Shown here: positions 1 through 64,000 of the stretch, one piece after another | Layout of the letters: the number at the start of each line of letters is the position of its first letter | Position numbering within the stretch: the first letter of the stretch is position 1 | Program-made: the position numbers and the translations under genes | Notes under the pieces: model-generated | The model's input: the letters and a program-made list of their open reading frames with translations, nothing else | Told to the model about the DNA's origin: nothing | Databases searched by the model: none | Source of the DNA: Streptosporangiaceae bacterium NEAU-GS5 | Lineage (GTDB): Bacteria > Actinomycetota > Actinomycetes > Streptosporangiales > Streptosporangiaceae | Direction of reading: 5' to 3' | Assembly (NCBI GenBank): GCA_017592665.1 | Contig: JAGFNW010000007.1 | Location: forward strand, 1 to 64,000 | Length of the DNA: 64,000 nucleotides

Positions 1-96
1 CGCGGGCTGGCCACCCGCTACGACAAAGACCCGGCAAGCTACGAGGCAGGCCTCCATTTACGCGGCTCGATCATGTGGCTGAAAGTCCTTGCCTAA
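1..96 (+). mobile_element. IS5-family transposase, C-terminal fragment (cut by window edge)
   Basis: The first 31 codons read in frame to a TAA stop. They end in the tail RGSIMWLKVLA, which is typical of the C-terminus of IS5-family DDE transposases of actinomycetes. The sequence just after the stop (about 97-123) may hold the element's terminal inverted repeat, but the other end lies outside the window, so neither the repeat nor a target duplication can be checked. Only the last part of the gene is visible, so whether the element is intact is unknown. It sits directly downstream of the 3' end of the cellulase gene on the other strand. Confidence 0.6.
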
Positions 97-123
97 CCTC
101 ATGATCCGAACTTCGAACAGCTC

Positions 124-2190
124 CTAGTTGGAGACGGCGGCGAGGCGGGTCTTCAGGCCCTGCCCGAAGGCCGTCGCCGTGCCGTTGTAGTCGGTGATCA
201 GGGCCGGGCCGGTGTTGCACGGCCAGGTGTTCCAGGTCCAGCCGAGGTAGCCGACGCCGTGCGCGTCCGCCCAGTCCATCAGCGTGTCGATGAAGCCGTG
301 CGCGCAGTCGTTCTCACCGATCTCGGTGAGGTTCAGCGGCACCTGGGCGGCCACGGGGGCCAGCTGGCTGTCGTAGCAGGAGGTGTTCGAGCAGGTGTTG
401 AAGTTGTAGATGTGCGCGAACGCCGCCAGGTTGTTGAGCGAGTCGGTCGGCTTGTTGGCCAGCCACTGGGTCAGGTCGTTGGAGAAGGCAAGGCCGCCGA
501 TCATGATGATGTTGGTGGCGCCGGTGGCCCGTACGGTGTTGACCAGTCCCTGGAAGCCCGCCACCTGGTAGCTGATGCCGGGGCAGGTGCCGCCGTTCTT
601 CCAGCACGCCCAGCCGGTGGTGGCGCTGCCGGTGGCCCGCTCGGGGAAGGGCTCGTTGAACAGATCGAAGATCACCGCGTCGTTGCCCTTGAACGCGTTG
701 GCGACGCCCGTCCAGAACTGCGGCGCGAACATGGCGTCCGGCATCGGCTTCTGGCAGGTCGCGTTGACGTCGGCGCAGCCGGAGGAGTTGCCGGTGTACT
801 GGCCCCAGTTCCAGTGCATCTCCAGGATCGGCGTGATGCCGTTGGAGACCAGCAGGCTCACGTACGCCTTGACGGCGTTCTGGTAGGTCGTGCCGCCGAA
901 CTGGGCCTGCACGGGCGAGACGCCGAGCCAGCACTGCTCGTTCAGCGGGACCCGGACCACGCGGACCTTCCACGTGCGCATGGCCGAGACCGAGGCCTGG
1001 TCCATCGGGCCGTCCCAGATGCCGTTGCCCTGGATGCAGGCGAACTCGCCGCCGGAGCGGTTCACGCCGAGCAGGCGGTAGGTGGCCCCGGTGTTGGTGA
1101 CGATCTTGTTGCCGGACACGTGCAGCGGCGGGGCCGCGCCGGCCGGGCCGCCGTCGTTGTCGACCTCGGTCGCGGTGAACGTGCCGCTGAGATAGTTGGG
1201 GCTGGCCGCGCCGAAGGTGGCCGAGCCGTTCGTGGAGTCGGCGTCCTCGGCGGCTGCGATCGTCACGGTCTGCGGCGTGTTCCAGTTGCTCGGGGTGAAG
1301 GTGAGCGTGCCGCCGCCCGCCACGGCCAGATCGGTGTCGCCGCTCTGCCGGGTGATCGTCACGGTCGCGTTGGCGGTCGGGGCCTGCGAGAGCCGTACGG
1401 ACGTGGTCGCCGTGGCGCCTTCAGGAACGTTGATCGAGGTCGGCGTGACCACCACGATCGGGTCGGCCACGATGGTGCCGACGGTGATGCTCACTCCCGC
1501 CGAGGTGGTCGTCGCGCCGCCGTTGTCGGTGGCGCGCGCCGTCAGCGTGTAGTTGCCGGCCGCGACGTTGGTCCAGCTGAAGGTGTACGGCGAGGTGGTG
1601 TCGGTGCCGAGCAGCGTGCTGCCGTTGAAGAACTGCACCTGGGTGACCGTGCCGTTGGAGTCGGCGGCGGTGGCGGCCAGGTTGACGGTCGCCGGGGCGG
1701 TGAAAACCTGCCCGCTGGTGGGAGAGGTCAGAGAGACCGTGGGAGGCGTGTTGGTCGGCGTCCCGCTGCCGGTGCCGGTGCAGGTCACGCTCGCCGGGTT
1801 GGCGTTGGTGCCGGTGTAACTGGCATTGAACCCGGTGGTCCAGGTGGCGCCGGTGCCCTTGCTGCCGTTGTAGGACGCGTTGGTGACGGTGACGACGGCG
1901 CTGCCGGTCGCTTGCGTGTAGTTGCCGTCCCAGCCGTTCTGGATCCGCTGGTTGCCCGGGAAGGTGAAGGTCAGCGTCCAGGCCGTGATCGGATCACCGG
2001 AGTTGGTGATCGTGATCAGGCCGCCGAAGCCGCCTCCACCGTTGTCCCACGCCTTGGCGTAGGTCGCCGAACAGGACACGGCGGCGTGCGCCGTAGTGGA
2101 GATGGCCGTGAGCCCGGCCGCGGCGAGCACCACCGCGGCCATTGCGGCCAGTGCGCCCCGCCAGCGGCGGAGCCGATGCGTCGTCCTCAT
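124..2190 (-). CDS. Secreted modular cellulase: CBM2, Ig-like, Calx-beta-like, GH5 catalytic domain
   Basis: 688 residues. A Tat/Sec-like signal peptide covers residues 1-37 (RRWRG, hydrophobic stretch, AHAA). It is followed by a family 2 cellulose-binding module (about 38-138, with Trp48, Trp71, Trp87), an Ig-like domain (about 149-238), a Calx-beta-like domain (about 244-346) and a glycoside hydrolase family 5 domain (about 355-688). The acid/base is in the NEP motif (Asn512-Glu513) and the nucleophile is probably Glu623 in LTEIGE. GH5 enzymes of this layout cleave beta-1,4-glucan outside the cell. The ATG start follows a purine-rich site. A CebR/CelR operator 35 bp upstream indicates control by cellobiose. 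The exact activity (endoglucanase or mannanase) cannot be read from sequence alone. Confidence 0.9.
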   Translation of the reverse strand: MRTTHRLRRWRGALAAMAAVVLAAAGLTAISTTAHAAVSCSATYAKAWDNGGGGFGGLITITNSGDPITAWTLTFTFPGNQRIQNGWDGNYTQATGSAVVTVTNASYNGSKGTGATWTTGFNASYTGTNANPASVTCTGTGSGTPTNTPPTVSLTSPTSGQVFTAPATVNLAATAADSNGTVTQVQFFNGSTLLGTDTTSPYTFSWTNVAAGNYTLTARATDNGGATTTSAGVSITVGTIVADPIVVVTPTSINVPEGATATTSVRLSQAPTANATVTITRQSGDTDLAVAGGGTLTFTPSNWNTPQTVTIAAAEDADSTNGSATFGAASPNYLSGTFTATEVDNDGGPAGAAPPLHVSGNKIVTNTGATYRLLGVNRSGGEFACIQGNGIWDGPMDQASVSAMRTWKVRVVRVPLNEQCWLGVSPVQAQFGGTTYQNAVKAYVSLLVSNGITPILEMHWNWGQYTGNSSGCADVNATCQKPMPDAMFAPQFWTGVANAFKGNDAVIFDLFNEPFPERATGSATTGWACWKNGGTCPGISYQVAGFQGLVNTVRATGATNIIMIGGLAFSNDLTQWLANKPTDSLNNLAAFAHIYNFNTCSNTSCYDSQLAPVAAQVPLNLTEIGENDCAHGFIDTLMDWADAHGVGYLGWTWNTWPCNTGPALITDYNGTATAFGQGLKTRLAAVSN

Positions 2191-2224
2191 CCTGGGAGCT
2201 TCTCTCTGACGTGATCTATCTAAA

Positions 2225-2238
2225 TGGGAGCGCTCCCA
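2225..2238. promoter_or_regulatory. CebR/CelR operator (perfect 14-bp palindrome)
   Basis: TGGGAGCGCTCCCA is a perfect palindrome lying 35 bp upstream of the cellulase start. This is the known binding site of the LacI-family cellobiose-responsive repressors CebR of Streptomyces and CelR of Thermobifida. Its placement before a CBM2-GH5 cellulase makes the assignment strong. No such regulator gene lies in this window. Confidence 0.92.
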
Positions 2239-2345
2239 TCGTCAGCGCGTTTCACCAGGATGTACAGATCGTTACCCGGTTAAGCCTCCCTGACCTGGCC
2301 GAACGATTGAAACGTTCAGAAGGGGGCCAAGGAGGCTGAACCGGA

Positions 2346-3884
2346 TCAGTGGAAGAAGTGGCGGGTGCCGGTGAAGTAGAGGGAGACGCCCGCCGCCTCG
2401 CAGGCGGCGACGACCTCCTCGTCGCGGATCGAGCCGCCCGGCTGGACGATGGCGGTGACGCCGGCCGCGATCAGCACCTGCGGCCCGTCCGCGAACGGGA
2501 AGAAGGCATCGGAGGCCGCGACCGAGCCGGCCGCCCGCTCACCCGCCCTGGTGACCGCGAGCCGGCACGAGTCGACCCGGTTGACCTGGCCCATGCCGAT
2601 GCCCACGGTCGCGCCGCCGGCAGCCAGCAGGATGGCGTTCGACTTGACCGAGCGGCAGGCCCGCCACGCGAACGCCAGGTCGTCGAGGGACGCCGCGCCG
2701 GGGCCGGCCTTGAGCTCCCAGTTGGCCGGGTCGTCGCCGGGGGCGCTGATCCGGTCGGCCGTCTGCACCAGCAGGCCGCCGTCGATCCGGCGGAACTCGG
2801 CCGGGTTGGCCGGGCCCTCGGGGCAGACCAGCAGGCGCAGGTTCTTCTTCCCGGTCAATATGGCGAGGGCCTGCGGCGCGTACGACGGGGCCACCACGAC
2901 CTCGGTGAAGATGGGCGCGATCTGCTCGGCCAGCTCCTCGGTCACCTCACGGTTGACCGCGATGACCCCTCCGTACGCGGAGACCGGGTCGCAGGCGTGG
3001 GCCTTGCGATGCGCCTCGGCCACGTCGGCGCCGACCGCGATCCCGCACGGGTTGGCGTGCTTGATGATGGCCACGCACGGGTCGGTGAAATCCCATGCGG
3101 CGCGCCAGGCGGCGTCGGCGTCGACGTAGTTGTTGTAGGACATCTCCTTGCCGTGCAACTGCTCGGCGTTGGCCAGCCCGCTCTGCTGCCCGCTGTAGAG
3201 CGCGGCGCCCTGGTGCGGATTCTCGCCGTAGCGCAGCGGAGTCTTGAGCTTCCAGGTCGCGCCCATGAACCACGGCCACGCCTTCTCCTCCGGCGCGTAT
3301 ACGTTGGCGAACCACGACGCCACCGCCACGTCGTAGGAGGCCGTGTGCGCGTAGGCGACGGAGGCCAGCCGCCGCCGCTCGGTCAGCGTGAAGCCGCCGT
3401 TCGCCAGCGCCTCGAGAACCTGCCCATATGACCTCGGGTCGACGATCACAGCGCACGTGCCGTGGTTCTTGGCGGCGGCCCGGATCATCGCGGGGCCGCC
3501 GATGTCGATCTGCTCGACCGCGGCCGCGTCGGTCGCCCCGGCCGCCACGGTCTCGATGAACGGATAGAGGTTGACCACCGCCAGCTCGAACGGCTCGATC
3601 TCCAGCTCTTCCAGCTGCTTGACGTGCGAGGGGTTGTTGCCGTCGGCGAGCAGGCCGGCGTGCACGCGCGGGTGCAGGGTCTTGACCCGGCCGTCGAGGC
3701 ACTCGGGGAAGCCGGTCAGCGACTCGACCTTGGTCACCGGGACCCCGTACGAAGCGATCGCGGCGGCCGTGCCACCCGTCGAGACGATCTCCACCCCGGC
3801 CGCATCGAGACCTTTGGCCAGTTCTTCCAGACCGGACTTGTCGTACACCGCGATCAGGGCGCGCCGAATGGCGATCTTCGTCAC
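2346..3884 (-). CDS. purH: Bifunctional AICAR formyltransferase / IMP cyclohydrolase
   Basis: 512 residues, the usual family length. It catalyses the last two steps of IMP synthesis: formyl transfer to AICAR, then ring closure. The N-terminal MGS-like cyclohydrolase domain begins [10 protein letters not shown] and contains the STGGT loop. The C-terminal AICARFT domain carries the Lys-His pair in [10 protein letters not shown]. The reading frame is open further upstream, but the start is set at GTG 3884, because its GTGA overlaps the purN stop by four bases and family homology begins there. purN and purH form a translationally coupled purine operon. Confidence 0.96.
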
Positions 3885-4513
3885 TGAGGGTCCTTCCGCT
3901 GGGAACCGAAGTAGACATGGCGGCCGCGCACCGTGCCGCCCTCGCGGAGCAGCCGGCCGACGACCTCGACGAGCAGCCCGCGCTCGACGGTCTTGATGCG
4001 CTCGTGCAGCGAATGCTCGTCGTCCCCGTCTTCCACGGCCACGGCCCGCTGCGCGATGACCGGGCCCGTGTCGACGCCGCCGTCGACGAAGTGGACGGTG
4101 CATCCGGTGACGCGGACGCCGTACGCGAGGGCGTCTCGGACCGCGTGCGCGCCCGGGAAGGCCGGAAGCAGCGACGGATGCGTGTTGACGACGGGGAACG
4201 CCGTGAGGACCCGGGGCCCGAGGATCTTCATGAATCCGGCCGAGACCACGAGGTCGGGTTTGTGCTCGGTGATGGACGCGGCCAGCGCTTCATCCCAGGC
4301 GTCGCGGGTGGCGAAATCGGACACCCGATGGACGAACCAGGGGACGCCCGCCCGCTCTGCCCGCGCCAGCCCCTCGATGCCGTCGCGGTCGGCTCCCACC
4401 GCCACAACGCGGGCTCCGAAGGCCGGCTCGGCGACGGCGTCCAGCAAGGCTTGTAGGTTGGTGCCCGAACCCGACACGAGGACCACGAGCCGCGCGGCCG
4501 ACTGGGACATCAC
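3881..4513 (-). CDS. purN: Phosphoribosylglycinamide formyltransferase
   Basis: 210 residues including a GTG-ATG double start (4513 or 4510). PurN transfers a formyl group from 10-formyltetrahydrofolate to GAR in purine synthesis. The N-terminal [16 protein letters not shown] phosphate loop, the [12 protein letters not shown] stretch with its catalytic His, and [19 protein letters not shown] are all canonical. It is the first gene of the purN-purH pair and runs away from the small membrane protein at 4547, with only 33 bp between the two starts for divergent promoters. Confidence 0.96.
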
Positions 4514-4546
4514 CGGGACAGGTTATCGGGTAGCGAGGAGGAGACC

Positions 4547-4951
4547 GTGACCGCACCGCTCCAGATGTCGGCCCCGGAGATCGGTGGGCGGCGTGCGCTC
4601 ACGCTCGCCCTGCTGTCCCTGGTCATGACCGTCGTACTGCCGGTCGCCGGGCTGGCCATGTCGGCCTTCGGCACGATCGTCGCCTTCCGCGACACCCGCG
4701 CCCTGAGCCGCGCGGGCGCGGGGATCGGCATGGCGGCCACCGCGCTGGCGATCTCTGTGGTCGCCTTCCTGATCGCCGGGCTGTTCACCACCGTGCAGAT
4801 CTACTTCGCGGATGAGCTCAACGCCTATACGGAATGCCGCAAAGGCGCCAGCACGTCGACCGCGGAAGACCAGTGTTTCGCGCAGTTCAAGAAGGGCTTC
4901 GAGAACAAGACCGGCTTCCCCTGGCCATCGAACGTGCCCTTTCCCGGCTAG
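4547..4951 (+). CDS. Small membrane protein with two TM helices
   Basis: 134 residues from a GTG preceded by a strong GAGGAGGA ribosome site. Two hydrophobic segments (about 20-45 and 65-90) flank a short polar stretch, in a DUF4190-like arrangement. The polar C-terminal tail has two Cys (TECRK and DQCFAQF) and is probably extracytoplasmic. The function is unknown. Its stop overlaps that of the convergent DUF6350 gene in the shared tetranucleotide CTAG (4948-4951), so there is no room for a separate terminator. Confidence 0.8.
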   Translation: MTAPLQMSAPEIGGRRALTLALLSLVMTVVLPVAGLAMSAFGTIVAFRDTRALSRAGAGIGMAATALAISVVAFLIAGLFTTVQIYFADELNAYTECRKGASTSTAEDQCFAQFKKGFENKTGFPWPSNVPFPG

Positions 4952-6369
4952 TCGCGGTCCCAGGCGTACGGGTCGACGTAGATGACGTGCCCGTCGTCCT
5001 GCGGCTCGTCGCGGATGACGGGGATGGGCTGCGTGTCGGCCTCGGTGGCGTCCATCCAGTGGCCGGGCAGCGGGCGCGCCTTCCTGAGCTTCGGGATCGA
5101 CTGCTTGGAGATCAGCCACCAGTTGGCCAGCCCGGCCGAGATCCCGGCGGCCACCCCGACCTCCAGCGCCACGGAGAGCGCCACCTCCCAGGGGGACGGC
5201 CCGACCGCCGACAGGCGGGCCCCGCCGAGCGGCCCGCCGGACAGGGCGGACAGCAGCCCCGCCACCGCGCCCGTGGTGAGCCCGCATGCGAACCCCCACA
5301 GCGGCGCCGTCTCCAGCGCCGGCGTGGGCGCGATCCGCGCCACGAAGACGCCCGCGACGGCCCCCGCCGCGAACGGCAGCGCGATCACCGCCATCACCCA
5401 CGGCGGCGACGTGCCGCTGTCCGGCAACGCGCCGAGCAACGGCAGCGTCGGCACGGCCGCCAGCTTCACGCCCGTCGGCGCGACCAGCGTGCCGGTGCCG
5501 ATGGCGAACCCCGGCCCGGCGATATAGGCCATGCCCCACACGACCGCGTTCGCCAGGTAGAGGCCCTCGATCAGCAGCAGCAGGGCGCCGCCGACCACAC
5601 CCGGGCTGAGCAGGTCGGACAGCCGCTGGATCTGCCCGACGTGCGTCACGATCGCGCCGAGCACCAGCAGCAGGGCGGCGGCCAGCAGGATCGACAGCGC
5701 GACCGCCGTGCCGACCGTGAGCGCCCGCGCCCGCTCGGGCAGCAGGCGGAGCATCGACTTCCACGGCCCGATCGTGCGGGCCGTGGCGACCGACGTGGTG
5801 ACGAACGCCAGCAGCAGGTGGCTGAGCAGCACCTCGCCGAGGAACGGCGTGGTGATCTCGTTCTGCGCCACCAGCGCGATCACGCCCGCCAGGATCGCGT
5901 ACGGCGCGGCCAGCGAGATCCCGGCCCGCGCGATCAGCACGATCTGCGCGCGGCGCCGCGCGTTGGCGAGGTCTTTGGACGTGCCCTTCGGCAGCCGGGC
6001 GGGCATTCGCAACCGGAGGTCGGCGTCCCTGGCCATCCAGAGACCCGCACGATAGAGCAGGGTGGCCGGCAGGACCATCAGGCCGAGCGGGAGCAGCCCC
6101 ACCCGGCCGCCGGGGATCGCGAACCCCGCGTGGTGGGCCGCCAGCCACAGCTGGCATGCGGTTCGGAAAACACCGGGCAGGCCCTGCCCGAGCGCGCTAC
6201 GCGGCGCGGCGATCCAGCCGACCAGCGTGAGCGTGATGACGACGGCCAACCCGACGCCGAGGGTCAGGACGGCCGCCAGCATGCCGGACACCGGCAGCGG
6301 CCGCCTGGGCTCCTCGCCGCCCTCCTCCTGATTACGGGAGGCGCGCAGCTGGTCGAGAAGGGCCGTCAC
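4948..6369 (-). CDS. DUF6350-type polytopic membrane protein
   Basis: About 473 residues from the GTG at 6369, which has a G-rich ribosome site. The frame is open to a GTG at 6414, which lacks one. Roughly ten hydrophobic segments are visible, and the PRSALGQGLPGVFRTACQLWL and HHAGFAIPGGRVGLLPLGL segments are typical of the actinobacterial DUF6350 family. That family is commonly found beside purN-purH and sucCD, as here. It is sometimes annotated as PerM-like, but no activity is established. The C-terminus has an acidic tail ending YVDPYAWDRD. Confidence 0.85.
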   Translation of the reverse strand: MTALLDQLRASRNQEEGGEEPRRPLPVSGMLAAVLTLGVGLAVVITLTLVGWIAAPRSALGQGLPGVFRTACQLWLAAHHAGFAIPGGRVGLLPLGLMVLPATLLYRAGLWMARDADLRLRMPARLPKGTSKDLANARRRAQIVLIARAGISLAAPYAILAGVIALVAQNEITTPFLGEVLLSHLLLAFVTTSVATARTIGPWKSMLRLLPERARALTVGTAVALSILLAAALLLVLGAIVTHVGQIQRLSDLLSPGVVGGALLLLIEGLYLANAVVWGMAYIAGPGFAIGTGTLVAPTGVKLAAVPTLPLLGALPDSGTSPPWVMAVIALPFAAGAVAGVFVARIAPTPALETAPLWGFACGLTTGAVAGLLSALSGGPLGGARLSAVGPSPWEVALSVALEVGVAAGISAGLANWWLISKQSIPKLRKARPLPGHWMDATEADTQPIPVIRDEPQDDGHVIYVDPYAWDRD

Positions 6370-6423
6370 GCTACCCCATACTCCCAGCCCGTACGGCTCA
6401 CGCCGCCGCGCCACGCCGTAACA

Positions 6424-6610
6424 TCAGCGGTTTCGCAAGATCAGCGATTTTCGAGATCTGCGGCTTTTGCATGACCTGCGAGCCCGCATGATCAGCGGTC
6501 TCGCAGGATCAGCGGGTTTTCGCACGATCACCGGTTGCGCAGGATCGCGGTTCTGCATGATCACCGGTTGCGCATGATCGCGGTTTGCGTGATCAGCGGT
6601 TTTGCATGAT
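6424..6610. repeat. About 11 degenerate 17-bp tandem repeats at the 3' end of sucD
   Basis: Read on the minus strand, the consensus is ATCATGCGAAACCGCTG. The first unit (6594-6610) is the last five codons of sucD plus its stop, ATCATGCAAAACCGCTG. Degenerate copies then follow in the same orientation up to the 5' flank of the DUF6350 gene. The repeat therefore seems to have spread from the coding 3' end. It could act as a terminator or mRNA-protection element for sucCD, or it may be an inert minisatellite. Confidence 0.8.
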
Positions 6611-7468
6611 CTCCCGCATGAGGCGGGCCGTCTCGCTCGGCGTCTTGCCGACCCGGACGCCGACCTTCTCCAGGGCCTCCTTCTTGGCCTGGGCCGTGCC
6701 GGCCGAACCGGACACGATGGCGCCCGCGTGGCCCATGGTCTTGCCCTCGGGGGCGGTGAAGCCCGCCACATAGGCCACGACCGGCTTGGTGACGTGCTGC
6801 TCGATGAACAGCGCGGCCCGCTCCTCGGCGTCGCCGCCGATCTCGCCGATCATCACGACCGCGTCGGTGCCGGGGTCCTCCTGGAAGGCCTGGAGGGCGT
6901 CGATATGCGTGGTGCCGATGACCGGGTCGCCGCCGATCCCGACCGCGGTGGAGAAGCCGACGTCGCGCAGCTCGTACATGAGCTGGTAGGTCAGCGTGCC
7001 CGACTTGGACACGAGGCCGATCCGGCCGGGGCTGGTGATGTCGGCCGGGATGATGCCGGCGTTGGACGCGCCGGGCGAGGCGATGCCGGGGCAGTTGGGC
7101 CCGATGATCCGGGTCTTGTTGCCGTTGGCCGTGGCGTACGCCCAGAACTCGGTGGTGTCGTGCACCGGCACGCCCTCAGTGATCACCACGCAGAGCGGGA
7201 TCTCGGCGTCGATCGCCTCCTTGACCGCGTCCTTGGTGAACGCGGGCGGCACGAACACGACCGACACGTCGGCGCGGGTCTTCTCCATGGCCTCGGCGAC
7301 CGTGCCGAAGACCGGCAGGCCCTCGTGGGTGGTGCCGGCCTTGCGCGCGTTCACGCCGCCGACCACGCGGGCGCCCGAGGCGAGCATGCGGCGCGTGTGC
7401 TTGGTGCCCTCCGAGCCGGTCATGCCCTGGACGATGATTCGGCTGTTCTCAGTGAGCCAGATGGCCAT
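6593..7468 (-). CDS. sucD: Succinyl-CoA ligase, alpha subunit
   Basis: 291 residues, normal length. With SucC it interconverts succinyl-CoA and succinate with substrate-level phosphorylation in the TCA cycle. It has the CoA-binding fold ([19 protein letters not shown]) and the phospho-histidine motif GHAGAIVSG near residue 240. The start ATG at 7468 shares one base with the sucC stop (TAATG), so the two subunits are translationally coupled. The last codons form the first unit of the downstream 17-bp repeat array, so the C-terminal MQNR is either the source or the product of that repeat. Confidence 0.96.
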
Positions 7469-8649
7469 TACGCACCTACCGCGGCGAGCTCGGCGGCGCG
7501 CTTGGCCGCATCGTCCATGGTGTCGACAAGTTCGACGCCGGAAAGCGCGGCGTCCTTCAGGATCTGACGCCCGAGCTGGGCGTTGTTGCCGTCCAGCCGG
7601 ACGACCAGGGGACGGGTCACCGACTCGCCGCGGTCGGACAGCAGCTTGAACGCCGACACGATGCCGTTGGCGACCGCGTCGCATGCGGTGATGCCGCCGA
7701 AGACGTTGACGAACACCGACTTGACGGCCGGGTCGGACAGAATGATCTCCAGTCCGTTGGCCATCACCTCGGCCGAGGCGCCGCCGCCGATGTCGAGGAA
7801 GTTGGCCGGCTTGGGCGTGCCGGGGAACGCCTCCCCCGAGTAGGCGACGACGTCGAGGGTCGACATGACCAGGCCGGCGCCGTTTCCGATGATGCCGACG
7901 TTGCCGTCGAGCTTCACGTAGTTGAGGTGCTTCTCCTTGGCCCTGGCCTCGAGCGGGTCTTCGGCGTGCTTGTCGGCGTACGCCGCGTGCTCGGGCTGCC
8001 GGAAGGACGCGTTCTCGTCCAGCGTGACCTTGCCGTCGAGGGCCTTCACCTGGCCGTCGGAGGAAAGGATCATCGGGTTGACCTCGACCAGGGAGGCGTC
8101 CTCGTCGACGAAGACGGCCCACAGCTTCGCGATGAGGTCGGCGGCGCCCTCGAGCGCCTGCGCCGGGAGCCCGCCGGCCTGCGCGATCTCGCGCGCCTTG
8201 GCCCGGTCGACTCCGGTCAGCGGGCTGACCGGCACCTTGGCGACCTTGTCGGGCGCCGTGTGCGCGACCTCTTCGATGTCCATGCCGCCGGAGGCCGAGC
8301 AGATGGCAAGGAAAGTCCGGTTGGCTCGGTCGAGGAGGAAGGAGAAGTAATACTCCTCCGCGATGTCACTGGCCTCCTCGATAAGAACCTTGTGGACCGT
8401 GTGGCCCTTGATGTCCATCCCCAGGATCTGCGTCGCCTTCTGGTAGGCGTCGTCGGCGTCGTCGGCCACCTTGACGCCGCCCGCCTTGCCGCGCCCGCCG
8501 GTCTTGACCTGGGCCTTGACGACCACTCGGCCGGTCAGCTGCGCCGCGGCGGCGCGCGCCTCATCCACGGTGTGCGCGACTTGGCCGCGCGGCACCGGGA
8601 TGCCGTACTCCGCGAAGAGCTCCTTCGCCTGATGTTCGAACAGGTCCAC
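7468..8649 (-). CDS. sucC: Succinyl-CoA ligase, beta subunit
   Basis: 393 residues from a GTG start with an AAAGGGA-type site. The N-terminal ATP-grasp domain ([39 protein letters not shown]) binds the nucleotide. The C-terminal ligase-CoA domain contains [13 protein letters not shown] and FLDIGGGA. It is the first gene of the sucC-sucD operon. The 212-bp gap upstream is shared with the divergent secreted-protein gene and presumably holds both promoters. Confidence 0.96.
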
Positions 8650-8861
8650 GAGGGTCCGTCCCTTTTGATGTCGAGGCGCCAGAAAGTGGGGCTCCCATCG
8701 TCCCGCCTGGCTTTCCGCGCATGAAGCCTAGCCTTAGCCGGGCCGTGACGATGTCAGCGGGTCCCGTTCGACCTTGTCAATAACCAGGCGAATACGTCAC
8801 AGTTCCCGCAAAATGACCTTCGACGGATTCGCAGGAAGTGTCTGGCAGGGAGGGCCTCATC

Positions 8862-9722
8862 GTGAGGCGTGTAAGCACAATGATCGTGTGCGCGGCGATG
8901 GCGGGCGCGCTGACGATGGGAACGGCCCGTGCGGCGGCGGCCGCCACGGACCCGGCGGCCGCTCTGGCCGCGCAGTTCCAAAGCGCCCACGGCGTGCATT
9001 TCACCAGCGTCACCAAATTCGGCCCAGGCGTTGACCTCGCGATTCGCGCGTATGGTGTGCTTCAGTTCGGCAGCTCCCGCGTGGCGGCCGCCGATCTCAT
9101 CGGCACGGTGGACAATCCGATGCCCAAGGCAACGGCTGACGCGCTCGCACCCGCCGCGAGCGTCCTCGGCTACGACCTCGCGACGTACGCCCAGCCCTTC
9201 GAGGTCATCACGGTCGGGCACACCTCCTACACGACCGGAGACATGGTCGCCAGCCGGCTGCCCTCCGGCAAGCACTGGCTGACGAACCCCAGCGTCGGCG
9301 GCGCGACCGGATTCGGTGGGCTGCCGGCCGACGTCCTCGACCCCGCCCAGCTGAAGAAGATCCTCGCGTCCGCCAAGGGCCACGAGCCCGGCGGCGTCTT
9401 CGACGGGGTCTCCACCACCGCCTACCACGGGTCGGCCACGTCCGACCTCGGGCCCGCGTCGAACGGGAAGTACACCTACGGACTGAGCTGGAAGCTGTGG
9501 GTCGGCGCCGACGGCCTCATCCGCCGCGTGACCTCGACCGCCACCGTCGTGTTCACTCCGAAGAAGGGCTCTGCGGTCCGTGTCGAGGCCAGAACGGACG
9601 CCCGGCTCACCGAGTGGGGCGACAAGATCTGGGTCTACGCCCCCGACTCGTGGACGACGGCGCCCGCGCCCGAAATCCAGATCCTCCCCGCCGCACCCGG
9701 CGCCGCCAAACCCCGCGCCTGA
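8862..9722 (+). CDS. Secreted protein, LppX/LprG-like fold possible
   Basis: About 286 residues from GTG 8862, chosen because AGGGAGG sits about 8 bases upstream (the frame is open to 8838). A signal peptide with a cleavage site near TARAAAAAT is clear, and there is no lipobox Cys. The body alternates beta-rich and polar segments and includes FEVITVGHTSYTTG and WKLWVGADGLIRRV. The latter resembles the W-x-G-x-DGL-R signature of LppX/LprAFG-like lipid-binding proteins and related actinobacterial secreted proteins. The function is unknown. The gene ends at the first unit of a 44-bp repeat array. Confidence 0.75.
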   Translation: MRRVSTMIVCAAMAGALTMGTARAAAAATDPAAALAAQFQSAHGVHFTSVTKFGPGVDLAIRAYGVLQFGSSRVAAADLIGTVDNPMPKATADALAPAASVLGYDLATYAQPFEVITVGHTSYTTGDMVASRLPSGKHWLTNPSVGGATGFGGLPADVLDPAQLKKILASAKGHEPGGVFDGVSTTAYHGSATSDLGPASNGKYTYGLSWKLWVGADGLIRRVTSTATVVFTPKKGSAVRVEARTDARLTEWGDKIWVYAPDSWTTAPAPEIQILPAAPGAAKPRA

Positions 9723-9889
9723 CCCAGCCACCAGCCCATCCACCGGCCCTCAGGCCTGCCGTCTGACCCAGCCACCAGCCCACCCATCGGCCCTAAGGCC
9801 TGCTGTCCGACCCGGCCGGCAGCCCATCCACCGGCCCTCAGACCTGCCGCCCGACCCAGCACCAGCCCTCAGGCCTGCTGTCTGACCCA
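9721..9889. repeat. 44-bp tandem repeat array between two convergent genes
   Basis: GACCCAGCCACCAGCCCATC-type units begin at 9721, 9765, 9809 and 9853, exactly 44 bp apart, and a final short unit (31 bp on) begins at 9884. The array fills the whole gap between the secreted-protein stop (9720-9722) and the B12-protein stop (9869-9871), and it includes the last codons of the latter. Copies are degenerate, which suggests age. It may serve as a bidirectional terminator, but no strong hairpin is obvious. Confidence 0.85.
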
Positions 9890-10258
9890 TTCGACGATGT
9901 CCTGGGTGTTCGCGCCCGGCGTGAAGATCTTCGCCACGCCCATGCGCTCGAGCTCCGGGATGTCGTCGTCGGGGATGATCCCGCCGCCGAACACCACGAT
10001 GTCGGTCGCCTCCTGCTCCCGCAGCAGCTCCATCAGCTGGGCGAACAGCGTCATGTGCGCGCCTGACAGCACCGAAAGGCCGATCGCGGCGGCGTCCTCC
10101 TGCAGCGCCGTCCGCACGATCTGCTCGGGCGTCTGATGCAGGCCCGTGTAGATGACCTCCATGCCCGCATCCCGCAGCGCCCGGGCCACGACCTTCGCCC
10201 CCCGGTCGTGCCCATCCAGCCCCGGCTTGGCGATGACGACCCGCAACCTGCCACTCAT
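9869..10258 (-). CDS. Stand-alone cobalamin (B12)-binding domain protein
   Basis: 129 residues. The whole protein is a B12-binding Rossmann domain like the C-terminus of methylmalonyl-CoA mutase. The DxHxxG motif is in [16 protein letters not shown] near the N-terminus, followed by SVLSGAH and [11 protein letters not shown]. In the family the His ligates cobalt from below. It could partner a mutase catalytic subunit encoded elsewhere, or act as a B12 carrier or sensor. No mutase gene lies nearby. The ATG at 10258 follows a GCGGGAT site; the open frame further upstream is Pro/Gly-rich repeat sequence and was not used. Confidence 0.9.
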
Positions 10259-10596
10259 ATCCCGCAGCGTATCCGCCCCCACTCCCCGAAGCCGCCGCCC
10301 GCCCACTCCCGAAGCCGCCCCCCGCCCACTCCCCAAAGTCGCCGCCCGCCCACCACCGCACCCGCCGAACCCGCCATACCCACCCAGGGCCCGGCCGCGC
10401 ACCAACCGGACTGCGGCCGTGACGCATACCGCTGGGGGCGGGCATGAGGGCGCGGAGCGTCAGGCGCCGCCGCTTAAGGCCGGCCGACCGGCTTCAGCGC
10501 TCGCGACGGGCGGCGTTCGTCCGACGCTGCCTAGGCGACCGGCTTCAGCGCTCGCGACGGGCGGCGTTCGTCCGACGCTGCCTAGGCGGACGGGGG
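10259..10596. repeat. Intergenic region with two repeat types
   Basis: This 338-bp gap lies upstream of the B12-protein gene and downstream of pcrA. About 10274-10356 holds degenerate units of roughly 24 bp of the form CCGCCCACTCCCCGAAGCCG. Positions 10485-10535 and 10536-10586 are two identical 51-bp direct copies, each starting CGACCGGCTTCAGCGCTCGC and ending CTGCCTAGG, just beyond the pcrA stop. I see no gene in it. The region must contain the B12-gene promoter, but I could not place it. Confidence 0.85.
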
Positions 10597-12807
10597 TCAG
10601 AGCTTTTCGAGGGGGGCGTAGGCGAGGAGGAGGGTTTTCTCGCCGCTGGAGCCGAAGTCGATTTTGACCTTGGTCTTCTCGGCGACGCCGTCGACGGCGA
10701 CGACGGTGCCGAGGCCGAAGGCATCGTGGGAGACGCGGTCGCCGGGCGAGAGCGAGGGGATGACGCGCTCGGTCTTCCTGGGCATGGCCGGGCGGGCCAC
10801 GGCCGCGGTCCTGGCGGTCTTGGCCGGATCGGAGCGCCAGTCGACCAGGTCGTTCGGGACTTCGCCGAGGAAGCGGGAGGCCGGGTTGAACTGGGGCGCC
10901 CCCCATGAGGTGCGCACGGCGGCGCGCGTCAGGTAGAGGCGCTGCTGGGCGCGGGTGATCCCCACATAGGCCAGGCGGCGCTCCTCTTCCAACTCCTTCG
11001 GCTCGCCGAGCGAGCGCATGTGCGGGAAGACGCCATCCTCCAGCGCGGTCAGGAAGACCACGGGAAACTCCAGGCCCTTGGCCGTGTGCAGGGTCATCAG
11101 CGTGACCATGCCGCCGTGATCCTCGCCCTCGGGGATCTGGTCGGCGTCGGCCACGAGTGAGACCTGCTCCAGGAAGTCGACGAGCGTGCCGTCCGGATTG
11201 GCCTCCTCGAACTCGGCCGCGACCGAGACGAGCTCCTGCAGGTTTTCCAGGCGGGACTCGTCCTGCGGGTCTTCCGAGGCCTCCAGCTCGGCGCGATAGC
11301 CCGTGCCGGTGAGGATCTCTTCGGCCAGATCGGACAGCGGCAGCTCCTTCGCGCGCAGGTCGTCGAGGAGCGCGACGAAGTCCCTGATCGCGTTGAGCGA
11401 GCGCGGGACGAGCCCCGGCGCCTCCTCGACCCGGCGCAGGCCCTCCCAGAAGCTGATCCGCTCGCGGTTGGCGAACGACTCGACCATGGCCTCGGCGCGC
11501 TCGCCGATGCCGCGCTTGGGCACGTTGAGGACCCGGCGCAGCGACACCGTGTCGGCCGGATTGGCCAGCACCTTCAGGTAGGCCAGCAGGTCTTTGACCT
11601 CTTTGCGCTCGTAGAAGCGCACGCCTCCGACCACCTTGTACGGCAGGCCGGTGCGGATGAAGATCTCCTCGAACACACGGGACGCCGCATTCGTGCGGTA
11701 GAAGACGGCGACCTGGCCGGGGGTGATGTCCTCCTCGTCGCCGAGGCGGTCGACCTCCTGGGCCACGAACATGGCCTCGTCGTGCTCGTTGTCGGCGACA
11801 TAGCCGACGATCTTCGGCCCGGCGCCCTGGTCGGACCACAGGTTCTTGGGCTTGCGACTGGCGTTGCGCGCGATCACGGCGTTGGCCGCGTTGAGGATGG
11901 TCTGCGTCGACCGGTAGTTCTGCTCGAGCAGGATGGTCTTCGCGTTCGGATAGTCGCGCTCGAACTCCAGGATGTTGCGGATGGTCGCGCCGCGGAACGC
12001 GTAGATCGACTGGTCGGCGTCGCCCACGACCACCAGCTCGGCCGGCGGGACCCCATCCTCCTCGGGCGGCCCGACCAGCTCCTTGATCAACATATATTGC
12101 GCGTGGTTGGTGTCCTGGTATTCGTCGACCATGACGTGCCGGAACCGGCGCCGGTAGTGCTCGGCGACGTCGGGGAACAGCTGCAGCAGCGTCACCGTGA
12201 GCATGATGAGGTCGTCGAAGTCCATCGCGCCGGCCTCGGTGAGGCGCTGCTGATAGAGCCGATAGGCCTCGGCCAGCGTGCGCTCAAGATGGCTCTGCGC
12301 GCGCTCGCCGACCGTCTCGTAGTCGACCAGCTCGTTCTTGAAGTTGCTGACCAGGGCCGAGAACGAACGCGGCGAATAGCGCTTGGGATCGAGCTCCATC
12401 TCACGGCAGACCATGGCCATCAGCCGCTGCGAGTCGGCCTGGTCGTAGATGGAGAACGACGAGGTGAAGCCGAGGCGCTTGGCCTCCTTCCGCAGGATGC
12501 GCACGCACGCGCTGTGGAAGGTCATCACCCACATGGCCCGCGAGCGCCCGCCCACCAGCCTCTCGACGCGCTCCCGCATCTCCTTGGCGGCCTTGTTGGT
12601 AAAGGTGATCGCGAGGATCTCGCCGGGATGGACGTGCCGCTCGGCGAGCAGATAGGCGATGCGCTGGGTGAGCACCCGCGTCTTGCCCGACCCGGCCCCC
12701 GCGACGATCAGCAGCGGGCCGCCCTCGTGGACGACGGCTTCCCGCTGCTGCGGGTTGAGCCCGTCGAGGAGGGCGTGAGTCGAGGTCGGGGTCGCGGGAG
12801 TCGGCAC
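10597..12807 (-). CDS. pcrA: ATP-dependent DNA helicase, UvrD/PcrA type
   Basis: 736 residues, superfamily 1 helicase length. The Walker A motif is GAGSGKT (about residues 37-43), with further SF1 motifs such as DEYQDTN, GDADQSIYAFRGA, QNYRST and LMTLHTAKGLEF. The C-terminal Tudor-like domain (GDRVSHDAFGLGTVVAVDG) binds RNA polymerase in PcrA homologues. The role is nucleotide excision repair, removal of stalled polymerase and restart of forks. The start is a GTG. The gene diverges from the PIG-L gene across an 82-bp gap and ends at the 51-bp direct repeats. Confidence 0.96.
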   Translation of the reverse strand: MPTPATPTSTHALLDGLNPQQREAVVHEGGPLLIVAGAGSGKTRVLTQRIAYLLAERHVHPGEILAITFTNKAAKEMRERVERLVGGRSRAMWVMTFHSACVRILRKEAKRLGFTSSFSIYDQADSQRLMAMVCREMELDPKRYSPRSFSALVSNFKNELVDYETVGERAQSHLERTLAEAYRLYQQRLTEAGAMDFDDLIMLTVTLLQLFPDVAEHYRRRFRHVMVDEYQDTNHAQYMLIKELVGPPEEDGVPPAELVVVGDADQSIYAFRGATIRNILEFERDYPNAKTILLEQNYRSTQTILNAANAVIARNASRKPKNLWSDQGAGPKIVGYVADNEHDEAMFVAQEVDRLGDEEDITPGQVAVFYRTNAASRVFEEIFIRTGLPYKVVGGVRFYERKEVKDLLAYLKVLANPADTVSLRRVLNVPKRGIGERAEAMVESFANRERISFWEGLRRVEEAPGLVPRSLNAIRDFVALLDDLRAKELPLSDLAEEILTGTGYRAELEASEDPQDESRLENLQELVSVAAEFEEANPDGTLVDFLEQVSLVADADQIPEGEDHGGMVTLMTLHTAKGLEFPVVFLTALEDGVFPHMRSLGEPKELEEERRLAYVGITRAQQRLYLTRAAVRTSWGAPQFNPASRFLGEVPNDLVDWRSDPAKTARTAAVARPAMPRKTERVIPSLSPGDRVSHDAFGLGTVVAVDGVAEKTKVKIDFGSSGEKTLLLAYAPLEKL

Positions 12808-12889
12808 GTCCCTACCTTAGGACGGCCGACCGACATCCCGCGCTCGCCCGCGGGAATGATCGACGCTCTGCGGCGTGTTCTGAACTTAC

Positions 12890-13600
12890 GTGCTTGACGA
12901 CATCTCCCGGGCCCTCGTCGTAGTGGCCCACCCTGACGACATCGACTTCGGCTCGGCCGGCACGGTCGCCACCCTCACCGACAAGGGGGTGACGGTCACA
13001 TATCTGCTGGTCACCGATGGCGACGCCGGTGGGTTCGACCGCTCGTACGACAACAGAGGGATGGCCGAGCTCCGCCGGGCCGAGCAGACCGCGGCCGCCA
13101 AGCACGTGGGCGTCTCCGACCTGCGGTTCCTCGGCTACCCCGACGGCCGGGTGGAGCCGTCGCTGGAACTGCGGCGCGACATCTCCCGGGTCATCCGGCA
13201 GGTGCGCCCCGACGTCGTCATCACGTCCACCCCTGAGCGCAACTACCAGCGCATCGGCGCCAGCCACCCCGATCACCGGGCGGTCGGCGGCGCCACCCTC
13301 GACGCCGTCTATCCGGACGCGCGCAATCCCTACGCGTTCCCCGAGCTGGCCGACGAGGGCCTGGAGGCCTGGACGGTCAGGGAAGTGTGGCTGAACGGCG
13401 CCCCCACCCCCGACCACTTCGTCGACGTGACCGCCAATTTCGATCGCAAGATCGCCGCGCTGCGGGCCCACGAGAGCCAGACCTCGCACATAACCGATCT
13501 CGAAGGCTTCATTCGCGGTTGGCTCACCGCCAACGCCGCCCGCGCCGGCCTCCCCGAGGGCGCCCTCGCCGAAGCATTCCTCCGCGTCGTGACCACCTAA
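12890..13600 (+). CDS. PIG-L family N-acetyl-sugar deacetylase
   Basis: 236 residues. The zinc motif AHPDD is at 13-17 and the second metal His is in SHPDHRAVG. The family includes MshB and Mca of mycothiol metabolism and other GlcNAc-amide hydrolases. The length is shorter than MshB, so a general LmbE-like role is more likely than MshB itself. The GTG start has no clear Shine-Dalgarno sequence, and the mRNA may be leaderless. The gene ends two bases before the stop of the convergent CPBP gene. Confidence 0.88.
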   Translation: MLDDISRALVVVAHPDDIDFGSAGTVATLTDKGVTVTYLLVTDGDAGGFDRSYDNRGMAELRRAEQTAAAKHVGVSDLRFLGYPDGRVEPSLELRRDISRVIRQVRPDVVITSTPERNYQRIGASHPDHRAVGGATLDAVYPDARNPYAFPELADEGLEAWTVREVWLNGAPTPDHFVDVTANFDRKIAALRAHESQTSHITDLEGFIRGWLTANAARAGLPEGALAEAFLRVVTT

Positions 13601-13601
13601 T

Positions 13602-14300
13602 TCAACCGCTCTGGCTGTTCCGCCGTTCCTGGCGCCTGGTGAGGCGGCGGGCGGCGCGTGCGGCCACGAAGCCGAGCGAGTTGGTGGCCACGTGGAGCAG
13701 AGCGGGCGCGAGCAGTCCGCCGCGCCGGCGGAGCTCGTGGAAGAGCAGGCCGGCGGCGGCCGTCCCGGCCACGGTCCCCACGACCAGGCGTGTGCTTCCC
13801 GTACGGCCACCGGCCCCGGATAGGGCGGGGTTGGCCCGGGCCATGTCGAAGGCGGGCAGGACATGCCATAGTCCGAACATGGCGGCCGAGGTTGCGACAG
13901 CCGTACGAGGGCCTAGGGAGCGGGCCAGGAGCGCGGGGAGCACGCCGCGGAAGGCGACCTCCTCCAGCAGGACCGTGCCGAGCGGCACCTGGACGAGGGC
14001 CTCCTCGGCCAGGCGCACCCGGGAGAGGGACAGCGCGCGCTCGTCGTGGAGCAGCGGCCGCGTGTGGGGCAGCGCGACCCCCCCGGCGTATCCGGCGAGC
14101 ACCGCGGCGGCGAGCGCGCCGCCGATGACCGCGCCCCGCGCGGGCGTGTGGAAGCCGATTTCGGCGCGGTCGCAGTCGCGCGCCAGGTGGAGCAGCGCGG
14201 CGGTGGCCGCGACCGAGGTCAGAGGGGCCAGGCGCGGCGCGACCCGGTTGTTCAGCAGATTGGCGGCCGCCAGCACGCTGACGGCCGCGAACGTCTTCAT
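13602..14300 (-). CDS. CPBP-family intramembrane metalloprotease
   Basis: 232 residues from ATG 14300 (an upstream TTG at 14309 is possible). About six hydrophobic segments are present. The family motifs are present in order: EE-x3-R (Glu113-Glu114 and Arg118 in LLEEVAFRG), the FGLWH histidine near residue 152, and H-x3-N in LLHVATNS near 205. CPBP (Rce1-like) proteases cleave within membranes or act as immunity or maturation factors; the substrate here is unknown. The C-terminus is basic (RRLTRRQERR). Confidence 0.88.
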   Translation of the reverse strand: MKTFAAVSVLAAANLLNNRVAPRLAPLTSVAATAALLHLARDCDRAEIGFHTPARGAVIGGALAAAVLAGYAGGVALPHTRPLLHDERALSLSRVRLAEEALVQVPLGTVLLEEVAFRGVLPALLARSLGPRTAVATSAAMFGLWHVLPAFDMARANPALSGAGGRTGSTRLVVGTVAGTAAAGLLFHELRRRGGLLAPALLHVATNSLGFVAARAARRLTRRQERRNSQSG

Positions 14301-14331
14301 GGACGCCAATGATCCCAGCCAGTGCCCCGCA

Positions 14332-15780
14332 CTAGTGATCCCAGGTGTGGACGGGAGCGTTGGAGTGCATCCGGTCGATGTAGTCGAGCGTCATCTGGCG
14401 GAGCGCCTCGTGGTCGCCGCCCCGGGCGCGTACGTGCTCGACCTGCCAGGTGGCGCCGGTGCGGGCCAGCAGGCAGCGCTGTTCGATGATGCCGAGCAGC
14501 CGGTCGCGGTGCGCGGGGTCGAGCCCCCACTGGTCGAGGCCCTCCGCCGCGAGCGGCAGCAGCCGGCGCAGGATCAGCTCGGCGGCCGGGACCTCGCCCA
14601 TCCCGGGCCAGTAGAGCCGGGCGTCGATGCCGTGCCGCGCCGCCTCGCGCAGGTTCTCCTCGGCCACCGCGAAGGACATCCGCGTCCAGATCGGCCGTTC
14701 CGCGTACGGCAGGACCCGCATGAGGCCGTAGTAGAAGGCGGCGTTGGCGGCGATGTCGGCCACGGACGGCCCCGCCGGAAGCACGCGATTCTCCACGCGG
14801 AGATGGGGCACGCCGTTCGCGACGGCGTATACGGGCCGGTTCCATCGATAGATGGTGCCGTTGTGCAGGTTGAGCTCGGCCATCTCCGGGGTGCCGCCGT
14901 CGTCGAAGATCGCGCGCGGGTCCTCGTCCTCGCAGAGGGGCAGCAACGCGGGGAAGTAGCGGACGTTCTCCTCGTAGAGGTCGAAGACCGAGGTGATCCA
15001 GCGCTCGCCGAACCACACCCGGGGTCGCACGCCCTGCTCCTTCAGCTCGACCGGCCGGGTGTCGGTGGCCTGCTCGAACAGGCTGAGCCTGGTCTCGCGC
15101 CACAACTCCCGGCCGAACAGGTAGGGAGAGTTGGCGGCCACCGCGACCTGCGGGCCGGCGATGGCCTGGGCCGCGTTCCAGTGGTCGGCGAACGCCGCGG
15201 GGCTGACCTGCAGGTGCAGTTGGACGCTGGTGCAGGCGGCCTCGGGGGTGATGCTGTCGGCGTAGGTGTCGAGCCGGTCGACGCCCTCGATCAGCAGGTG
15301 CAGATCCTCCCCGCGGGCCGCGAAGATCTGCTCGTTGAGCAGTTTGTAGCGCGGGTTGGACGACAGGGTGGCCTCGTTCACGTCGGACTCGCGGAGCGTG
15401 GGCAGTATGCCGACCAGCATCAGGTGCCCGCCGACGGTCCTGGCCCGCTCTTCGGCGTGGTTGAGCCGGGCGCGCACGTCCTCTTCCAGGGCGGGACTGA
15501 GCGGTTGCGGCTCGATGTTGATCTCTACGTTGAACCGGCCGAGCTCGGTCGCCCATTGGGGGTCGGCGATGGCGGCCAGCACGTCGGCGTTCTTCATGGC
15601 CGGCTCGCCGCGCTCGTCGACGAGGTTGAGCTCGATCTCGAGCCCGGCTAGAGGACGGTCGAACTCGAATCTGGCCTCGCGGAGCATCTGCGCGAGGACG
15701 TCCAGTGACCGCCGGATCTTGTCACGATATTTCCGGCGGTCTTCGCGGCTGAATACCAAAGCGGGTACATCTCTGCCCAC
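14332..15780 (-). CDS. Glutamate-cysteine ligase family 2 (GCS2/YbdK-type)
   Basis: 482 residues from a GTG start. The GCS2 signatures are clear: LAGLEIELNLVDERGEP, FNVEINIEP, TSVQLHLQVSP, and HLRVENRVLPAGPSVADIAANAAFYYGL. Members of this group (COG2170) make gamma-glutamyl amides with ATP, such as gamma-glutamylcysteine or, for EgtA-type proteins, the ergothioneine precursor. No other ergothioneine gene is nearby, so the acceptor amine is unknown. Positions 14301-14331, between it and the CPBP gene, hold nothing recognisable. Confidence 0.88.
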   Translation of the reverse strand: MGRDVPALVFSREDRRKYRDKIRRSLDVLAQMLREARFEFDRPLAGLEIELNLVDERGEPAMKNADVLAAIADPQWATELGRFNVEINIEPQPLSPALEEDVRARLNHAEERARTVGGHLMLVGILPTLRESDVNEATLSSNPRYKLLNEQIFAARGEDLHLLIEGVDRLDTYADSITPEAACTSVQLHLQVSPAAFADHWNAAQAIAGPQVAVAANSPYLFGRELWRETRLSLFEQATDTRPVELKEQGVRPRVWFGERWITSVFDLYEENVRYFPALLPLCEDEDPRAIFDDGGTPEMAELNLHNGTIYRWNRPVYAVANGVPHLRVENRVLPAGPSVADIAANAAFYYGLMRVLPYAERPIWTRMSFAVAEENLREAARHGIDARLYWPGMGEVPAAELILRRLLPLAAEGLDQWGLDPAHRDRLLGIIEQRCLLARTGATWQVEHVRARGGDHEALRQMTLDYIDRMHSNAPVHTWDH

Positions 15781-15803
15781 CCCCCGCTCATACCCTGGTC
15801 AAG

Positions 15804-16442
15804 TCAGACCAAGCGGCGTGCGGTGGCCCAGCGTGACAATTCGTGCCGATTGGACAGCTGAAGCTTGCGCAACACCGATGACACGTGCGTCTCCACGGTC
15901 TTCACGGAGATGAAAAGCTCCTTGGCGATCTCCTTGTACGCGTATCCGCGTGCGATCAGCCGCAGCACCTCGCGCTCGCGCTGGGTCAGCGAGTCGAGCT
16001 CGGGGTCGATGGCCGGAGCCTCGGTCGAGGCGAACGCGTCGAGCACGAATCCAGCCAGGCGCGGCGAGAAGACGGCGTCGCCGTCGGCCACCCGGAGGAT
16101 GGCGTCGGTCAGCTCGCTGCCGTTGATGTTCTTGGTCACATAGCCCCGGGCGCCCCCGCGGATCACGCCGATCACGTCTTCGGCCGCGTCGGACACCGAG
16201 AGCGCGAGGAAGCGCACCTGCGACCCCGACCCGAGGACCTGGCGCAGCACCTCCTGCCCTCCCCCGCCGGGCATGTGCACGTCGAGCAGGACCACGTCGG
16301 GCTGGAGCTCGGCGATGGACCGCACGGCCGTCTCGACGTCCTCGGCCTCGCCCACGACCTGGATCGAGGGGCCCAGCTCGGCCCGCACGCCGGACCTGAA
16401 CAGCCGGTGGTCGTCAACGATCAGGACTTTCACGATTCTCAT
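15804..16442 (-). CDS. LuxR/NarL-type response regulator, envelope stress
   Basis: 212 residues. The receiver domain (1-120) has the phospho-acceptor Asp54 in VLLDVHMPGG and a Lys in VTKNI. The LuxR helix-turn-helix (about 150-205) reads LTQREREVLRLIARGYAYKEIA. Its ATG overlaps the stop of the histidine kinase gene in ATGA, so it is translated with its kinase. It resembles the MacR/LiaR type of regulator. Candidate targets are the dyads in the divergent promoter at 17612-17736. Confidence 0.94.
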   Translation of the reverse strand: MRIVKVLIVDDHRLFRSGVRAELGPSIQVVGEAEDVETAVRSIAELQPDVVLLDVHMPGGGGQEVLRQVLGSGSQVRFLALSVSDAAEDVIGVIRGGARGYVTKNINGSELTDAILRVADGDAVFSPRLAGFVLDAFASTEAPAIDPELDSLTQREREVLRLIARGYAYKEIAKELFISVKTVETHVSSVLRKLQLSNRHELSRWATARRLV

Positions 16443-17611
16443 GAGCTCGCCCGCTTCATCGTCAGCATCACTTCCGTACCCTCGCCAGGGGCCGTCTTCA
16501 CGCGGGCCGCGCCCCCGTTGCGTTCCATTCTGCCGACGATGGACTGCCGGATGCCCATCCGATCGTCTGGAATCGCGTCGAGATCGAAGCCCTTGCCCCG
16601 GTCGCGTACGAACACCGTGACCTGTTCTGGCTCGACCTCCGCGTAGACGGACACGACCGGAGACTCAGCATATTTGGCCGCGTTGACCATCGCCTGCCGC
16701 GCGGCGTGGAGCAGCGCCCGCAGGCCGTCGTCGAGGTCGCAGTCGCCGACGCAGACTACCTCGATGGGCACGCCGTGCGCGTCCTCCTCTTCGGCCGCGG
16801 CCCGGCGGACGGCCGCGGCGAGCGTCGCGTCGGCGTCCTGTTTCGGCTGGTAGAGCCAGTTGCGCAGCTCCCGCTCCTGGGACCGGGCGAGGCGGGTCAC
16901 CTCACGCGGATCGTGCGCGCTGCGCTGGATCAAGGTCAGGGTGTGCAGCACCGAGTCATGCACGTGGGCGGCGACCTCGGCGCGCTCCTCCTGCCGGATG
17001 CGTTCCGTGCGCTCGCGCTGCAGCTCATTCCAGAGGGCGGCCAGCCAGGGCGCGAGGATGAGCGCCAGCCCGGCGACCACCACGACGGTGAACATGAAGC
17101 TGCGGCCGACGTCGGCCAGCTTGCCCTGAGCCACCAGGAACCCGACCGCGCCGGCGATCACCAGCAGCAGCCCGAGCCCGACCCGGACCCACTTCTGGCG
17201 CACCTGGTCGACCGTGGAGCTCATCCAGCGCCGGCGGGTGCCGGGGGCGGCCTGCTGCCAGAGGATCAGCGACCCCACGCCGCCGACCGCCACCGGCCAG
17301 GCCACGAAACCTCCCGCGGCCACGCCGGTGACCACGCCGAAGGCGCCGAGGGCCAGGCCGAGCACGCCATATGCGCCGACCTGGTTCCAGTCGCGGCCGC
17401 GATCGTCGCCCTGCGCGCGCGGGGTGAACATCCACAGGGCCGCGTACGCCACGGCGCCGACCCCGTCGAGCATCGTGAGCAGCACGAAGGCCAGCCGCAG
17501 CACCACCGGGTCGAGCCCGAGCTGGGCGGCCGCACCTTGGGCGACGCCGGCGACGACCCGGCCCTCCATGGGCCGTGTCATCCGCGGATAGGAGTTCGGA
17601 TTCTCAGTCAT
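16439..17611 (-). CDS. PspC-domain sensor histidine kinase
   Basis: 390 residues from ATG 17611, which has a GGGAGAA site. The N-terminus is a PspC domain (RPMEGRVVAGVAQGAAAQLGLDPVVLRLAFVLLTML), followed by more membrane segments. The dimerisation domain has the His-box HVHDSVLHTL, and the HATPase domain has RDRGKGFDLDAIPDDRMGIRQSIVGR. PspC-fused kinases such as MacS of Streptomyces sense envelope stress. It is co-transcribed with the LuxR regulator and divergent from a second PspC protein, a typical stress-module layout. Confidence 0.92.
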   Translation of the reverse strand: MTENPNSYPRMTRPMEGRVVAGVAQGAAAQLGLDPVVLRLAFVLLTMLDGVGAVAYAALWMFTPRAQGDDRGRDWNQVGAYGVLGLALGAFGVVTGVAAGGFVAWPVAVGGVGSLILWQQAAPGTRRRWMSSTVDQVRQKWVRVGLGLLLVIAGAVGFLVAQGKLADVGRSFMFTVVVVAGLALILAPWLAALWNELQRERTERIRQEERAEVAAHVHDSVLHTLTLIQRSAHDPREVTRLARSQERELRNWLYQPKQDADATLAAAVRRAAAEEEDAHGVPIEVVCVGDCDLDDGLRALLHAARQAMVNAAKYAESPVVSVYAEVEPEQVTVFVRDRGKGFDLDAIPDDRMGIRQSIVGRMERNGGAARVKTAPGEGTEVMLTMKRASS

Positions 17612-17736
17612 TTCTCCCGCATCGTCACACGTGACGCGTGGCGCGCGCATCAGGGCGCACCCCTGAAAGACTCTGAGGGACAAGTCAGGGGTTCCCCCGA
17701 TGGCGGGGATATGCCCTGTACGGCCACGATAGGACC
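17612..17736. promoter_or_regulatory. Divergent promoter region with several dyads
   Basis: This gap separates the PspC kinase from the PspC-toastrack gene. A 5-2-5 inverted repeat, GTCACACGTGAC, lies at 17624-17635. The motif TCAGGG is repeated: as an inverted pair at 17650-17666 (TCAGGG, four bases, CCCCTGA) and again directly at 17685-17691. These are plausible sites for the neighbouring LuxR regulator, which would autoregulate both operons. This is inferred from position and symmetry only. Confidence 0.45.
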
Positions 17737-19107
17737 ATGACAGAGGCGCCACCCGAGCACGAGGCCGGTCCCGAGCAGCAGGAGCGGGTGCTGGCACGGG
17801 CCCAGCAGGGCCGGCTGCTCACCGGTGTGTGCGCGGGGCTCGGCAGATACACGGGCATCGACCCGGTGCTGTTCCGGGTGGGCTTCGCCGTCTTCGTGCT
17901 CGGTTCGGGCTTCGGGATCATCTTGTACATCGCCGCGTATCTGCTGATGCGCGAGCCCAACGGGAACCCGGGCCACGTGGAGCGCTGGACGCGCCGCCTC
18001 TTCGAGCCGCAGACGGTGCTGGCGCTGCTGACCGCGGTCAGCGCGTTCGGCCTGATGATCAACCTGCTGGGCGGGATCGGCAAGGGCGTCATCGTGGTCG
18101 CCACGATCATGGCGGTCGCCCTGCTCACGGCCCACAACCGGGGCGTCGACGTGATGGCCATGGTGAAGTCGCTGCCCGAGGTGATCACCGGGAAGCGCGG
18201 CATGACCCGCGCTCCTGAGGCCACCTTCGCGGCCTACCCGCCGCCGTCGGCGCCGTCGGCTTCGTACACGCCGCCCTCGGCCGCCGCCCCGGCCTCGGAC
18301 ACGGGCTACCGCCGCCTGTCCGACCTTGCCCGGGAGGCCAGAAGCACCGGCGACCCGACGTCGTACGCCTCACACGAGCCATACGCGCCGCACGGTCCTT
18401 ACGCGCGGACCGCCCCGCGCCCGCCGGCGCCGCCCGCTCCACCTGCCCAGCCCCCCTACGCTTACGGGCCGCCACCCCGCCCGGCGCGGGTGAAGCAGCG
18501 CAAGCCCAAGTCGTTCGTCGGCGCGGCGACCTTCTTCGTCGCGCTCGCGGTCGGCGGGATCATGGTCGCCCAGCCCGCGGGGCAGAACGACCTGACGCTC
18601 ATCGGAGGCGCCGTCCTGATCACCTTTGGTGCAGGACTGCTCGTCGCCGCCTGGTACGGCCGAGGCGGGGGCCTGGTCGCCCTCGGTGTCATGTTGTCGC
18701 TCCTCCTGGTTGCGGGGTCGTCGGTGAACGGAATTCCGAAGAAGTTCGGCAGTTACAGCTGGCGGCCCGAGGGCCTGTCCCAGTCCGTCCATAGCTACAC
18801 AGTGGGCGTCGGCGAGGGCAGACTCGACCTCAGCAAGATCACGCTCGTGCCCGGCACGCGCATCCGCTATGACGCGTCGGTGTCCTTCGGCCAGTTCACG
18901 GTGATCGTCCCGACGGCCGCGCGGATCGAGGTGTTCGGCTCCACGCGGCTGGGCGACGTCAAGATCGGCAACACGGTCGAGGACGGCACCAGCGTGACCC
19001 TCCACCGTGTCATGCTCCCCGAGGCCTCCGACACCGACGTGGCCACCATCGAGCTGCACGTCAAGGCCGGCATCGGCGACGTGGAGGTGCTTCGTGGTGC
19101 AGCCTGA
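17737..19107 (+). CDS. PspC-domain membrane protein with C-terminal toastrack (LiaF-like) domain
   Basis: 456 residues. The PspC domain (about 20-72, RLLTGVCAGLGRYTGIDPVLFRVGFAVFVL) is followed by two further TM segments, a Pro/Ala-rich linker (about 165-250), two or three TM segments, and a beta-repeat C-terminus (SVSFGQFTVIVPTAARIEVFGSTRLGDVKIG) typical of the LiaF/DUF2154 toastrack fold. Such proteins partner PspC-type kinases in envelope-stress signalling. Its divergence from just such a kinase-regulator pair supports this role. It may be an input, output or inhibitor of the kinase. Confidence 0.88.
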   Translation: MTEAPPEHEAGPEQQERVLARAQQGRLLTGVCAGLGRYTGIDPVLFRVGFAVFVLGSGFGIILYIAAYLLMREPNGNPGHVERWTRRLFEPQTVLALLTAVSAFGLMINLLGGIGKGVIVVATIMAVALLTAHNRGVDVMAMVKSLPEVITGKRGMTRAPEATFAAYPPPSAPSASYTPPSAAAPASDTGYRRLSDLAREARSTGDPTSYASHEPYAPHGPYARTAPRPPAPPAPPAQPPYAYGPPPRPARVKQRKPKSFVGAATFFVALAVGGIMVAQPAGQNDLTLIGGAVLITFGAGLLVAAWYGRGGGLVALGVMLSLLLVAGSSVNGIPKKFGSYSWRPEGLSQSVHSYTVGVGEGRLDLSKITLVPGTRIRYDASVSFGQFTVIVPTAARIEVFGSTRLGDVKIGNTVEDGTSVTLHRVMLPEASDTDVATIELHVKAGIGDVEVLRGAA

Positions 19108-19300
19108 GCGTCAGCGCCCCAAGCGCTCACACCCGACCGACTGGCTGTCGCTGCTGTGCGGCCTGCTGTTCATCGGCATCGGAATCCGCTACGTGACGGC
19201 GCCGACGCCGGACGCGCTGGTCATGCTTCCCATTCTGCTGGTGGGGCTAGGATTCGCCGGTCTGGTGGCGGTGATCGCCAAAGCCGCGCGACGCCGTTGA
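19094..19300 (+). CDS. Small two-TM membrane protein
   Basis: About 68 residues from GTG 19094 (or 19097), with GGAGG six bases upstream. It overlaps the toastrack stop, so it is coupled to it. A basic N-terminus (QPERQRPKRSH) leads into two TM helices (LLCGLLFIGIGIRYV and VMLPILLVGLGFAGLVAVI). The function is unknown. Its place in the PspC operon suggests a part in the same envelope-stress module. Confidence 0.75.
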   Translation: MVQPERQRPKRSHPTDWLSLLCGLLFIGIGIRYVTAPTPDALVMLPILLVGLGFAGLVAVIAKAARRR

Positions 19301-19392
19301 ACCTTTGCGCCTCAAGGGGTTGACCAGGGAGATCCCAGGCATACGTTGTGATTTGTCGGGTCTCACATCTGTCACACCCGGAGGTTATCGGG

Positions 19393-19869
19393 ATGACTCG
19401 AATATCCGTCACTGTCGACGGCGTCCTGTACGAGGAAGAAGTCGAGCCGCGGCTGCTCCTTGTGCATTTCCTGCGAGACCGGCTGGGGAAGACGGGCACC
19501 CCAATCGGATGCGACACCACAAACTGCGGCGCCTGCACAGTCCACCTCGACGGGCGGAGCGTGAAGAGCTGCTCCGTACTGGCCGTTCAGGCCGACGGCA
19601 GCCAAGTCCTCACGATCGAGGGCCTGGCTTCGAACGGCTCGCTCCACCCGATGCAGCAGGCCTTCCACGAGGAGCACGCGCTCCAGTGCGGCTACTGCAC
19701 CCCAGGAATGATTCTCGCGGCGATCGATCTGGTGAAGGACGATCCCGATCCGACCGACGAGGCGATCAGGGACGGCCTCGAAGGCAACCTGTGCCGGTGC
19801 ACGGGCTACTGCAACATCGTCCGCGCCGTACGGCGTGGCGCGCAGGAGATGGCGGTGACCCATGACTGA
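19393..19869 (+). CDS. coxS: Molybdenum hydroxylase, [2Fe-2S] small subunit (CoxS-type)
   Basis: 158 residues from ATG 19393, with GGAGG nine bases upstream. It has two iron-sulfur clusters: a plant-type site ([22 protein letters not shown]) and a helical site (QCGYCTPGM and CRCTGYC). It passes electrons from the molybdopterin centre of the large subunit to FAD in the medium subunit. It is first in the operon S-L-M, and its stop overlaps the large-subunit start by eight bases (19862-19869). Confidence 0.93.
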
Positions 19870-22177
19870 GGTAGGCACCGCCAGAAAGCGCAAGGAGGAC
19901 GGCCGCCTCATCACGGGCCGCACGCAGTGGACCGACAACCTGCAGCTGCCCGGCATGCTGCACGTGGCCTTCCTGCGCAGCCCGATGGCGCACGCGCGGA
20001 TCAGCCGCGTGGACGTCTCGGGGGCGCTCGGCCGGCCGGGCGTGATCGCCGCCTTCAGCGGTCAGGATTTCGCCGCCGAGCAGGGCAGCCTGCCGTGCGC
20101 GTGGCCGGTCACCGAAGACATCGTGATCCCCGATCACCCGCCGATGGCCTTCGAAGAGGTCCGCTACGTCGGCGAGGCGGTGGCCTGCGTGATCGCCACC
20201 GACCGCTACAAGGCGGCCGACGCGCTCGAGGCGATCGAGATCGACTATGAGCCGCTTGAGCCGGTCCTCGACATGGAGGAGGCGCTGACCGACGCGAGCC
20301 CCAAGGTGCACGCGGCCGGAAACAAGTCCTTCACCTGGAAGTTCGCCCAGGGCGACATCGATGCGGCGTTCGCCGACGCGCCGGTCGTCATCGACCGCAC
20401 CTACATCCAGCAGCGGCTCATCCCGACCGCCATGGAGCCACGCGCGGTCGTGGCGCAGACCGACGGCGACATGTTCACGCTGCACTCGGCCACCCAGATC
20501 CCGCATGTGCTGCGGGTCATGCTGGCCGTCGTCACCGGCATCCCCGAGCACAAGCTGCGCGTGATCGCCCCGGACGTGGGCGGCGGGTTCGGCTCGAAGC
20601 TCCAGGTGACCGCTGAGGAGGTGCTCGCCCTTCTGATCGCCCGCCGGCTCGGCAAGCCGGTCAAATGGACCGAGTCCCGGTCGGAGGGCAACCTCACGGT
20701 CCACCACGGGCGCGACCAGATCCAGCACATCCAGCTGGCCGCCACCCAGGACGGCGTCATCAAGGGCCTCAAGGTCGACCTGCTGGCCGACATGGGCGCC
20801 TATCTGATGCTGGTCACGCCGGGCATCCCGCTGCTCGGGGCGTTCATGTACAACGGCATCTACAAGATGGACGCCCTCGACTTCACGTGCACGGGCGTCT
20901 TCACCACGAAGATGCCGACCGACGCCTACCGGGGCGCCGGCCGTCCCGAGGCCACGTACGCGATCGAGCGCGCCATGGACGAGCTGGCCGTCGAGATCGG
21001 GATCGACCCGCTCGAGGCGCGCCGGCGCAACTGGATCAGGCACGAGGAGTTCCCCTACACGACCATCGCGGGGCTCACCTACGACTCCGGCAACTACGAG
21101 GCGGCGACGGACAAGGCGCTCGCCCTGTTCGGCTACGACAAGCTCCGCGTCGAGCAGGCCGACCGTCGTGAGCGCAACGACGCGGTCCAGCTCGGCATCG
21201 GCATCTCGACGTACACGGAGATGTGCGGGCTCGCGCCGTCGCGCGTCCTCGGCAGCCTCAGGTACGGCGCCGGCGGCTGGGAGCACGCGCAGGTGCGGCT
21301 TCTGCCCACCGGCAAGGCCGAGGTGATCACCGGGACCAGCCCGCACGGCCAGGGCCACGAGACGGCCTGGTCGCAGATCGCGGCCGACGCGCTCGGCGTG
21401 CCGTTCGAGGACGTCACGGTGATCCACGGCGACACCATGACCGCTCCCAAGGGCATGGACACCTACGGCTCGCGCTCGCTCGTCGTGGGCGGCGTGGCCG
21501 TGCGCAAGGCCAGTGAACGCCTGGTCGACAAGGCGCGGCAGCTGGCCGCGCACATGATGGAGTGCTCGCCCGACGACCTCGACTTCGCCAACGGCGCGTT
21601 CACGGTGAAGGGCACCGAGACGGCCAAGACGATCCAGGAGGTGGCGTTCGCCGGGTTCGCGTCGCACAACCTGCCCGACGGGGCCGAGTACGACCTGGAC
21701 GCCAGCGCGACCATCGATCCGGAGAACTTCTCCTATCCGCACGGCACCCACCTCTGCGCGGTCGAGGTGGACACCGAGACGGGCTTCGTCAAGATCCGTT
21801 CCTATGTGGCCGTCGACGACGTCGGCCACGTCATCAATCCGCTCATCGTCGAAGGCCAGGTCCACGGCGGCATCGCCCAGGGCATCGCGCAGGCGCTCTA
21901 CGAAGAGGCCGTGTACGACGCCGAAGGCAACCTGCTGACCACGACCATGGCCGACTACCTGCTCCCCTCCGCCGCCGATCTGCCCGACTTCGTCACCGAC
22001 CGCACCGAGACCCCGGCGACCTCGAACCCGCTGGGCGTCAAGGGCGTCGGAGAGGCCGGAACGATCGCGTCCACCCCCGCGGTGGTCAACGCGATCGTCG
22101 ACGCGCTGCGCCCCCGTGGCGTACGCGACGTGCAGATGCCGTGCACACCTGAGCGGGTTTGGAGGGCCCTGCAGTGA
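19862..22177 (+). CDS. coxL: Molybdenum hydroxylase large subunit, form II CoxL / xanthine dehydrogenase type
   Basis: 771 residues. It has an aldehyde oxidase/xanthine dehydrogenase a/b hammerhead domain, then the molybdopterin-binding domain (DVGGGFGSK, about residue 238; [12 protein letters not shown]; catalytic Glu in [10 protein letters not shown] near 731). The active-site loop reads AYRGAGR (about 357-363). That is the form II signature; true aerobic CO dehydrogenases (form I) have AYxCSFR. The substrate is therefore uncertain: an aldehyde, a purine or another hydroxylation substrate is more likely than CO. It needs Mo-pterin maturation factors that are not in the window. Confidence 0.92.
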
Positions 22178-23043
22178 TTCCAGCATCGTTCGACTACATC
22201 CGGCCCGTCTCGATCGACGAGGCGGCGCACGTGCTCGGCAACGCGGGCGACGAGGCGAAGGTCCTTGCCGGCGGCCAGTCGCTGCTGCCGCTGCTGCGGC
22301 TCCGGCTGGCCTATCCGACGACCCTGGTCGACGTCGGCCGCCTGGAGGAGCTGCGCGGCATCCGCGACGAGGGCGACCACCTGTTCATCGGCGCCATGAC
22401 CACGCACGACGAGGTCATGCGGGCCGGGGCGATCCGCGAGCACGCGCCGCTGCTGGCGCTGGCCGCGGCCACGGTGGCCGACCCGGCGGTACGGCACCGC
22501 GGCACGTTCGGCGGCTCGCTGGCGCACGGCGACCCGGCGGGCGACCTGCCCGCCGTGGCGCGGGCGCTGGACGCGCAGTTCGTGATCCGTTCCATGGAAG
22601 GCGAGCGCTCGGTGGGCGCGGCCGACTTCTTCGTCGACTACCTGGAGACCGCGCTCGGTCCGGGCGACCTCCTGGTGGGAGTGCGGGTGCCGAAGCTGGG
22701 CCAAGGATGGGGCTTCCACTACGAGAAGTTCCGCCGTACGGCCCAGGCGTGGGCCATCGTCGCGGTCGCGGCGGCGGTCCGGCGCGACAACGGCGTGATC
22801 CAGGAGGCCCGGGTCGGCCTGACCAACATGGGCACCACTCCGGTCCGGGCCACGGCGGTGGAGAACGCCGTGCGCGGGGCGGCCGTCGACAACGGAGGCC
22901 TCCGCGAGGCGGCCAACGAGGCCGACGACGGCACCGAGCCACCGTCCGACCTCCACGCCAAGCCCGACTACCGCCGTCATCTCGCCCGCGTCCTGACCTT
23001 CCGCGCCCTGACCCTCGCCACCCCCACCCCCCCACCGGCGTGA
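22174..23043 (+). CDS. coxM: Molybdenum hydroxylase FAD-binding medium subunit (CoxM-type)
   Basis: 289 residues from GTG 22174, which overlaps the large-subunit stop as GTGA and has GGAGGG eight bases upstream. The FAD motifs AGGQSLLPLLRLRL and (R)HRGTFGGSLAHGDPAGDLP are present, with a CO_deh_flav_C domain after them. It accepts electrons from CoxS. The last codons (PTPPPA) and the stop lie inside the left arm of a large mirrored repeat, so the C-terminus may have been altered by that element. Confidence 0.92.
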   Translation: MIPASFDYIRPVSIDEAAHVLGNAGDEAKVLAGGQSLLPLLRLRLAYPTTLVDVGRLEELRGIRDEGDHLFIGAMTTHDEVMRAGAIREHAPLLALAAATVADPAVRHRGTFGGSLAHGDPAGDLPAVARALDAQFVIRSMEGERSVGAADFFVDYLETALGPGDLLVGVRVPKLGQGWGFHYEKFRRTAQAWAIVAVAAAVRRDNGVIQEARVGLTNMGTTPVRATAVENAVRGAAVDNGGLREAANEADDGTEPPSDLHAKPDYRRHLARVLTFRALTLATPTPPPA

Positions 23044-23250
23044 TCTTGCACGACTTCCCGTCACGCAGGTCCGAGGCTTCGTGATCATGCACGAATTCCC
23101 TTTCGCCTGGTAACGCGTTCGGTGATCATGCAATGCACGTGCATTGCATGATCACCGACGCGTCTACCTGCGATTGGGGAGTTCGTGCATGATCACCATG
23201 CCCGTGACCAGGCCTTTGGGAAAACCTGCAAGATTACGGTGGGGGGGGTA
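23027..23250. repeat. Mirrored 41-bp repeat array: three units facing three inverted units
   Basis: GTGATC(A/T)TGCA units start at 23040, 23081 and 23122, exactly 41 bp apart. Their inverted counterparts end at 23155, 23196 and 23237, again 41 bp apart. The whole is symmetric about 23138/23139. The centre is a perfect 38-bp palindrome (23120-23157), each half ending GATCATGCAATGCAC. Homology of the arms continues out to a CCCCCCACCG/CGGTGGGGGG pair, about 110 bp per arm. It separates coxM from coxG and could fold as a very long hairpin or bind a protein cooperatively. Confidence 0.9.
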
Positions 23251-23286
23251 GGGTCGGCGGTGGGGTCAAGGTGTAAGGAGTCGGGA

Positions 23287-24024
23287 ATGGCCATGCGATT
23301 CGAGCACGAGTTTTCCGTGCCGGTGCCGGTTGAGCAGGCATGGGCGGTCCTGCTCGACGTCGAGAAGGTGGCGCCCTGTCTGCCGGGAGCCTCGCTCGAC
23401 TCGGTCGAGGGCGATGACGTCGCCGGGCGGATGCGGGTGAAGGTCGGCCCCATCACCGTCACCTACAAAGGGACCGTGACCTTCGAAAACGTCGACAAGG
23501 ACGCGCACACCCTGACCATCAGGGCGGCCGGCAAGGAGTTGCGCGGCGCGGGCACGGCGAGCGCGACCGTCGACGCGAGCCTGCGTCCCGAGGGCGACCA
23601 GACCAAGGTCCGGGTCGAGACGTCCTTCAACGTCACCGGGCGTCCCGCCCAGTTCGGCCGCGGCGTGATGGCCGAGGTCGGTGGCCGCATGATCGAGAAG
23701 TTCGCCGGCAACCTCGCCACCTTGCTCCAGGACAAGCCCGAGGCGCCCCGCGAGAGCGGCGAGGCCTCCGCGGAGGGTGAAGATCCCGGGGAGGACGAGT
23801 TCTTCGACTCGGCCGAGCCCCAGCGGCATTTGAGCGCCGTACCGTCCGAAAGCCGTGACCCCAGCCCCGCGGGCACGCTGCGCACGTCGCGTACGCCCGA
23901 GGAGGAGGCGCTCGACCTGCTCGAGGTGGCCGGCGTCCCGGTGCTCAAGCGGCTGGCGCCGCTCGTAGGCGGCCTCGTGCTGCTGGGCGTGCTGATCTGG
24001 GTCATCCGCCGCCTCACCCGCTAA
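23287..24024 (+). CDS. coxG: CoxG-like SRPBCC protein with C-terminal membrane anchor
   Basis: 245 residues from ATG 23287, with AAGGAG just upstream. Residues 1-150 are a CoxG/SRPBCC domain (FEHEFSVPVPVEQAWAVLLDVEKVAPCLPGA; GPITVTYKGTVTF). They are followed by an acidic linker and a C-terminal TM helix (LVGGLVLLGVLIWVIRRL). In Oligotropha CoxG recruits CO dehydrogenase to the membrane; recent work on other CoxG proteins points to quinone binding. A similar role for the upstream form II enzyme is likely. The mirrored repeat in between may uncouple its expression from coxSLM. Confidence 0.88.
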   Translation: MAMRFEHEFSVPVPVEQAWAVLLDVEKVAPCLPGASLDSVEGDDVAGRMRVKVGPITVTYKGTVTFENVDKDAHTLTIRAAGKELRGAGTASATVDASLRPEGDQTKVRVETSFNVTGRPAQFGRGVMAEVGGRMIEKFAGNLATLLQDKPEAPRESGEASAEGEDPGEDEFFDSAEPQRHLSAVPSESRDPSPAGTLRTSRTPEEEALDLLEVAGVPVLKRLAPLVGGLVLLGVLIWVIRRLTR

Positions 24025-24131
24025 GACCGGATATTTCCCGTTAAAGGGTTCGCTATCACTTCGTAGAAACGGTCAGATCGCCACGAATGCGTGGGAATAG
24101 GCATATAGGTGTCTATTCTTCGGGGGCGGGC

Positions 24132-26900
24132 GTGGGACCTGACGTATCCGTTGTCGTGATCACCTACAACGACGCCGCCCGTCTGCCGCGGGCACTGGCG
24201 TCGTTGCGCGCGCAGACGCTGCGGAACCTGGAGATCATCGTCGTCGACGACGCCAGCACGGACCACACCTGGCGCGTCATCCCCCGCGGCGTGCGCTACC
24301 TGCGCCGGGAGGTCAACAGCGGCGGCTGCGGCGCGCCGCGCAACGACGGCATCGACGCCGCCAGCGCGCCGTACGTCATGTTCATGGACAGCGACGACGA
24401 GCTGCCGCCGCACGCCTGCAAGAGCCTGCTCGCCGAGATCGAACGGACCGATGCCGACTTCGTCAGCGGCCAGATCTCCCGCCTCTACGAGAGCAGCGGA
24501 CGCACCGAGCGCTATTACCCCTCGCTGTTCTCGCCGCGTCGAGTGGTCGAGGGCATCCGGGCCGAGCCGCGGTTGTTCCTCGACGGGTTCTCCACGAACA
24601 AGCTCTACAGAGTGTCCTTCCTGCGCGAGCACAACCTCCGCTTCCGCGAGGATCTGTACTACGAGGACCACGTCTTCACCGCCGAGCTCTACAGCGTGGC
24701 CCGCCGGTTCGCGATCGTGCCCTGGTGCGTCTACCTGTGGCACCGCGCCGTCGCCACCTGCCCGTCCCGCACGTCGATCTCGCTCCGCGTCACCGATCTC
24801 GGCAACGTGCGGCACCGGGTCGCCGCGGCCGAGGCCGCCGACCGGATCCTGCGCCAGAACGGCCTCGCCGACCTCGTCGGCGCGCGCCAGGCCCGGTTCG
24901 TACGGCAGGACCTGCGCGTCTACCTGAACGCCGTGCCCGGATACGACGCCGTTGCGGTCAAGGAGCTGACCTCGATCGTCCGCCCCTACCTGGCCACCAT
25001 GGAGCCCGGCGTGCTCGACGGCGCCGAGCCGATGCTGCGCGTGTGCGCCAACCTGATCGTCGCCGACCGGCACGAGGATCTGACGGCCGCCGCCCAATCC
25101 TTGAACGGCCCCCGGGCCGCGCCCCGCCGCGTCCTGCGCGCGAACGGGCGGACGTATTGGGGCGACGACCCCGATCCGGCCTTCGACATCACCGAGCTGC
25201 GCCAGGCCGAGCTTCCGTACACGGCCTCGCGGATCAGGCACGAGCTGGCCGAGATGACCGCGAACGGCACGTGCGCGACGCTGCTGATCCGCACCTACGA
25301 CCCCTACCAGGTCCTGGACGGGCTGGACGTGATCGCGTGGTTCATCGCGCGCGACGAGCGGATCCCGGTCGTGCCCCTGCGGCAGACCGACGGCAGCTAC
25401 CTCACCGAGGTCGAGCTCGACCTTTCGGACATAGCGCTCGGCCGTTCGGGGTTCTGCGAGCCGCTAATGGGCTTCGAGCGCGACGACGGGCGCGAAACCA
25501 CCGATCGCATCCTCGTCTCCCCCACCCGCCGCCCCCTGATGGTGCCTGTGCGTGGCCACACGGCCACTCTGCGCCCCGAAGGGCGCGTGGCGGTTCTCCG
25601 GGTGGCCTGGCTCCGGATGAGCCCTCTGCATCGCCTGGGGCGGCTCCCGTGGGCCAGGCCGTACGCGAAGCGGCTCCGCGCCCTGCCGAAGCGGCTGATC
25701 AAGCGGGCGGGCCGGCCGAAGGTGAAGCTGGCGATATACAAGCAGCTGATCAGGTTCGTGCCACGCGATCCGGATCTGGTGCTGTTCGAGGCGGATTGCG
25801 GCAAGGGGTACACCGGCCATCCGCGCTACATCCATGAGGAGGTGCGGCGGCGCGGACTGCCGCTTCGCACCGTGTGGTCGCGCACCGGCGGCAAGTTCCC
25901 CAAGGGCGTGCGCACGGTCCGGCGGACCGGCTGGAAGCACCTGTGGACCATGGTGCGGGCGGGCTGGTGGGTGGACAGCCACGGCATGCTGCTCGGCTAC
26001 CCCAAGCCGCCGGGCACCCGCTACCTGCAGACCTGGCACGGGCAGGGCATCAAGACGGTCGGCCTGAACTCGCCCGACCTGCGCGGCGACTTCCCTGGCC
26101 CGCGTGAGGAGTGGCGGGCCAACGTGGCGCGGTGGGACGCGCTCGTGGCGCCGTCGCCCGAGTTCGAGCGGGTCTTCCTGCCGTCGATGGAATACGCCGG
26201 GCGGGTCCTGCGCCACGGCTCGCCGCGCTGCGACGTGCTCGTCCACGGCGACGCCACGGCGGTGCGCCGGGCGCGGCAGGCGCTGGAGATCCCGCCTGAC
26301 CGCCGGGTCCTGCTGTACGCCCCGACCTACCGGGACCGGGCCAAGTTCTCGGGCCGTTCGGTCAGGGTCGACCTGGAGCGCCTGGCCGAGGCCGTTTCGG
26401 AGGATTGGGTGATCGTGCTCCGCACCCATCCCGTCGAGCGTTATCAGGTGCCGGAGAGACTGCGGCATTTCGTACGGCCGGCCGGATCCTATCCGGAGAT
26501 CAACGACCTGATCCTCGCGAGCGACGCGCTGCTGACCGACTACTCGTCCGTGATGTGCGACTACGCGATCACCGGCAAACCGATGATCTTCTACGTCGAC
26601 GACTGGGACGACTATCGGATGATCGAGCGCGGCGTCTATCACGACCTGCCGTCGATGGCCCCCGGGCCCTGCGTGTCCAGCGTCGAGGAGCTGGTCGAGG
26701 CGCTGTCCGACCCGAGGCCCAACGAGCGCTACGCCGCGTTCCGCCACCTGTGGCATCCCGACGAGCGCGGCGACGCGGCCGCCCGGGTCGTGGACGCGTT
26801 CTTCCTCGGCCGCTCCCCCGAAGCCGCGCTTTCCGACCTTTCCGACCTTTCAGAGATGAGGAGCCACGCGCGTGATCATGTTCGCCGGCCTGGACGCTGA
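24132..26900 (+). CDS. GT2 glycosyltransferase fused to TagF-like glycerophosphotransferase
   Basis: About 922 residues from GTG 24132 (an ATG at 24087 is also open). The N-terminal GT-A domain is of family 2 (VSVVVITYNDAARLPRALASL; IIVVDDAS; MDSDDELPP). The C-terminal half is a CDP-glycerol glycerophosphotransferase (TagF) domain with QTWHGQGIKTVG, LLYAPTYRD, RTHPVERY and LLTDYSSVMCDYA. Such fusions build teichoic-acid-like wall polymers in actinomycetes, acting at the inner membrane face. The middle (about 320-510) has no clear domain. It overlaps the next gene by 29 bp. Confidence 0.9.
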   Translation: MGPDVSVVVITYNDAARLPRALASLRAQTLRNLEIIVVDDASTDHTWRVIPRGVRYLRREVNSGGCGAPRNDGIDAASAPYVMFMDSDDELPPHACKSLLAEIERTDADFVSGQISRLYESSGRTERYYPSLFSPRRVVEGIRAEPRLFLDGFSTNKLYRVSFLREHNLRFREDLYYEDHVFTAELYSVARRFAIVPWCVYLWHRAVATCPSRTSISLRVTDLGNVRHRVAAAEAADRILRQNGLADLVGARQARFVRQDLRVYLNAVPGYDAVAVKELTSIVRPYLATMEPGVLDGAEPMLRVCANLIVADRHEDLTAAAQSLNGPRAAPRRVLRANGRTYWGDDPDPAFDITELRQAELPYTASRIRHELAEMTANGTCATLLIRTYDPYQVLDGLDVIAWFIARDERIPVVPLRQTDGSYLTEVELDLSDIALGRSGFCEPLMGFERDDGRETTDRILVSPTRRPLMVPVRGHTATLRPEGRVAVLRVAWLRMSPLHRLGRLPWARPYAKRLRALPKRLIKRAGRPKVKLAIYKQLIRFVPRDPDLVLFEADCGKGYTGHPRYIHEEVRRRGLPLRTVWSRTGGKFPKGVRTVRRTGWKHLWTMVRAGWWVDSHGMLLGYPKPPGTRYLQTWHGQGIKTVGLNSPDLRGDFPGPREEWRANVARWDALVAPSPEFERVFLPSMEYAGRVLRHGSPRCDVLVHGDATAVRRARQALEIPPDRRVLLYAPTYRDRAKFSGRSVRVDLERLAEAVSEDWVIVLRTHPVERYQVPERLRHFVRPAGSYPEINDLILASDALLTDYSSVMCDYAITGKPMIFYVDDWDDYRMIERGVYHDLPSMAPGPCVSSVEELVEALSDPRPNERYAAFRHLWHPDERGDAAARVVDAFFLGRSPEAALSDLSDLSEMRSHARDHVRRPGR

Positions 26901-27909
26901 CACGCTGGGCGGGACCCAGCGTGTGATCCACACCCTGGCGCAGGGGCTGGCCGAGCGTGGCCACGACGTGCACGTCCTCGGGTTGCACCGATCAGCGGAC
27001 CCGGTCGCGTACGTGGATCGGCCCGCGTACCGGAAGCACGTGATCAGCCGGGGGCCGCGGCCCGGTCCGCTCGCCCGGCAGCGTACGGCCCGCCTGCTGA
27101 AAGGTCTCGAGCCCGGCTACGTGGTGATGGTCTCACCAGGCGTGGTGACCCGGCTCAAGCCGCTGCTCGGCGCCCATCGCGGGATCGGCCAATACCACGG
27201 GTCGTTCGACCACGCCCGCGGCACCTGGCATTTCGGCCAGGTCAAGGCCCACTACGGTGGCCTCGACCAGGCCGTGTTCCTCAGTCCAGACGACGCCTGG
27301 CGGTTCGCCGCCGAGGCGCTGCTGCCGAACACCTGGGACATCCCCAACCCGCTCCCCACGTGGCCCGACACCACGGTGTCGCTCTGGGAAAGGCGCATCC
27401 TGGGCGTCGGGCGGCTCGCCGGGGTCAAGCGGTTCGACCGGCTGATCTCGGCGTTCGCCCGCACCAAGGAGCCGGGGTGGGAGCTGCACCTGATCGGCGA
27501 CGGGCCGGACGAGGATCGGCTGCGGCGGCACGCGGTGGCGGAGGGGGTGGCCGGCCGGGTGATGTTCCGCGGCCGGGTCCCGGCCGACCGCATGCCGGCC
27601 GAATATCGCGCCGCCTCACTGGTGGCGGTGACGAGCGAGCACGAGGGTCTGCCGCTGGTCCTCGGCGAGGCCGCCTCATACGGGGTGCCAGGGGTGGCGT
27701 TCGACGTTTCTGGAGGGGTCAGGCTGCTGGCCGACGTGCTGGTGCCGCCGGCCGACGTGCCGGGGTTCGCGGCCGCGCTCGAACGCCTCATGCGGGACGA
27801 GGACGAGCGCTGCCGGCTGGGGGTCGAGGCCCGTCAGCGGGCCGCTGGATTCCGCCTCGAGCCCGTGCTCGATCGCTGGGAACAGCTGTTCCAGCACATC
27901 AGCCGGTGA
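26872..27909 (+). CDS. Glycosyltransferase family 4
   Basis: 345 residues from GTG 26872, with GAGGAG nine bases upstream. GT-B fold: N-terminal GGTQRVIHTLAQGLAERGHDVHVL, and C-terminal LGVGRLAGVKRFDRLISAF with the nucleotide-sugar segment TSEHEGLPLVLGEAASYGVPGVAFD (E-x7-E). It overlaps the TagF fusion and is likely to act in the same polymer pathway. The donor and acceptor are unknown. The stop overlaps that of the convergent sulfotransferase by 11 bp. Confidence 0.9.
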   Translation: MIMFAGLDADTLGGTQRVIHTLAQGLAERGHDVHVLGLHRSADPVAYVDRPAYRKHVISRGPRPGPLARQRTARLLKGLEPGYVVMVSPGVVTRLKPLLGAHRGIGQYHGSFDHARGTWHFGQVKAHYGGLDQAVFLSPDDAWRFAAEALLPNTWDIPNPLPTWPDTTVSLWERRILGVGRLAGVKRFDRLISAFARTKEPGWELHLIGDGPDEDRLRRHAVAEGVAGRVMFRGRVPADRMPAEYRAASLVAVTSEHEGLPLVLGEAASYGVPGVAFDVSGGVRLLADVLVPPADVPGFAAALERLMRDEDERCRLGVEARQRAAGFRLEPVLDRWEQLFQHISR

Positions 27910-28933
27910 ACTCGGACGCCTGCTTGAGCGGGGGAAGCCCGGCCTTGGCGCGCTGGCCCTCGGTGAGCAGCGCGGCGATCGGCCCCTGCTCGCGCAACCG
28001 GTTGAGCCGGTCGCGGTTGAGCTTCCGCCAGCGGTTGGTGCGCCGCTTGGCCGTGGCCGCCTTGTACGCGCTGATGTGGTCGCGGGTGGCCTTCGGAGCG
28101 CCGCTCAGGTCGTAGCCGTTGGCGACCAGCCGCTCACCGAGGACGTCCTCGCAGAGGGCCACCTCCCAGGGCTCCAGCCGGGTCGCCCAGCTGCCGGCCC
28201 TGGTGGTGGTCACCTCGCCGTGCGTGTTGCGGTGCCACACTTTGTGCACGGGAACGGCCACCTGGGCGACGTGGCGCGGCTCGCACATGGCCGGGTCGTA
28301 CTCCTCGCCGAGGAACCCGCAGAGCTTCTTCAGCTCGAGCTCGGGCTCGGCCGTCAGGTCCTCATAGCGCAGCTCGTAGAAGGCGTCGTCGGGCAGCCGC
28401 TCGCGGTTGCGGCGCCCGAAGTCGATGGCCTCGGCCCAGTTGGTGACGGCGTGGAAGCTGTCGAGGTGATACCAGGGCATCTCCTTCAGCGACGCCACGC
28501 AGTCGCGCCCATCCCTGATCAGGTGGACGAACTGGGCATCGGGGAACATCCGCAGCAGCATGTCGACGTGCTTGTAGTAGCTCGGCCGCTTGTCGCCCCA
28601 GCGCGGCTTGTCGAAGCGGTCGGCGTAGCAGCGGAAGACCTGCCCGATCACCGAGCCGAGGCTGCCGGGCCCGTTCACGGCGGCGTGGACGTACGCCTCC
28701 CGGTTGAGGCCCAGCTCCTTGAACTTGGTGTCCCTGCCGGTCGTGATCCACTCGGCGAGCTTGCGGCGGTTGTCGGGCACGCGGAGGTCTCCGTACGACC
28801 GGCGGCGGTAGTAGGCCGGGACCAGAAACCTGGTCTCCGGCGGCACCGCCATCCGCGGGTGCGAGTGGAGCATGAGCTGCAGCATCGTGGTCCCGGACCG
28901 CGGGCAGCCGATGACGAAGACAGGTCTGTCCAT
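27899..28933 (-). CDS. PAPS-dependent sulfotransferase 1
   Basis: 344 residues from ATG 28933, with AGGGGG upstream. The 5'-phosphosulfate loop CPRSGTTMLQLMLHSHP and the 3'-phosphate motif LIRDGRDCVASLKEMPW are clear. It is closely related in sequence and layout to the sulfotransferase encoded upstream, so the two arose by tandem duplication. The start shares one base with the upstream stop (TGATG). It probably sulfates a surface glycan or lipid made by this region; the acceptor is unknown. Confidence 0.9.
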   Translation of the reverse strand: MDRPVFVIGCPRSGTTMLQLMLHSHPRMAVPPETRFLVPAYYRRRSYGDLRVPDNRRKLAEWITTGRDTKFKELGLNREAYVHAAVNGPGSLGSVIGQVFRCYADRFDKPRWGDKRPSYYKHVDMLLRMFPDAQFVHLIRDGRDCVASLKEMPWYHLDSFHAVTNWAEAIDFGRRNRERLPDDAFYELRYEDLTAEPELELKKLCGFLGEEYDPAMCEPRHVAQVAVPVHKVWHRNTHGEVTTTRAGSWATRLEPWEVALCEDVLGERLVANGYDLSGAPKATRDHISAYKAATAKRRTNRWRKLNRDRLNRLREQGPIAALLTEGQRAKAGLPPLKQASEFTG

Positions 28934-29982
28934 CAATTCCCCCTTAGTGCGTAGTCAGAGATTTCCGGCATGGGAAGGCCGGCCAGCGCGCGCTGTCCTC
29001 GGGTGAGCAGCGCCGGCACGGGGCCGGGCTCGCGCAGCCGGTCGAACCGGTCGGTCATGGCGCGGCCACGCCACTTGCGCCGCCACAGGCCCGCCGTCTT
29101 CCGGTACGCCGACAGGTGCCGGCGCTCCGGCCGCGGAGCGCCCGTCAGCGCGTACCCGTGCGCCTCGAGGCGGCCGCCGAAGACGGACTCGCAGAGGGAG
29201 ACCTCCCACGGCTCGAGCCGGCTCTCCCAGGTGCCCGTGCGGCTCGTCGTGACCTCGGCGCGGGTGTTGACATGCCATTCCTTGTGCACCGGCACGATGT
29301 CGGCGACCCGGAACGGCTCGCGCATGGCGTCGTGGTAGGCCTCGCCGAGGAACGCGCACAGCCGGGTGAGCTCGAACTCCGGGTCCGCGGTCAGGTCCTC
29401 GTACCGCAGCTCGTGATAGCTGTCAGGCGGGAGCCGGCGCTCGGCCTTCGTGCCGAAGTCCATCGCCTCGACCCAGCGGTGCGCCGCCTCGTAGGTGTCG
29501 CCCTTGAACCACGGCATCTCCTTCAGCGAGGCGACGCAGTCCCGGCCGTCCCTGATCAGGTGAATGATCTGGGCGTCGGGGAAAAGGCGGAGCAGGTCGG
29601 GGATGTGCCGGATGTACGGTGGCCGCTTGTCGCCCCAGCGCTGCTTGCCGTGCAGTTCGGCGAACATGGCGTAGACGAGCCCGACCACCGAGCCGAGACT
29701 GCCCGGTCCCTCCATCGCCCGGGCGATGAAGGCGTCGCCGTCGATGCCGAGGTCTTTGAACTGGGTGCGCTGCCCCCGCGCGATCCACTTGGCGAGCGCG
29801 CGCCGGTTGCGCGCGAGCCGCATGTCCCCGTGCGAGCGGCGGTTGTTGTACGCCGGGACCAGGATCCGCGTCTCTGGCGGCACCGCGATGCGGGGGTGCG
29901 CGTGCAACATGAGCTGCAGCAGCGTGGTCCCCGATCGGGGGCAGCCGACGATGAAGATCGGCCGGTCGGAAAACTCAGACAA
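28933..29982 (-). CDS. PAPS-dependent sulfotransferase 2 (paralogue)
   Basis: 349 residues from a TTG start at 29982, the only suitable start before the conserved core. It has the same motifs as its neighbour: VGCPRSGTTLLQLMLHAHP and LIRDGRDCVASLKEMPW. The internal WGDKRPPYIRHIPDLL segment is also shared. It is the second gene of a three-gene operon (CDP-alcohol transferase, sulfotransferase 2, sulfotransferase 1) with overlapping ends. Two copies could mean two sulfation positions on one polymer or different acceptors. Confidence 0.9.
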   Translation of the reverse strand: MSEFSDRPIFIVGCPRSGTTLLQLMLHAHPRIAVPPETRILVPAYNNRRSHGDMRLARNRRALAKWIARGQRTQFKDLGIDGDAFIARAMEGPGSLGSVVGLVYAMFAELHGKQRWGDKRPPYIRHIPDLLRLFPDAQIIHLIRDGRDCVASLKEMPWFKGDTYEAAHRWVEAMDFGTKAERRLPPDSYHELRYEDLTADPEFELTRLCAFLGEAYHDAMREPFRVADIVPVHKEWHVNTRAEVTTSRTGTWESRLEPWEVSLCESVFGGRLEAHGYALTGAPRPERRHLSAYRKTAGLWRRKWRGRAMTDRFDRLREPGPVPALLTRGQRALAGLPMPEISDYALRGN

Positions 29983-30832
29983 GGAGACTCTCTCTCTGCG
30001 GCACCACCCGGGCGATCGCCCGCGCGGCCAGCCAGGTCCGGTAGATCAGGGCCGCCTCGAACGCCAGCAGCAGCGCCCCCGCGCCCGCCGCCGCCGGAAT
30101 GAAGGCGTCGACGCCGATCAGAGGCGCCCACACGAAGACGGCCGCGTGGAACTCGATCCCGCTCACCATGTGGGTGCGCACGCGGTGCCGCACCAGGAAT
30201 CGGCGGAGGCGGTCGTACCAGGGGAATCGGGCGCGGAAGTCGCGCTGCAGGTCCACAAGCGGACGCTCGTCGCGTGAGACGAGCAGGTCCGGATTGGCCC
30301 CTGGATCGGCCGCGAGCACGTCCTCCACGAACAGGCACTCCGCGCCCATCCGGGTCGTGACCATTCCCCGCGACGCCGCCCGCACCCGATTGAGCTGGGA
30401 CACGTTGATGTAGCGGAACATGTCGAGCACGACCACCCCGACGGCGGCCAGCAGCACGTCAAGCCGCCAGCAGCCGTACGCGATGCCGAACGCGCAGCCG
30501 AGCACGCGGATCCGGTCGCCGACGTAGTCCAGCCACAGGCCGAACGGCGTGCCGTTCCCCTTGAGCCGGGCCACCTTGCCGTCCATGCAGTCGATCATGA
30601 AGCTCAGGTAGAACAGCGCGGCCCCCGCCACGAGCTGGTCCTGTGCGAACGCCCAGGCCGAGCCGAAGCCCACCAGGATCGACAGCCGGGTCAGCCCGTT
30701 CGGCGTCACCGAGGTGTGGTTCGCCGCCAGCAGTGCTAGCCGGCAAGCGAGCGGGTCGACGAAGAAGACGGTCCACCAAGAGTCCCGTTGCTTTCGCGCC
30801 GCCAGAATGTCATCGAGCGTGAAGCCCCCCAT
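29975..30832 (-). CDS. CDP-alcohol phosphatidyltransferase family protein
   Basis: About 285 residues from ATG 30832; the frame continues upstream but conservation does not. The full catalytic signature D-x2-DG-x2-AR-x8-G-x3-D-x3-D is present, from DCMDGKVARLKG to LDYVGD. Several TM segments follow. Such enzymes move a phospho-alcohol from a CDP carrier to a second alcohol, for example in phospholipid synthesis. Its operon with two sulfotransferases beside teichoic-acid-type genes suggests a lipid or polymer-linkage role rather than housekeeping phospholipid synthesis. Confidence 0.88.
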   Translation of the reverse strand: MGGFTLDDILAARKQRDSWWTVFFVDPLACRLALLAANHTSVTPNGLTRLSILVGFGSAWAFAQDQLVAGAALFYLSFMIDCMDGKVARLKGNGTPFGLWLDYVGDRIRVLGCAFGIAYGCWRLDVLLAAVGVVVLDMFRYINVSQLNRVRAASRGMVTTRMGAECLFVEDVLAADPGANPDLLVSRDERPLVDLQRDFRARFPWYDRLRRFLVRHRVRTHMVSGIEFHAAVFVWAPLIGVDAFIPAAAGAGALLLAFEAALIYRTWLAARAIARVVPQRESLLV

Positions 30833-30907
30833 GAAGGTAAGAATGGCTACGGCGAGTAGTCGGGCAGGGACGGGATCGCGACAGGCGTGCCATCTCGTTG
30901 CCACTTC

Positions 30908-30935
30908 TTGACCAACGGGCTGACGTGGGTAAACC
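30908..30935 (+). promoter_or_regulatory. Possible promoter of the Stealth gene
   Basis: TTGACC (30908-30913) and TAAACC (30930-30935) are 16 bp apart and lie 44 bp before the Stealth GTG start. The -35 hexamer is good and the -10 is weak. This is offered only as a candidate. Confidence 0.3.
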
Positions 30936-30979
30936 CTCCGCCATGGAGGTGAGGGGCCGCATGCTTTGGGGGGACACTC

Positions 30980-32569
30980 GTGCCGGTGGGGACGCTCTAT
31001 CAACAGTTGCGCAAGCGGTTCGGCGCCCGTTTCCGGGCAGGTTCAGGCACGGCTTCTGACGTGTCCGGCGAGGCCGAGTCCGCCCTGGCGCAGGCCACTT
31101 TGATCCGAGCCGGCGCGAGCCCGCTGCAGGCACAGCGCGAGACGCTCGACCTCGTCTGCGCGACGCTCGCGGGGGCGTCGGTGCCCTTCTTCTGCGTACG
31201 GCCCATGGCGGGCTGGCCGCCCGCTGTGGCGGTCGACGCCGAGCACCGGGCCCAGGCGCTGGAGGCGCTCGCACGGCGCCCTGAACCGCTGTTCGCGGGC
31301 CGCCAGCCGGACGGCAGGCACGCCCACCGCCCCGCGGTCGAGCCGGACATGCGGCCGCTCTCACAGGCCGACGTGGCGGACGCCACCGTGGTGCGGCTGG
31401 CGGTCTACTTCACGGCCCCGTCCCGCACGCTCATGCTCGGCCCCGAGCACGGCTGCGACCTGGAGTTCTGGACGGGCGACGGTGACCTGCTCGTGGCGCC
31501 GCGGCCCAACCGGTGCGCCGAGACCGTGCTCGCGCGCGGCCCCAACGTCGAGGCCGGGGAAGAGCTGTTCAACAGCCTCGTCGCCGGATGGCAGCGCGCC
31601 CGCACCTATCCGACACGCCCGGAGTTCACCCGGCTGCTGGTCGACGACATCGACTTCCCAATCGACGCGGTCTACACGTGGGTGGACGGCGGCGACCCGG
31701 TGTGGCGCGCCCGCAAGGAGACGGCGCTGACCGGGCGGTTCTGTGACATCGCCACCACCGACAGCCGCTTCACCAGCCGCGACGAGCTGCGCTACTCGCT
31801 GCGCTCGCTCATGATGTACGCCCCGTGGATCCGCCGCGTGTGGTTGGTCACCGACGGGCAGCGCCCATCATGGCTGGAAGACGGCGACCGGGTGAAGGTG
31901 GTCGACCACAAGGAGATCTTCGCCGATCCGTCGGTCCTGCCGGTCTTCAACTCACACGCCATCGAGTCGCAGCTGCACCACATCGACGGCCTGGCCGAGC
32001 ACTTCGTCTACATGAACGACGACTTCTTCCTCGGCCGGCCGCTGTATCCGCACACGTTCTTCGAAGGCAACGGCGTCGCCCGATTCTTCCCCTCGACCGC
32101 GCAGGTGCCCTTCGACCTGCTGGAGGAGAATCCCGTGCACGCGGCGGGCATGAACAACCGGCGCATGATGGAGTCGCTGACCGGGCGCACGCTGACCCGC
32201 AAGATGAAGCACGTGCCCTACGCGCTGCGCCGCTCGCTCATCTACGAGCTCGAGGAGCGCTTCCCGGCCGAGTTCGCGGCGACCGCGGCGAGCACCTTCC
32301 GCCAGTCGACCGACATCTCGGTGGCCTCGTCGCTGGCCCACTACTACGCCTACCTCACCAGGCGGGCCATCCCCGGCCAGATCGAGTACACCTACGTCGA
32401 CCTGGCCGTGCCCCGGACGCCGATCAAGCTGCGCCGCATGCTGAACAACCGCGACCACGACGCGTTCTGCATCAACGACACCTCGCCCACCAGCGCGCAG
32501 CAGGATCAGGCGCTGATGGGCTTCCTCGAGGCCTACTACCCGACGCCGGCCCCCTTCGAAGGGGCTTAG
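30980..32569 (+). CDS. Stealth-family sugar-phosphate transferase
   Basis: 529 residues from a GTG start. The Stealth conserved regions are present: CR1 IDAVYTWVDGGDPVW (about 226-240), CR2 around SRDELRYSLRSLMMYAPWIRRVWLVTDGQ, CR3 with HFVYMNDDFFLGRPL (about 340-354), and CR4 near the C-terminus. Members, including bacterial capsule polymerases and human GNPTAB, transfer sugar-1-phosphate to another sugar. The first 200 residues are not Stealth sequence and are unassigned. It probably adds a phospho-sugar to the wall polymer. Its stop overlaps the convergent TagF fusion gene at TTAG (32566-32569). Confidence 0.9.
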   Translation: MPVGTLYQQLRKRFGARFRAGSGTASDVSGEAESALAQATLIRAGASPLQAQRETLDLVCATLAGASVPFFCVRPMAGWPPAVAVDAEHRAQALEALARRPEPLFAGRQPDGRHAHRPAVEPDMRPLSQADVADATVVRLAVYFTAPSRTLMLGPEHGCDLEFWTGDGDLLVAPRPNRCAETVLARGPNVEAGEELFNSLVAGWQRARTYPTRPEFTRLLVDDIDFPIDAVYTWVDGGDPVWRARKETALTGRFCDIATTDSRFTSRDELRYSLRSLMMYAPWIRRVWLVTDGQRPSWLEDGDRVKVVDHKEIFADPSVLPVFNSHAIESQLHHIDGLAEHFVYMNDDFFLGRPLYPHTFFEGNGVARFFPSTAQVPFDLLEENPVHAAGMNNRRMMESLTGRTLTRKMKHVPYALRRSLIYELEERFPAEFAATAASTFRQSTDISVASSLAHYYAYLTRRAIPGQIEYTYVDLAVPRTPIKLRRMLNNRDHDAFCINDTSPTSAQQDQALMGFLEAYYPTPAPFEGA

Positions 32570-35481
32570 CGCTTCAGAAGGCGGTCTACGACGCGGGAGG
32601 CGGCCCGGCCGTCGTCCCACGGGCAGTAGGCCGCCTGGAAGGCCTCATACCGCTGCTTGTACGCGCCCGGGTCGAGGCCGCGCAGGGCGTCGGCCAACTC
32701 GCCGGTCGTGCTGACGATCGGGCCCGGGGCGCACGCCTCGAAGTCCATGTAGAAGCCGCGCACCTGATCGCGGTAACGGGCCAGATCCGGGCAGAGGAAG
32801 ACCATGGGCCGGCCCGTGGACGCGTAGTCGAACATGGCCGACGAGTAGTCCGTCACCAGGACGTCGGCGGCCAGCAGCAGATCGGCCATGTCGGGATAGC
32901 GGGAGACGTCCAGCACGCGCGGCCCAGAATGGGCGGCGATCCGATCGGCCACCAGGTAGTGCGCGCGCACCAGCAGGACGTGGTCCTCGGGCAGCGCGGC
33001 GGCCGCGCGGCCGAGGTCGAACGGCAGGCTGAGCCGGCCCCTGCCCGCGTGCTCGTCGTCCCGCCAGGTCGGGGCGTACAGGACGAGCCTCGCCTCGTCG
33101 GAGACGCCGAGGCGGCGGCGCACCCCGGCCGCGAGCTCCGGGCGGAAGAGCAGGTCGTTGCGCGGATACCCCGATTCCAGCATCTCGCCCCCGTATTCGA
33201 AGGCACGCCGGAAGATGGGCGTCGAGAACGGGTTGGGCGAGACGAACAGGTCCCACATGGTCGAGTAGCGGTCGAGGTCCTCGTAGAGGTCGCGCTGGCC
33301 GTACGGCATGTCCTTGATGTCGGAGCCGAGCCGCTTGAGCGGGGTGCCGTGCCAGGTCTGGACGAAGAACTGCCCGCGACGCTTGGCGTACCAGGCGGGC
33401 TGGGTCCTGCGGTTGACGATCACGTAGCGGCTGGTGGTCAGGGCTTCCTCGTGGGCGCGAGAGCCGTACAGGACCTGGCGGACGCCGCTGGGGGCGGGCA
33501 GCGGCGCGTCGCGTGTGACCCAGATGAGGTCCACGCCACCGCGCCGCGCGAGTTCCTCGGAGATCGCCCGTGGATTGCACGAGTACTGCGCGCCGCCGTA
33601 GCTGTCGAACAGGGCCGCCTCGCGCAGGGGCCCGCGCCGCCGCGCCGTGCCCCGCCTGCGGTTGACGTAGCGGCCGCGCTCGTCCGGTCCCAGAGCGGGC
33701 CGTACGGCGAGGCTGACCGCGTTGCCGGGGCCGATCCGGAAGGACATCTCCTGGAACCCGTTCGTACGGGGCGCCGGCAGATCCGCCGCGAGCGCGGGGG
33801 CCGCGCGGAGCGGCTGCCCGCCCACCTCGACGCGCCATGTGCCGCTCCGCAGGTCGCGGTTGAGCGGCCGGGATTCGGGGCCGGACACCAGCATCGCCCC
33901 GGGCAGGCCGCGAAGCGTGCCGTCGGGCGCCCATTCCAGGCGGTCGACGCCGCCGACCAGATCCGGGCATCCGGCGCAGCCCTCTACGGCCGTGACCATG
34001 AGCCCGTCGTCGCAGCTGAGCTCCGGATGGAGGCAGAGTGGGCCCGGAATGGGCGGCAGCAGCCGGTCGCCGCCCTTCGACGAGGCCTTGAACAGGCCTT
34101 CGCGGACGACCCCGCGTGCGACGACCTCACCGTGGAGCCGCCAGGTCCCGGCGGCGTCGAGGCAGGTGGGATCGAAAGAGGCGACGAAGCCCGAGTTGTC
34201 GTGGTTGACCGCGGACTGCCGGGAGTCGGCCGTCACGTCCGGCCGGGCCACACGCGTGATGTCCAGGTTCACACGCCGATCGCCGCAGGCCAGCCAGAGG
34301 GCGAGGTCGCTGCGGGAGCTGTCGAGCCACCGGATGTAGGCGTGGCCGGAGATCTCGATCCGGCCGCCCGTGTAGCGCACGTCGTCGACCCGGCCCCGGA
34401 GGGTCATCTCACGCTCGGCGTCGTAGAGCTCCTGGGGGATGCGCTGGTCGCCCCGGAATGGATAGTCGGAGTACCAGCGGGGCTTGAACAGGCCGCGCCG
34501 TACGGCCGCGCGGTCCGGCAGCCGTGTCCTGACGAAGTCGACGACCTCGCGCAGTTCGGCGGTCATTCCGGTGCGGATCAGGTGGAGCTGCAGGCGGTCC
34601 ATCCCGGACAGCCGTTCCACGGCGGCCGGGTCCAGCCAGCCCAGGACCGACCGGCCGAGCTCGACGAACGGATCCAGATCGTGGGCCGACGCAACCGCCT
34701 CGAGCAGGAAGGCGATGTCGGTCTCCGCGATCACCCGGTCGTGCCGGCGGCGCAGGCGGCGGGCGTGCTGGTCGAGGAAGTCGGCCACCACGCGCATGGT
34801 GGCGAACCGGTCCCGCAGGTTGCCGAGGTCGGTCCGCTGTGCGGTGATCGAACCGGGCCGCTGCCGCCACAGGTAGACGGCGTCGCCCAGCACGTCGGTC
34901 GAACGCGAGAGCACGTGGGCCGGGATCGTCACGGGACAGTCCTCGTAGCGTCCCGGCGGGAACACGAACCCGTGCTGGTCCCAGAAGGAACGCCGGAAGA
35001 CCTTGTTCCAGGCGGTCCGGTCGCGCATCAGCTCGCGGTGCTCACGGATGTGCGTGGTCTGCAAAGTCTCCTTGAAGGCCGGCCGGTGGATGCGCGAGGC
35101 CCGCGTGCCGCTGTCGGTGACCCGGAGCACCCCGCCACAGGCGAGGTCGCTGCCGGTCTCGTCGAGGGTTCCCACGAGCTTCTCGTACGCCTCGGGGAGG
35201 ACGACGTCGTCGCTGTCGGCGAAGGCGAGGTAATCGCCGCGGGCGTGCCGCGCGCCGGTGTTGCGCGCCGGGCCGAGGCCCTGGTTGTCCTGGGTGATCA
35301 CACGGAAACGGGGGTCGGATTCGGCGGCCGCGTGGGCGATGGCCGCGCTGCCGTCGCGCGATCCGTCGTCCACGAGGATGATCTCGATGTCGGTGAGCGT
35401 CTGCGTTCTCAACGAGTCAAGGCACTCCGCGATGTACGCCTCGACATTGAAGAACGGCACGACCACGCTGAGCTTCGCCAT
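32566..35481 (-). CDS. Second GT2-TagF fusion (teichoic-acid-type polymerase)
   Basis: About 971 residues from ATG 35481, where GT2 homology begins (MAKLSVVVPFFNVEAYIAEC); the open frame upstream was rejected. GT-A domain: IILVDDGSRDGS, LAFADSDDVV. The middle (about 390-620) looks beta-rich, with IEISGHAYI and WRVEVGGQPL, perhaps a carbohydrate-recognition or TarF-like insert. The C-terminal TagF domain has QTWHGTPLKRLG, LYAPTWRDD and VTDYSSAMFDYAS. It is a paralogue of the protein at 24132 but much diverged. The role is inferred as polymerising a glycosyl-polyol phosphate backbone. Confidence 0.9.
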   Translation of the reverse strand: MAKLSVVVPFFNVEAYIAECLDSLRTQTLTDIEIILVDDGSRDGSAAIAHAAAESDPRFRVITQDNQGLGPARNTGARHARGDYLAFADSDDVVLPEAYEKLVGTLDETGSDLACGGVLRVTDSGTRASRIHRPAFKETLQTTHIREHRELMRDRTAWNKVFRRSFWDQHGFVFPPGRYEDCPVTIPAHVLSRSTDVLGDAVYLWRQRPGSITAQRTDLGNLRDRFATMRVVADFLDQHARRLRRRHDRVIAETDIAFLLEAVASAHDLDPFVELGRSVLGWLDPAAVERLSGMDRLQLHLIRTGMTAELREVVDFVRTRLPDRAAVRRGLFKPRWYSDYPFRGDQRIPQELYDAEREMTLRGRVDDVRYTGGRIEISGHAYIRWLDSSRSDLALWLACGDRRVNLDITRVARPDVTADSRQSAVNHDNSGFVASFDPTCLDAAGTWRLHGEVVARGVVREGLFKASSKGGDRLLPPIPGPLCLHPELSCDDGLMVTAVEGCAGCPDLVGGVDRLEWAPDGTLRGLPGAMLVSGPESRPLNRDLRSGTWRVEVGGQPLRAAPALAADLPAPRTNGFQEMSFRIGPGNAVSLAVRPALGPDERGRYVNRRRGTARRRGPLREAALFDSYGGAQYSCNPRAISEELARRGGVDLIWVTRDAPLPAPSGVRQVLYGSRAHEEALTTSRYVIVNRRTQPAWYAKRRGQFFVQTWHGTPLKRLGSDIKDMPYGQRDLYEDLDRYSTMWDLFVSPNPFSTPIFRRAFEYGGEMLESGYPRNDLLFRPELAAGVRRRLGVSDEARLVLYAPTWRDDEHAGRGRLSLPFDLGRAAAALPEDHVLLVRAHYLVADRIAAHSGPRVLDVSRYPDMADLLLAADVLVTDYSSAMFDYASTGRPMVFLCPDLARYRDQVRGFYMDFEACAPGPIVSTTGELADALRGLDPGAYKQRYEAFQAAYCPWDDGRAASRVVDRLLKR

Positions 35482-35575
35482 GCTGACAGCATCCTGAGAG
35501 CGGGGATGACGGCCCTCGCACACATCGATTGCCTTGCCTGCGCCTGACCCAATCTTTGGATGTACGCTGTGCGTC

Positions 35576-36097
35576 GTGTCGGACACGAAGAGTGATCTGC
35601 GCCCGCTGGACGACGCGGATCTCGGCGTCGTCCTCGGGTGGCGCAACCATCCGCGGGTCCGGGAGAGCAGCTTCACCACCCACGCGATCGGCTGGGCCGA
35701 GCACCGGGCGTGGTGGGCCGCGGTCCGGCTTGATCCGGCCCGTGAGGTGCTGGTCTATCGGCACGACGGCGTCGCTTCGGGCGTCGTCGCCTTCGAGCAC
35801 GTCCGGCCCGGCCACGCCGAGTGGGGGTTCTACCTCGACGTCGAGGGCGTCGAAGAGCGGGGGCAGACGCTCGCGGCCTGGCTCGGCATCGAGCGGGCCG
35901 CGATCGCGCACGCGTTCGACGCACGTGGGGCGGCCGTCCTCGAGGGCCACGTGCTCGCCGACAACCACGCGGTGCTGAGCCTGCACCGCAGATTCGGCTT
36001 CACCGAGGTCGAGCGCTACACCCGGGCCGTGGACGGGGCGCCGCGCCAGGTGGTCAGGGTCCGTCTCGCCAAGCCTTCGACGAAGGAGTCTGCATGA
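35576..36097 (+). CDS. pseH: PseH-like N-acetyltransferase (GNAT)
   Basis: 173 residues from GTG 35576. GNAT fold: LRPLDDADLGVVLGWRNHPRVRESSF, then EWGFYLD and VLADNHAVLSLHRRFGFTEVERYTR. The WRN and F-T/S pattern matches the PseH/RimJ-like group that acetylates UDP-4-amino-4,6-dideoxy-AltNAc. No Shine-Dalgarno sequence is visible, so the mRNA may be leaderless. Its stop overlaps the pseI start in ATGA, which strongly supports the pathway assignment. Confidence 0.88.
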   Translation: MSDTKSDLRPLDDADLGVVLGWRNHPRVRESSFTTHAIGWAEHRAWWAAVRLDPAREVLVYRHDGVASGVVAFEHVRPGHAEWGFYLDVEGVEERGQTLAAWLGIERAAIAHAFDARGAAVLEGHVLADNHAVLSLHRRFGFTEVERYTRAVDGAPRQVVRVRLAKPSTKESA

Positions 36098-37137
36098 TCA
36101 GCATCGCCGGGCGGCCGGTCGGCCCCGACCACCCGCCCTTCGTGATCGCCGAGATGTCGGGCAACCACAACGGCGACCTCGGCCGGGCCCTGGCCATCGT
36201 CGACGCCGTGGCCGCGTCCGGGGCGCACGCGCTCAAGCTGCAGACCTATCGCGCCGACACGATCACCGTCGACGTCGACCTGCCGGCCTTCCGGATCAGC
36301 CCCGAGCACGAGCTGTGGGGCGGGGAGAATCTCTACCGGCTCTACGAGCGCGCCCACACCCCCTGGGAGTGGCATCGGCCGATCTTCGAGCGGGCCGCCA
36401 AGCACAGGCTCGCGGTCTTCTCCGCGCCCTTCGACCCGACCGCCGTCGATCTGCTCGAGGGCCTCGACTCCCCGGCGTACAAGATCGCCTCATCGGAGAT
36501 CGTCGACTTGCCGCTGATCCGGCTCGTGGCGCGCACCGGCAAGCCGCTGATCATCTCGACGGGCATGGCCGACGCGGCGGAGATCCACGCGGCGGTGGCC
36601 GCGGCCCGCGGCGCGGGCTGCGCCGAGTTGGTGGTGCTGGCCTGCACGGCCTCCTATCCGGCCTCGCCGCGCGACAGTCACCTGCGGGCGCTGCCGGTGC
36701 TGTCGGCCGTGTGCCAGGCGCCGGTCGGGGTGTCCGATCACACGCCGGGCATCGGCGCGGCGCTGGCGGCGGTCGCGCTGGGCGCGTGCGTGATCGAAAA
36801 ACACGTCACCCTGTCGCGGGCCGAGGGCGGCGTCGACGCGGCGTTCTCGCTCGAGCCGCACGAGCTGGCGGCGCTCGTCGAGGAGAGCGAGCGGGCATGG
36901 CTGTCGCTCGGCACGGCCGCGCTCGGGCCGCGTCCGTCGGAGCGAGAGGGCCTGCGCTTCCGGCGCTCGCTCTACGTCGTCGCCGACGTGAAGGCGGGCG
37001 AGCCGGTCACGCCACACAACGTCCGCTCGATCCGCCCGGCCGGCGGCCTGGCCCCGGCGCTGCTCGACACCGTCCAGGGGCGCCGCTTCGTCCGCGACGT
37101 GGCGATGGGCACGCCGCTCAGCTGGGATCTGATCTAG
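36094..37137 (+). CDS. pseI: Pseudaminic acid synthase (NeuB family)
   Basis: 347 residues from ATG 36094. It condenses phosphoenolpyruvate with 2,4-diacetamido-2,4,6-trideoxy-L-altrose. NeuB barrel: FVIAEMSGNHNGDLGRAL, LKLQTYRADTIT, PAYKIASSEIVDLPLI, ISTGMAD, CTASYPA, VGVSDHTPGIG and EKHVTLSR. The C-terminal SAF antifreeze-like domain (about 290-347) reads RSLYVVADVKAGEPVTPHNVRSIRP. The wording EMSGNHNGD and LYRLYERAHTPWEWH is typical of PseI rather than NeuB/LegI. It is coupled to pseH. Confidence 0.94.
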   Translation: MISIAGRPVGPDHPPFVIAEMSGNHNGDLGRALAIVDAVAASGAHALKLQTYRADTITVDVDLPAFRISPEHELWGGENLYRLYERAHTPWEWHRPIFERAAKHRLAVFSAPFDPTAVDLLEGLDSPAYKIASSEIVDLPLIRLVARTGKPLIISTGMADAAEIHAAVAAARGAGCAELVVLACTASYPASPRDSHLRALPVLSAVCQAPVGVSDHTPGIGAALAAVALGACVIEKHVTLSRAEGGVDAAFSLEPHELAALVEESERAWLSLGTAALGPRPSEREGLRFRRSLYVVADVKAGEPVTPHNVRSIRPAGGLAPALLDTVQGRRFVRDVAMGTPLSWDLI

Positions 37138-37146
37138 CGCCCTGGT

Positions 37147-37791
37147 TCAGGCCTTGTAGGCGGCGAGGAAGGCGTGCGCGCCCGCGTCGGCGTAGCGGTC
37201 GAGATCCTCCGCGGTGAATTGCGTGTCGTCCCCGGTGAACATGACCCGGTTCACCGGGACCCACAGCATCAGCGCCATCAGGTGGTTGGCCGCGAGCGTG
37301 GCGTCGTCGATCCGGAGCAGGCCCCGGTCGGCCAGATGCCGCAAGGTGTCGCCGAGGATGGCGAAGATCTGCTCGAAGCCGCGCTCATACCAGGTGCGGC
37401 CGAGGTCGGGAAAGCGGCTGGCCTCCGCGATGATCAGCCGGCGCAGCCGCAGCACGTCGGGCTGCATGAGCCACGCGGTGAACCATCGGGCCAGTGCGCT
37501 CATGTCGCGGTCGATGTCGTCGGTCTCGCGCAGGCCGAGCGCCTTCGTCGAGAACAGGCTGTCGGCCTCGTCGACCGTCCGCAGCACGATCTCCGTGAAC
37601 AGCCGCTCCTTGTCGGCGAAGTGCTTGTAGACCGTCTGCTTGGAGACCGCCGCGAGCGCCGCGATCTCGTCCATGCTCGTGCCGAGATAGCCCTTCTGGT
37701 AGAAGAGCTGGGCCGCCGCGTCGGCGATCGCCCTCCTCTTACGGGCCGACCGGCCGTCCTCGACCAGCTCGCCGGTGCCTGCCTGAACCAT
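37147..37791 (-). CDS. TetR-family transcriptional regulator
   Basis: 214 residues. The N-terminal helix-turn-helix (about 20-65) reads IADAAAQLFYQKGYLGTSMDEIAALAAVSKQTVYKHFADKERLF, a classical TetR DNA-binding domain. The C-terminal ligand domain includes a TetR_C-like ADRGLLRIDDATLAANHL. It is divergent from an alpha/beta-hydrolase, with a strong palindrome between them, so it probably represses both. It splits the pse cluster but need not regulate it. Confidence 0.92.
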   Translation of the reverse strand: MVQAGTGELVEDGRSARKRRAIADAAAQLFYQKGYLGTSMDEIAALAAVSKQTVYKHFADKERLFTEIVLRTVDEADSLFSTKALGLRETDDIDRDMSALARWFTAWLMQPDVLRLRRLIIAEASRFPDLGRTWYERGFEQIFAILGDTLRHLADRGLLRIDDATLAANHLMALMLWVPVNRVMFTGDDTQFTAEDLDRYADAGAHAFLAAYKA

Positions 37792-37824
37792 CTGGCCTCC
37801 TCGTGTTTCTCCGCTCCAAATAGT

Positions 37825-37866
37825 ACTAGACAGTGCAGTACTGGCACCAGTACTGTACGGTCTAGT
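37825..37866. promoter_or_regulatory. Nested palindrome: likely TetR operator overlapping a promoter
   Basis: The inner inverted repeat CAGTACTGGCACCAGTACTG spans 37836-37855 (9-bp arms, 2-bp centre). Outer arms ACTAGAC (37825-37831) and GTCTAGT (37860-37866) share the same axis. A candidate hydrolase promoter, TAGACA (37827-37832) with TACTGT (37851-37856) 18 bp apart, straddles the inner dyad. A dimer bound here would block transcription. Confidence 0.65.
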
Positions 37867-37889
37867 CTAGAAAATGAAGGAGATTCGAG

Positions 37890-38681
37890 ATGAACACGGT
37901 TCTTTCCGCTGACGGCACCCGCATCGCGTACGACACGTTCGGCTCGGAAGGGGCGACGGTCATCCTCGTGTCCGGCGCTACCGGCCGCCGCTCCGACCCG
38001 TTCAACACCAACCTCGCCGAGCTGCTCGCGTCACGCTTCACGGTCTACAACTACGATCGCCGCGGCCGTGGCGACAGCGGGGACACCGCGCCATACGCGG
38101 TCGACCGCGAGATCGAGGACATCGCCGCGCTGATCGACGCGGCCGGCGGATCGGCCTTCGTGTTCGGCATCTCCTCCGGTGGCGTGCTCGCGCTGCGGGC
38201 CGCCCGGCGGCTGCCGCAGATCACGAAGGTGGCCGCCTATGAGCCGCCGTTCGTCGTGGACGACAGCCGTCCTCCCCTCCCCGCCGACTACGTGGAGCGG
38301 CTCGACGCGGCGATCGCCGCCGGTCGCCGCGGCGACGCGGGCGAGATCTTCATGATCGAGGCGGCCGGAGTGCCCGCCGAATACCTCCCCGGCATGCACG
38401 ATCTGCCCTTCTGGCCCTTCCTCGAGGAGATCGCGCACACGATCGCGTACGACGGCCGGATCATGGCCGACACCATGAGCGGCAAGCCGCTGAAGGCCGA
38501 GTGGACCGAGCTCACCACGCGCGCCCTGGTGGTGGACGGCGGCGAGCTGCCGGTGATGCACTCGGGCGCCAAGAACCTGGCCGAGCTGGCCGCGAACATC
38601 CGGCACGTCACGCTCGGCGGCCAGACTCACGACGTCGACCCGAAAGTCCTCGCGCCCGTACTGATCGACTTCTTCTCCTAG
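37890..38681 (+). CDS. Alpha/beta-hydrolase
   Basis: 263 residues from ATG 37890, with AAGGAG upstream. Serine nucleophile in FGISSGGV (about residue 93), oxyanion region VSGATGRR, NYDRRGRGDSGDT, and a late His in GGQTHDVDP. The fold matches small-molecule esterases and haloperoxidase-like hydrolases. The paired TetR gene suggests induction by a xenobiotic or a signal. It shows no link to sugar chemistry and may be a guest in the pse cluster. Confidence 0.88.
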   Translation: MNTVLSADGTRIAYDTFGSEGATVILVSGATGRRSDPFNTNLAELLASRFTVYNYDRRGRGDSGDTAPYAVDREIEDIAALIDAAGGSAFVFGISSGGVLALRAARRLPQITKVAAYEPPFVVDDSRPPLPADYVERLDAAIAAGRRGDAGEIFMIEAAGVPAEYLPGMHDLPFWPFLEEIAHTIAYDGRIMADTMSGKPLKAEWTELTTRALVVDGGELPVMHSGAKNLAELAANIRHVTLGGQTHDVDPKVLAPVLIDFFS

Positions 38682-38691
38682 GGGAGGGTCT

Positions 38692-38721
38692 GACGAATGC
38701 CGCTCGCAGGGCATGTTCGTC
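38692..38721. terminator. Bidirectional hairpin between convergent genes
   Basis: GACGAATGCC (38692-38701) and GGCATGTTCGTC (38710-38721) pair with a two-base bulge around an 8-base loop. The hairpin sits in the 48-bp gap between the hydrolase stop and the pseG stop. It lacks a clear U-tract on either side, as is usual for actinomycete terminators. Confidence 0.5.
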
Positions 38722-38729
38722 GGACACGA

Positions 38730-39599
38730 CTAAACGCCGAGCAGGGCGTCGGCCACGCGCACGCGGCCCAGACCGTCGATGGGGCGCTCGCCCGGCGGCT
38801 CGCGGCGCTCGATGGCGACCGGCAGCGTCCGCGCCAGGTCCTCGCCTCGACCGAGGGCGAGGGCCAGCCCGCGCCCGACCAGCGCGCGGTAGCCGGTCAG
38901 CTGGTTGTCGGCCACCCAGGTGAGCGCGGCCGGCGCCCCCAGATAGAGCAGCTCCCAGATGGCCGACCCGGCGGCGGTGACCACCAGGTCGGCCTCTGTC
39001 ATGAGCCGGGGCAGCCGGTCGGTCGGCCCGATCGCCTCCACTCGTTCGTACGAGCGAGTGGCCCCGACGACGGTCGCGGTCACGGGCAGGCCGGAGAGGA
39101 CCTCCGCGACGAGCGGGGCGAGGCCTGCGGCGTCGGTGCCGCCGAAGAAGCACAGCACATGCGGCAGCTCGCGCTGGGGAGGCGCCCAGCGCAGCCGCAG
39201 GACGTTGTCCCGGAGCAGCACGTAACGCTCGCCTGCCAGCCAGCGGGAGTCGAGGGGTTGGGCGCCGAGGTTCTGGTCGAGGTAGAGGTCGGCCTCCTGG
39301 CCCCGGGCGTCGCCACCGTCGACGATCGCGAGGACGCGCCGCCCGGCCGCCCGGTGGCGAGCGCCCGTGCCGGGCGGGAGCGTGTAGGAGTCGAGGACGA
39401 CCGCATCCGCCGCGTCCGACCGCCCGCGTGCCAGCCCGCGCCGCGTGAGCTGCGCCTCGGCCCACGCGAGGCCGCCGAGGTCGGCGTCGAACACCACCTC
39501 GGCCCCGCGCGCGGCCAGCTCCTCGGCCAGCGCCACGCAGCGCATGAGGTGGCCCACCCCGGCCGATGGCCCGGCGTCGCACCGGAACGCCACCCTCAT
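38730..39599 (-). CDS. pseG: UDP-2,4-diacetamido-2,4,6-trideoxy-altrose hydrolase
   Basis: 289 residues from ATG 39599, which overlaps the pseF stop as ATGA. GT-B-like fold with the catalytic His17 in GVGHLMRCVALAEEL, then VVLDSYTLPP, LCFFGGTDAAG and ADLVVTAAGSAIWELLYLGAPAA. PseG removes UDP to give the free hexose used by PseI. Its start was set by homology; the open frame upstream reads through pseF sequence. Confidence 0.92.
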   Translation of the reverse strand: MRVAFRCDAGPSAGVGHLMRCVALAEELAARGAEVVFDADLGGLAWAEAQLTRRGLARGRSDAADAVVLDSYTLPPGTGARHRAAGRRVLAIVDGGDARGQEADLYLDQNLGAQPLDSRWLAGERYVLLRDNVLRLRWAPPQRELPHVLCFFGGTDAAGLAPLVAEVLSGLPVTATVVGATRSYERVEAIGPTDRLPRLMTEADLVVTAAGSAIWELLYLGAPAALTWVADNQLTGYRALVGRGLALALGRGEDLARTLPVAIERREPPGERPIDGLGRVRVADALLGV

Positions 39600-40339
39600 G
39601 CCTGCTGCAGCTCCTTCTGCCGGACGTGCGCGTTGAGCGCGCTCACCTCGGGATGCGCGCGCAGCCACGACACCAGCGTGCCCACGGGGACGGCACGGTC
39701 ACCGAACTCGCCGGCCACGCGCTCGATCACCGCCCAGTCGTCCGGAGTGTCCAGGGTGACCCGGAGGTCGGAGGCGTCGGGCGCGTAGGTCAGGCCGAGC
39801 ACCCGGAAATCCTCGGGGTGACAGTACGCATATGAGGTGACGTGCGCCCGGTGATATCCAGTGGCGAGCGCATCGATCCTGCGAAGCGCGTCGACCGAGA
39901 CGACCTCTGCGTCGCCCGCGCCACGCGGCAGCGTGTGCGGCAGGCCGAGACTGACGTAGTCGACGTTGCCCTCGGCGTTGACGGCCGCGAACACGGCCGC
40001 CGCCTGCCGCAGGACCGCCGGATCGAGCAGCGGGCAGTCGGCCGTGAGCCGCATCACCGCCCCCGTCGCGCCGCCGAGCGCCTCGACGAAGCGGGTGAGC
40101 ACGTCGTCGACCGGCCCCCGATGACAGCGCACCCCCAGCCGGGCGCACGCGGACGCGACCGCGTCGTCCTCCGTCTCCGTAGTCGTGGCGACGATCAGGT
40201 CGTCGAGCGCGCCCGACTGCTCGGCGGCGCGTACGACCCAGCCGAGGACCGACCTGCCGCGCAGGTCGCGAAGGACCTTGCCCGGCAGCCGGGTCGACCC
40301 CATGCGTGCTTGAACCACCCCGACGATATCCACAGGCAC
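39596..40339 (-). CDS. pseF: CMP-pseudaminic acid cytidylyltransferase
   Basis: 247 residues from a GTG start. The cytidylyltransferase N-terminus VGVVQARMGSTRLPGKVLRDLRGRSVLGW is followed by LRLTADCPLLDP and DYVSLGLPHTLPRGAGDAEVVS. This is the SpsF-like group often used in place of NeuA in pse and spore-coat clusters. It activates pseudaminate with CTP. Its overlap with pseG and divergence from pseB fix the pathway. Confidence 0.88.
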   Translation of the reverse strand: MPVDIVGVVQARMGSTRLPGKVLRDLRGRSVLGWVVRAAEQSGALDDLIVATTTETEDDAVASACARLGVRCHRGPVDDVLTRFVEALGGATGAVMRLTADCPLLDPAVLRQAAAVFAAVNAEGNVDYVSLGLPHTLPRGAGDAEVVSVDALRRIDALATGYHRAHVTSYAYCHPEDFRVLGLTYAPDASDLRVTLDTPDDWAVIERVAGEFGDRAVPVGTLVSWLRAHPEVSALNAHVRQKELQQA

Positions 40340-40408
40340 CCCGATTTTGACTCCCCGTAGTCATTCGACTGCGTTATGCTACCGATTCCATACCGCGTTG
40401 GGGGGCTC

Positions 40409-41389
40409 ATGAGTGTGCTGACCGGCTCGTCGATTCTGATCACCGGGGGGACCGGCTCGTTCGGCAAGGCGTTCCTGCGGCACGCGCTCGACCATCTTGA
40501 CCCGCGCCGCGTCGTCGTCTTCTCCCGCGACGAGCTGAAGCAGTACGAGGCGCGCCAGAGCTTCACCGACGACCGGATCCGCTGGTTCATCGGCGACGTG
40601 CGCGACCGCGACCGGCTGACGCGCGCCATGCACGGCGTCGACTACGTGGTCCATGCGGCCGCGCTCAAGCAGGTCGACACGGCCGAATACAACCCGTTCG
40701 AATATGTGCGCACCAACGTCACCGGCTCGCAGCACGTGGTGGAGGCGGCGATCGACTGTGGTGTGCGCAAGGTCGTCGCGCTGTCCACCGACAAGGCGTC
40801 CAGCCCCATCAATCTCTATGGGGCGACCAAGCTCTGCGCCGACAAGCTGTTCATCTCGGCCAACCACTACGCGGCGGCTTATAAGACCCGGTTCGCCGTG
40901 GTCCGCTACGGCAACGTGATGGGCAGCCGCGGCTCGGTGGTGCCCTTCTTCCTGAAGCTGGCGCGCGAGGGGCGCAGCCTGCCGATCACCGACAAGCGGA
41001 TGACCCGCTTCTGGATCACGCTCGACCAGGCCGTCCGGTTCGTGGTCGGCTCCTTCGATCTGATGCAGGGCGGCGAGCTTTATGTGCCGCGCATCCCCAG
41101 CATGCTGGTCACCGATCTCGCCGAGGCCCTCGCCCCGGGCGCGTCCATCTACGAGATCGGCATCCGCCCCGGCGAGAAGGTGCACGAAGAGATGATCGCC
41201 CCGGACGACGGCCGAAGGACGTTGCGACTGCCCGATCGCTATGTGGTTCAGCCGACCATCGCCGACTGGGGATATGTGCCGCCGCAGCGGGGCGAGTCGC
41301 TTCCGGAGGGCTTCGCCTACCGGTCCGACTCCAATGATCAGTGGCTGACCGTCGAGCAGCTGCGCGAGATGACCACGGTGACCGTCTGA
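40409..41389 (+). CDS. pseB: UDP-GlcNAc 4,6-dehydratase (inverting)
   Basis: 326 residues from ATG 40409, with a G-rich ribosome site. Rossmann motif GGTGSFG (13-19). The STDKASSPINLYGATK segment holds the Asp128-Lys129 pair and Tyr137-Lys141 of the inverting (5-epimerising) dehydratase. It performs the first pathway step. A clean promoter could not be placed in the 69-bp divergent gap to pseF. Its stop overlaps the pseC start (TGATG). Confidence 0.95.
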   Translation: MSVLTGSSILITGGTGSFGKAFLRHALDHLDPRRVVVFSRDELKQYEARQSFTDDRIRWFIGDVRDRDRLTRAMHGVDYVVHAAALKQVDTAEYNPFEYVRTNVTGSQHVVEAAIDCGVRKVVALSTDKASSPINLYGATKLCADKLFISANHYAAAYKTRFAVVRYGNVMGSRGSVVPFFLKLAREGRSLPITDKRMTRFWITLDQAVRFVVGSFDLMQGGELYVPRIPSMLVTDLAEALAPGASIYEIGIRPGEKVHEEMIAPDDGRRTLRLPDRYVVQPTIADWGYVPPQRGESLPEGFAYRSDSNDQWLTVEQLREMTTVTV

Positions 41390-42501
41390 TGCTGCCCTAC
41401 GGACGGCAGTCCATCACCGAGGCCGACGTCGCGGCGGTCGTGGAGGCGCTGCGCGGCGACTGGCTGACGACCGGCCCCCTCGTGCCCGCGTTCGAAGCGG
41501 AGCTGGCCCGCTGGACCGGCGGCGTGCCGTGCGTCAGCGTCACCTCGGGCACGGCCGCGCTCCACGTCGCCTATGCCGCGGCCGAAGTGCGGCCGGGCGA
41601 CGAGGTCATCGTGGCGCCCATGACGTTCGTGGCGACCGCGGCCACCGCCGCTGTGCTGGGAGCACGGGTCGTCTTCGCCGACGTCGAGCCCGACACGGCC
41701 ATCCTGTCGCCCGATGCGGCCCGGGCCGTGCTGACGCCCCGCACCAAGGCCATCGCCGCCGTCGACTACGCCGGCCATCCGGCCGACTACGACGCGCTCC
41801 GGGAGCTCGGCGTCCTGGTGATCGCCGACGCGGCCCACTCCATCGGCGCCACCTACAAGGGCGAGCCGGTCGGGTCGCTGGCCGACCTCACCACGTTCTC
41901 GTTCTTCCCCACCAAGACCGTCACCACGGCCGAGGGCGGGGCCGTGGCCGCGCGGGATCCCGAGCTGTACGACCGCGCGGCCCGCTTCAGGAACCACGGG
42001 CTGGTCCGCGACCCGGCGCGGCAACGCGATCCCGAGCACGGCGGCTGGCACCAGGAAGTGCACGACTTCGGTCTCAACTATCGGCTGCCCGACGTGCTGT
42101 GCGCGCTCGGCCTGAGCCAGTTGCGCCGCCTGGCCGACTTCCGCGCCCGGCGCGCCGAGCTGGTGGCACGCTACGACCGCCTGCTCGCCGATCTGCCGGG
42201 GCTGGCCGTGCCCGCCCGCCGCGACTACGTCGAGCCGTCCTGGCACCTCTATCCGGTGCGGATCTTCGGCGGTCGGCGCCGCGAGGTCTACGACCGGATG
42301 CGCGCGGCCGGCATCGGGGTCCAGGTCAACTACATCCCGGCCTACTGGCATCCGGTCTTCGCCGACCTCGGTTATCGGCGCGGCATGTGCCCCAATGCCG
42401 AGGCCTTCTATGCCGAGCAGCTGTCGCTTCCGCTCTTCCCCGACCTGTCGTCCGCCGACCAAGACCGGGTGGTCGAGACGCTGCACGAGATCCTGGGCTG
42501 A
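41389..42501 (+). CDS. pseC: UDP-4-amino-4,6-dideoxy-N-acetyl-beta-L-altrosamine transaminase
   Basis: 370 residues. DegT/DnrJ/EryC1 fold: TSGTAALHVAYAAAEVRPGDEVI, PLP-binding Asp in IADAAHSIG, and Schiff-base Lys176 in FSFFPTKTVTTAEGG. It transfers an amino group from glutamate to the 4-keto sugar made by PseB. It is coupled to pseB, and the next gene begins four bases after its stop. Confidence 0.94.
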   Translation: MLPYGRQSITEADVAAVVEALRGDWLTTGPLVPAFEAELARWTGGVPCVSVTSGTAALHVAYAAAEVRPGDEVIVAPMTFVATAATAAVLGARVVFADVEPDTAILSPDAARAVLTPRTKAIAAVDYAGHPADYDALRELGVLVIADAAHSIGATYKGEPVGSLADLTTFSFFPTKTVTTAEGGAVAARDPELYDRAARFRNHGLVRDPARQRDPEHGGWHQEVHDFGLNYRLPDVLCALGLSQLRRLADFRARRAELVARYDRLLADLPGLAVPARRDYVEPSWHLYPVRIFGGRRREVYDRMRAAGIGVQVNYIPAYWHPVFADLGYRRGMCPNAEAFYAEQLSLPLFPDLSSADQDRVVETLHEILG

Positions 42502-42505
42502 CCTC

Positions 42506-43378
42506 ATGCACCACGCCAACCATTTCTACGGCCACGCGGCGATCATGGCTCGCTACTGCGGCTACAAGGTCGATCCGCCGCGCATCCGGGGCTTCCTGCA
42601 GCACGGGTGGAACATCATCGACGGCTTCGCCCCCGGCATGCCCTATGTGCCGGGGGTGCCGCGGTTCCTGTGGTCCTCCGGCCCCGTCCGGCGCGGCCTG
42701 CCCAACGGGCACCGCAATGGCTACGCCATCGGCGCGCCGTGGCTCTATCTGCTCGATCAGAAGCCCGATCCGGGCGGCCCGCGGCGCGGCACGATCTGGT
42801 ATCCGTTCCACGGCTGGGAGCAGCAGGAGGTCCTCGGCGACCACAGCGCGCTGATCGCCGAGATCCGCGAGACCGAGCCGGAAGATGTCACTGTCTGCCT
42901 CTATTGGGCCGAATACGAGAATCCCGCGGTCCGGCGGCTCTATGAGCGCGTGGGCTTCCGGGTCATCTGCCACGGCTACCGCGGCCACTGGTGGAATCGC
43001 ACCGACCCCGATTTTCTCTATCGGCAGCTGGCCGAGCTGCGCCGCCACCGCCGGGTCGCCTCCAACCGGCTGAGCAGCGCCATCTTCTACGGCATCGCCG
43101 CCGGATGCGAGCCGGCCGTCTACGGCGACCCCATGGTGCTCACCGACGAACACCCGGTCTTCGGCGGCGTGGCCCGCATCCGCCGCCTGTGGCCCGAGCT
43201 GCACGGCCACCAGATCGACTTGGCCACGGCCCGGCAGATCGCCGACCACGAGCTGGGCGCGGCATTCCTGGCCCACCCCGCCGAGATCCGCGAGCTCTTC
43301 CACTGGCGTCCGCACCCGCCCACCACCACGTGGGCCGACCGCCCTCCCTTGGAGATGGCATGTCCGACATCCACGTGA
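42506..43378 (+). CDS. Unassigned protein in the pse operon, possible glycosyltransferase
   Basis: 290 residues from ATG 42506. I do not recognise the family. It is rich in aromatic residues and opens with YGHAAIMARYCGYKVDPPRI, then a HGWNIIDGFAPG segment, IWYPFHGWEQQE, VTVCLYWAEYENPAVRRLYERVGFRVICHG, and SNRLSSAIFYGIAAGCEPAVYGDP. The last stretch resembles the C-terminal donor-site loop of GT-B enzymes, where an Asn-Ser-Ala pattern precedes a Gly-x-Pro. Its position right after pseC makes it a candidate pseudaminyltransferase. Other possibilities are a sugar-modifying enzyme or a polymer export factor. Confidence 0.7.
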   Translation: MHHANHFYGHAAIMARYCGYKVDPPRIRGFLQHGWNIIDGFAPGMPYVPGVPRFLWSSGPVRRGLPNGHRNGYAIGAPWLYLLDQKPDPGGPRRGTIWYPFHGWEQQEVLGDHSALIAEIRETEPEDVTVCLYWAEYENPAVRRLYERVGFRVICHGYRGHWWNRTDPDFLYRQLAELRRHRRVASNRLSSAIFYGIAAGCEPAVYGDPMVLTDEHPVFGGVARIRRLWPELHGHQIDLATARQIADHELGAAFLAHPAEIRELFHWRPHPPTTTWADRPPLEMACPTST

Positions 43379-45744
43379 GCACCCACCCCCCCACCCCCGA
43401 ATCCCCCAAAGCCCCGACCGCCCTGGAAGCCCCGGAAGCGCCCGGAGCCCCGGAAGCCCCCAGACCCCCGGAAGCCGCCAGAGCTCTGGAAGCCGCCACG
43501 ACAACCCCCCAAGCCCCAGAAGCCACCGCGGCAGCCGCCCAAGCCCCAGAGCACAGCCGGATCCCGGAGCACCTCGGGACCCCAGAGCACCCCCGGACAC
43601 CAGAGCCCCGCCACCCACCAGGCGGCATCATGCCTCCCCCAGCAGCGCACTCCCCCATCCCCCACCAACCAACCCCCGCCACAGCACCCCACCACCCGGA
43701 CGATGCCACACCCCGCCAACCAACCCCCGGCACCGCGGCTCACCACCCGGACGATGCCACACCCCCCCAACCAACCCCCGGCACCGCGGCTCACCGACCG
43801 GCGCACCCCGGCATCCCCCACCCAGCGCACCCCGCCGTGCCACACCAGCCGGCGCACCCGGGCACCGCCACATCGCCGCGGACGACACACGACCCGAGAG
43901 CGACACACGACCCGAGAGCGACACACGACCCGAGAGCGACACACGACCCGAGAGCGACACACGACCCGAGGGCCCATGAGTCACTGGACGACTCGGGGGC
44001 GAGGTGGGGCTTGGGAGCTCTTGGTGGCGTAGCGAGGCCTCGTGGGTCCGCGTCCGACGTTCATGTGATCGGTGGCGAGATGGCCGAGTGGACCGACCTG
44101 CCGTCCGGCGACTGCGGCGAGTTGGCCGCGCTTGTAGCGGCTCCCGGCGACCGCGTGCTGCTCGCCGGAGTCAACCGCCTCGACGTCGCCGACCGCCTCC
44201 TCGCCGTAGGTGCGCACGTCACGTGCCTGCTCCGCGGGCTCCTCGACGCGGAGACGGTCCGCGGGGCCTTCCCCGGCGACGACCGGCTGACCGTGCTCGC
44301 GGGTGCGATCGACTGGCTGCCCGACGAAGCCGCCTTCGACGTTATCGTGGCGCCGGACGGCCCGGGCCGCCTCCTCAGCCCCGACAGCGGCCTGCTCGAC
44401 TGGCCCGCCGTGCTCGCCCGTCTACGGCGCGCGCTGGCCACCGGCGGGCGGCTCGTCCTCGGCGTGGAAAATCCGCTCGGCGTCCACCGCCTGGCCGATA
44501 CGCGCGTCGACGGCTGGCTGGCTCCCGCCGAGTTCGCCACCACCTGCCCTGCCAACCTCGCCGCCGTCCGCACCGCACTCGCCGACCACCACCTGACCGC
44601 CATCCGCGCCTACGGCGGATTCCCGTCATTCGACAACCCTCAGGTCCTGGCCGACGCCGACAGGCTCTCCTCCCACGCGACCGACGCCGTCATCTGCGGG
44701 CCTTTGTCCCGCTGCAGCCCGCCCGACGGTCCTGCGCTGCTCGATTCCGTACGGCTCTCGCTCAAAGCGTGGCGGCACGGCCAGGGAGCGGCACTCGCAG
44801 CGGGCTGGTTCGTGGTCGCCTGCGACCGCGACGGCCTGAGCCCCGACCTTCCCGACGCGATCTGCCGCGAAAGCCGTGATGGTGCGCACGCCACCTACGA
44901 GCTGCGCATCGCCGACGGCCGATGGCACCGCGTGCTGCTGTCCGGCGAGGCCACGCTCAGTGGCTGGGATCCCAAGCGGTTCACCGGCACGCCACCGGCC
45001 ACGCCGTCCCTCGAAGACCTGCTGGTAAGCGCATGCGTGCGGCAGGATCGGGCGGAGATCCGGCGCCTCCTCCGGGAGTACGCGGCCTGGGGCAATCCGA
45101 CCGCCCTCGACAACACGCTCCCCGACCCCGAATCCGGCGGCGGATTCACCCCCGCCGATCCGACATGGGCGCGACCCGCTGATCAGAGCATCGCGCATGC
45201 CCTGGCCCGCTTCGCCGTACGGCTCATCGAGTCGGGCGCGGCGCATCCATGGCCGACCACACTCACGGCCGACCAGCTCACGGTCCTGCTGGGCCACCTC
45301 GCCGGGGTCACGGTCACACCCGTCAAGACGCCGGCGACACCTGCGACCCGGAGCCGGGGCATGGGCCTGGCCGAGGCGCTGACCGAGATCGCCCGGCTCC
45401 GGACCGCCGTGTCCACCGCATACGGGCACGTCACCTGGCTGGAAGAGATTCTGGCCAGCCGCGAGCGGACCATCAAGCAGTTGCGCCGCAAAGTCCGGCG
45501 GCGCACCAACGAACTGCGACGGCTGCGCGGTTCACTCGCCGTCCGTTTCTCGCGGGCGCCGCGCAGACTCCTCGACCGTTCGAGCACCCGCGTCTCCCTG
45601 CCCATCGGCCCGCAACACGAGGTCCGTGACGACGAGGAGACCTCGCTGCGCAAACGGATCGCCGACCTCGAAACCGAGCGGCGCGCTCTCACCCGGGCCG
45701 CCCGACACTTCGCCCAGGAGGCCACGCATGACGCAACGCCTTGA
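43360..45744 (+). CDS. Methyltransferase-like protein with repetitive N-terminus and C-terminal coiled coil
   Basis: 794 residues if started at ATG 43360 (GGAG seven bases upstream, 19-bp overlap with the previous gene). Residues 1 to about 215 are Pro/Ala/His-rich, with a repeated 17-residue block and five THDPRA units. A SAM-methyltransferase-like Rossmann region follows (GDRVLLAGVNRLDVADRLL; FDVIVAPDGPGRLL; LATGGRLVLGVENPLG), then a long unassigned part, and a basic coiled coil (about 680-790, ASRERTIKQLRRKVRRRTNEL). The acceptor is unknown. A downstream start near GTG 44064 or ATG 44080 would remove the repeats. Confidence 0.75.
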   Translation: MSDIHVSTHPPTPESPKAPTALEAPEAPGAPEAPRPPEAARALEAATTTPQAPEATAAAAQAPEHSRIPEHLGTPEHPRTPEPRHPPGGIMPPPAAHSPIPHQPTPATAPHHPDDATPRQPTPGTAAHHPDDATPPQPTPGTAAHRPAHPGIPHPAHPAVPHQPAHPGTATSPRTTHDPRATHDPRATHDPRATHDPRATHDPRAHESLDDSGARWGLGALGGVARPRGSASDVHVIGGEMAEWTDLPSGDCGELAALVAAPGDRVLLAGVNRLDVADRLLAVGAHVTCLLRGLLDAETVRGAFPGDDRLTVLAGAIDWLPDEAAFDVIVAPDGPGRLLSPDSGLLDWPAVLARLRRALATGGRLVLGVENPLGVHRLADTRVDGWLAPAEFATTCPANLAAVRTALADHHLTAIRAYGGFPSFDNPQVLADADRLSSHATDAVICGPLSRCSPPDGPALLDSVRLSLKAWRHGQGAALAAGWFVVACDRDGLSPDLPDAICRESRDGAHATYELRIADGRWHRVLLSGEATLSGWDPKRFTGTPPATPSLEDLLVSACVRQDRAEIRRLLREYAAWGNPTALDNTLPDPESGGGFTPADPTWARPADQSIAHALARFAVRLIESGAAHPWPTTLTADQLTVLLGHLAGVTVTPVKTPATPATRSRGMGLAEALTEIARLRTAVSTAYGHVTWLEEILASRERTIKQLRRKVRRRTNELRRLRGSLAVRFSRAPRRLLDRSSTRVSLPIGPQHEVRDDEETSLRKRIADLETERRALTRAARHFAQEATHDATP
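43884..43973. repeat. Five 18-bp in-frame tandem repeats (THDPRA)
   Basis: GACACACGACCCGAGAGC is repeated five times without interruption; the last copy has one change. Each codes for six residues, so copy-number change keeps the frame. A 51-bp in-frame repeat with HHPDDATP and QPTPGTAA blocks lies just before it, at about 43693-43797. Confidence 0.92.
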
Positions 45745-45970
45745 AGACGTCTTCAAGACCGCCCTTCGACTGACCGACGAGGTCGACGTTTCCAGCCTCG
45801 AATACCGCGGCGTCCCCCAGTGGGATTCGCTCGGCCACATGACGCTCATCGCGGCCATCGAAGACGAATACGGCATCACCATCGACACCGACGACGTGAT
45901 CGACCTCAATTCGTACGCGAAGGCCGTCGCCCTGCTGGAGAAGAACGGTGTCCCCGTCACCACCACCTGA
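45728..45970 (+). CDS. Acyl carrier protein
   Basis: 80 residues. The phosphopantetheine attachment Ser lies in PQWDSLGHMTLIAAIEDEYGI, the standard D-S-L motif with a following acidic helix. It is a discrete ACP, distinct from a fatty-acid synthase AcpP by its WDSLGHM variant, which is common in polysaccharide and signalling clusters. It overlaps both neighbours (45728-45744 and 45948-45970) and therefore is co-translated with the methyltransferase-like protein and the AMP-ligase. It needs a phosphopantetheinyl transferase from elsewhere. Confidence 0.93.
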   Translation: MTQRLEDVFKTALRLTDEVDVSSLEYRGVPQWDSLGHMTLIAAIEDEYGITIDTDDVIDLNSYAKAVALLEKNGVPVTTT

Positions 45971-47282
45971 CCCGGATCTGCCGCGCGGCCACGTGATCGA
46001 CGTGGACGGGCGGCGGCATCAGGCCGGGGCCCTGGTGCGCGACCTCGACGGTCCGCCAGGCGTGCTGTTCTGCGCCATGCGGACCGACCTGACCTCGGTC
46101 GGCCTCTACCTCTCGGCGTTGGCCGCACGGCGACCGGTCGCGCTGCTCGATCCTGGGCTCTCCACCGACGCCCTCCCCGAACTGGCCGATCGCTACCGGC
46201 CGGCCCTGATCGCCGGCTTCGATATCGGCGACCTGCCCGGATACCTCGAGCAGGCGCCCGGCGTGCACCGCTCGGCCGGCGACCCCGCACCCGTCCACCC
46301 CGACCTCGCGCTCCTGCTGCCCACCTCCGGCTCGACCGGCAGCCCCAAACTCGTACGGCTATCGCGAGCCGCCGTGCTCGCCAACGCCCACTCGATCGCC
46401 GCCGCCCTCGCCATCGGCCCCGACGACGTCGCGCCGACCAGTCTGCCCCTGCACTACAGCTACGGCCTGTCGGTGCTCAACAGCCATCTGCACGCCGGCG
46501 CGACGGTCGCGCTCATCCCGCACAGCCTGGTCGAACGTCCCTTCTGGACGGCCATGACCGAGCGCGGCTGCACCACGCTCGCCGCCGTGCCGTACCAATA
46601 TGAGATGCTCGCGCGGCTGCGGGCCGACCCGAGGCGCTGCCCGACGCTGACCACGCTCACCCAGGCGGGCGGCCGGCTCCGCACCGACCTGATCCAGCAT
46701 TTCAGCTCGCTCGTCGATCGCTTCTTCGTCATGTACGGGCAGACCGAGGCGACGGCGCGGATCGCGATCCTGCCGGCCGGCAGACTGGCCGACAAGCTCG
46801 GCTCGGCCGGACGCGCCATCCCCGGCGGCGCGCTGAGCACGACCGACGACGGAGAGATCGTCTACGACGGCCCCAACGTGATGATGGGCTACGCCGAGTC
46901 GGCCGACGACCTGGCATGCGACGACGTCATGCGTGGCCGGCTGCCGACCGGCGACCTCGGCCACCTCGACGGCGAGGGCTTCCTCTACGTCACCGGCCGG
47001 ATGAAGCGGATCGCCAAGGTGTTCGGGGTCCGGGTGAATCTCGACGACGTGGAGCGGCTGCTTCGCGGGAGCGGGCCGGTGGCCGCCGTCAGCGGCGATG
47101 ACCGGCTCGTGGTCTACGCCGAGGGCGCCGACGCGGCCGCCTGCGCCACCCTGACGGCTCGGCTGTCGTCGCTGCTCAACATGCATTGGAGCGGCTTCGA
47201 CGTACGGGCGCTCGACCGGCTCCCGGTGCTCGCCACCGGCAAGATCGACTATCGCACTCTGGAGCGCCTTTGTTCACGCTGA
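45948..47282 (+). CDS. AMP-dependent acyl ligase
   Basis: 444 residues from a GTG start. ANL-superfamily motifs are all present: LLPTSGSTGSPKLVRLS (P-loop), MYGQTEATARIAI, TGDLGHLDGEGFLYVTGRMKRIAKVFGVRVN, and the C-terminal catalytic Lys in LPVLATGKIDYRTL. The N-terminal domain is shorter than in typical acyl-CoA synthetases. It overlaps the ACP gene, so it probably activates a carboxylic acid and loads it on that ACP. The acid is unknown. Confidence 0.9.
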   Translation: MSPSPPPDPDLPRGHVIDVDGRRHQAGALVRDLDGPPGVLFCAMRTDLTSVGLYLSALAARRPVALLDPGLSTDALPELADRYRPALIAGFDIGDLPGYLEQAPGVHRSAGDPAPVHPDLALLLPTSGSTGSPKLVRLSRAAVLANAHSIAAALAIGPDDVAPTSLPLHYSYGLSVLNSHLHAGATVALIPHSLVERPFWTAMTERGCTTLAAVPYQYEMLARLRADPRRCPTLTTLTQAGGRLRTDLIQHFSSLVDRFFVMYGQTEATARIAILPAGRLADKLGSAGRAIPGGALSTTDDGEIVYDGPNVMMGYAESADDLACDDVMRGRLPTGDLGHLDGEGFLYVTGRMKRIAKVFGVRVNLDDVERLLRGSGPVAAVSGDDRLVVYAEGADAAACATLTARLSSLLNMHWSGFDVRALDRLPVLATGKIDYRTLERLCSR

Positions 47283-48301
47283 CGCGGTCCGAGCGCGAGG
47301 AGCGCCTCTTGCCGGAGCTCAACCGGCTGACGGTTCATCACCGGGAGGCCTGCGCGCCCTATCGGCGGATTCTGGACGCGCTCGGCGTCCGGTCGCCGTT
47401 CGACTCGATCGCCCGACTGCCCTGGCTGCCGGTCCGGCTGTTCAAGACGCATGATCTGCGCAGCATTACCGACGACGCTGTGTTTCGCGTGCTGACCTCC
47501 AGCGGGACCACCGGGCGGCCCAGCCGGATCCACCTCGACCGCGAGGCCGCCGCCACGCAGACGCGGACGCTGGCCGCGACCTTCCGGTCCGTGATCGGTG
47601 ACCGTCGGCTGCCCATGCTGATCGCCGACTCCCCGTCGGTCGTACGCGATCCCACGCTGAGCGCCCGCGGCGCCGGAGTGCTGGGGATGATGAACTTCGG
47701 GCGCGACCACACGTTCGCGCTCGACGCGGCAGGGCGGCCCGACCCCGTCACGGTCGAGCGTTTCCTGAGCCGCTACGGCCACCGGCCGTTCCTCGTGTTC
47801 GGTTTCACGTTCATGGTGTGGCTCTATCTGTACGAGACGGCCGCGGCGCGCGGGTGGGATCTGGGCAACGGGGTGCTCATTCATTCCGGCGGCTGGAAGA
47901 AGCTGGCCGACCAGGCCATCGACAACGCCGAGTTCCGCCGCCGCTTCGCGGCCGCCACGGGGCTCACCCGGATTCACAACTTCTACGGCATGGTCGAGCA
48001 GATCGGCACGATCTTCCTGGAGGGGCCGGACGGCGAGGGGCTCTACTGCCCCGACATCGCCGACATCGTCGTACGCGACCCCTCGACGTGGCGCGAGACA
48101 CCGGTCGGCGTGCCCGGCCTGATCGAGGTGGTCAGCACTCTGCCGGTGTCCTATCCGGGGCATGTGCTGCTGACCGAAGACCTCGGCGTCATACACGGCG
48201 TCGACGACGGGGCCTGGCCGGGCAAGCGCTTCTCCATCCTTGGCCGGCTGCCCAGGGCAGAGGCCCGCGGCTGCAGCGACACCTTCCACGAGGCCGCCTG
48301 A
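47270..48301 (+). CDS. LuxE-like acyl-protein synthetase
   Basis: 343 residues from TTG 47270, with GGAG five bases upstream. It overlaps the ligase gene by 13 bp. LuxE/PaaK features: LTSSGTTGRPSRIHLDREA (AMP loop), VFGFTFMVWLYLYETA, HSGGWKKLADQAI, RIHNFYGMVEQIGTIF, and a C-terminal Cys335 in ARGCSDT. In Photobacterium LuxE, a Cys near the C-terminus accepts the acyl group before passing it to LuxC. The presence of that Cys and of a LuxC homologue next door implies a working fatty-acid-reductase-type pair. Confidence 0.9.
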   Translation: MFTLTRSEREERLLPELNRLTVHHREACAPYRRILDALGVRSPFDSIARLPWLPVRLFKTHDLRSITDDAVFRVLTSSGTTGRPSRIHLDREAAATQTRTLAATFRSVIGDRRLPMLIADSPSVVRDPTLSARGAGVLGMMNFGRDHTFALDAAGRPDPVTVERFLSRYGHRPFLVFGFTFMVWLYLYETAAARGWDLGNGVLIHSGGWKKLADQAIDNAEFRRRFAAATGLTRIHNFYGMVEQIGTIFLEGPDGEGLYCPDIADIVVRDPSTWRETPVGVPGLIEVVSTLPVSYPGHVLLTEDLGVIHGVDDGAWPGKRFSILGRLPRAEARGCSDTFHEAA

Positions 48302-49683
48302 TGATCACCTACGCCCTCACGCCGGAGTCGGCGGCGCAGCTGTGCGCCGACATCGCTCGCGTGCCGCCCGACGGCCCGCTGGCCGTGGGTGACCCGCGCA
48401 TCATGGACTACCTCGCCGCCGTGTCGCGACGGCTGCTCGATCCAGCGCTCGTACGTCGCCACCCCGAGTTGGCGCCCCTCGGTTTCTTCCTGCGCCCGGC
48501 CGAAACGAGGCAGATTCTGCGCGGCCTGGAAACCCCCGGCGCCGTACGCGTCCCGCAAGGACTGGTCTTCCACATTCCGCCGGCCAACGTGGACACGGTA
48601 TTCGTCTACTCGTGGGCCCTGTCGGCGCTGACCGGCAATCGCAACATCGTCCGTCTGTCCCCGCGGTCAGGCCCGGCAGCGACCGCCGCCATCGAGGTTC
48701 TCGCCGACGCACTCGTCGACGCCCATCCGGCTGTCGCCCAGACCCAGCGGGTCGTGTCCTACGGCCGCTCCGACGAGATCACCGCAGCCCTGTCGGCCGC
48801 CTGCGACCTGCGCGTCATCTGGGGCGGCGACGAGGCCGTACGCCAGATCCGCCGCCACCCGCTCACCCCCCACGCCCGCGACCTGACCTTCCCCGACCGG
48901 TCGTCGTTCACCGTGATCTCCACGTCGGTCTGGCACAACGCCTCCGATGCCGTACGCGATCGAGTAGCCCGAGACTTCGCCAACGACGCCTACTGGTTCG
49001 ATCAGGCCGCCTGCTCCTCCCCTCGGACCGTCTTCTGGCTCACCCCACCCGAACCCGCCGACCCCACGACGTCCGCCCCAGGCATGGGGGCAGCCACCAC
49101 AGACACCACCACAGCCACCGCAGACACCGCAGCCGCCACAGGCATGGGAGCAGCCGCCGCAGACACCGCCGCAGCCGCAGCCGCAGCCGCAGCCGTCAAG
49201 GATGACTTCACCCGTCGGCTGGCCGCCGCTGTGACCAGCGGCGACTGGACCGTCGATCCCGCAATGGCCGTTGAGCAACGCGTCTCCACGTACGGTCTGG
49301 CCGCAGCCGCCCTCGCCGACAACCTGCAGTTCAGCGGCACAGCAGTGGCCAGCTACGACCTTCCCGCAGACCTGCCTCCCGCCGCCGCGCTCCCCCGCCG
49401 CTGGCTCGGCCTCGGCGTATTCGCGCACTGCGTCCTCGCGTCCCTGGACGACCTGGTTCCAGTCGTGACACGCAAGGACCAGACGATGACCCACTTCGGC
49501 CTCACCGAGCCCCAATTGCGCGGCTTCGCCGAGGCCGTCGCGGGACGCGGCGTCGACCGGATCGTCCCCATCGGCTCTGCTCTCGCCTTTGCCGCCACCT
49601 GGGACGGTATCCACCTCCCCAGCGCCTTCTCCCGTCTGGTCACCATCCAGGCGGGCGCGAAAACTGTCGGTGGCGGTGTCTAG
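48301..49683 (+). CDS. LuxC-like acyl-protein (acyl-CoA) reductase with low-complexity insert
   Basis: 460 residues from ATG 48301, coupled to luxE by TGATG. Aldehyde-dehydrogenase-like fold: GLVFHIPPANVDTVFVYSWALSALTGNRNIVRLSPRSG, and the catalytic Cys238 in FDQAACSSPRTVFW. LuxC reduces an enzyme-bound acyl thioester to aldehyde with NADPH. An insert of about 50 Ala/Thr/Gly residues (about 251-299) directly follows the catalytic segment and looks like a repeat expansion. It is the last gene of the long operon from pseB. Confidence 0.9.
   Translation: MITYALTPESAAQLCADIARVPPDGPLAVGDPRIMDYLAAVSRRLLDPALVRRHPELAPLGFFLRPAETRQILRGLETPGAVRVPQGLVFHIPPANVDTVFVYSWALSALTGNRNIVRLSPRSGPAATAAIEVLADALVDAHPAVAQTQRVVSYGRSDEITAALSAACDLRVIWGGDEAVRQIRRHPLTPHARDLTFPDRSSFTVISTSVWHNASDAVRDRVARDFANDAYWFDQAACSSPRTVFWLTPPEPADPTTSAPGMGAATTDTTTATADTAAATGMGAAAADTAAAAAAAAAVKDDFTRRLAAAVTSGDWTVDPAMAVEQRVSTYGLAAAALADNLQFSGTAVASYDLPADLPPAAALPRRWLGLGVFAHCVLASLDDLVPVVTRKDQTMTHFGLTEPQLRGFAEAVAGRGVDRIVPIGSALAFAATWDGIHLPSAFSRLVTIQAGAKTVGGGV
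49060..49197. repeat. In-frame low-complexity expansion in the luxC-like gene
   Basis: This stretch is built of GCAGCC, ACCGCAGAC and GGCATGGG(A/G)GCAGCC blocks coding Ala, Thr, Asp and Gly-Met-Gly-Ala. The frame is kept. Compared with the expected LuxC layout it is extra sequence between conserved parts. Confidence 0.75.
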
Positions 49684-49693
49684 CGTTAGGTGC

Positions 49694-50281
49694 ATGGAGC
49701 AACTCGACGGAGTCGAGATCGCATATTTCGCCGACGCGGAGGCGTTCGAGCGGTGGCTGGACAGCCATCACACCCGCCAGGAAGGCGTGTGGATCAAGAT
49801 GGCCAAGAAGAGGTCCGGCATTCCCTCGCTCACCGACGACGAGGCAGTCGACGTCGGGCTCTGCTACGGCTGGATCTCCGGCCGGCGCCGAAGCCTAGAC
49901 GAGCAGTTCTACCTGCAGAAATACGTGCCAAGGCGGCCCAAGAGCCTATGGTCGCGGGTAAATGTCGACAAGGTGGCCATGCTCTCGGCCGCGGGCCGAA
50001 TGCGTGAGCCCGGGCAAGCCGAGGTGCGCAAAGCCCAGGACGACGGCCGCTGGGCCGTGGCTTACGAGTCGCAGAAGACGGCCACCGTCCCGCCCGACCT
50101 CGCAGCCGAGCTCGACGCGAATCCCGAAGCCAGGCGCGCCTTCAACGCGCTCGACAAGACCGCCCGCTATCTCCTCATTCTCCCGCTCCTCCAAGCCCGC
50201 ACTCCCCAATCCCGCCTGACCCACCTCCGCAAAGCCCTCGCATCCCTAAGCCAGCCACCACCAGCGGCCCGCCAGACATGA
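49694..50281 (+). CDS. YdeI/OmpD-associated family protein
   Basis: 195 residues from ATG 49694. Family landmarks: FERWLDSHHTRQEGVWIKMAKK, DEAVDVGLCYGWISGRRRSLDEQFYLQKYVPRRPKSLWSRVNVDK, and the Omdp-like C-terminal region DLAAELDANPEARRAFNALDKTARYLLILPLLQA. Members are linked to bacteriocin or antimicrobial-peptide tolerance in some bacteria, but the biochemical function is unknown. It follows the LuxC-like gene by 10 bp on the same strand, so it could be read from the same transcript, though its content suggests independence. Confidence 0.87.
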   Translation: MEQLDGVEIAYFADAEAFERWLDSHHTRQEGVWIKMAKKRSGIPSLTDDEAVDVGLCYGWISGRRRSLDEQFYLQKYVPRRPKSLWSRVNVDKVAMLSAAGRMREPGQAEVRKAQDDGRWAVAYESQKTATVPPDLAAELDANPEARRAFNALDKTARYLLILPLLQARTPQSRLTHLRKALASLSQPPPAARQT

Positions 50282-50571
50282 CCACCCCCTGAGCCAGGCG
50301 TCACCACCCACGTCGGGAGCCACCAGCCCCGCGGAGCATCACCAGCTCACCTTTGACCGGCACAACTGCGTGCCCCACTTCGGCGCGAGGCCGCAGCGCG
50401 GACGGGCGTCGGTCGTGCGCGAGGGCAGGGACCGACGGGTGGCGGCGCGGCCTGGCGTCGGTCGTCAGCGTGGCGCGAGGGCGAGGGGGCGGGGCGGACG
50501 GGACCGGACCGAGCATCGGTCACCGCTGACGCGCGGGCGGGGGTAGGGCCGTGACCGTGCCAGGAGAGTGG
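50282..50571. other. Convergent intergenic region, no gene seen
   Basis: 290 bp of Pro/Arg-rich-coding, G-skewed sequence between convergent genes. Short degenerate repeats such as GGCGTCGGTCGT and GCGCGAGGGC occur twice each. I see no convincing hairpin terminator or reading frame. Confidence 0.6.
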
Positions 50572-51549
50572 TCAGCCGTTGAAGCGCTGGTAGACGGCGG
50601 TCGCAACGACCAGGTCCTCCCAGGACATGCCGGTCGATTTGAAAAGCACCGGCCGACCGGCCGCCAGGCTGACGGCTGAGTCAGCCACGATCTGACGCAT
50701 AGGGATGAGATCAGCCGCGTTGAGATGGCCCTCGTCGAGCGCCTGGATGACGTCGCCGGCCTCGCGCATGGCGGTGGCAACGTCTTCGACGATGACGTAC
50801 GCGCGGGTGGTCAACGCGCCGTCCACCTCGCGCGCGTCTGGTTCGTGCGATCCGACGGCGATCACCACGGCATGGTTCTGGATCGTCGCCGAATCAAAGA
50901 GCGGCTCGCGAGCCGTGGTGGCGCAGACGATCAGGTCAGCCTGCGCGACAGCACGAGCAGCCTCGACGCTGCCGGACGTGGCGAGCGCGACCGGCGGCGT
51001 ATCGCCCTGTCCCTGGTCGATGTCGTTTAGCGGGTCGTCGGGGCGGAGCGGACGGCGAGCCAGATAGGTGACGTGGGCGATGCCGCGATGGCCGGCGAGC
51101 GCGTTGGTGACGGTGTCGACGTGAGCACGTCCCTGGGGGCCCATGCCGAAGACGGCGATCCGGAGCGGATCGTGTGATCGGAGGAGGAACGGCAGTGTGG
51201 CCGCAACCGAGACGGCAGGCGTACGCAAAGTCGTTAGGGCCATGCCGTCGAGCAGAGCGATGGGACGCAGGGTAGCGGCGTCGAAGAGGAGATAGAGACC
51301 CTGGATGCGGGGCTGGCCACGGGCCGGGTTATCAGGAGCCACTGTCACGACCTTCACGCCCGCGTGATCGCGGCCCTCGGCAGGCATCAGCAGCAGTTGC
51401 CCGTGGGCCGTGGAGACGGCGGTACGCGCGGGGTCGGCAGCCGGATCGAGGCCTTCTTGCAAGGCGTCGACAATCGCCTGGACCGCCTCGCGCGGGCTCA
51501 GCAGCCGCCTGATCTGGTCGCTGTCGATCAGCGGAATGCGGTCAGTCAT
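50572..51549 (-). CDS. Ornithine cyclodeaminase / mu-crystallin family reductase
   Basis: 325 residues. Features: LLMPAEGRDHAGVKVVTVAPDNPARGQPRIQGLYLLFDA (substrate lobe), LDGMALTTLRTPAVSVAAT, and Rossmann motif IAVFGMGPQGRAHVD. The family includes ornithine cyclodeaminase, alanine dehydrogenase and delta-1-pyrroline-2-carboxylate reductase. The adjacent proline-racemase-family gene favours the last: the dehydratase product of trans-3-hydroxyproline is pyrroline-2-carboxylate, which this enzyme would reduce to proline. That pairing is known in hydroxyproline catabolism. Confidence 0.88.
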   Translation of the reverse strand: MTDRIPLIDSDQIRRLLSPREAVQAIVDALQEGLDPAADPARTAVSTAHGQLLLMPAEGRDHAGVKVVTVAPDNPARGQPRIQGLYLLFDAATLRPIALLDGMALTTLRTPAVSVAATLPFLLRSHDPLRIAVFGMGPQGRAHVDTVTNALAGHRGIAHVTYLARRPLRPDDPLNDIDQGQGDTPPVALATSGSVEAARAVAQADLIVCATTAREPLFDSATIQNHAVVIAVGSHEPDAREVDGALTTRAYVIVEDVATAMREAGDVIQALDEGHLNAADLIPMRQIVADSAVSLAAGRPVLFKSTGMSWEDLVVATAVYQRFNG

Positions 51550-51602
51550 CGTGGATCGTCAATCGTCTCGGGCGCGGGTGAGCACCTCGCGCGGCAGGCG
51601 CA

Positions 51603-51685
51603 GAGTAGTGCAGGCGCGCGCAGGGTAATGCGGGCGGGCGGGGTGATGCGGGGGGCAGGGTAGTGCGGGCAGGCGCGGTGGGTGC
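51603..51685. repeat. Degenerate short repeats between the two catabolic genes
   Basis: Four or five units of about 18-20 bp, related to GGGTAGTGCGGGCAGGCG, lie in the 208-bp gap downstream of the racemase-family gene. They resemble the G-rich repeats at 52960-53510. No terminator or gene is evident here. Confidence 0.55.
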
Positions 51686-51757
51686 CGAGGAGGCGGGCGG
51701 TGAGGCGGGGACGCCGGGGGGTGGCGTGGCGTACTCGGGGCTGGCTAGGGGTGGGGG

Positions 51758-52882
51758 TCATCGGAGGACGAAGCCGGGGAAGAGGGGATCTGCGGGATCG
51801 GCGGTGAAGAGGTGTTCGCCGGTTTTGTAGGCGGTGCCGCTGATGATGGGGATGACGGCGGGGCGGTTTTCGGCGGTTACGTGGCGGAGGATTCTGGCGT
51901 CGAAGCGGGATCCCACGATGGAGTCGTGGACGAGGTGGCAGTCGGCGGAAAGGTGGCCGGTCGCGCTGAGCATGGCGACGCGGGAGGCTGTGCCTGATCC
52001 GCAGGGCGAGCGGTCCACCTCGCCGTCGGCGAAGATCGCGACGTTGCGCTGATAGAGGTTGCCGTCGGCGTCTTCGCCCAGTTCGTCGTAGAGGATCGTG
52101 CCGTAGACGCCGCTCAAGCGGTCGTCGCTGGGATGGCGGGCGTGCTCGCTGTCGTTGAGGGCCCACCTGATTTCGCGGCCGATGGCTATGAGTTGGTCGA
52201 TGTGGCGCGGTTCCACGGTCAAGCCGACGGCCGAGGCGTTCACGTGGGCATAGATGGCCCCGCCGTACGCGATGTCGGCCAGAACCTGGCCGCGGGCCGT
52301 GGGGACGGAAACGGCTTGGGCGATGGCGTAGCTTGCGACGCTGACGAAATCGACGCCGGTTACGCGGCCGTCGGAGGTGTGCACGCGTGCTGTGACGCGG
52401 CCGGAGGGCACATCGATTTCGACCTCGGTGATGCCGGAGGGGTCGGCCGTGACGCGGCCCGATTCGATCGCCCAGGCACCGAGGGCGATGGTGCCGTGGC
52501 CGCAGGCGGTGGAGAACCCGTCTTTGTGCCAGAAAAGTACGCCGAAGGCCGCGCCGTCGTCGTCGGGTGGGGTGATGAGGCCGCCGTACATGTCCGCGTG
52601 TCCGCGCGGCTCGAAGCACAGCATCCGGCGCAGGTCGTCGACGGAGGGGTCTGAGATGGCGAAGACGCGGCGTTCGGCCACGGTCTCGCCGAGGATCGCG
52701 ACCGGCGGGTCGACGACGATACGGAACGGCTCGCCGGCTGTGTGGTAGTCGATGGTGCGGACGTCGGGGGTAACGATGTCGTGGGCACCGGCGGCGGCGG
52801 TGGGGATGTCGCGGGTGGGCACGACGGGGGCGGCGATGTCGCCGGCGCGCGCGTTGGGGGGTGGGTGGGGGTTCGTGGTCAT
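51758..52882 (-). CDS. Proline-racemase-family enzyme, likely trans-3-hydroxy-L-proline dehydratase
   Basis: 374 residues, with a variable N-terminal extension of about 40 residues before the core (VRTIDYHTAGEPFRIVV). Core motifs are CFEPRGHADMYGGLITP, FSTACGHGTIALG (Cys127) and DRSPCGSGTASR (Cys294). The EPRGHxDMYG wording is that of the hydroxyproline dehydratase subgroup. Two catalytic Cys, however, are the racemase/epimerase pattern, since dehydratases often carry Thr at the second site. The neighbouring reductase favours the dehydratase. The start could lie downstream of ATG 52882. Confidence 0.82.
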   Translation of the reverse strand: MTTNPHPPPNARAGDIAAPVVPTRDIPTAAAGAHDIVTPDVRTIDYHTAGEPFRIVVDPPVAILGETVAERRVFAISDPSVDDLRRMLCFEPRGHADMYGGLITPPDDDGAAFGVLFWHKDGFSTACGHGTIALGAWAIESGRVTADPSGITEVEIDVPSGRVTARVHTSDGRVTGVDFVSVASYAIAQAVSVPTARGQVLADIAYGGAIYAHVNASAVGLTVEPRHIDQLIAIGREIRWALNDSEHARHPSDDRLSGVYGTILYDELGEDADGNLYQRNVAIFADGEVDRSPCGSGTASRVAMLSATGHLSADCHLVHDSIVGSRFDARILRHVTAENRPAVIPIISGTAYKTGEHLFTADPADPLFPGFVLR

Positions 52883-53632
52883 GCTGTGGGGGCCGGCGTG
52901 GGGGTGGGGGTGGTTGCCGTGAGATAGCTCACTGCGGGCAGGTTAGGGTCCGGCGCGGCGGCTGAATCGGGCATGCCGCAAGGGTACGCCGGGGCTTCGG
53001 CGGGACGCCGTCACAGGCAGGCGCGCGGCGATCGCGGGTGCGATCGCGGGTGTGGCGGGGGCCGTCACAGGTGGGCGGGCGACGAACGAGGGGACGCCGG
53101 GGGGTCGTCCCGGGTGGGCGGGCGATTGGCGAGGGTAGGCCGGGGCTTCGGCGGGGGGCGTCACGGGTGGGCGGGCGGCGAGCGGGGCTGGGATCTCGCG
53201 GTGGGGGTGTTGCGGCGGACCATGACCTCGCCCGTGCGTCGCTGACGCGGTCCAGGCGGGGCGGGCGCGACGGCACGGGCCGACAGGGCGGGCACAAGGG
53301 TGCGGGCGCGAGGGTGCGTCGCTGACGCGATCCAGGCGGGGCGGGCGGGAGGGGGCGGGAGGGCGTGGGCGCGACGGGGGTGGGCGAGTGCGGGCGGGGT
53401 GGGCTTGGGTCGGGGGGTCGGGGGGTCGGAGGGTCGGAGGGTCGGAGGGTCGGAGGGTCGGAGGGGCGGAGGGGCGGAGGGGCGGAGGGTGGGTCGGTGG
53501 GTGGGAGGGGGCGTCCGGTCTGGGACTGTTGGTATGCCTCGGGAACGGTTCAACCGTTTCAGTAGACACTCAGAGAACTCCCAGTGCCCCACGTTACGAT
53601 GGGCCGCTATCAGCCCCCTCTAGGAGTTTTCA
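52883..53632. repeat. 750-bp G-rich non-coding region with several minisatellites
   Basis: No credible gene is present; the open frames are Pro/Arg shadows. An 80-bp direct repeat starting GTGCGTCGCTGACGC lies at 53234 and 53314. A motif starting GCCGGGGCTTCGGCGGG recurs near 52988 and 53140. From about 53409 to 53510, octamers of GGGTCGGA and then GGAGGGGC run in tandem with all G-runs on the plus strand, so G-quadruplexes are possible. The last about 90 bp must contain the deacetylase promoter. Confidence 0.85.
53544..53558. promoter_or_regulatory. 15-bp palindrome upstream of the deacetylase gene
   Basis: AACGGTTCAACCGTT is a perfect 7-1-7 inverted repeat 74 bp before the deacetylase ATG. 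A weak TACGAT -10-like element lies at about 53594. The site may be an operator; the regulator is unknown. Confidence 0.45.
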
Positions 53633-54412
53633 ATGGTTTTGGGTCGTATAGTCGCCGCTGTGGTGGCGGGCGCATTGGCCATGTGCGCCACCCCCACACA
53701 AGCGGCGACTACCAAGACGGTGCCCAAGAAGAAGGTGCCGTTCTGTCAGACGTACAAGTGCATCGCGTTGACGTTCGACGACGGGCCGGCCGCGTACACC
53801 GACAAGGTGCTGGCGACGCTGAAGAAGTACGGCGCGAAAGCGACGTTCTTCGTGATCGGCAACCGGGTGGCCAAACATCCGAAGCTGACGCAGCACATCG
53901 CCAAGGCAGGCATGGAGATCGGCAACCACACCTGGGATCACAAGTACCTCACCGAGTTGAACTACACGCAGGTCTACCAGGAGATCAAGAAGAGCCAGGC
54001 GCTCATCAAGAAGACGACGAAGCAGACGCCCAAGGTGTTCCGCGCGCCGGGCGGCCTCCGCAACGGCAACGTCGAGGCGATCAGCGCGAAGTTCAAGATG
54101 ATCCAGGTGCCGGGGACCACTGCCACCCAGGATTACATCAAGGACTACCGGGACGTGAGCTTCCTCACCGACCGCGCGCTGGAGGTCGCCGAGCCCGGGG
54201 CGGTCGTGCTGATGCACGAAACCGTCAAGGAGACCGTGATCTCGTTGCCCACGGTCCTGAAGGAGCTCAAGGCCCAGGGCTACCACTTCGTCACGGTGTC
54301 GAAGCTGCTCGAGGGCCAGAAACTCATCCCGGGCCAGGTGTACCCAGAGATAGAGGATCCGGTGGAAGAGCCGTTCGGCGAAGAGCCGATGCAGGACGAA
54401 TCGCCTGGATGA
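53633..54412 (+). CDS. Secreted polysaccharide deacetylase (CE4)
   Basis: 259 residues from ATG 53633, preceded by TAGGAGT. A signal peptide ends near PTQA-A (residues 24-25). NodB motifs: TFDDGP (Asp49-Asp50), the metal-binding HTWDH (His99, His103), RAPGG (Arg137), and a late VLMHE. It removes N-acetyl groups from peptidoglycan, chitin or a related polymer outside the cell. The C-terminal 25 residues are strongly acidic (EIEDPVEEPFGEEPMQDE) and are encoded in the 89-bp overlap with the convergent acyltransferase gene. Confidence 0.93.
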   Translation: MVLGRIVAAVVAGALAMCATPTQAATTKTVPKKKVPFCQTYKCIALTFDDGPAAYTDKVLATLKKYGAKATFFVIGNRVAKHPKLTQHIAKAGMEIGNHTWDHKYLTELNYTQVYQEIKKSQALIKKTTKQTPKVFRAPGGLRNGNVEAISAKFKMIQVPGTTATQDYIKDYRDVSFLTDRALEVAEPGAVVLMHETVKETVISLPTVLKELKAQGYHFVTVSKLLEGQKLIPGQVYPEIEDPVEEPFGEEPMQDESPG

Positions 54413-55601
54413 GCCGCCGGCCCAGACGTTGAGTCGGGGCCTCGACGAATCGGTACGTGAGCCGGCTCAACCCGAGGAGCAGGCTCACGTAGCCGACGGC
54501 CAGGGCGATCCGCGCCAGGAGCGGGAGGCTGCGCAGGTCGCCGGCGATCGCGTTCAGCAGGCGTAGCAGCGGGTGATGCAGCAGGTAGACCGAGTAGCTC
54601 ACGGCGCCGAGCCACGCCAGGGCGGCCGGGATGCGCCGCCTCCGGCAGGCCATGCCGACCGCGAACGTGGTCCCGGCGAGCACCAGCGTCGTGATCCACA
54701 CGCCGGGTTGGACCCACCACCAGCCTGCCTGGATCGACCAAACGGGGGCCAGCGCGACCAGCGCGGCCGCCGCCAGGATGGGCCAGAACCGCCCGGTCCC
54801 CTGCTCCCACCGGTAGATCGCGGTGCCGGTGAACATGACCGCGAGAATGGCGGCGCCGAACCACGGCACGAAGCTGCTGAAGACCAGCAGCACCAGCGCC
54901 ATGACCCCGAGTGTGTACGCCGCCGGGGTGCCGAACCGGCGGGTGAGCAGGCAGGTCATGCCGATCGCGAAGAGCGCGCCGGAAACGATGGCGGGCCAGT
55001 GGCCGGGCAGCAGGGGCGAGTCCAATACGAGGCCGGCCGCTATCCCGATGAGCCCGAAGATCCCGGCGAACAGGCCGCTGCGCCGCTGCAACCCGGCCGT
55101 GAACAGCGCCGTCACCAGCAGGTAGAAGACCATCTCGTACGACAGGGTCCACATGGGGTCGGCCAGGGCGCCCACGTGGACGACGTCGAGCAGCATCGTC
55201 GCGTGCGCGGCGACCGTGGACAGGTGGCGTGGCACCTGCTCCCGGATGGGCACCCACAACGCCATCACGAGCACGGCCGCCGCGACGACGAGATAGAGGG
55301 GGTAGAGCCGGAACGCCCGGCTGATCCAGAACGCCTGCACGTCGCCGCGCCGCTCCAGCGATGCCGGGATGATGTAGCCGCTCACCAGGAAGAACACCAG
55401 CACGCCGTACATGCCGAGGTTGAACCAGTAGGGGCGGAGCGCCGGGAGCAACCATGGGAACATGTGCTCCCCCACGACCGCGAGGGCTCCGAGGCCGCGC
55501 AAGGCGTCAAGCCAGGCCAGCCGCTTTCCCGAGCCGGATCCGGATCCCGGAGCAGGCTGGGGGGCGTCCTGTCCAAAGGCGTGCGCTTGAGCGGCAATCA
55601 C
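54324..55601 (-). CDS. Acyltransferase family 3 membrane protein
   Basis: About 425 residues from GTG 55601 (a TTG at 55610 is also open). About ten TM helices are present. Motifs: RLAWLDALRGLGALAVVGEHMF (with the family Arg), LGMYGVLVFFLVSGYII, and WTLSYEMVFYLLV. Such proteins O-acylate sugars of the wall, lipopolysaccharide-like polymers or antibiotics. Its 3' 89 bp overlap the deacetylase gene on the other strand. Both act on surface polysaccharide, so a functional link is possible. Confidence 0.9.
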   Translation of the reverse strand: MIAAQAHAFGQDAPQPAPGSGSGSGKRLAWLDALRGLGALAVVGEHMFPWLLPALRPYWFNLGMYGVLVFFLVSGYIIPASLERRGDVQAFWISRAFRLYPLYLVVAAAVLVMALWVPIREQVPRHLSTVAAHATMLLDVVHVGALADPMWTLSYEMVFYLLVTALFTAGLQRRSGLFAGIFGLIGIAAGLVLDSPLLPGHWPAIVSGALFAIGMTCLLTRRFGTPAAYTLGVMALVLLVFSSFVPWFGAAILAVMFTGTAIYRWEQGTGRFWPILAAAALVALAPVWSIQAGWWWVQPGVWITTLVLAGTTFAVGMACRRRRIPAALAWLGAVSYSVYLLHHPLLRLLNAIAGDLRSLPLLARIALAVGYVSLLLGLSRLTYRFVEAPTQRLGRRLIQAIRPASALRRTALPPDPLSLGTPGPG

Positions 55602-55680
55602 CTGCCCCAACCTACCCCGTAGGCCGTGGTCAACCCTCCGGAACCCCTACGTGGACAGGGGCGCGCGGAACGGCCTCAGC

Positions 55681-57228
55681 TCATTCCCATTCGATGGTGC
55701 CGGGAGGTTTGCTGGTGACGTCGATGGTGACGCGGTTGATTTCGCGGACCTCGTTGGTGATGCGGGTGGAGATCCTGGAGAGGACGTCGTAGGGGACCCG
55801 GGCCCAGTCGGCGGTCATGGCGTCTTCCGAGGTGACGGGGCGGAGGACGACCGGGTGGCCGTAGGTGCGGCCGTCGCCCTGGACGCCGACCGAGCGGACG
55901 TCGGCGAGGAGGACGACGGGGCACTGCCAGATCTCCCGGTCGAGGCCGGCCCGGGACATCTCCTCGCGGACGATGGCGTCGGCCTCCCTGAGGATGTCGA
56001 GGCGCTCCTTGGTGACTTCGCCGATGATGCGGATGCCGAGGCCGGGGCCGGGGAACGGCTGCCGCCAGACCATGGCCGCGGGCAGGCCGAGCTCTTCGCC
56101 CGCCCGGCGGACCTCGTCCTTGAAGAGCGTGCGCAGCGGCTCGACCAGCTGGAACTTGAGGTCGTCGGGAAGGCCGCCGACGTTGTGGTGGGACTTGATG
56201 TTGGCGGTGCCGGTGCCGCCGCCGGATTCGACCACGTCGGGATAGAGCGTGCCCTGGACGAGGAAGTCGACCGGGCCGTCGGCCATGATGGCGCGCTGCT
56301 CGTCTTCGAAGACGCGGATGAACTCGCGGCCGATGATCTTGCGCTTCTCCTCGGGGTCGGTGACCCCGGACAGGGCCTTGAGGAAGCGCTCGGCGGCGTC
56401 GACGACGCGCAGCCGCACGCCCGTGGCGGCGACGAAGTCCTGCTCGACCTGGGCGGCCTCGCCCTTGCGCAGCAGCCCGTGGTCGACGAAGACACAGGTC
56501 AGCCGGTCGCCGATGGCCCGCTGCACGAGCGCCCCGGCCACCGCGGAGTCGACCCCGCCGGACAGGGCGCAGATGGCCCGGCCGTCGCCGACCTGCTCGC
56601 GGACGGCCGCGACGGCCTCCTCGACGATGTTGAGCATGGTCCACGACGGGCGGCAGCCGGCCGCGTCGAGGAAGTGCTTGAGCACGGCCTGGCCGTGGGC
56701 CGAGTGCAGTACCTCGGGGTGGAACTGCACGCCGTACATGCCGCGGGAGGGGGACTCGAAGGCGGCGACGGGCGTGTCGGCGGTGGACGCGGTGACCGCG
56801 AAGCCTTCGGGGGCGGCGACGACCGAGTCGCCGTGTGACATCCACACCTGCTGCGCCGCGGGCAGCCCGGCGAACAGGGCCCCTTCGCGCAGCACGGTCA
56901 GCGGCGTGCCACCGAACTCCGACAGACCGGTTTTCGCCACCCGCCCGCCCAGCTCCCGTGCCATCACCTGGAACCCGTAGCAGATCCCGAACAGTGGCAC
57001 ACCGGCCTCGAACAGACCCGACGGGGCCCCCGGCGCCCCTTCGGCGTAAACAGACGAAGGGCCTCCGGACAGGATGATCGCCTTGGGCTTCTTGGCCAGC
57101 ATCTGCTCGACCGGCATGCTCGAGGGCACGATCTCGGAGAAGACGTGGCACTCGCGCACCCGCCGCGCGATCAGCTGCGCATACTGCGCGCCGAAGTCGA
57201 CGACAAGGACCGTGTCGAACTCAGACAC
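55681..57228 (-). CDS. guaA: GMP synthase (glutamine-hydrolysing)
   Basis: 515 residues from a GTG start, normal length. The N-terminal class I glutamine amidotransferase has Cys83 in [10 protein letters not shown] and the distal His-Glu in [11 protein letters not shown]. The ATP pyrophosphatase domain has the PP-loop [10 protein letters not shown]. The C-terminal dimerisation domain ends in [17 protein letters not shown]. It converts XMP to GMP. It is a stand-alone gene here, 50 bp upstream of (in transcript order, after) the aldehyde dehydrogenase. Confidence 0.97.
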
Positions 57229-57278
57229 CGGTGTGAACCCCCCAAGCGAATCGGAGGGTCCAGTCTATCGACCCCTCG

Positions 57279-58835
57279 TCACTTCAAGCGCAGCCGCTTC
57301 ATGGTCTTCAGCAGCCCGGAGAGCGTGTCGGCGTACTTGTCGTACGTCATACCGAAGGCCGGTTCGAACCCGAGCCAGGAGGCCTGGCTGGAGACGGTCT
57401 GGACCTCGGTGTACTTGAGCAGGCCTTCGGCGCCGTGCCGTCGTCCCAGGCCGGACGCCTTCATGCCGCCCATGGGGGCGTCGTAGGAGGCGTAGGCCGA
57501 GCCGTACCCCTCGTTGATGTTCACGGTGCCGGCCTTGATGCGGGTGGCGACGGCGCGGGCGCGAGCCGGGTTCTTGGTCCAAACGGACGCGTTGAGGCCG
57601 TAGACGGTGTCGTTGGCCTTCTCCACGGCCTCGGCCACGTCCCGGAAGCGGTAGATCGCCACGACCGGGCCGAAGGTCTCGTCCTTGCACAGCGCCATGT
57701 CGTCGGTCACGCCGGTCAGGATCGTGGGCTCGTAGAACAGCGGGCCCACGTCGGGCCGCGCCTTGCCTCCGGTGACGACCGTGGCGCCCTTGGCCACGGC
57801 GTCGGCCACGTGCGCGGACACGGCGTCGAGCTGGCGCTGCGAGGTGAGCGAGCCCATCTGCACGTCCCACCCGAAGCCCGCGCCGAGCCGCATCCGGCCG
57901 ACCTTGTCGGCGAACTTCTTGGTGAAGGCGTCGGCGATCGAGTCCTGGACGTACAGCCGCTCGATCGAGATGCACAGCTGACCGGCGTTGGTGAAGCAGG
58001 CGCGGATGGCGCCCTGGGCGCTGGCCTCGATGTCGGCGTCGTCGAGCACGATCATCGGGTTCTTGCCGCCGAGCTCGAGCGAGCATCCGATGAGTCGCTT
58101 GGCCGCCTCTTCGGCGATCTTCCGGCCGCCGCGGGTGGACCCGGTGAAGGCCACGTAGTCGGCGCCGTCGATCAGAGTGTCGCCGATGTCGGCCGGGTCG
58201 CCGAGCACGACCTGCCAGATGTCCTTCGGCATGCCGAGTTCGTGGAGGAGCGCGATCGTCCACAGGGTGGACAGCGCGGTCTGGGTGTCCGGCTTGTGCA
58301 CGACGGCGTTTCCGGCCATCAGCGCGGGGACGACGTCGGTCACGCCGAGCGACAGCGGGTAGTTCCACGGTGAGATCAGCGCGACCGTGCCCTTGGGCTG
58401 GCGGAGCTCGACGGTCTTGGTCGCGAGCGGGAAGATGCCGGCCCGCCGCCGCGGCGCGAGGAGTCCGGGCGCGCGCCGGGAAAAATAAAGTACGCAGCCG
58501 GCCACGTCGAGAACTTCCTCGAACGCGTGCCGGCGGGCCTTCCCGGTCTCGGACTGGACGATGTCGAGGATCTCCGACCGGCGGTCGATGATCGCGTCGT
58601 GCAGCCTCAGGAATGGCTTGATCCGCTCCGTCGCCGGGAGTGCCGCCCAGGCCTCCTGTGCGGCCCTGGCCTTGGCATACGCCGTGCGTACGTCGTCCGG
58701 AGTGGAGATCGGCAGGTCGGCGAGATGCTCGCCGGTGAACGGCATCCGGATCTCCTGGGTCTTGCCCTCGGAGGTCACCAGGCCGGCCAAGCGCGCTACG
58801 TCCATACCCGAAGAATATTCCGCCAGGTAGGCCAT
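57279..58835 (-). CDS. gabD2: Succinate-semialdehyde dehydrogenase-type ALDH
   Basis: 518 residues from ATG 58835 (ATG 58805 is an alternative). Motifs: ISPWNYPLSL (coenzyme), FTGSTRGGRKI, catalytic Glu254 in LELGGKNP, and Cys288 in FTNAGQLCIS. The C-terminus is family-typical. The closest named group I recognise is the actinobacterial GabD2, which oxidises succinic semialdehyde with NADP. Substrate specificity cannot be proven from sequence. It diverges from the kinase gene across a 74-bp gap. Confidence 0.88.
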   Translation of the reverse strand: MAYLAEYSSGMDVARLAGLVTSEGKTQEIRMPFTGEHLADLPISTPDDVRTAYAKARAAQEAWAALPATERIKPFLRLHDAIIDRRSEILDIVQSETGKARRHAFEEVLDVAGCVLYFSRRAPGLLAPRRRAGIFPLATKTVELRQPKGTVALISPWNYPLSLGVTDVVPALMAGNAVVHKPDTQTALSTLWTIALLHELGMPKDIWQVVLGDPADIGDTLIDGADYVAFTGSTRGGRKIAEEAAKRLIGCSLELGGKNPMIVLDDADIEASAQGAIRACFTNAGQLCISIERLYVQDSIADAFTKKFADKVGRMRLGAGFGWDVQMGSLTSQRQLDAVSAHVADAVAKGATVVTGGKARPDVGPLFYEPTILTGVTDDMALCKDETFGPVVAIYRFRDVAEAVEKANDTVYGLNASVWTKNPARARAVATRIKAGTVNINEGYGSAYASYDAPMGGMKASGLGRRHGAEGLLKYTEVQTVSSQASWLGFEPAFGMTYDKYADTLSGLLKTMKRLRLK

Positions 58836-58909
58836 TTGCTACCAGCCGGTAGACAACCATCCGGACACGGCGCTACCCGCTTTTCCCCAAAAGACGCCAA
58901 AATCCAGTT

Positions 58910-61120
58910 ATGCACTCGCCACTGAGGACCGGCGATCCCACCACGTTGGGGGGGTACCACCTTCGAGCCCGAATCGGCGACGGCGGCCAGGGGGTCGTCT
59001 ACCTCGGCGCGAGCGCGTCCGGAGAACAGGTCGCGATCAAGTGGCTCCGGCCGGACCTGGCCGGAGACGCTCAGGTCCAGGAGCGCTTTCTGCGCGAGGT
59101 AACGTCGGCGAAACGGGTCGCTCCCTTCTGCACCGCGCAGGTCATCGAGAGCGGGATCGACCAGGACCGTCCGTACATCGTCAGCGAATACATCGATGGG
59201 CCATCCCTCCAGCAACGGGTGATGGACACCGGGCCGATGGCGGGGTCGGCCCTGCACCGGCTCGCCGTGGGCACGGCCACCGCGCTCGCCGCCATCCACC
59301 AGGCGGGGATCATCCATCGAGACCTCAAGCCCGCCAACGTCATCATGGGCCCGGACGGGCCACGTGTGATCGACTTCGGCATCGCCAAGGCGCTCGACGC
59401 GTCGTCCACGCTGACGTCGCGTCCGGTCGGCACGCCCTCGTACATGTCGCCCGAGCAGATCATGGGGACCGCGGTCGGCCCGTCCACCGACATGTTCGCG
59501 TGGGCCTGCACGATCATCTACGCGGCCAACGGCCAGGCCCCCTTCGGAAGCGACACGCTGCCCGCCGTCATCAACCGCATCCTGAACGGGCAGGCCCAGC
59601 TGGGCAGCCTGTCCGGACCGCTCGCCGACGTCGTCAGGGCCTGCCTGGCCAAGGATCCCGCCACCCGGCCGACCGCCGAACAGGTGCTGCTGCGCCTGCT
59701 GAGCGGCCAGTCCGTGCCCGACCGGCCCGAGCAGGTCAACCACCGGCAGGAGCGGCCTGAGCCGGTCCTGGAGCAGGGCGCCGCGGTGGCCGCCGCGCCG
59801 CCGACGGCGCGCCGGTTCGACCCGAGCGTCCCGCCGCCACCCGGCGTCCGCCAGATCCCCTTCGGCCCGCCGATGGGCAACCAGGCGCCGCAGGGAGCCC
59901 AGCCACCGCAGGGAGGCCGGCCATCGGTAGCGGGCAACCAGGCCGCCTCGATGGGGCACCAGGCGCCGCCTCCGGGCGGGCTCACGCCGGCCACCTATCC
60001 CCCGCCGCTGCCGTCGGCCATGACCACCCGCATCGCGCCGGAACCACCGCCGTCCCGCCGGAACGGATGGACGGGGGCCATCGCCGCCGGCATCGCCGTG
60101 CTGCTCGTGGTGGCCGTGATCGTGATCCTGCGCACCCGTGACACGGGCGGCACGAGCGCCACCAGCCCGACCCCGTCGACGTCGGCGTCGAAGAAGCCGA
60201 GCCCCTCGCCGTCGCCCAGTCCGGTGATCCGGGAGGTCGCGCTGCCGGGCGTCAAGGCCACGCTGTACGAGAGCGCGTCGGACCCGTTGACCATCAACTA
60301 CTACGAGGTCTGGGACGACGCCAAGAAGCTCTGGGTGAACTACCCGCGGGAGTCGCGGACCGGCGACTTCGTGAAGAGCACGAAGTACTGGCAGCAGTCG
60401 GTCTCGCCCGACGGCCTCACGGTCGCCGGCCGGACCAAGAAGTACACCACCGACGACTATCACGCGGTCGACCTGATCAACCGCCTGACCAAGGCCGTGC
60501 GCTCGGTCAAGACCGTGAAGAACCCGCTGACGTATGAGTATCCGGAGTGGACCCGCGACAGCGGCCGGCTGCTGCTGTCGATCCGCAAATCGGGCACGCC
60601 GACCTGGACGACCAGGGGGTTCATCGTGATCGACGTGGCGGCCGGCACCGCCTCGGTGCACGAGATCGATCAGAGCGACATCGCGGGCGGCCGGTTCTAC
60701 TGGAACGGCGACGAGTCCGGCGTGGTCACACCGTTCGTCCGGAACAAGAAGAACGGCCTCCGGTTCTACAACCTCGACGGCAGCGAGCAGCGGGAGATGG
60801 AGGTCGGACAGACCTACAACGTGGCCTCGGGCCTGCTGTCCCCCTCTGGCGACCTGATCGTGACCAAGTGCCGCGACGACGAGAAGAAGACCTGCGTCTG
60901 GAACGCCTCCAGCGGCATCGAGGCGCTCCGGATCACCTCGGCCTGCACCAAGGTGCTGGGCTGGTGGGACGAGCAGCATCTGCTCTGCTGGGCCACCGAC
61001 ACGGCCAACGTCACCACGGTGTCGGTCGTCGACCTCCACGGCGTCATCACGAGGAAGGTCCTGGACACTACCCAATCCGACGACCTGGCGCCCTACTTCA
61101 CGCGCAATCCGACATCATGA
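58910..61120 (+). CDS. Membrane Ser/Thr protein kinase with propeller-like ectodomain
   Basis: 736 residues. Kinase domain (about 15-270): IGDGGQGVVYLG, Lys44 in VAIKWL, HRDLKPANV (Asp138), DFG at 155-157, and SYMSPEQIMG. A Pro/Gln-rich juxtamembrane region (about 270-380) and one TM helix (about 386-408) follow. A Ser/Thr-rich stalk then leads to an extracellular part (about 440-736) with repeated blades such as WTRDSGRLLLSIRKSG and YNVASGLLSPSGDLIVTK, like WD40/TolB propellers. It probably senses a wall or solute ligand. Confidence 0.92.
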   Translation: MHSPLRTGDPTTLGGYHLRARIGDGGQGVVYLGASASGEQVAIKWLRPDLAGDAQVQERFLREVTSAKRVAPFCTAQVIESGIDQDRPYIVSEYIDGPSLQQRVMDTGPMAGSALHRLAVGTATALAAIHQAGIIHRDLKPANVIMGPDGPRVIDFGIAKALDASSTLTSRPVGTPSYMSPEQIMGTAVGPSTDMFAWACTIIYAANGQAPFGSDTLPAVINRILNGQAQLGSLSGPLADVVRACLAKDPATRPTAEQVLLRLLSGQSVPDRPEQVNHRQERPEPVLEQGAAVAAAPPTARRFDPSVPPPPGVRQIPFGPPMGNQAPQGAQPPQGGRPSVAGNQAASMGHQAPPPGGLTPATYPPPLPSAMTTRIAPEPPPSRRNGWTGAIAAGIAVLLVVAVIVILRTRDTGGTSATSPTPSTSASKKPSPSPSPSPVIREVALPGVKATLYESASDPLTINYYEVWDDAKKLWVNYPRESRTGDFVKSTKYWQQSVSPDGLTVAGRTKKYTTDDYHAVDLINRLTKAVRSVKTVKNPLTYEYPEWTRDSGRLLLSIRKSGTPTWTTRGFIVIDVAAGTASVHEIDQSDIAGGRFYWNGDESGVVTPFVRNKKNGLRFYNLDGSEQREMEVGQTYNVASGLLSPSGDLIVTKCRDDEKKTCVWNASSGIEALRITSACTKVLGWWDEQHLLCWATDTANVTTVSVVDLHGVITRKVLDTTQSDDLAPYFTRNPTS

Positions 61121-61165
61121 ACACACCTCATGAACCCCCGCCCGGAAAGATCCGTGTCAAGGTGC

Positions 61166-63001
61166 ATGAAGAACGTGGGCCGCGCAGCCTGGGCGTTGAC
61201 CGCCTGTCTGCTGGTCGTGACAGGGTGCTCGGAGAGCCGTGCGAAGACGGCCCCCGCCGCGCCATCGCTGGAGCTTGACAGCAAGGTCAAACTGGTGGCC
61301 TACACGGGCTGCGACCAGATGCTGACCGATCTCCGCACAGCGGCGGCGAAGCACGTGACGGCGTGGGGCCTGTGGCCCATCGTGCCCGCGGCAATGAATC
61401 GGGAGGACGTGGCCGGAAAGAGCACGACCGACGTTCCCGACCATTCCACGACCAATGTGAACGAAGCAGGCGTGGACGAGCCCGATCTGGTCAAGACCGA
61501 CGGGAAGCGGGTGATCACGTTCAGCCAGGGCGTGCTCCGGGTCGTGGACACCGCGACCCGGAAGGTCACCGGCTCGCTGCGGCTGGTGCCGAAGGCGCAG
61601 AGCTGGGCCCAGGCCGATCTGCTCATTTCCGGCGACCGAGCCCTTGTGCTGTTCCAGGGGGGCGGGATCGTTCCATTTGGCGCGGTCGCGAAGATGCCGG
61701 CCGGATACGACGGCCCCCAGTACGTGCTGGTCGACCTGGCCGGCACACCCAAGGTCATCTCCACGATGTCGGTGCGCGGCGCGTACGTCGACGCCCGGCA
61801 GGTCGGCTCGACCGTGCGGGTCGTGGTCCGCTCCGTGCCGGAGATCGCGTTCTCCTCCACGTGGAAGAACGAGAAGAAGGCGCTGAAGGCCAACCGCGAG
61901 ACGATCATGGCCGCGCCCATCGAGGCCTGGCAGCCGCAGTACACCATCGACGGCGCTACCTCGCGCGTCGGCTGCGACCGGATCAGCCACCCGGACGCCT
62001 ACACGGGCACGTCCCTGCTGACCGTCTACACCTTCGACCTGGCCGCCGGCTTCAACTCGGCCCCGCCGATCAGCGTGGCCGCCGACGGCGACACCGTCTA
62101 CGGGACCGCCACCAGCCTTTACGTGACGAGCAACCCCTCCTGGTGGATCCAAGCCGACAAGGATCCCGAGACCACCGAGATCCACCGCTTCGACGTCAGC
62201 ACCCCCGGCTCGCCGACCTACGTGGCCTCCGGCGAGGTCCCCGGGCGGCTGCTCAACCAATATTCACTGTCGGAGTACGAGGGCCACCTCCGCGTCGCCA
62301 CGACCGGCCCCAAGGACAGCGGGGTGTACGTCCTCGACGCGGCGCGCCTCGCCCGGCTCGGCCAGGTCACCGGGCTGGGGCACGGCGAGCGCATCTACTC
62401 GGTCCGCTTCATCGGCTACGCCGGCTACGTCGTGTCCTTCCGCCAGGTCGACCCGCTCTACACGATCGACCTGCGCGACCCGGGCAAGCCCGCGGTCACC
62501 GGCGAACTCGAGCTGACCGGCTACTCGGCCTACCTGCACCCTTCCGGCGACGGCAGGCTGCTCGGCATCGGCCAGGAGGCCACCGCCAAGGGCCGCACGC
62601 TCGGCACGCAGGTCTCCCTGTTCGACGTGGCCGACCCGGCGCACCCCAAGATCCTGTCCCGCTACGTGAAACAGGACAGCACCACCGACGCCGAGTGGGA
62701 CCCGCACGCGTTCCTCTATTGGCCGAAGTCGGGCCTCGCCATGGTGCCGCTGGTGACCTGGGGCAAGAACTGGTCCGAGCCGACGAAGGCGCTCGTGCTC
62801 CACGTGACCGACGACGCCATCACCGAGGTCGGCACGATCACGCACCCGTGGGTCGAGCCGCACGGCGAGTTCGCGCCGCCCGACCCCAGCATCAAGCGCT
62901 GCCTGATCATCGGCGACACCATGTGGACCGTCTCCGACCTCGGCCTCAGGGTCACCGACTCGGCCACGCTGGCGCAGAAGGCCTGGATCCCGTTCCACTG
63001 A
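61166..63001 (+). CDS. Beta-propeller lipoprotein
   Basis: 611 residues from ATG 61166, where a signal peptide with the lipobox LLVVTGC (acylated Cys21) begins; the 5' extension to 61130 was not used. The body matches the secreted beta-propeller domain family: VNEAGVDEPDLVKTDGKRVITFSQGVLRVVDT, EYEGHLRVATTG, and LYTIDLRDPGKPAVTGELELTGYSAYLHP, ending in DPHAFLYWPKSGL. It is membrane-anchored and extracytoplasmic. It follows the propeller kinase by 45 bp on the same strand, suggesting a ligand or partner, which is inference. Confidence 0.9.
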   Translation: MKNVGRAAWALTACLLVVTGCSESRAKTAPAAPSLELDSKVKLVAYTGCDQMLTDLRTAAAKHVTAWGLWPIVPAAMNREDVAGKSTTDVPDHSTTNVNEAGVDEPDLVKTDGKRVITFSQGVLRVVDTATRKVTGSLRLVPKAQSWAQADLLISGDRALVLFQGGGIVPFGAVAKMPAGYDGPQYVLVDLAGTPKVISTMSVRGAYVDARQVGSTVRVVVRSVPEIAFSSTWKNEKKALKANRETIMAAPIEAWQPQYTIDGATSRVGCDRISHPDAYTGTSLLTVYTFDLAAGFNSAPPISVAADGDTVYGTATSLYVTSNPSWWIQADKDPETTEIHRFDVSTPGSPTYVASGEVPGRLLNQYSLSEYEGHLRVATTGPKDSGVYVLDAARLARLGQVTGLGHGERIYSVRFIGYAGYVVSFRQVDPLYTIDLRDPGKPAVTGELELTGYSAYLHPSGDGRLLGIGQEATAKGRTLGTQVSLFDVADPAHPKILSRYVKQDSTTDAEWDPHAFLYWPKSGLAMVPLVTWGKNWSEPTKALVLHVTDDAITEVGTITHPWVEPHGEFAPPDPSIKRCLIIGDTMWTVSDLGLRVTDSATLAQKAWIPFH

Positions 63002-63006
63002 CGGAT

Positions 63007-64000
63007 TCAGATGCGCTGGATGGCGGCGTCGGCCTCCAGGTCGGTGTCCATCGCCTGCGACAGCCGCTCCGCCTCGACCTTCCGGCCGAACTGCTCCACC
63101 TCGCGCTTGACCTGCTCGGCGTCCCAGCCCAGGGGGCCCGCCATCAGCTCGGCGGCCTCCTGGGCCACGGTCAGCCCCCGGTGGAAGGTCTCGATCGACA
63201 CGTGCGTGCGCCGGCTCAGCGCGTCGTCCAGGTGCAGGGCGCCCTCATGCGTGGCCGCGTACACGATCTCGGCCCGCAGGTAGTCGTCGGCGCCCGTCAG
63301 CGGCCGCGCGAGCGAGCCGTCCCGCTCGATCAGGACCAGGACTTGGTCGATGACCGAGCCGTAGCGCTGCAGCAGGTGCTCGATCCGGGCCACGTGCAGG
63401 CCGGAGTTCTGGGCCAGGCGGTGCCGGGTGTTCCACAGGGCCTGGTAGCCCTCGGCGCCCACCAGCGGGACCCGGTCCGTGCATGACGGGGGCACGCGCT
63501 GGTCGAGCCCGTGCGCCACGGCGTCGACCGCGTCGGCGGCCATCACCCGGTACGTCGTGAACTTGCCGCCCGCGACCATCACGAGACCGGGCACCGGGTG
63601 CGCCACCACATGCTCGCGCGACAGCTTCGAGGTCTCCTCCGACTCCCCGGCCAGCAGCGGGCGCAGCCCCGCGTACACCCCTTCGACGTCGTCGTGCGTG
63701 AGCGGCACCGACAGCACCGCGTTGACGTGGTCGAGCACGTAGTCGATGTCGTGCCGGGACGCGGCCGGGTGCGCCTTGTCCAGATCCCAGCGGGTGTCGG
63801 TGGTGCCGATGATCCAGTGCCGTCCCCACGGGATCACGAACAGCACCGACTTCTCCGTACGCAGGATGATGCCGGTCAGCGAGTGGATGCGGTCGCGCGG
63901 GACGACCAGGTGGACGCCCTTGGAGGCGCGCACGTGGATCTGCCCGCGCCCGCCGACCAGCTCCTGGATGTCGTCGGTCCACACGCCGGTGGCGTTGACC
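63007..64000 (-). CDS. glpD: Aerobic glycerol-3-phosphate dehydrogenase, C-terminal part (5' end outside window)
   Basis: 331 residues are visible, from VNATGVWTDDIQ at the window edge to the stop. The NATGVW segment of the FAD domain, GVHLVVPRDRI, FVIPWGRHWIIGTTDT, GLRPLL and VAGGKFTTYR are typical GlpD motifs. The C-terminal DAO_C domain covers about the last 130 residues. It oxidises glycerol-3-phosphate at the membrane and passes electrons to quinone. The N-terminal FAD-binding half is missing only because the window ends. Confidence 0.94.
   Translation of the reverse strand, partial: VNATGVWTDDIQELVGGRGQIHVRASKGVHLVVPRDRIHSLTGIILRTEKSVLFVIPWGRHWIIGTTDTRWDLDKAHPAASRHDIDYVLDHVNAVLSVPLTHDDVEGVYAGLRPLLAGESEETSKLSREHVVAHPVPGLVMVAGGKFTTYRVMAADAVDAVAHGLDQRVPPSCTDRVPLVGAEGYQALWNTRHRLAQNSGLHVARIEHLLQRYGSVIDQVLVLIERDGSLARPLTGADDYLRAEIVYAATHEGALHLDDALSRRTHVSIETFHRGLTVAQEAAELMAGPLGWDAEQVKREVEQFGRKVEAERLSQAMDTDLEADAAIQRI

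Follow-up and report, generated by a model that had tools for sequence, protein, structure and literature searches.

The window analysed here, a stretch of 64,000 nucleotides from Streptosporangiaceae bacterium NEAU-GS5, carries a set of genes for the pseudaminic acid (Pse) pathway. On the plus strand, pseH (N-acetyltransferase, start codon uncertain; 35534 to 36097; TIGR03585, 82.6 bits against a cut-off of 93) and pseI (pseudaminic acid synthase; 36094 to 37137; TIGR03586, 445 bits, over the cut-off of 340) are followed by pseB (inverting UDP-GlcNAc 4,6-dehydratase; 40409 to 41389; TIGR03589, 490 bits, over its cut-off) and the aminotransferase gene pseC (41389 to 42501; TIGR03588, 414 bits against 423.5). 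Two minus-strand genes lie between them. One is pseG, for a UDP-sugar hydrolase (38730 to 39668), whose best NCBIfam match is TIGR03590 at 117.6 bits (cut-off 153.6). The other, at 39596 to 40339, encodes a CMP-sugar transferase (cytidylyltransferase) assigned the PseF role; its best NCBIfam match is KdsB-type, PseF scores 30.6 bits, and by eye it is SpsF-type. A previous sequence-only reading of this DNA had stated that every pathway step except the final transfer is accounted for. This stands for PseB and PseI, which exceed curated cut-offs, but PseC, PseG and PseH fall below theirs and NCBIfam does not place the cytidylyltransferase as a typical PseF, so the statement needs softening.

Directly downstream of pseC is the gene considered here as a candidate pseudaminyltransferase, an open reading frame at 42506 to 43378 on the plus strand that begins with ATG and encodes a protein of 290 amino acids (P0001) with a predicted GT-B fold. 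The pseC stop codon occupies 42499 to 42501, leaving a gap of 4 nucleotides before this ATG, and the 3' end of the gene is overlapped by the next open reading frame. An in-frame upstream extension to 42395 was rejected, since relatives begin with the same methionine at the equivalent of 42506. The antisense frame is also open, but relatives match the plus-strand frame. In the window's family, 48 genomes out of 297 encode proteins of this type, 55-68% identical to P0001; across 84,980 prokaryote genomes the count is at least 235 loci. P0001 is therefore the product of a real gene and not of a chance reading frame. It has no match in phages or viral contigs, and phage cargo was rejected as an origin.

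The overlapping gene, termed the downstream partner, spans 43360 to 45744 on the plus strand. It starts either at ATG 43360, behind a GGAG, or at GTG 43375, with the ATG judged more likely by eye. Its product has proline-rich repeats, a weak methyltransferase-like domain and a coiled coil, and matches no curated family above cut-off. Several tandem repeats (window positions 43394 to 43970) code for its N-terminal ~200 residues, and one of these arrays consists of 4.9 perfect copies of an 18-base unit. This N-terminal extension is missing in most relatives.

The other recognised glycan transferases of the window are two fusions of a GT2 domain to a TagF-like CDP-glycerol glycerophosphotransferase (PF00535 and PF04464), which is a wall-polymer enzyme (32566 to 35679, minus strand; 24087 to 26900, plus strand), a GT4 glycosyltransferase (PF00534; 26872 to 27909, plus strand) and a Stealth protein of the sugar-phosphate transferase type (PF11380 and PF17101-17103; 30980 to 32569, plus strand). 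Two sulfotransferases and one CDP-alcohol phosphatidyltransferase are also encoded around the pse genes. Taken together, the genes around the pse set suggest a locus for a glycopolymer of the wall or capsule. A cassette for an acyl carrier protein (ACP), an AMP-ligase, LuxE and LuxC (45626 to 49683, plus strand) adjoins the Pse genes and may provide the sugar with an acyl or aldehyde group of an unusual kind. Nonomuraea, Micromonospora and Salinispora likewise have ACP, ligase and LuxE genes at Pse loci (L031, L036, L037, L057, L062, L063, L072, L078, L079, L084 and L100), where they are oriented opposite to the P0001-type gene.

P0001 matches nothing above chance in Pfam or NCBIfam, whether searched as a single protein or with the whole alignment, nor in PHROGs when searched singly, and sequence searches of the PDB return no relative. 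The sequence-only reading had found no domain that it could name, and these searches bear it out. Models for known transferases of related sugars were compared with the family. None of 11 diverse members matches PF05159 (Capsule_synth, the type of KpsC, KpsS and KpsS1), and the family has no sequence match to PF07388 (polysialyltransferases, GT38; hhalign probability 0.2%) or to PF01973, the model of Maf flagellin Pse transferases. Maf1 is a candidate Pse transferase.

Several other identities were considered and rejected. A GNAT acetyltransferase is hinted at by a weak FR47 match (0.015) around NPAVRRLYERVGF, but PF08445 scores 15.7 bits against a cut-off of 22.1, only one of the 11 members matches it and the modelled fold is GT-B. 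P0001 has no sequence relation to PseG (hhalign probability ~0) and none that is detectable to TagF/TarL (PF04464), which argues against a duplicate derived from either. Among open-licence papers, none was found on the P0001 family or on Pse transfer in actinomycete walls.

A structure was predicted with AlphaFold2 from 37 aligned sequences taken from the window and the fetched loci (pLDDT 82.8, pTM 0.84). The model has two Rossmann-like halves separated by an interdomain cleft and is GT-B over its whole length. Foldseek finds six PDB matches at E < 0.001, all of them GT-B, with low TM-scores of 0.3-0.4; thus no solved structure is close, and fold class alone is supported. VIA-align matches GT-B enzymes at Z 10.9 to 8.8 over residues 1-269. 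The matches listed include TagF/TarL (Z 10.6-9.7), with TagF H444N entries among them, a capsule polymerase with bound CMP (8a0c, Z 9.6), NeuC and plant UGTs. KpsC, WbbB and PmST1 do not appear among the 50 matches listed, which decides neither way on a common fold. The comparison supports the GT-B fold class for the predicted structure, function excepted. The sequence-only reading had named a fold unrelated to glycosyltransferases as the finding to look for against the candidate, and the model, being GT-B, leaves the candidate standing.

The highest VIA-align matches, at Z 10.9-9.3, are not transferases but UDP-GlcNAc 2-epimerases. Together with the NeuC match, and with the relation of the PseG fold to GT-B, this raises the alternative that P0001 is a GT-B-fold nucleotide-sugar epimerase or hydrolase, similar to NeuC or PseG, that alters a Pse precursor or CMP-Pse. 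Epimerases lie near the GT-B core, however, and rank high for many GT-B folds. The locus has a separate pseG gene to which P0001 is unrelated by profile, and the known CMP-Pse pathway needs no extra hydrolase step. We regard an epimerase or hydrolase as very unlikely.

The motifs recognised in P0001 are YG (residues 8-9), QHG (32-34), PxH (100-102), E136 and a putative donor-helix motif, RRVASNR (182-188). Y8, G9, H33, G34, P100, H102, G150, G157 and G251 are invariant in all 121 aligned members, and position 136 is E or D in every one. Residues 178-210 are among the most conserved parts of the family; it is this C-terminal stretch that had been noticed from the sequence as resembling a GT-B donor site. 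P0001 has no DXD motif. Nor does its C-terminal half have the HP motif of bacterial sialyltransferases (GT38/52/80): at what we take to be the place where HP would be expected, P0001 and its close family have YWxE.

The distribution of the family ties it to Pse. Genome samples contained one genome per species, and the statistics ignore shared ancestry. In the 297 genomes of the window's family, a P0001-type protein and a PseI over the curated cut-off occur in the identical 48 genomes (Fisher P ~1e-56, shared ancestry ignored). No P0001-type protein is found in the 97 genomes of the same family with only a weaker, NeuB-like synthase match. The two genes are on one contig and 2.9-16 kb apart in 44 of the 48 genomes; the other four pairs are on separate contigs of fragmented assemblies. 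All of 25 further genomes, reached through genome loci, also have a PseI over cut-off. Two of these carry cluster-type genes (L033 and L039), and in the other 23 the P0001-type gene stands apart from pse genes within the stretch fetched, with PseI over cut-off elsewhere in every one of the 23 genomes.

A class-wide sample of 394 genomes, searched with a widened profile, yields 14 carriers plus one chance match of 18 bits. PseI is over cut-off in 12 of the 14 (P 4.5e-16, shared ancestry ignored), and in the remaining two, G506 and G570, a synthase of the NeuB family is encoded at a distance of ~3 and 14 kb. Eight of the 20 PseI-positive genomes in this sample have no detectable member of the P0001 family, so it is not the sole Pse transferase and others exist. 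In one genome with PseI and no family member (G672), an open reading frame near pseI (L152:9397-10059, minus strand) looks by eye like a bacterial sialyltransferase of GT29 type, and is a possible alternative Pse transferase. Any enzyme dedicated to a Pse-containing polymer would show the same co-occurrence.

Gene order was surveyed in 81 loci from other actinomycetes, over ~10 kb around the P0001-type gene. At least three pse genes are found within ~10 kb in 56 of these loci and none in the other 25. Of the 55 loci that have a pseC gene in the same orientation, 54 have it immediately upstream. A partner with a GGEM motif is directly downstream in 77 of the 81, including loci remote from pse genes. 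The sequence-only reading had described the gene as fixed between pseC and a methyltransferase. Its position is as described where pse genes are local, but the gene is tied more closely to its downstream neighbour, and the pair occurs with no pse gene within ~10 kb in 25 of 81 loci. As for the label of methyltransferase, the matches of that neighbour to such enzymes are weak at best. In Actinoplanes and Hamadaea (L034, L066 and L111, ~10000-15000), the gene and its partner adjoin a convergent GT4/GT2 pair and form a separate module, apart from the pse genes.

So constant a neighbour, present even where pse genes are not local, could mean that P0001 is a non-catalytic or accessory subunit and that the partner is the real transferase, or that both form one enzyme. 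The partner's coiled coil and its lack of a curated family fit this idea. So does L130 (genome G441), where a second, diverged gene-partner pair (10778-12025 and 9238-10947, both minus strand) sits beside the first and the second copy has VQPW in place of QHGW and thus lacks H33. Against it, family members in L128, L129, L148, Aureibacter and Azospirillum have no adjoining partner yet keep H33, H102 and the acidic residue 136, and such matches as the partner has are weak ones to methyltransferases. An accessory role is highly improbable.

Distant relatives with 15-38% identity are encoded in clusters for Pse or other nonulosonates in Actinomycetota, Pseudomonadota and Bacteroidota. The clearest case is RS22405 of Aureibacter tunicatorum (Bacteroidota), which is linked to the P0001 family by profile comparison (probability 97.9%, E 4e-13) and is encoded two genes beyond pseI, within an operon annotated as pseB-pseC-pseF-pseI. 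Azospirillum brasilense RS32295 is linked in the same way (probability 97.1%), and two Azospirillum plasmids encode NeuB-family synthases in the same cluster as the relative. The Pse clusters L129 and L148 include amidotransferase-like genes, and L128 encodes PseB, PseC and a NeuB-like synthase. RS32295, RS34885 (also from Azospirillum) and RS22405, each annotated as 'hypothetical protein', belong to the same family by profile comparison or alignment and share with P0001 a setting in nonulosonate gene clusters; they differ in being 15-22% identical to it, and their donor may be different.

The known families of nonulosonate transferase that were looked for in the genome are either missing or encoded at a different locus. 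The genome has no gene matching PF05159 (KpsC/KpsS/KpsS1 type) or PF01973 (Maf type). Its only recognised polysialyltransferase (PF07388) is on another contig, C56, ~1 kb from a NeuA-NeuB fusion. At this second nonulosonate locus (L154:3114-7575), a GT2 and the PF07388 protein are encoded alongside a protein of 703 residues that can be read as a fusion of NeuA, a phosphatase and NeuB. The Pse locus therefore lacks a recognised nonulosonate transferase, and P0001 fits the gap.

Pse might instead be transferred by one of the cluster's GT2 or GT4 enzymes, with P0001 acting as a GT-B glycosyltransferase of the same polymer for another sugar, for example the one to which Pse is attached or one that is joined to Pse. 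GT2, GT4 and TagF-like domains are indeed encoded nearby, and in the module of Actinoplanes and Hamadaea both the gene and its partner are grouped with GT4 and GT2 genes, at a distance from pse genes. Yet the distant relatives, in three phyla and in differing polymer clusters, have only nonulosonate synthesis genes in common with it, and we know of no GT2 or GT4 enzyme with demonstrated use of a CMP-nonulosonate. On balance, a role with another sugar seems unlikely.

We think it likely that P0001 is a metal-independent GT-B transferase that moves Pse from CMP-Pse to a cell-envelope glycopolymer, and that it represents a new sequence family. The earlier proposal of a new pseudaminyltransferase family is thus supported by the GT-B model, the co-occurrence with PseI and the relatives in nonulosonate clusters of three phyla. 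A broader generalisation is reasonably probable: P0001 would found a glycosyltransferase family that no curated model covers, that extends across three phyla or more and that is marked by the signature YG - HG - PxH - D/E. Nonulosonic acids would be the sugars transferred by its members, with Pse used in the close branch and probably legionaminate or related sugars in the distant ones. To our knowledge, no characterised nonulosonate transferase family has this signature.

A mechanism can be proposed for such a protein. P0001 would be a compact, metal-independent GT-B enzyme that works in the cytoplasm, moving Pse from CMP-Pse onto a growing cell-envelope glycopolymer. CMP-Pse may bind the C-terminal half in such a way that its phosphate lies where the helix following strand 183-186 begins (S186-N187-R188). 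Either H33, which belongs to the QHG motif of the N-terminal half, or the acidic side chain at position 136 could serve as the base acting on the acceptor; H33 is read in this way because of GT-B precedents such as H444 of TagF. H102 of the PxH motif might assist the donor or the leaving group. A glycopolymer produced by the neighbouring TagF-like, GT2, GT4 and Stealth enzymes is the probable acceptor, and the donor of distant relatives may be another nonulosonate, for example legionaminate.

Of the steps in Pse biology, transfer is the one about which least is known, and in databases genes of this kind carry the label hypothetical. A family that serves as a marker of Pse could be used to predict which genomes attach this sugar to cell-envelope polymers, and could provide a cloned enzyme with which to synthesise Pse glycoconjugates. 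It would also open the wall polymers of Micromonospora, Actinoplanes, Nonomuraea and their relatives to direct testing.

Among known systems, TagF/TarL CDP-polyol polymerases (PF04464) resemble P0001 in their GT-B fold and use a CDP-linked donor for wall polymers; that donor is CDP-glycerol or CDP-ribitol, and sequence links the two in no detectable way. Bacterial polysialyltransferases (PF07388) are also of GT-B type and use a CMP-nonulosonate, the kind of donor proposed for P0001. The P0001 family lies outside PF05159, PF07388 and PF01973. Verified Pse transferases are few: KpsS1 (GT118; PMC12887879) and GtfS of Tannerella (PMC6388019, PMC6120980). KpsS1 of Acinetobacter baumannii is described in PMC12887879, citing Walklett et al. 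2024, as a retaining Pse5Ac7Ac transferase of GT118. Its reaction, from CMP-Pse to a cell-surface polysaccharide, is the one proposed for P0001, but it is a KpsC/KpsS homologue with 30% identity to E. coli KpsS, whereas the P0001 family does not match PF05159. GtfS is the Pse5Am7Gra transferase of Tannerella forsythia, and its deletion loses Pse (PMC6388019, PMC6120980). Like the candidate, it is of GT-B type, and its gene shares a surface-glycan cluster with pse genes. It differs, by its description, in having 445 residues and reported HP and D/E-D/E-G motifs, whereas P0001 has 290 residues and no HP at the equivalent place. P0001 therefore probably represents a new sequence family for a known reaction.

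Follow-up and report, generated by a model that had tools for sequence, protein, structure and literature searches.

In Streptosporangiaceae bacterium NEAU-GS5, genes for a dedicated acyl carrier protein (ACP), an AMP-forming ligase and homologues of the bioluminescence proteins LuxE and LuxC lie at the end of a pseudaminic acid (Pse) locus. The unit to which they belong is real, widespread and associated with glycan loci. Its outline is known from flagellin islands, and it is found here in an actinobacterial wall-polymer locus, as a variant that lacks the SDR reductase. The analysis shows gene content and order, catalytic residues, the fold of LuxC, co-occurrence and adjacency to acyltransferases. 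Most likely the unit makes neither light nor a long-chain lipid but a short acyl group for a sugar nitrogen. The window analysed is a stretch of 64,000 nucleotides (GCA_017592665.1 JAGFNW010000007.1:1-64000), and positions are counted from its first letter.

The Pse locus and its terminal cassette

The window contains the Pse biosynthesis set pseB/C/F/G/H/I, followed by two conserved neighbours and the cassette:

35534..36097, + strand: GNAT acyltransferase in the pseH position (PF13302, E 3.4e-9)
36094..37137, + strand: pseI, pseudaminic acid synthase (TIGR03586, 445.5 bits, above the cut-off of 340)
38730..39668, - strand: pseG-like hydrolase (TIGR03590, 117.6 bits, below the cut-off of 153.6)
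39596..40339, - strand: pseF-like cytidylyltransferase (PF02348, E 7.6e-27; orthologues in the pse loci of relatives)
40409..41389, + strand: pseB, UDP-GlcNAc 4,6-dehydratase (inverting) (TIGR03589, 490 bits, above the cut-off)
41386..42501, + strand: pseC, aminotransferase (TIGR03588, 414 bits, slightly below the cut-off of 423.5)
42506..43378, + strand: orf7, neighbour conserved in the loci, possibly a GT-B-like glycosyltransferase
43360..45744, + strand: orf8, with a proline-rich N-terminus, a middle part that looks methyltransferase-like by eye, and a helical C-terminus
45728..45970, + strand: dedicated ACP (PF00550, E 5.5e-6)
45948..47282, + strand: AMP-forming acyl ligase, probably an acyl-ACP synthetase (PF00501, E 2.2e-32)
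47270..48301, + strand: LuxE-like acyl-protein synthetase (PF04443, E 1.7e-44)
48301..49683, + strand, ATG start: LuxC-like acyl-protein thioester reductase, predicted to form an aldehyde (PF05893, E 1.7e-29)

PseB and PseI score above their cut-offs; PseC, PseG and PseF are below but stand in conserved order, and pseH is a generic GNAT. The pseF and pseG genes diverge from pseB, and pseI and the GNAT gene lie about 3-5 kb leftward. Left of pseI are genes for two proteins that fuse a GT2 domain to a CDP-glycerol glycerophosphotransferase-like domain, a Stealth protein, two sulfotransferases, a CDP-alcohol phosphotransferase and a group 1 glycosyltransferase. These leftward genes look like a locus for a phosphate-containing wall polymer, the polymer itself being one that we infer. 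A Pfam scan gave no match for orf7, and its low-confidence model (pLDDT 68.5) gave weak Foldseek matches to GT-B enzymes, all with E above 0.001. Neither Pfam nor NCBIfam gave a match for orf8, which has orthologues in loci of the window's family.

The four cassette genes are contiguous on the + strand (45728-49683), at the 3' end of the run led by pseB and pseC. From ACP to ligase to LuxE to LuxC, each gene starts inside the stop region of the one before it, and all four reading frames are open. From pseB through orf7 and orf8 to the cassette, successive genes overlap or are at most 4 bases apart, a spacing that makes a single operon from pseB to luxC likely. Family members that carry the cassette have orf7 and orf8 on the other strand, and the single operon therefore appears peculiar to NEAU-GS5. 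The first-pass annotation had described four overlapping genes at this place as the tail of an operon led by pseB and pseC. Family profiles and overlaps agree with the former and spacing with the latter, as a layout particular to this genome.

The ACP has the phosphopantetheine motif WDSL, and DS[LVIMT] is present in all 92 homologues. The ligase carries the motif TSGSTGSPK, and among solved structures it is closest to carrier-protein adenylation enzymes and CoA ligases. The most likely start of LuxE is the TTG at 47270, which makes its C-terminal cysteine number 335; at least 97% of 99 sequences keep this residue, and the TSSGTTG motif is likewise conserved across them. Its best PDB match is 7xc6_E, the LuxE of a LuxC-LuxE complex (E 5.6e-13). 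A class-wide search found such LuxE proteins to be rare (3 of 395 at E<=1e-80, with the window's own genome counted in). The Pfam model PF05893 covers half of the length of LuxC. The AlphaFold model of LuxC (mean pLDDT 77) matches 7xc6_A best (E 2.9e-11, 451 columns), with aldehyde dehydrogenases ranking behind, and Cys238 is invariant among actinobacterial, Deinococcus and Rhizobium relatives. The earlier statement that both catalytic cysteines are kept thus holds in the aligned relatives. By family, by motif or cysteine and by fold, both proteins belong with their lux namesakes; the lux-specific NCBIfam equivalog cut-offs are not reached (67 bits against 550 for LuxE, 43.8 against 750 for LuxC). 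Profile scans of the flanking genes found neither luxAB (luciferase) nor luxD (thioesterase).

Occurrence in relatives and loss of the SDR

Searching genome contigs with LuxE yielded 539 matches, of which the nearest 80 were examined. Nearly all of the 80 show the order ACP, ligase, LuxE, LuxC, and its recurrence in scores of genomes rules out chance as the origin of the cassette. The full unit in relatives has five genes: ACP, SDR reductase, ligase, LuxE and LuxC. A FabG-type SDR lies between ACP and ligase in 91 of 91 relatives having both neighbours (the nearest relatives examined plus fetched family members). The window is the sole locus without it among the 92 compared, the start of the ligase overlapping the ACP stop. 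Its cassette may therefore be regarded, from gene order, as a four-gene remnant or variant of the five-gene unit. Among the 88 SDR-type matches in the genome, the best ones elsewhere share only about 38-41% identity with the SDR of the unit.

This unique absence, with an Ala/Thr-rich insertion of about 43 residues in LuxC that is missing from aligned relatives, could mean that the unit of NEAU-GS5 is decaying and makes nothing. The four open frames argue against decay, as do the kept overlaps and catalytic residues and a LuxE still about 70-76% identical to those of close relatives, and we consider it quite unlikely. Another reading takes the aldehyde as the end product, so that the sugar would be N-(oxoacyl)-substituted or reductively N-alkylated, above all in this SDR-less strain, whose ACP, ligase, LuxE and LuxC genes are intact. 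The SDR is retained in every relative, however, the 88 SDR-type proteins of the genome could stand in for it, and an amine-reducing partner was not seen; we regard this reading as decidedly unlikely. As no other genome compared has lost the SDR, the LuxC aldehyde may persist here, and a wall Pse with an N-(oxoacyl) aldehyde able to cyclise or to cross-link the wall is conceivable, if highly doubtful.

Of the 201 genomes of the window's family, 17 have a close LuxC relative, and all 17 carry PseI above the curated cut-off. Seven of the 24 pseI genomes have no cassette (7 of the 184 cassette-free genomes), which gives a Fisher p of 1.7e-19, without correction for kinship. In the wider set of 80 nearest relatives, pse genes are present at 39 and absent at 37 of the 76 informative loci. 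Outside Nonomuraea, 21 of 40 cassette genomes have no PseI above the cut-off anywhere in the genome. Gfo/Idh/MocA oxidoreductase and/or LpxA-like acyltransferase genes, mostly with a DegT aminotransferase, are found at 34 of the 37 pse-free loci, and a GNAT gene adjoins the unit at three. On a Deinococcus plasmid the five genes are followed by a PglD-type acyltransferase gene, and pse genes were not found nearby. A Rhizobium plasmid has a more distant unit, with LuxE about 41% identical and an acyltransferase that is PglD-like by sequence.

The link between cassette and pse is thus real but not universal. The specific tie to Pse that had been proposed is not supported: outside Nonomuraea, the cassette of roughly every second close relative adjoins a different amino-sugar pathway. 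The suggested neighbourhood check, on whether most relatives have the four genes without pse, ended in a near tie. With half of the relatives having the unit without pse, it might serve another part of the same wall polymer, such as another amino sugar or a polyol. The two GT2/glycerophosphotransferase-like proteins, the sulfotransferases and the Stealth protein of the window would suit that reading. Against it stand the complete co-occurrence with pseI in the family and the single direction shared here by the overlapping genes from pseB to luxC, and a target other than Pse seems very unlikely.

Acyltransferase partners and length of the acyl group

Three types of acyltransferase border the unit: LpxA-like, GNAT and PglD-type. 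In 26 loci the LpxA-like gene precedes ACP by 30-180 bp, and its phmmer matches are LpxA acyl-ACP enzymes. The GNAT orthologue adjoins pseI in the family and lies directly beside the cassette in five loci (L078, L086, L090, L074 and L077), and the PglD-type enzyme borders the unit in Deinococcus. The constant partner of the unit is an amino-sugar acyltransferase of one of three kinds, and the sugar pathway varies. A variable sugar with a constant acyltransferase is consistent with a unit that furnishes activated acyl groups. PseH diverges only slightly more than the other pse genes between cassette and non-cassette loci, all pse genes being different, and so does not clearly stand out as a marker of specificity. 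At the position aligned to Gly173 of E. coli LpxA, the LpxA-like proteins have Met (Leu in 1 of 22). We take this position to set chain length, with Met presumably selecting a short acyl chain.

The five genes are also present in Aeromonas piscicola AH-3, for which a Pse derivative of 376.14 Da and an unexplained terminal moiety of 102 Da are described (PMC7874193). Computed masses are 316.127 for Pse5Ac7Ac, 376.148 for Pse with acetyl and dihydroxybutyryl groups, and 102.03 for dihydroxybutyryl; the value of 376.14 Da also fits two lactyls or hydroxybutyryl plus glycolyl. The 102-Da moiety equals one dihydroxybutyryl, a mass match that is a lead and not proof. The AH-3 Pse residue is only 60 Da above Pse5Ac7Ac, which speaks against a long lipid on that residue. 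Together, the Met of the LpxA-like proteins and the AH-3 mass hint at a short acyl group.

These data bear on the reading in which the unit acts like its bioluminescence counterpart and yields a long-chain fatty aldehyde or alcohol for a lipid-modified sugar. It is suggested by the homology of LuxE and LuxC to the fatty-acid reductase complex 7xc6, and the authors of two studies, who label the unit fatty-acid genes, have proposed such a "liposugar" without a test (PMC7874193; PMC4875605). An extra 60 Da cannot accommodate a long chain, Met occupies the ruler position of the LpxA-like partners, and LuxE and LuxC score far under the lux-specific cut-offs. A long-chain product is accordingly unlikely.

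Proposed function

That the unit supplies an acyl donor to a sugar nitrogen is probable. That the acyl group is a reduced dicarboxylate is put forward tentatively, at somewhat less than an even chance, and the acyl-donor module for amino-sugar N-acylation, taken as a whole with the dicarboxylate route, stands at about even. Every reaction step, substrate and product below is proposed. LuxE would adenylate one carboxylate of a small dicarboxylic acid (C4, e.g., succinate or malate) and hold it on its cysteine, and LuxC with NAD(P)H would form the semialdehyde. The aldehyde would be an intermediate that the SDR reduces to the alcohol; here the SDR may be supplied in trans or lost. The AMP-ligase would put the resulting hydroxy acid on the dedicated ACP, from which the N-acyltransferase (GNAT/PseH here, LpxA-like or PglD-like elsewhere) would transfer it to the sugar amine, in Pse at N-7. 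The GNAT in the pseH position is thus proposed to use acyl-ACP from the cassette, and the wall polymer would then bear Pse of a 4-hydroxybutyryl or dihydroxybutyryl type.

Two carboxylate-activating enzymes, superfluous in a simple fatty-acid reductase, fit a dicarboxylate that is reduced at one end and loaded on ACP by the other. Judged from gene content, two adenylating enzymes with a reductase and an SDR would fit the activation of two carboxylates. Several points count against the proposal: LuxE and LuxC relatives in luminous bacteria take long-chain acids, the SDR is absent from the window's unit, other acyl combinations fit the AH-3 mass, and PseH does not clearly stand out from the other pse genes. 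The earlier idea of carboxylate-reducing LuxE/LuxC logic with its own ACP and ligase, positionally linked to an amino-sugar locus, is supported. It had also envisaged decoration by an acyl- or aldehyde-derived group; the acyl-derived part is likely, and an aldehyde end product is less likely than an aldehyde intermediate, as relatives keep the SDR.

The unit is found in Actinobacteria, Deinococcus, Alphaproteobacteria and, from published work, Gammaproteobacteria, under the label 'fatty acid synthesis'. If the proposal is true, dedicated production of short hydroxyacyl groups for amino sugars would account for its presence across differing sugars and acyltransferases, would give LuxC and LuxE a new biological role, and would predict specific, checkable masses on flagellins and wall polymers.

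Comparison with known systems

The GnnA/GnnB/LpxA route makes N-acylated GlcNAc3N. The unit in Amycolatopsis and others resembles it, being placed with Gfo/Idh, DegT and LpxA-like genes, with a predicted acyl-ACP-dependent N-acylation. Lipid A pathways differ in drawing long hydroxyacyl-ACP from fatty-acid synthesis, without LuxCE. The genes for N-(3-hydroxybutyryl) viosamine of Pseudomonas syringae flagellin put an ACP-linked short hydroxyacyl group onto an amino sugar from a glycosylation island; they differ from the unit in having no LuxE or LuxC. Yersinia ruckeri O1 has a sugar with 4-hydroxybutyryl, and serotype-specific ACP, ligase and SDR genes. Our literature search found nothing useful on acyl groups of actinobacterial wall Pse, and one paper each on nonulosonic acids in Vibrionaceae and in Clostridium makes no mention of such genes.

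The Photobacterium LuxC-LuxE complex (7xc6) is a homologous synthetase and reductase pair with shared catalytic cysteines. It differs in being without the ACP/ligase/SDR unit, in being fed by LuxD and in making a long-chain aldehyde for luciferase. Compared with the five-gene unit, the window has ACP, ligase, LuxE and LuxC in the same order, no SDR, and an amino-sugar pathway and N-acyltransferase nearby (pseBCFGI and GNAT). In enterobacteria, 71-80 flagellin-island strains have LuxE, LuxC, ACP, FabG and ligase genes (PMC4875605). These islands have the same gene classes in glycan loci (Acp, LuxE, LuxC, FabG, CaiC); they differ in having various sugars and in not requiring pse. The first-pass annotation knew of no LuxCE pair tied to pseudaminate; one had already been published in the Aeromonas group II flagellin islands, where the same five genes separate pseBC from pseFGHI in 98 strains (PMC7874193). 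By its published description, the Aeromonas island has the same gene classes next to pse, listed in an order that matches the full unit of Actinobacteria. It differs from the locus of NEAU-GS5 in serving a flagellin glycan, in its Gram-negative host and in retaining the reductase gene.

Genes of the pseudaminic acid (pse) locus

Two genes lie between pseC and the ACP gene in the window, orf7 (42506..43378, +) and orf8 (43360..45744, +). Both are kept in the pse loci of Streptosporangiaceae, with or without the ACP-ligase-LuxE-LuxC cassette, and neither matched a Pfam family. Their orientation in the window is inverted relative to that in the cassette-bearing relatives. The window LuxC (48301-49683) carries an Ala/Thr/Gly-rich insertion of about 43 residues, located past the catalytic Cys region and absent from the aligned relatives.

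The pse locus L141 of genome G037 contains, at about 15625, an SDR that shares about 50% identity with the one that relatives carry between ACP and ligase; no matches to GNAT, ACP, ligase, LuxE, or LuxC were found in this locus.

Wall-polymer genes occupy 24087-35679 of the window. They encode two proteins that each combine a GT2 with a glycerophosphotransferase-like domain, along with a Stealth protein, two sulfotransferases, and a CDP-alcohol phosphotransferase, a gene set that suggests a phosphate-containing, possibly sulfated polymer.

LuxE-LuxC pairs in other loci

On plasmid pRlX3 of Rhizobium beringeri (locus L139, 4327-15376), LuxE-LuxC is accompanied by an ACP and an AMP-binding enzyme, together with a PglD-like acyltransferase, a transketolase as two halves, an SDR, a GMC oxidoreductase, and FabZ. 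This locus is read as a putative other acyl or sugar pathway that employs LuxCE. A distant LuxE-LuxC pair is present on a Streptomyces europaeiscabiei plasmid (L160, NZ_CP109155.1, 1-8360), where the neighboring DUF692, MBL-fold, and YcaO proteins suggest that LuxCE is employed within a peptide natural product cluster.
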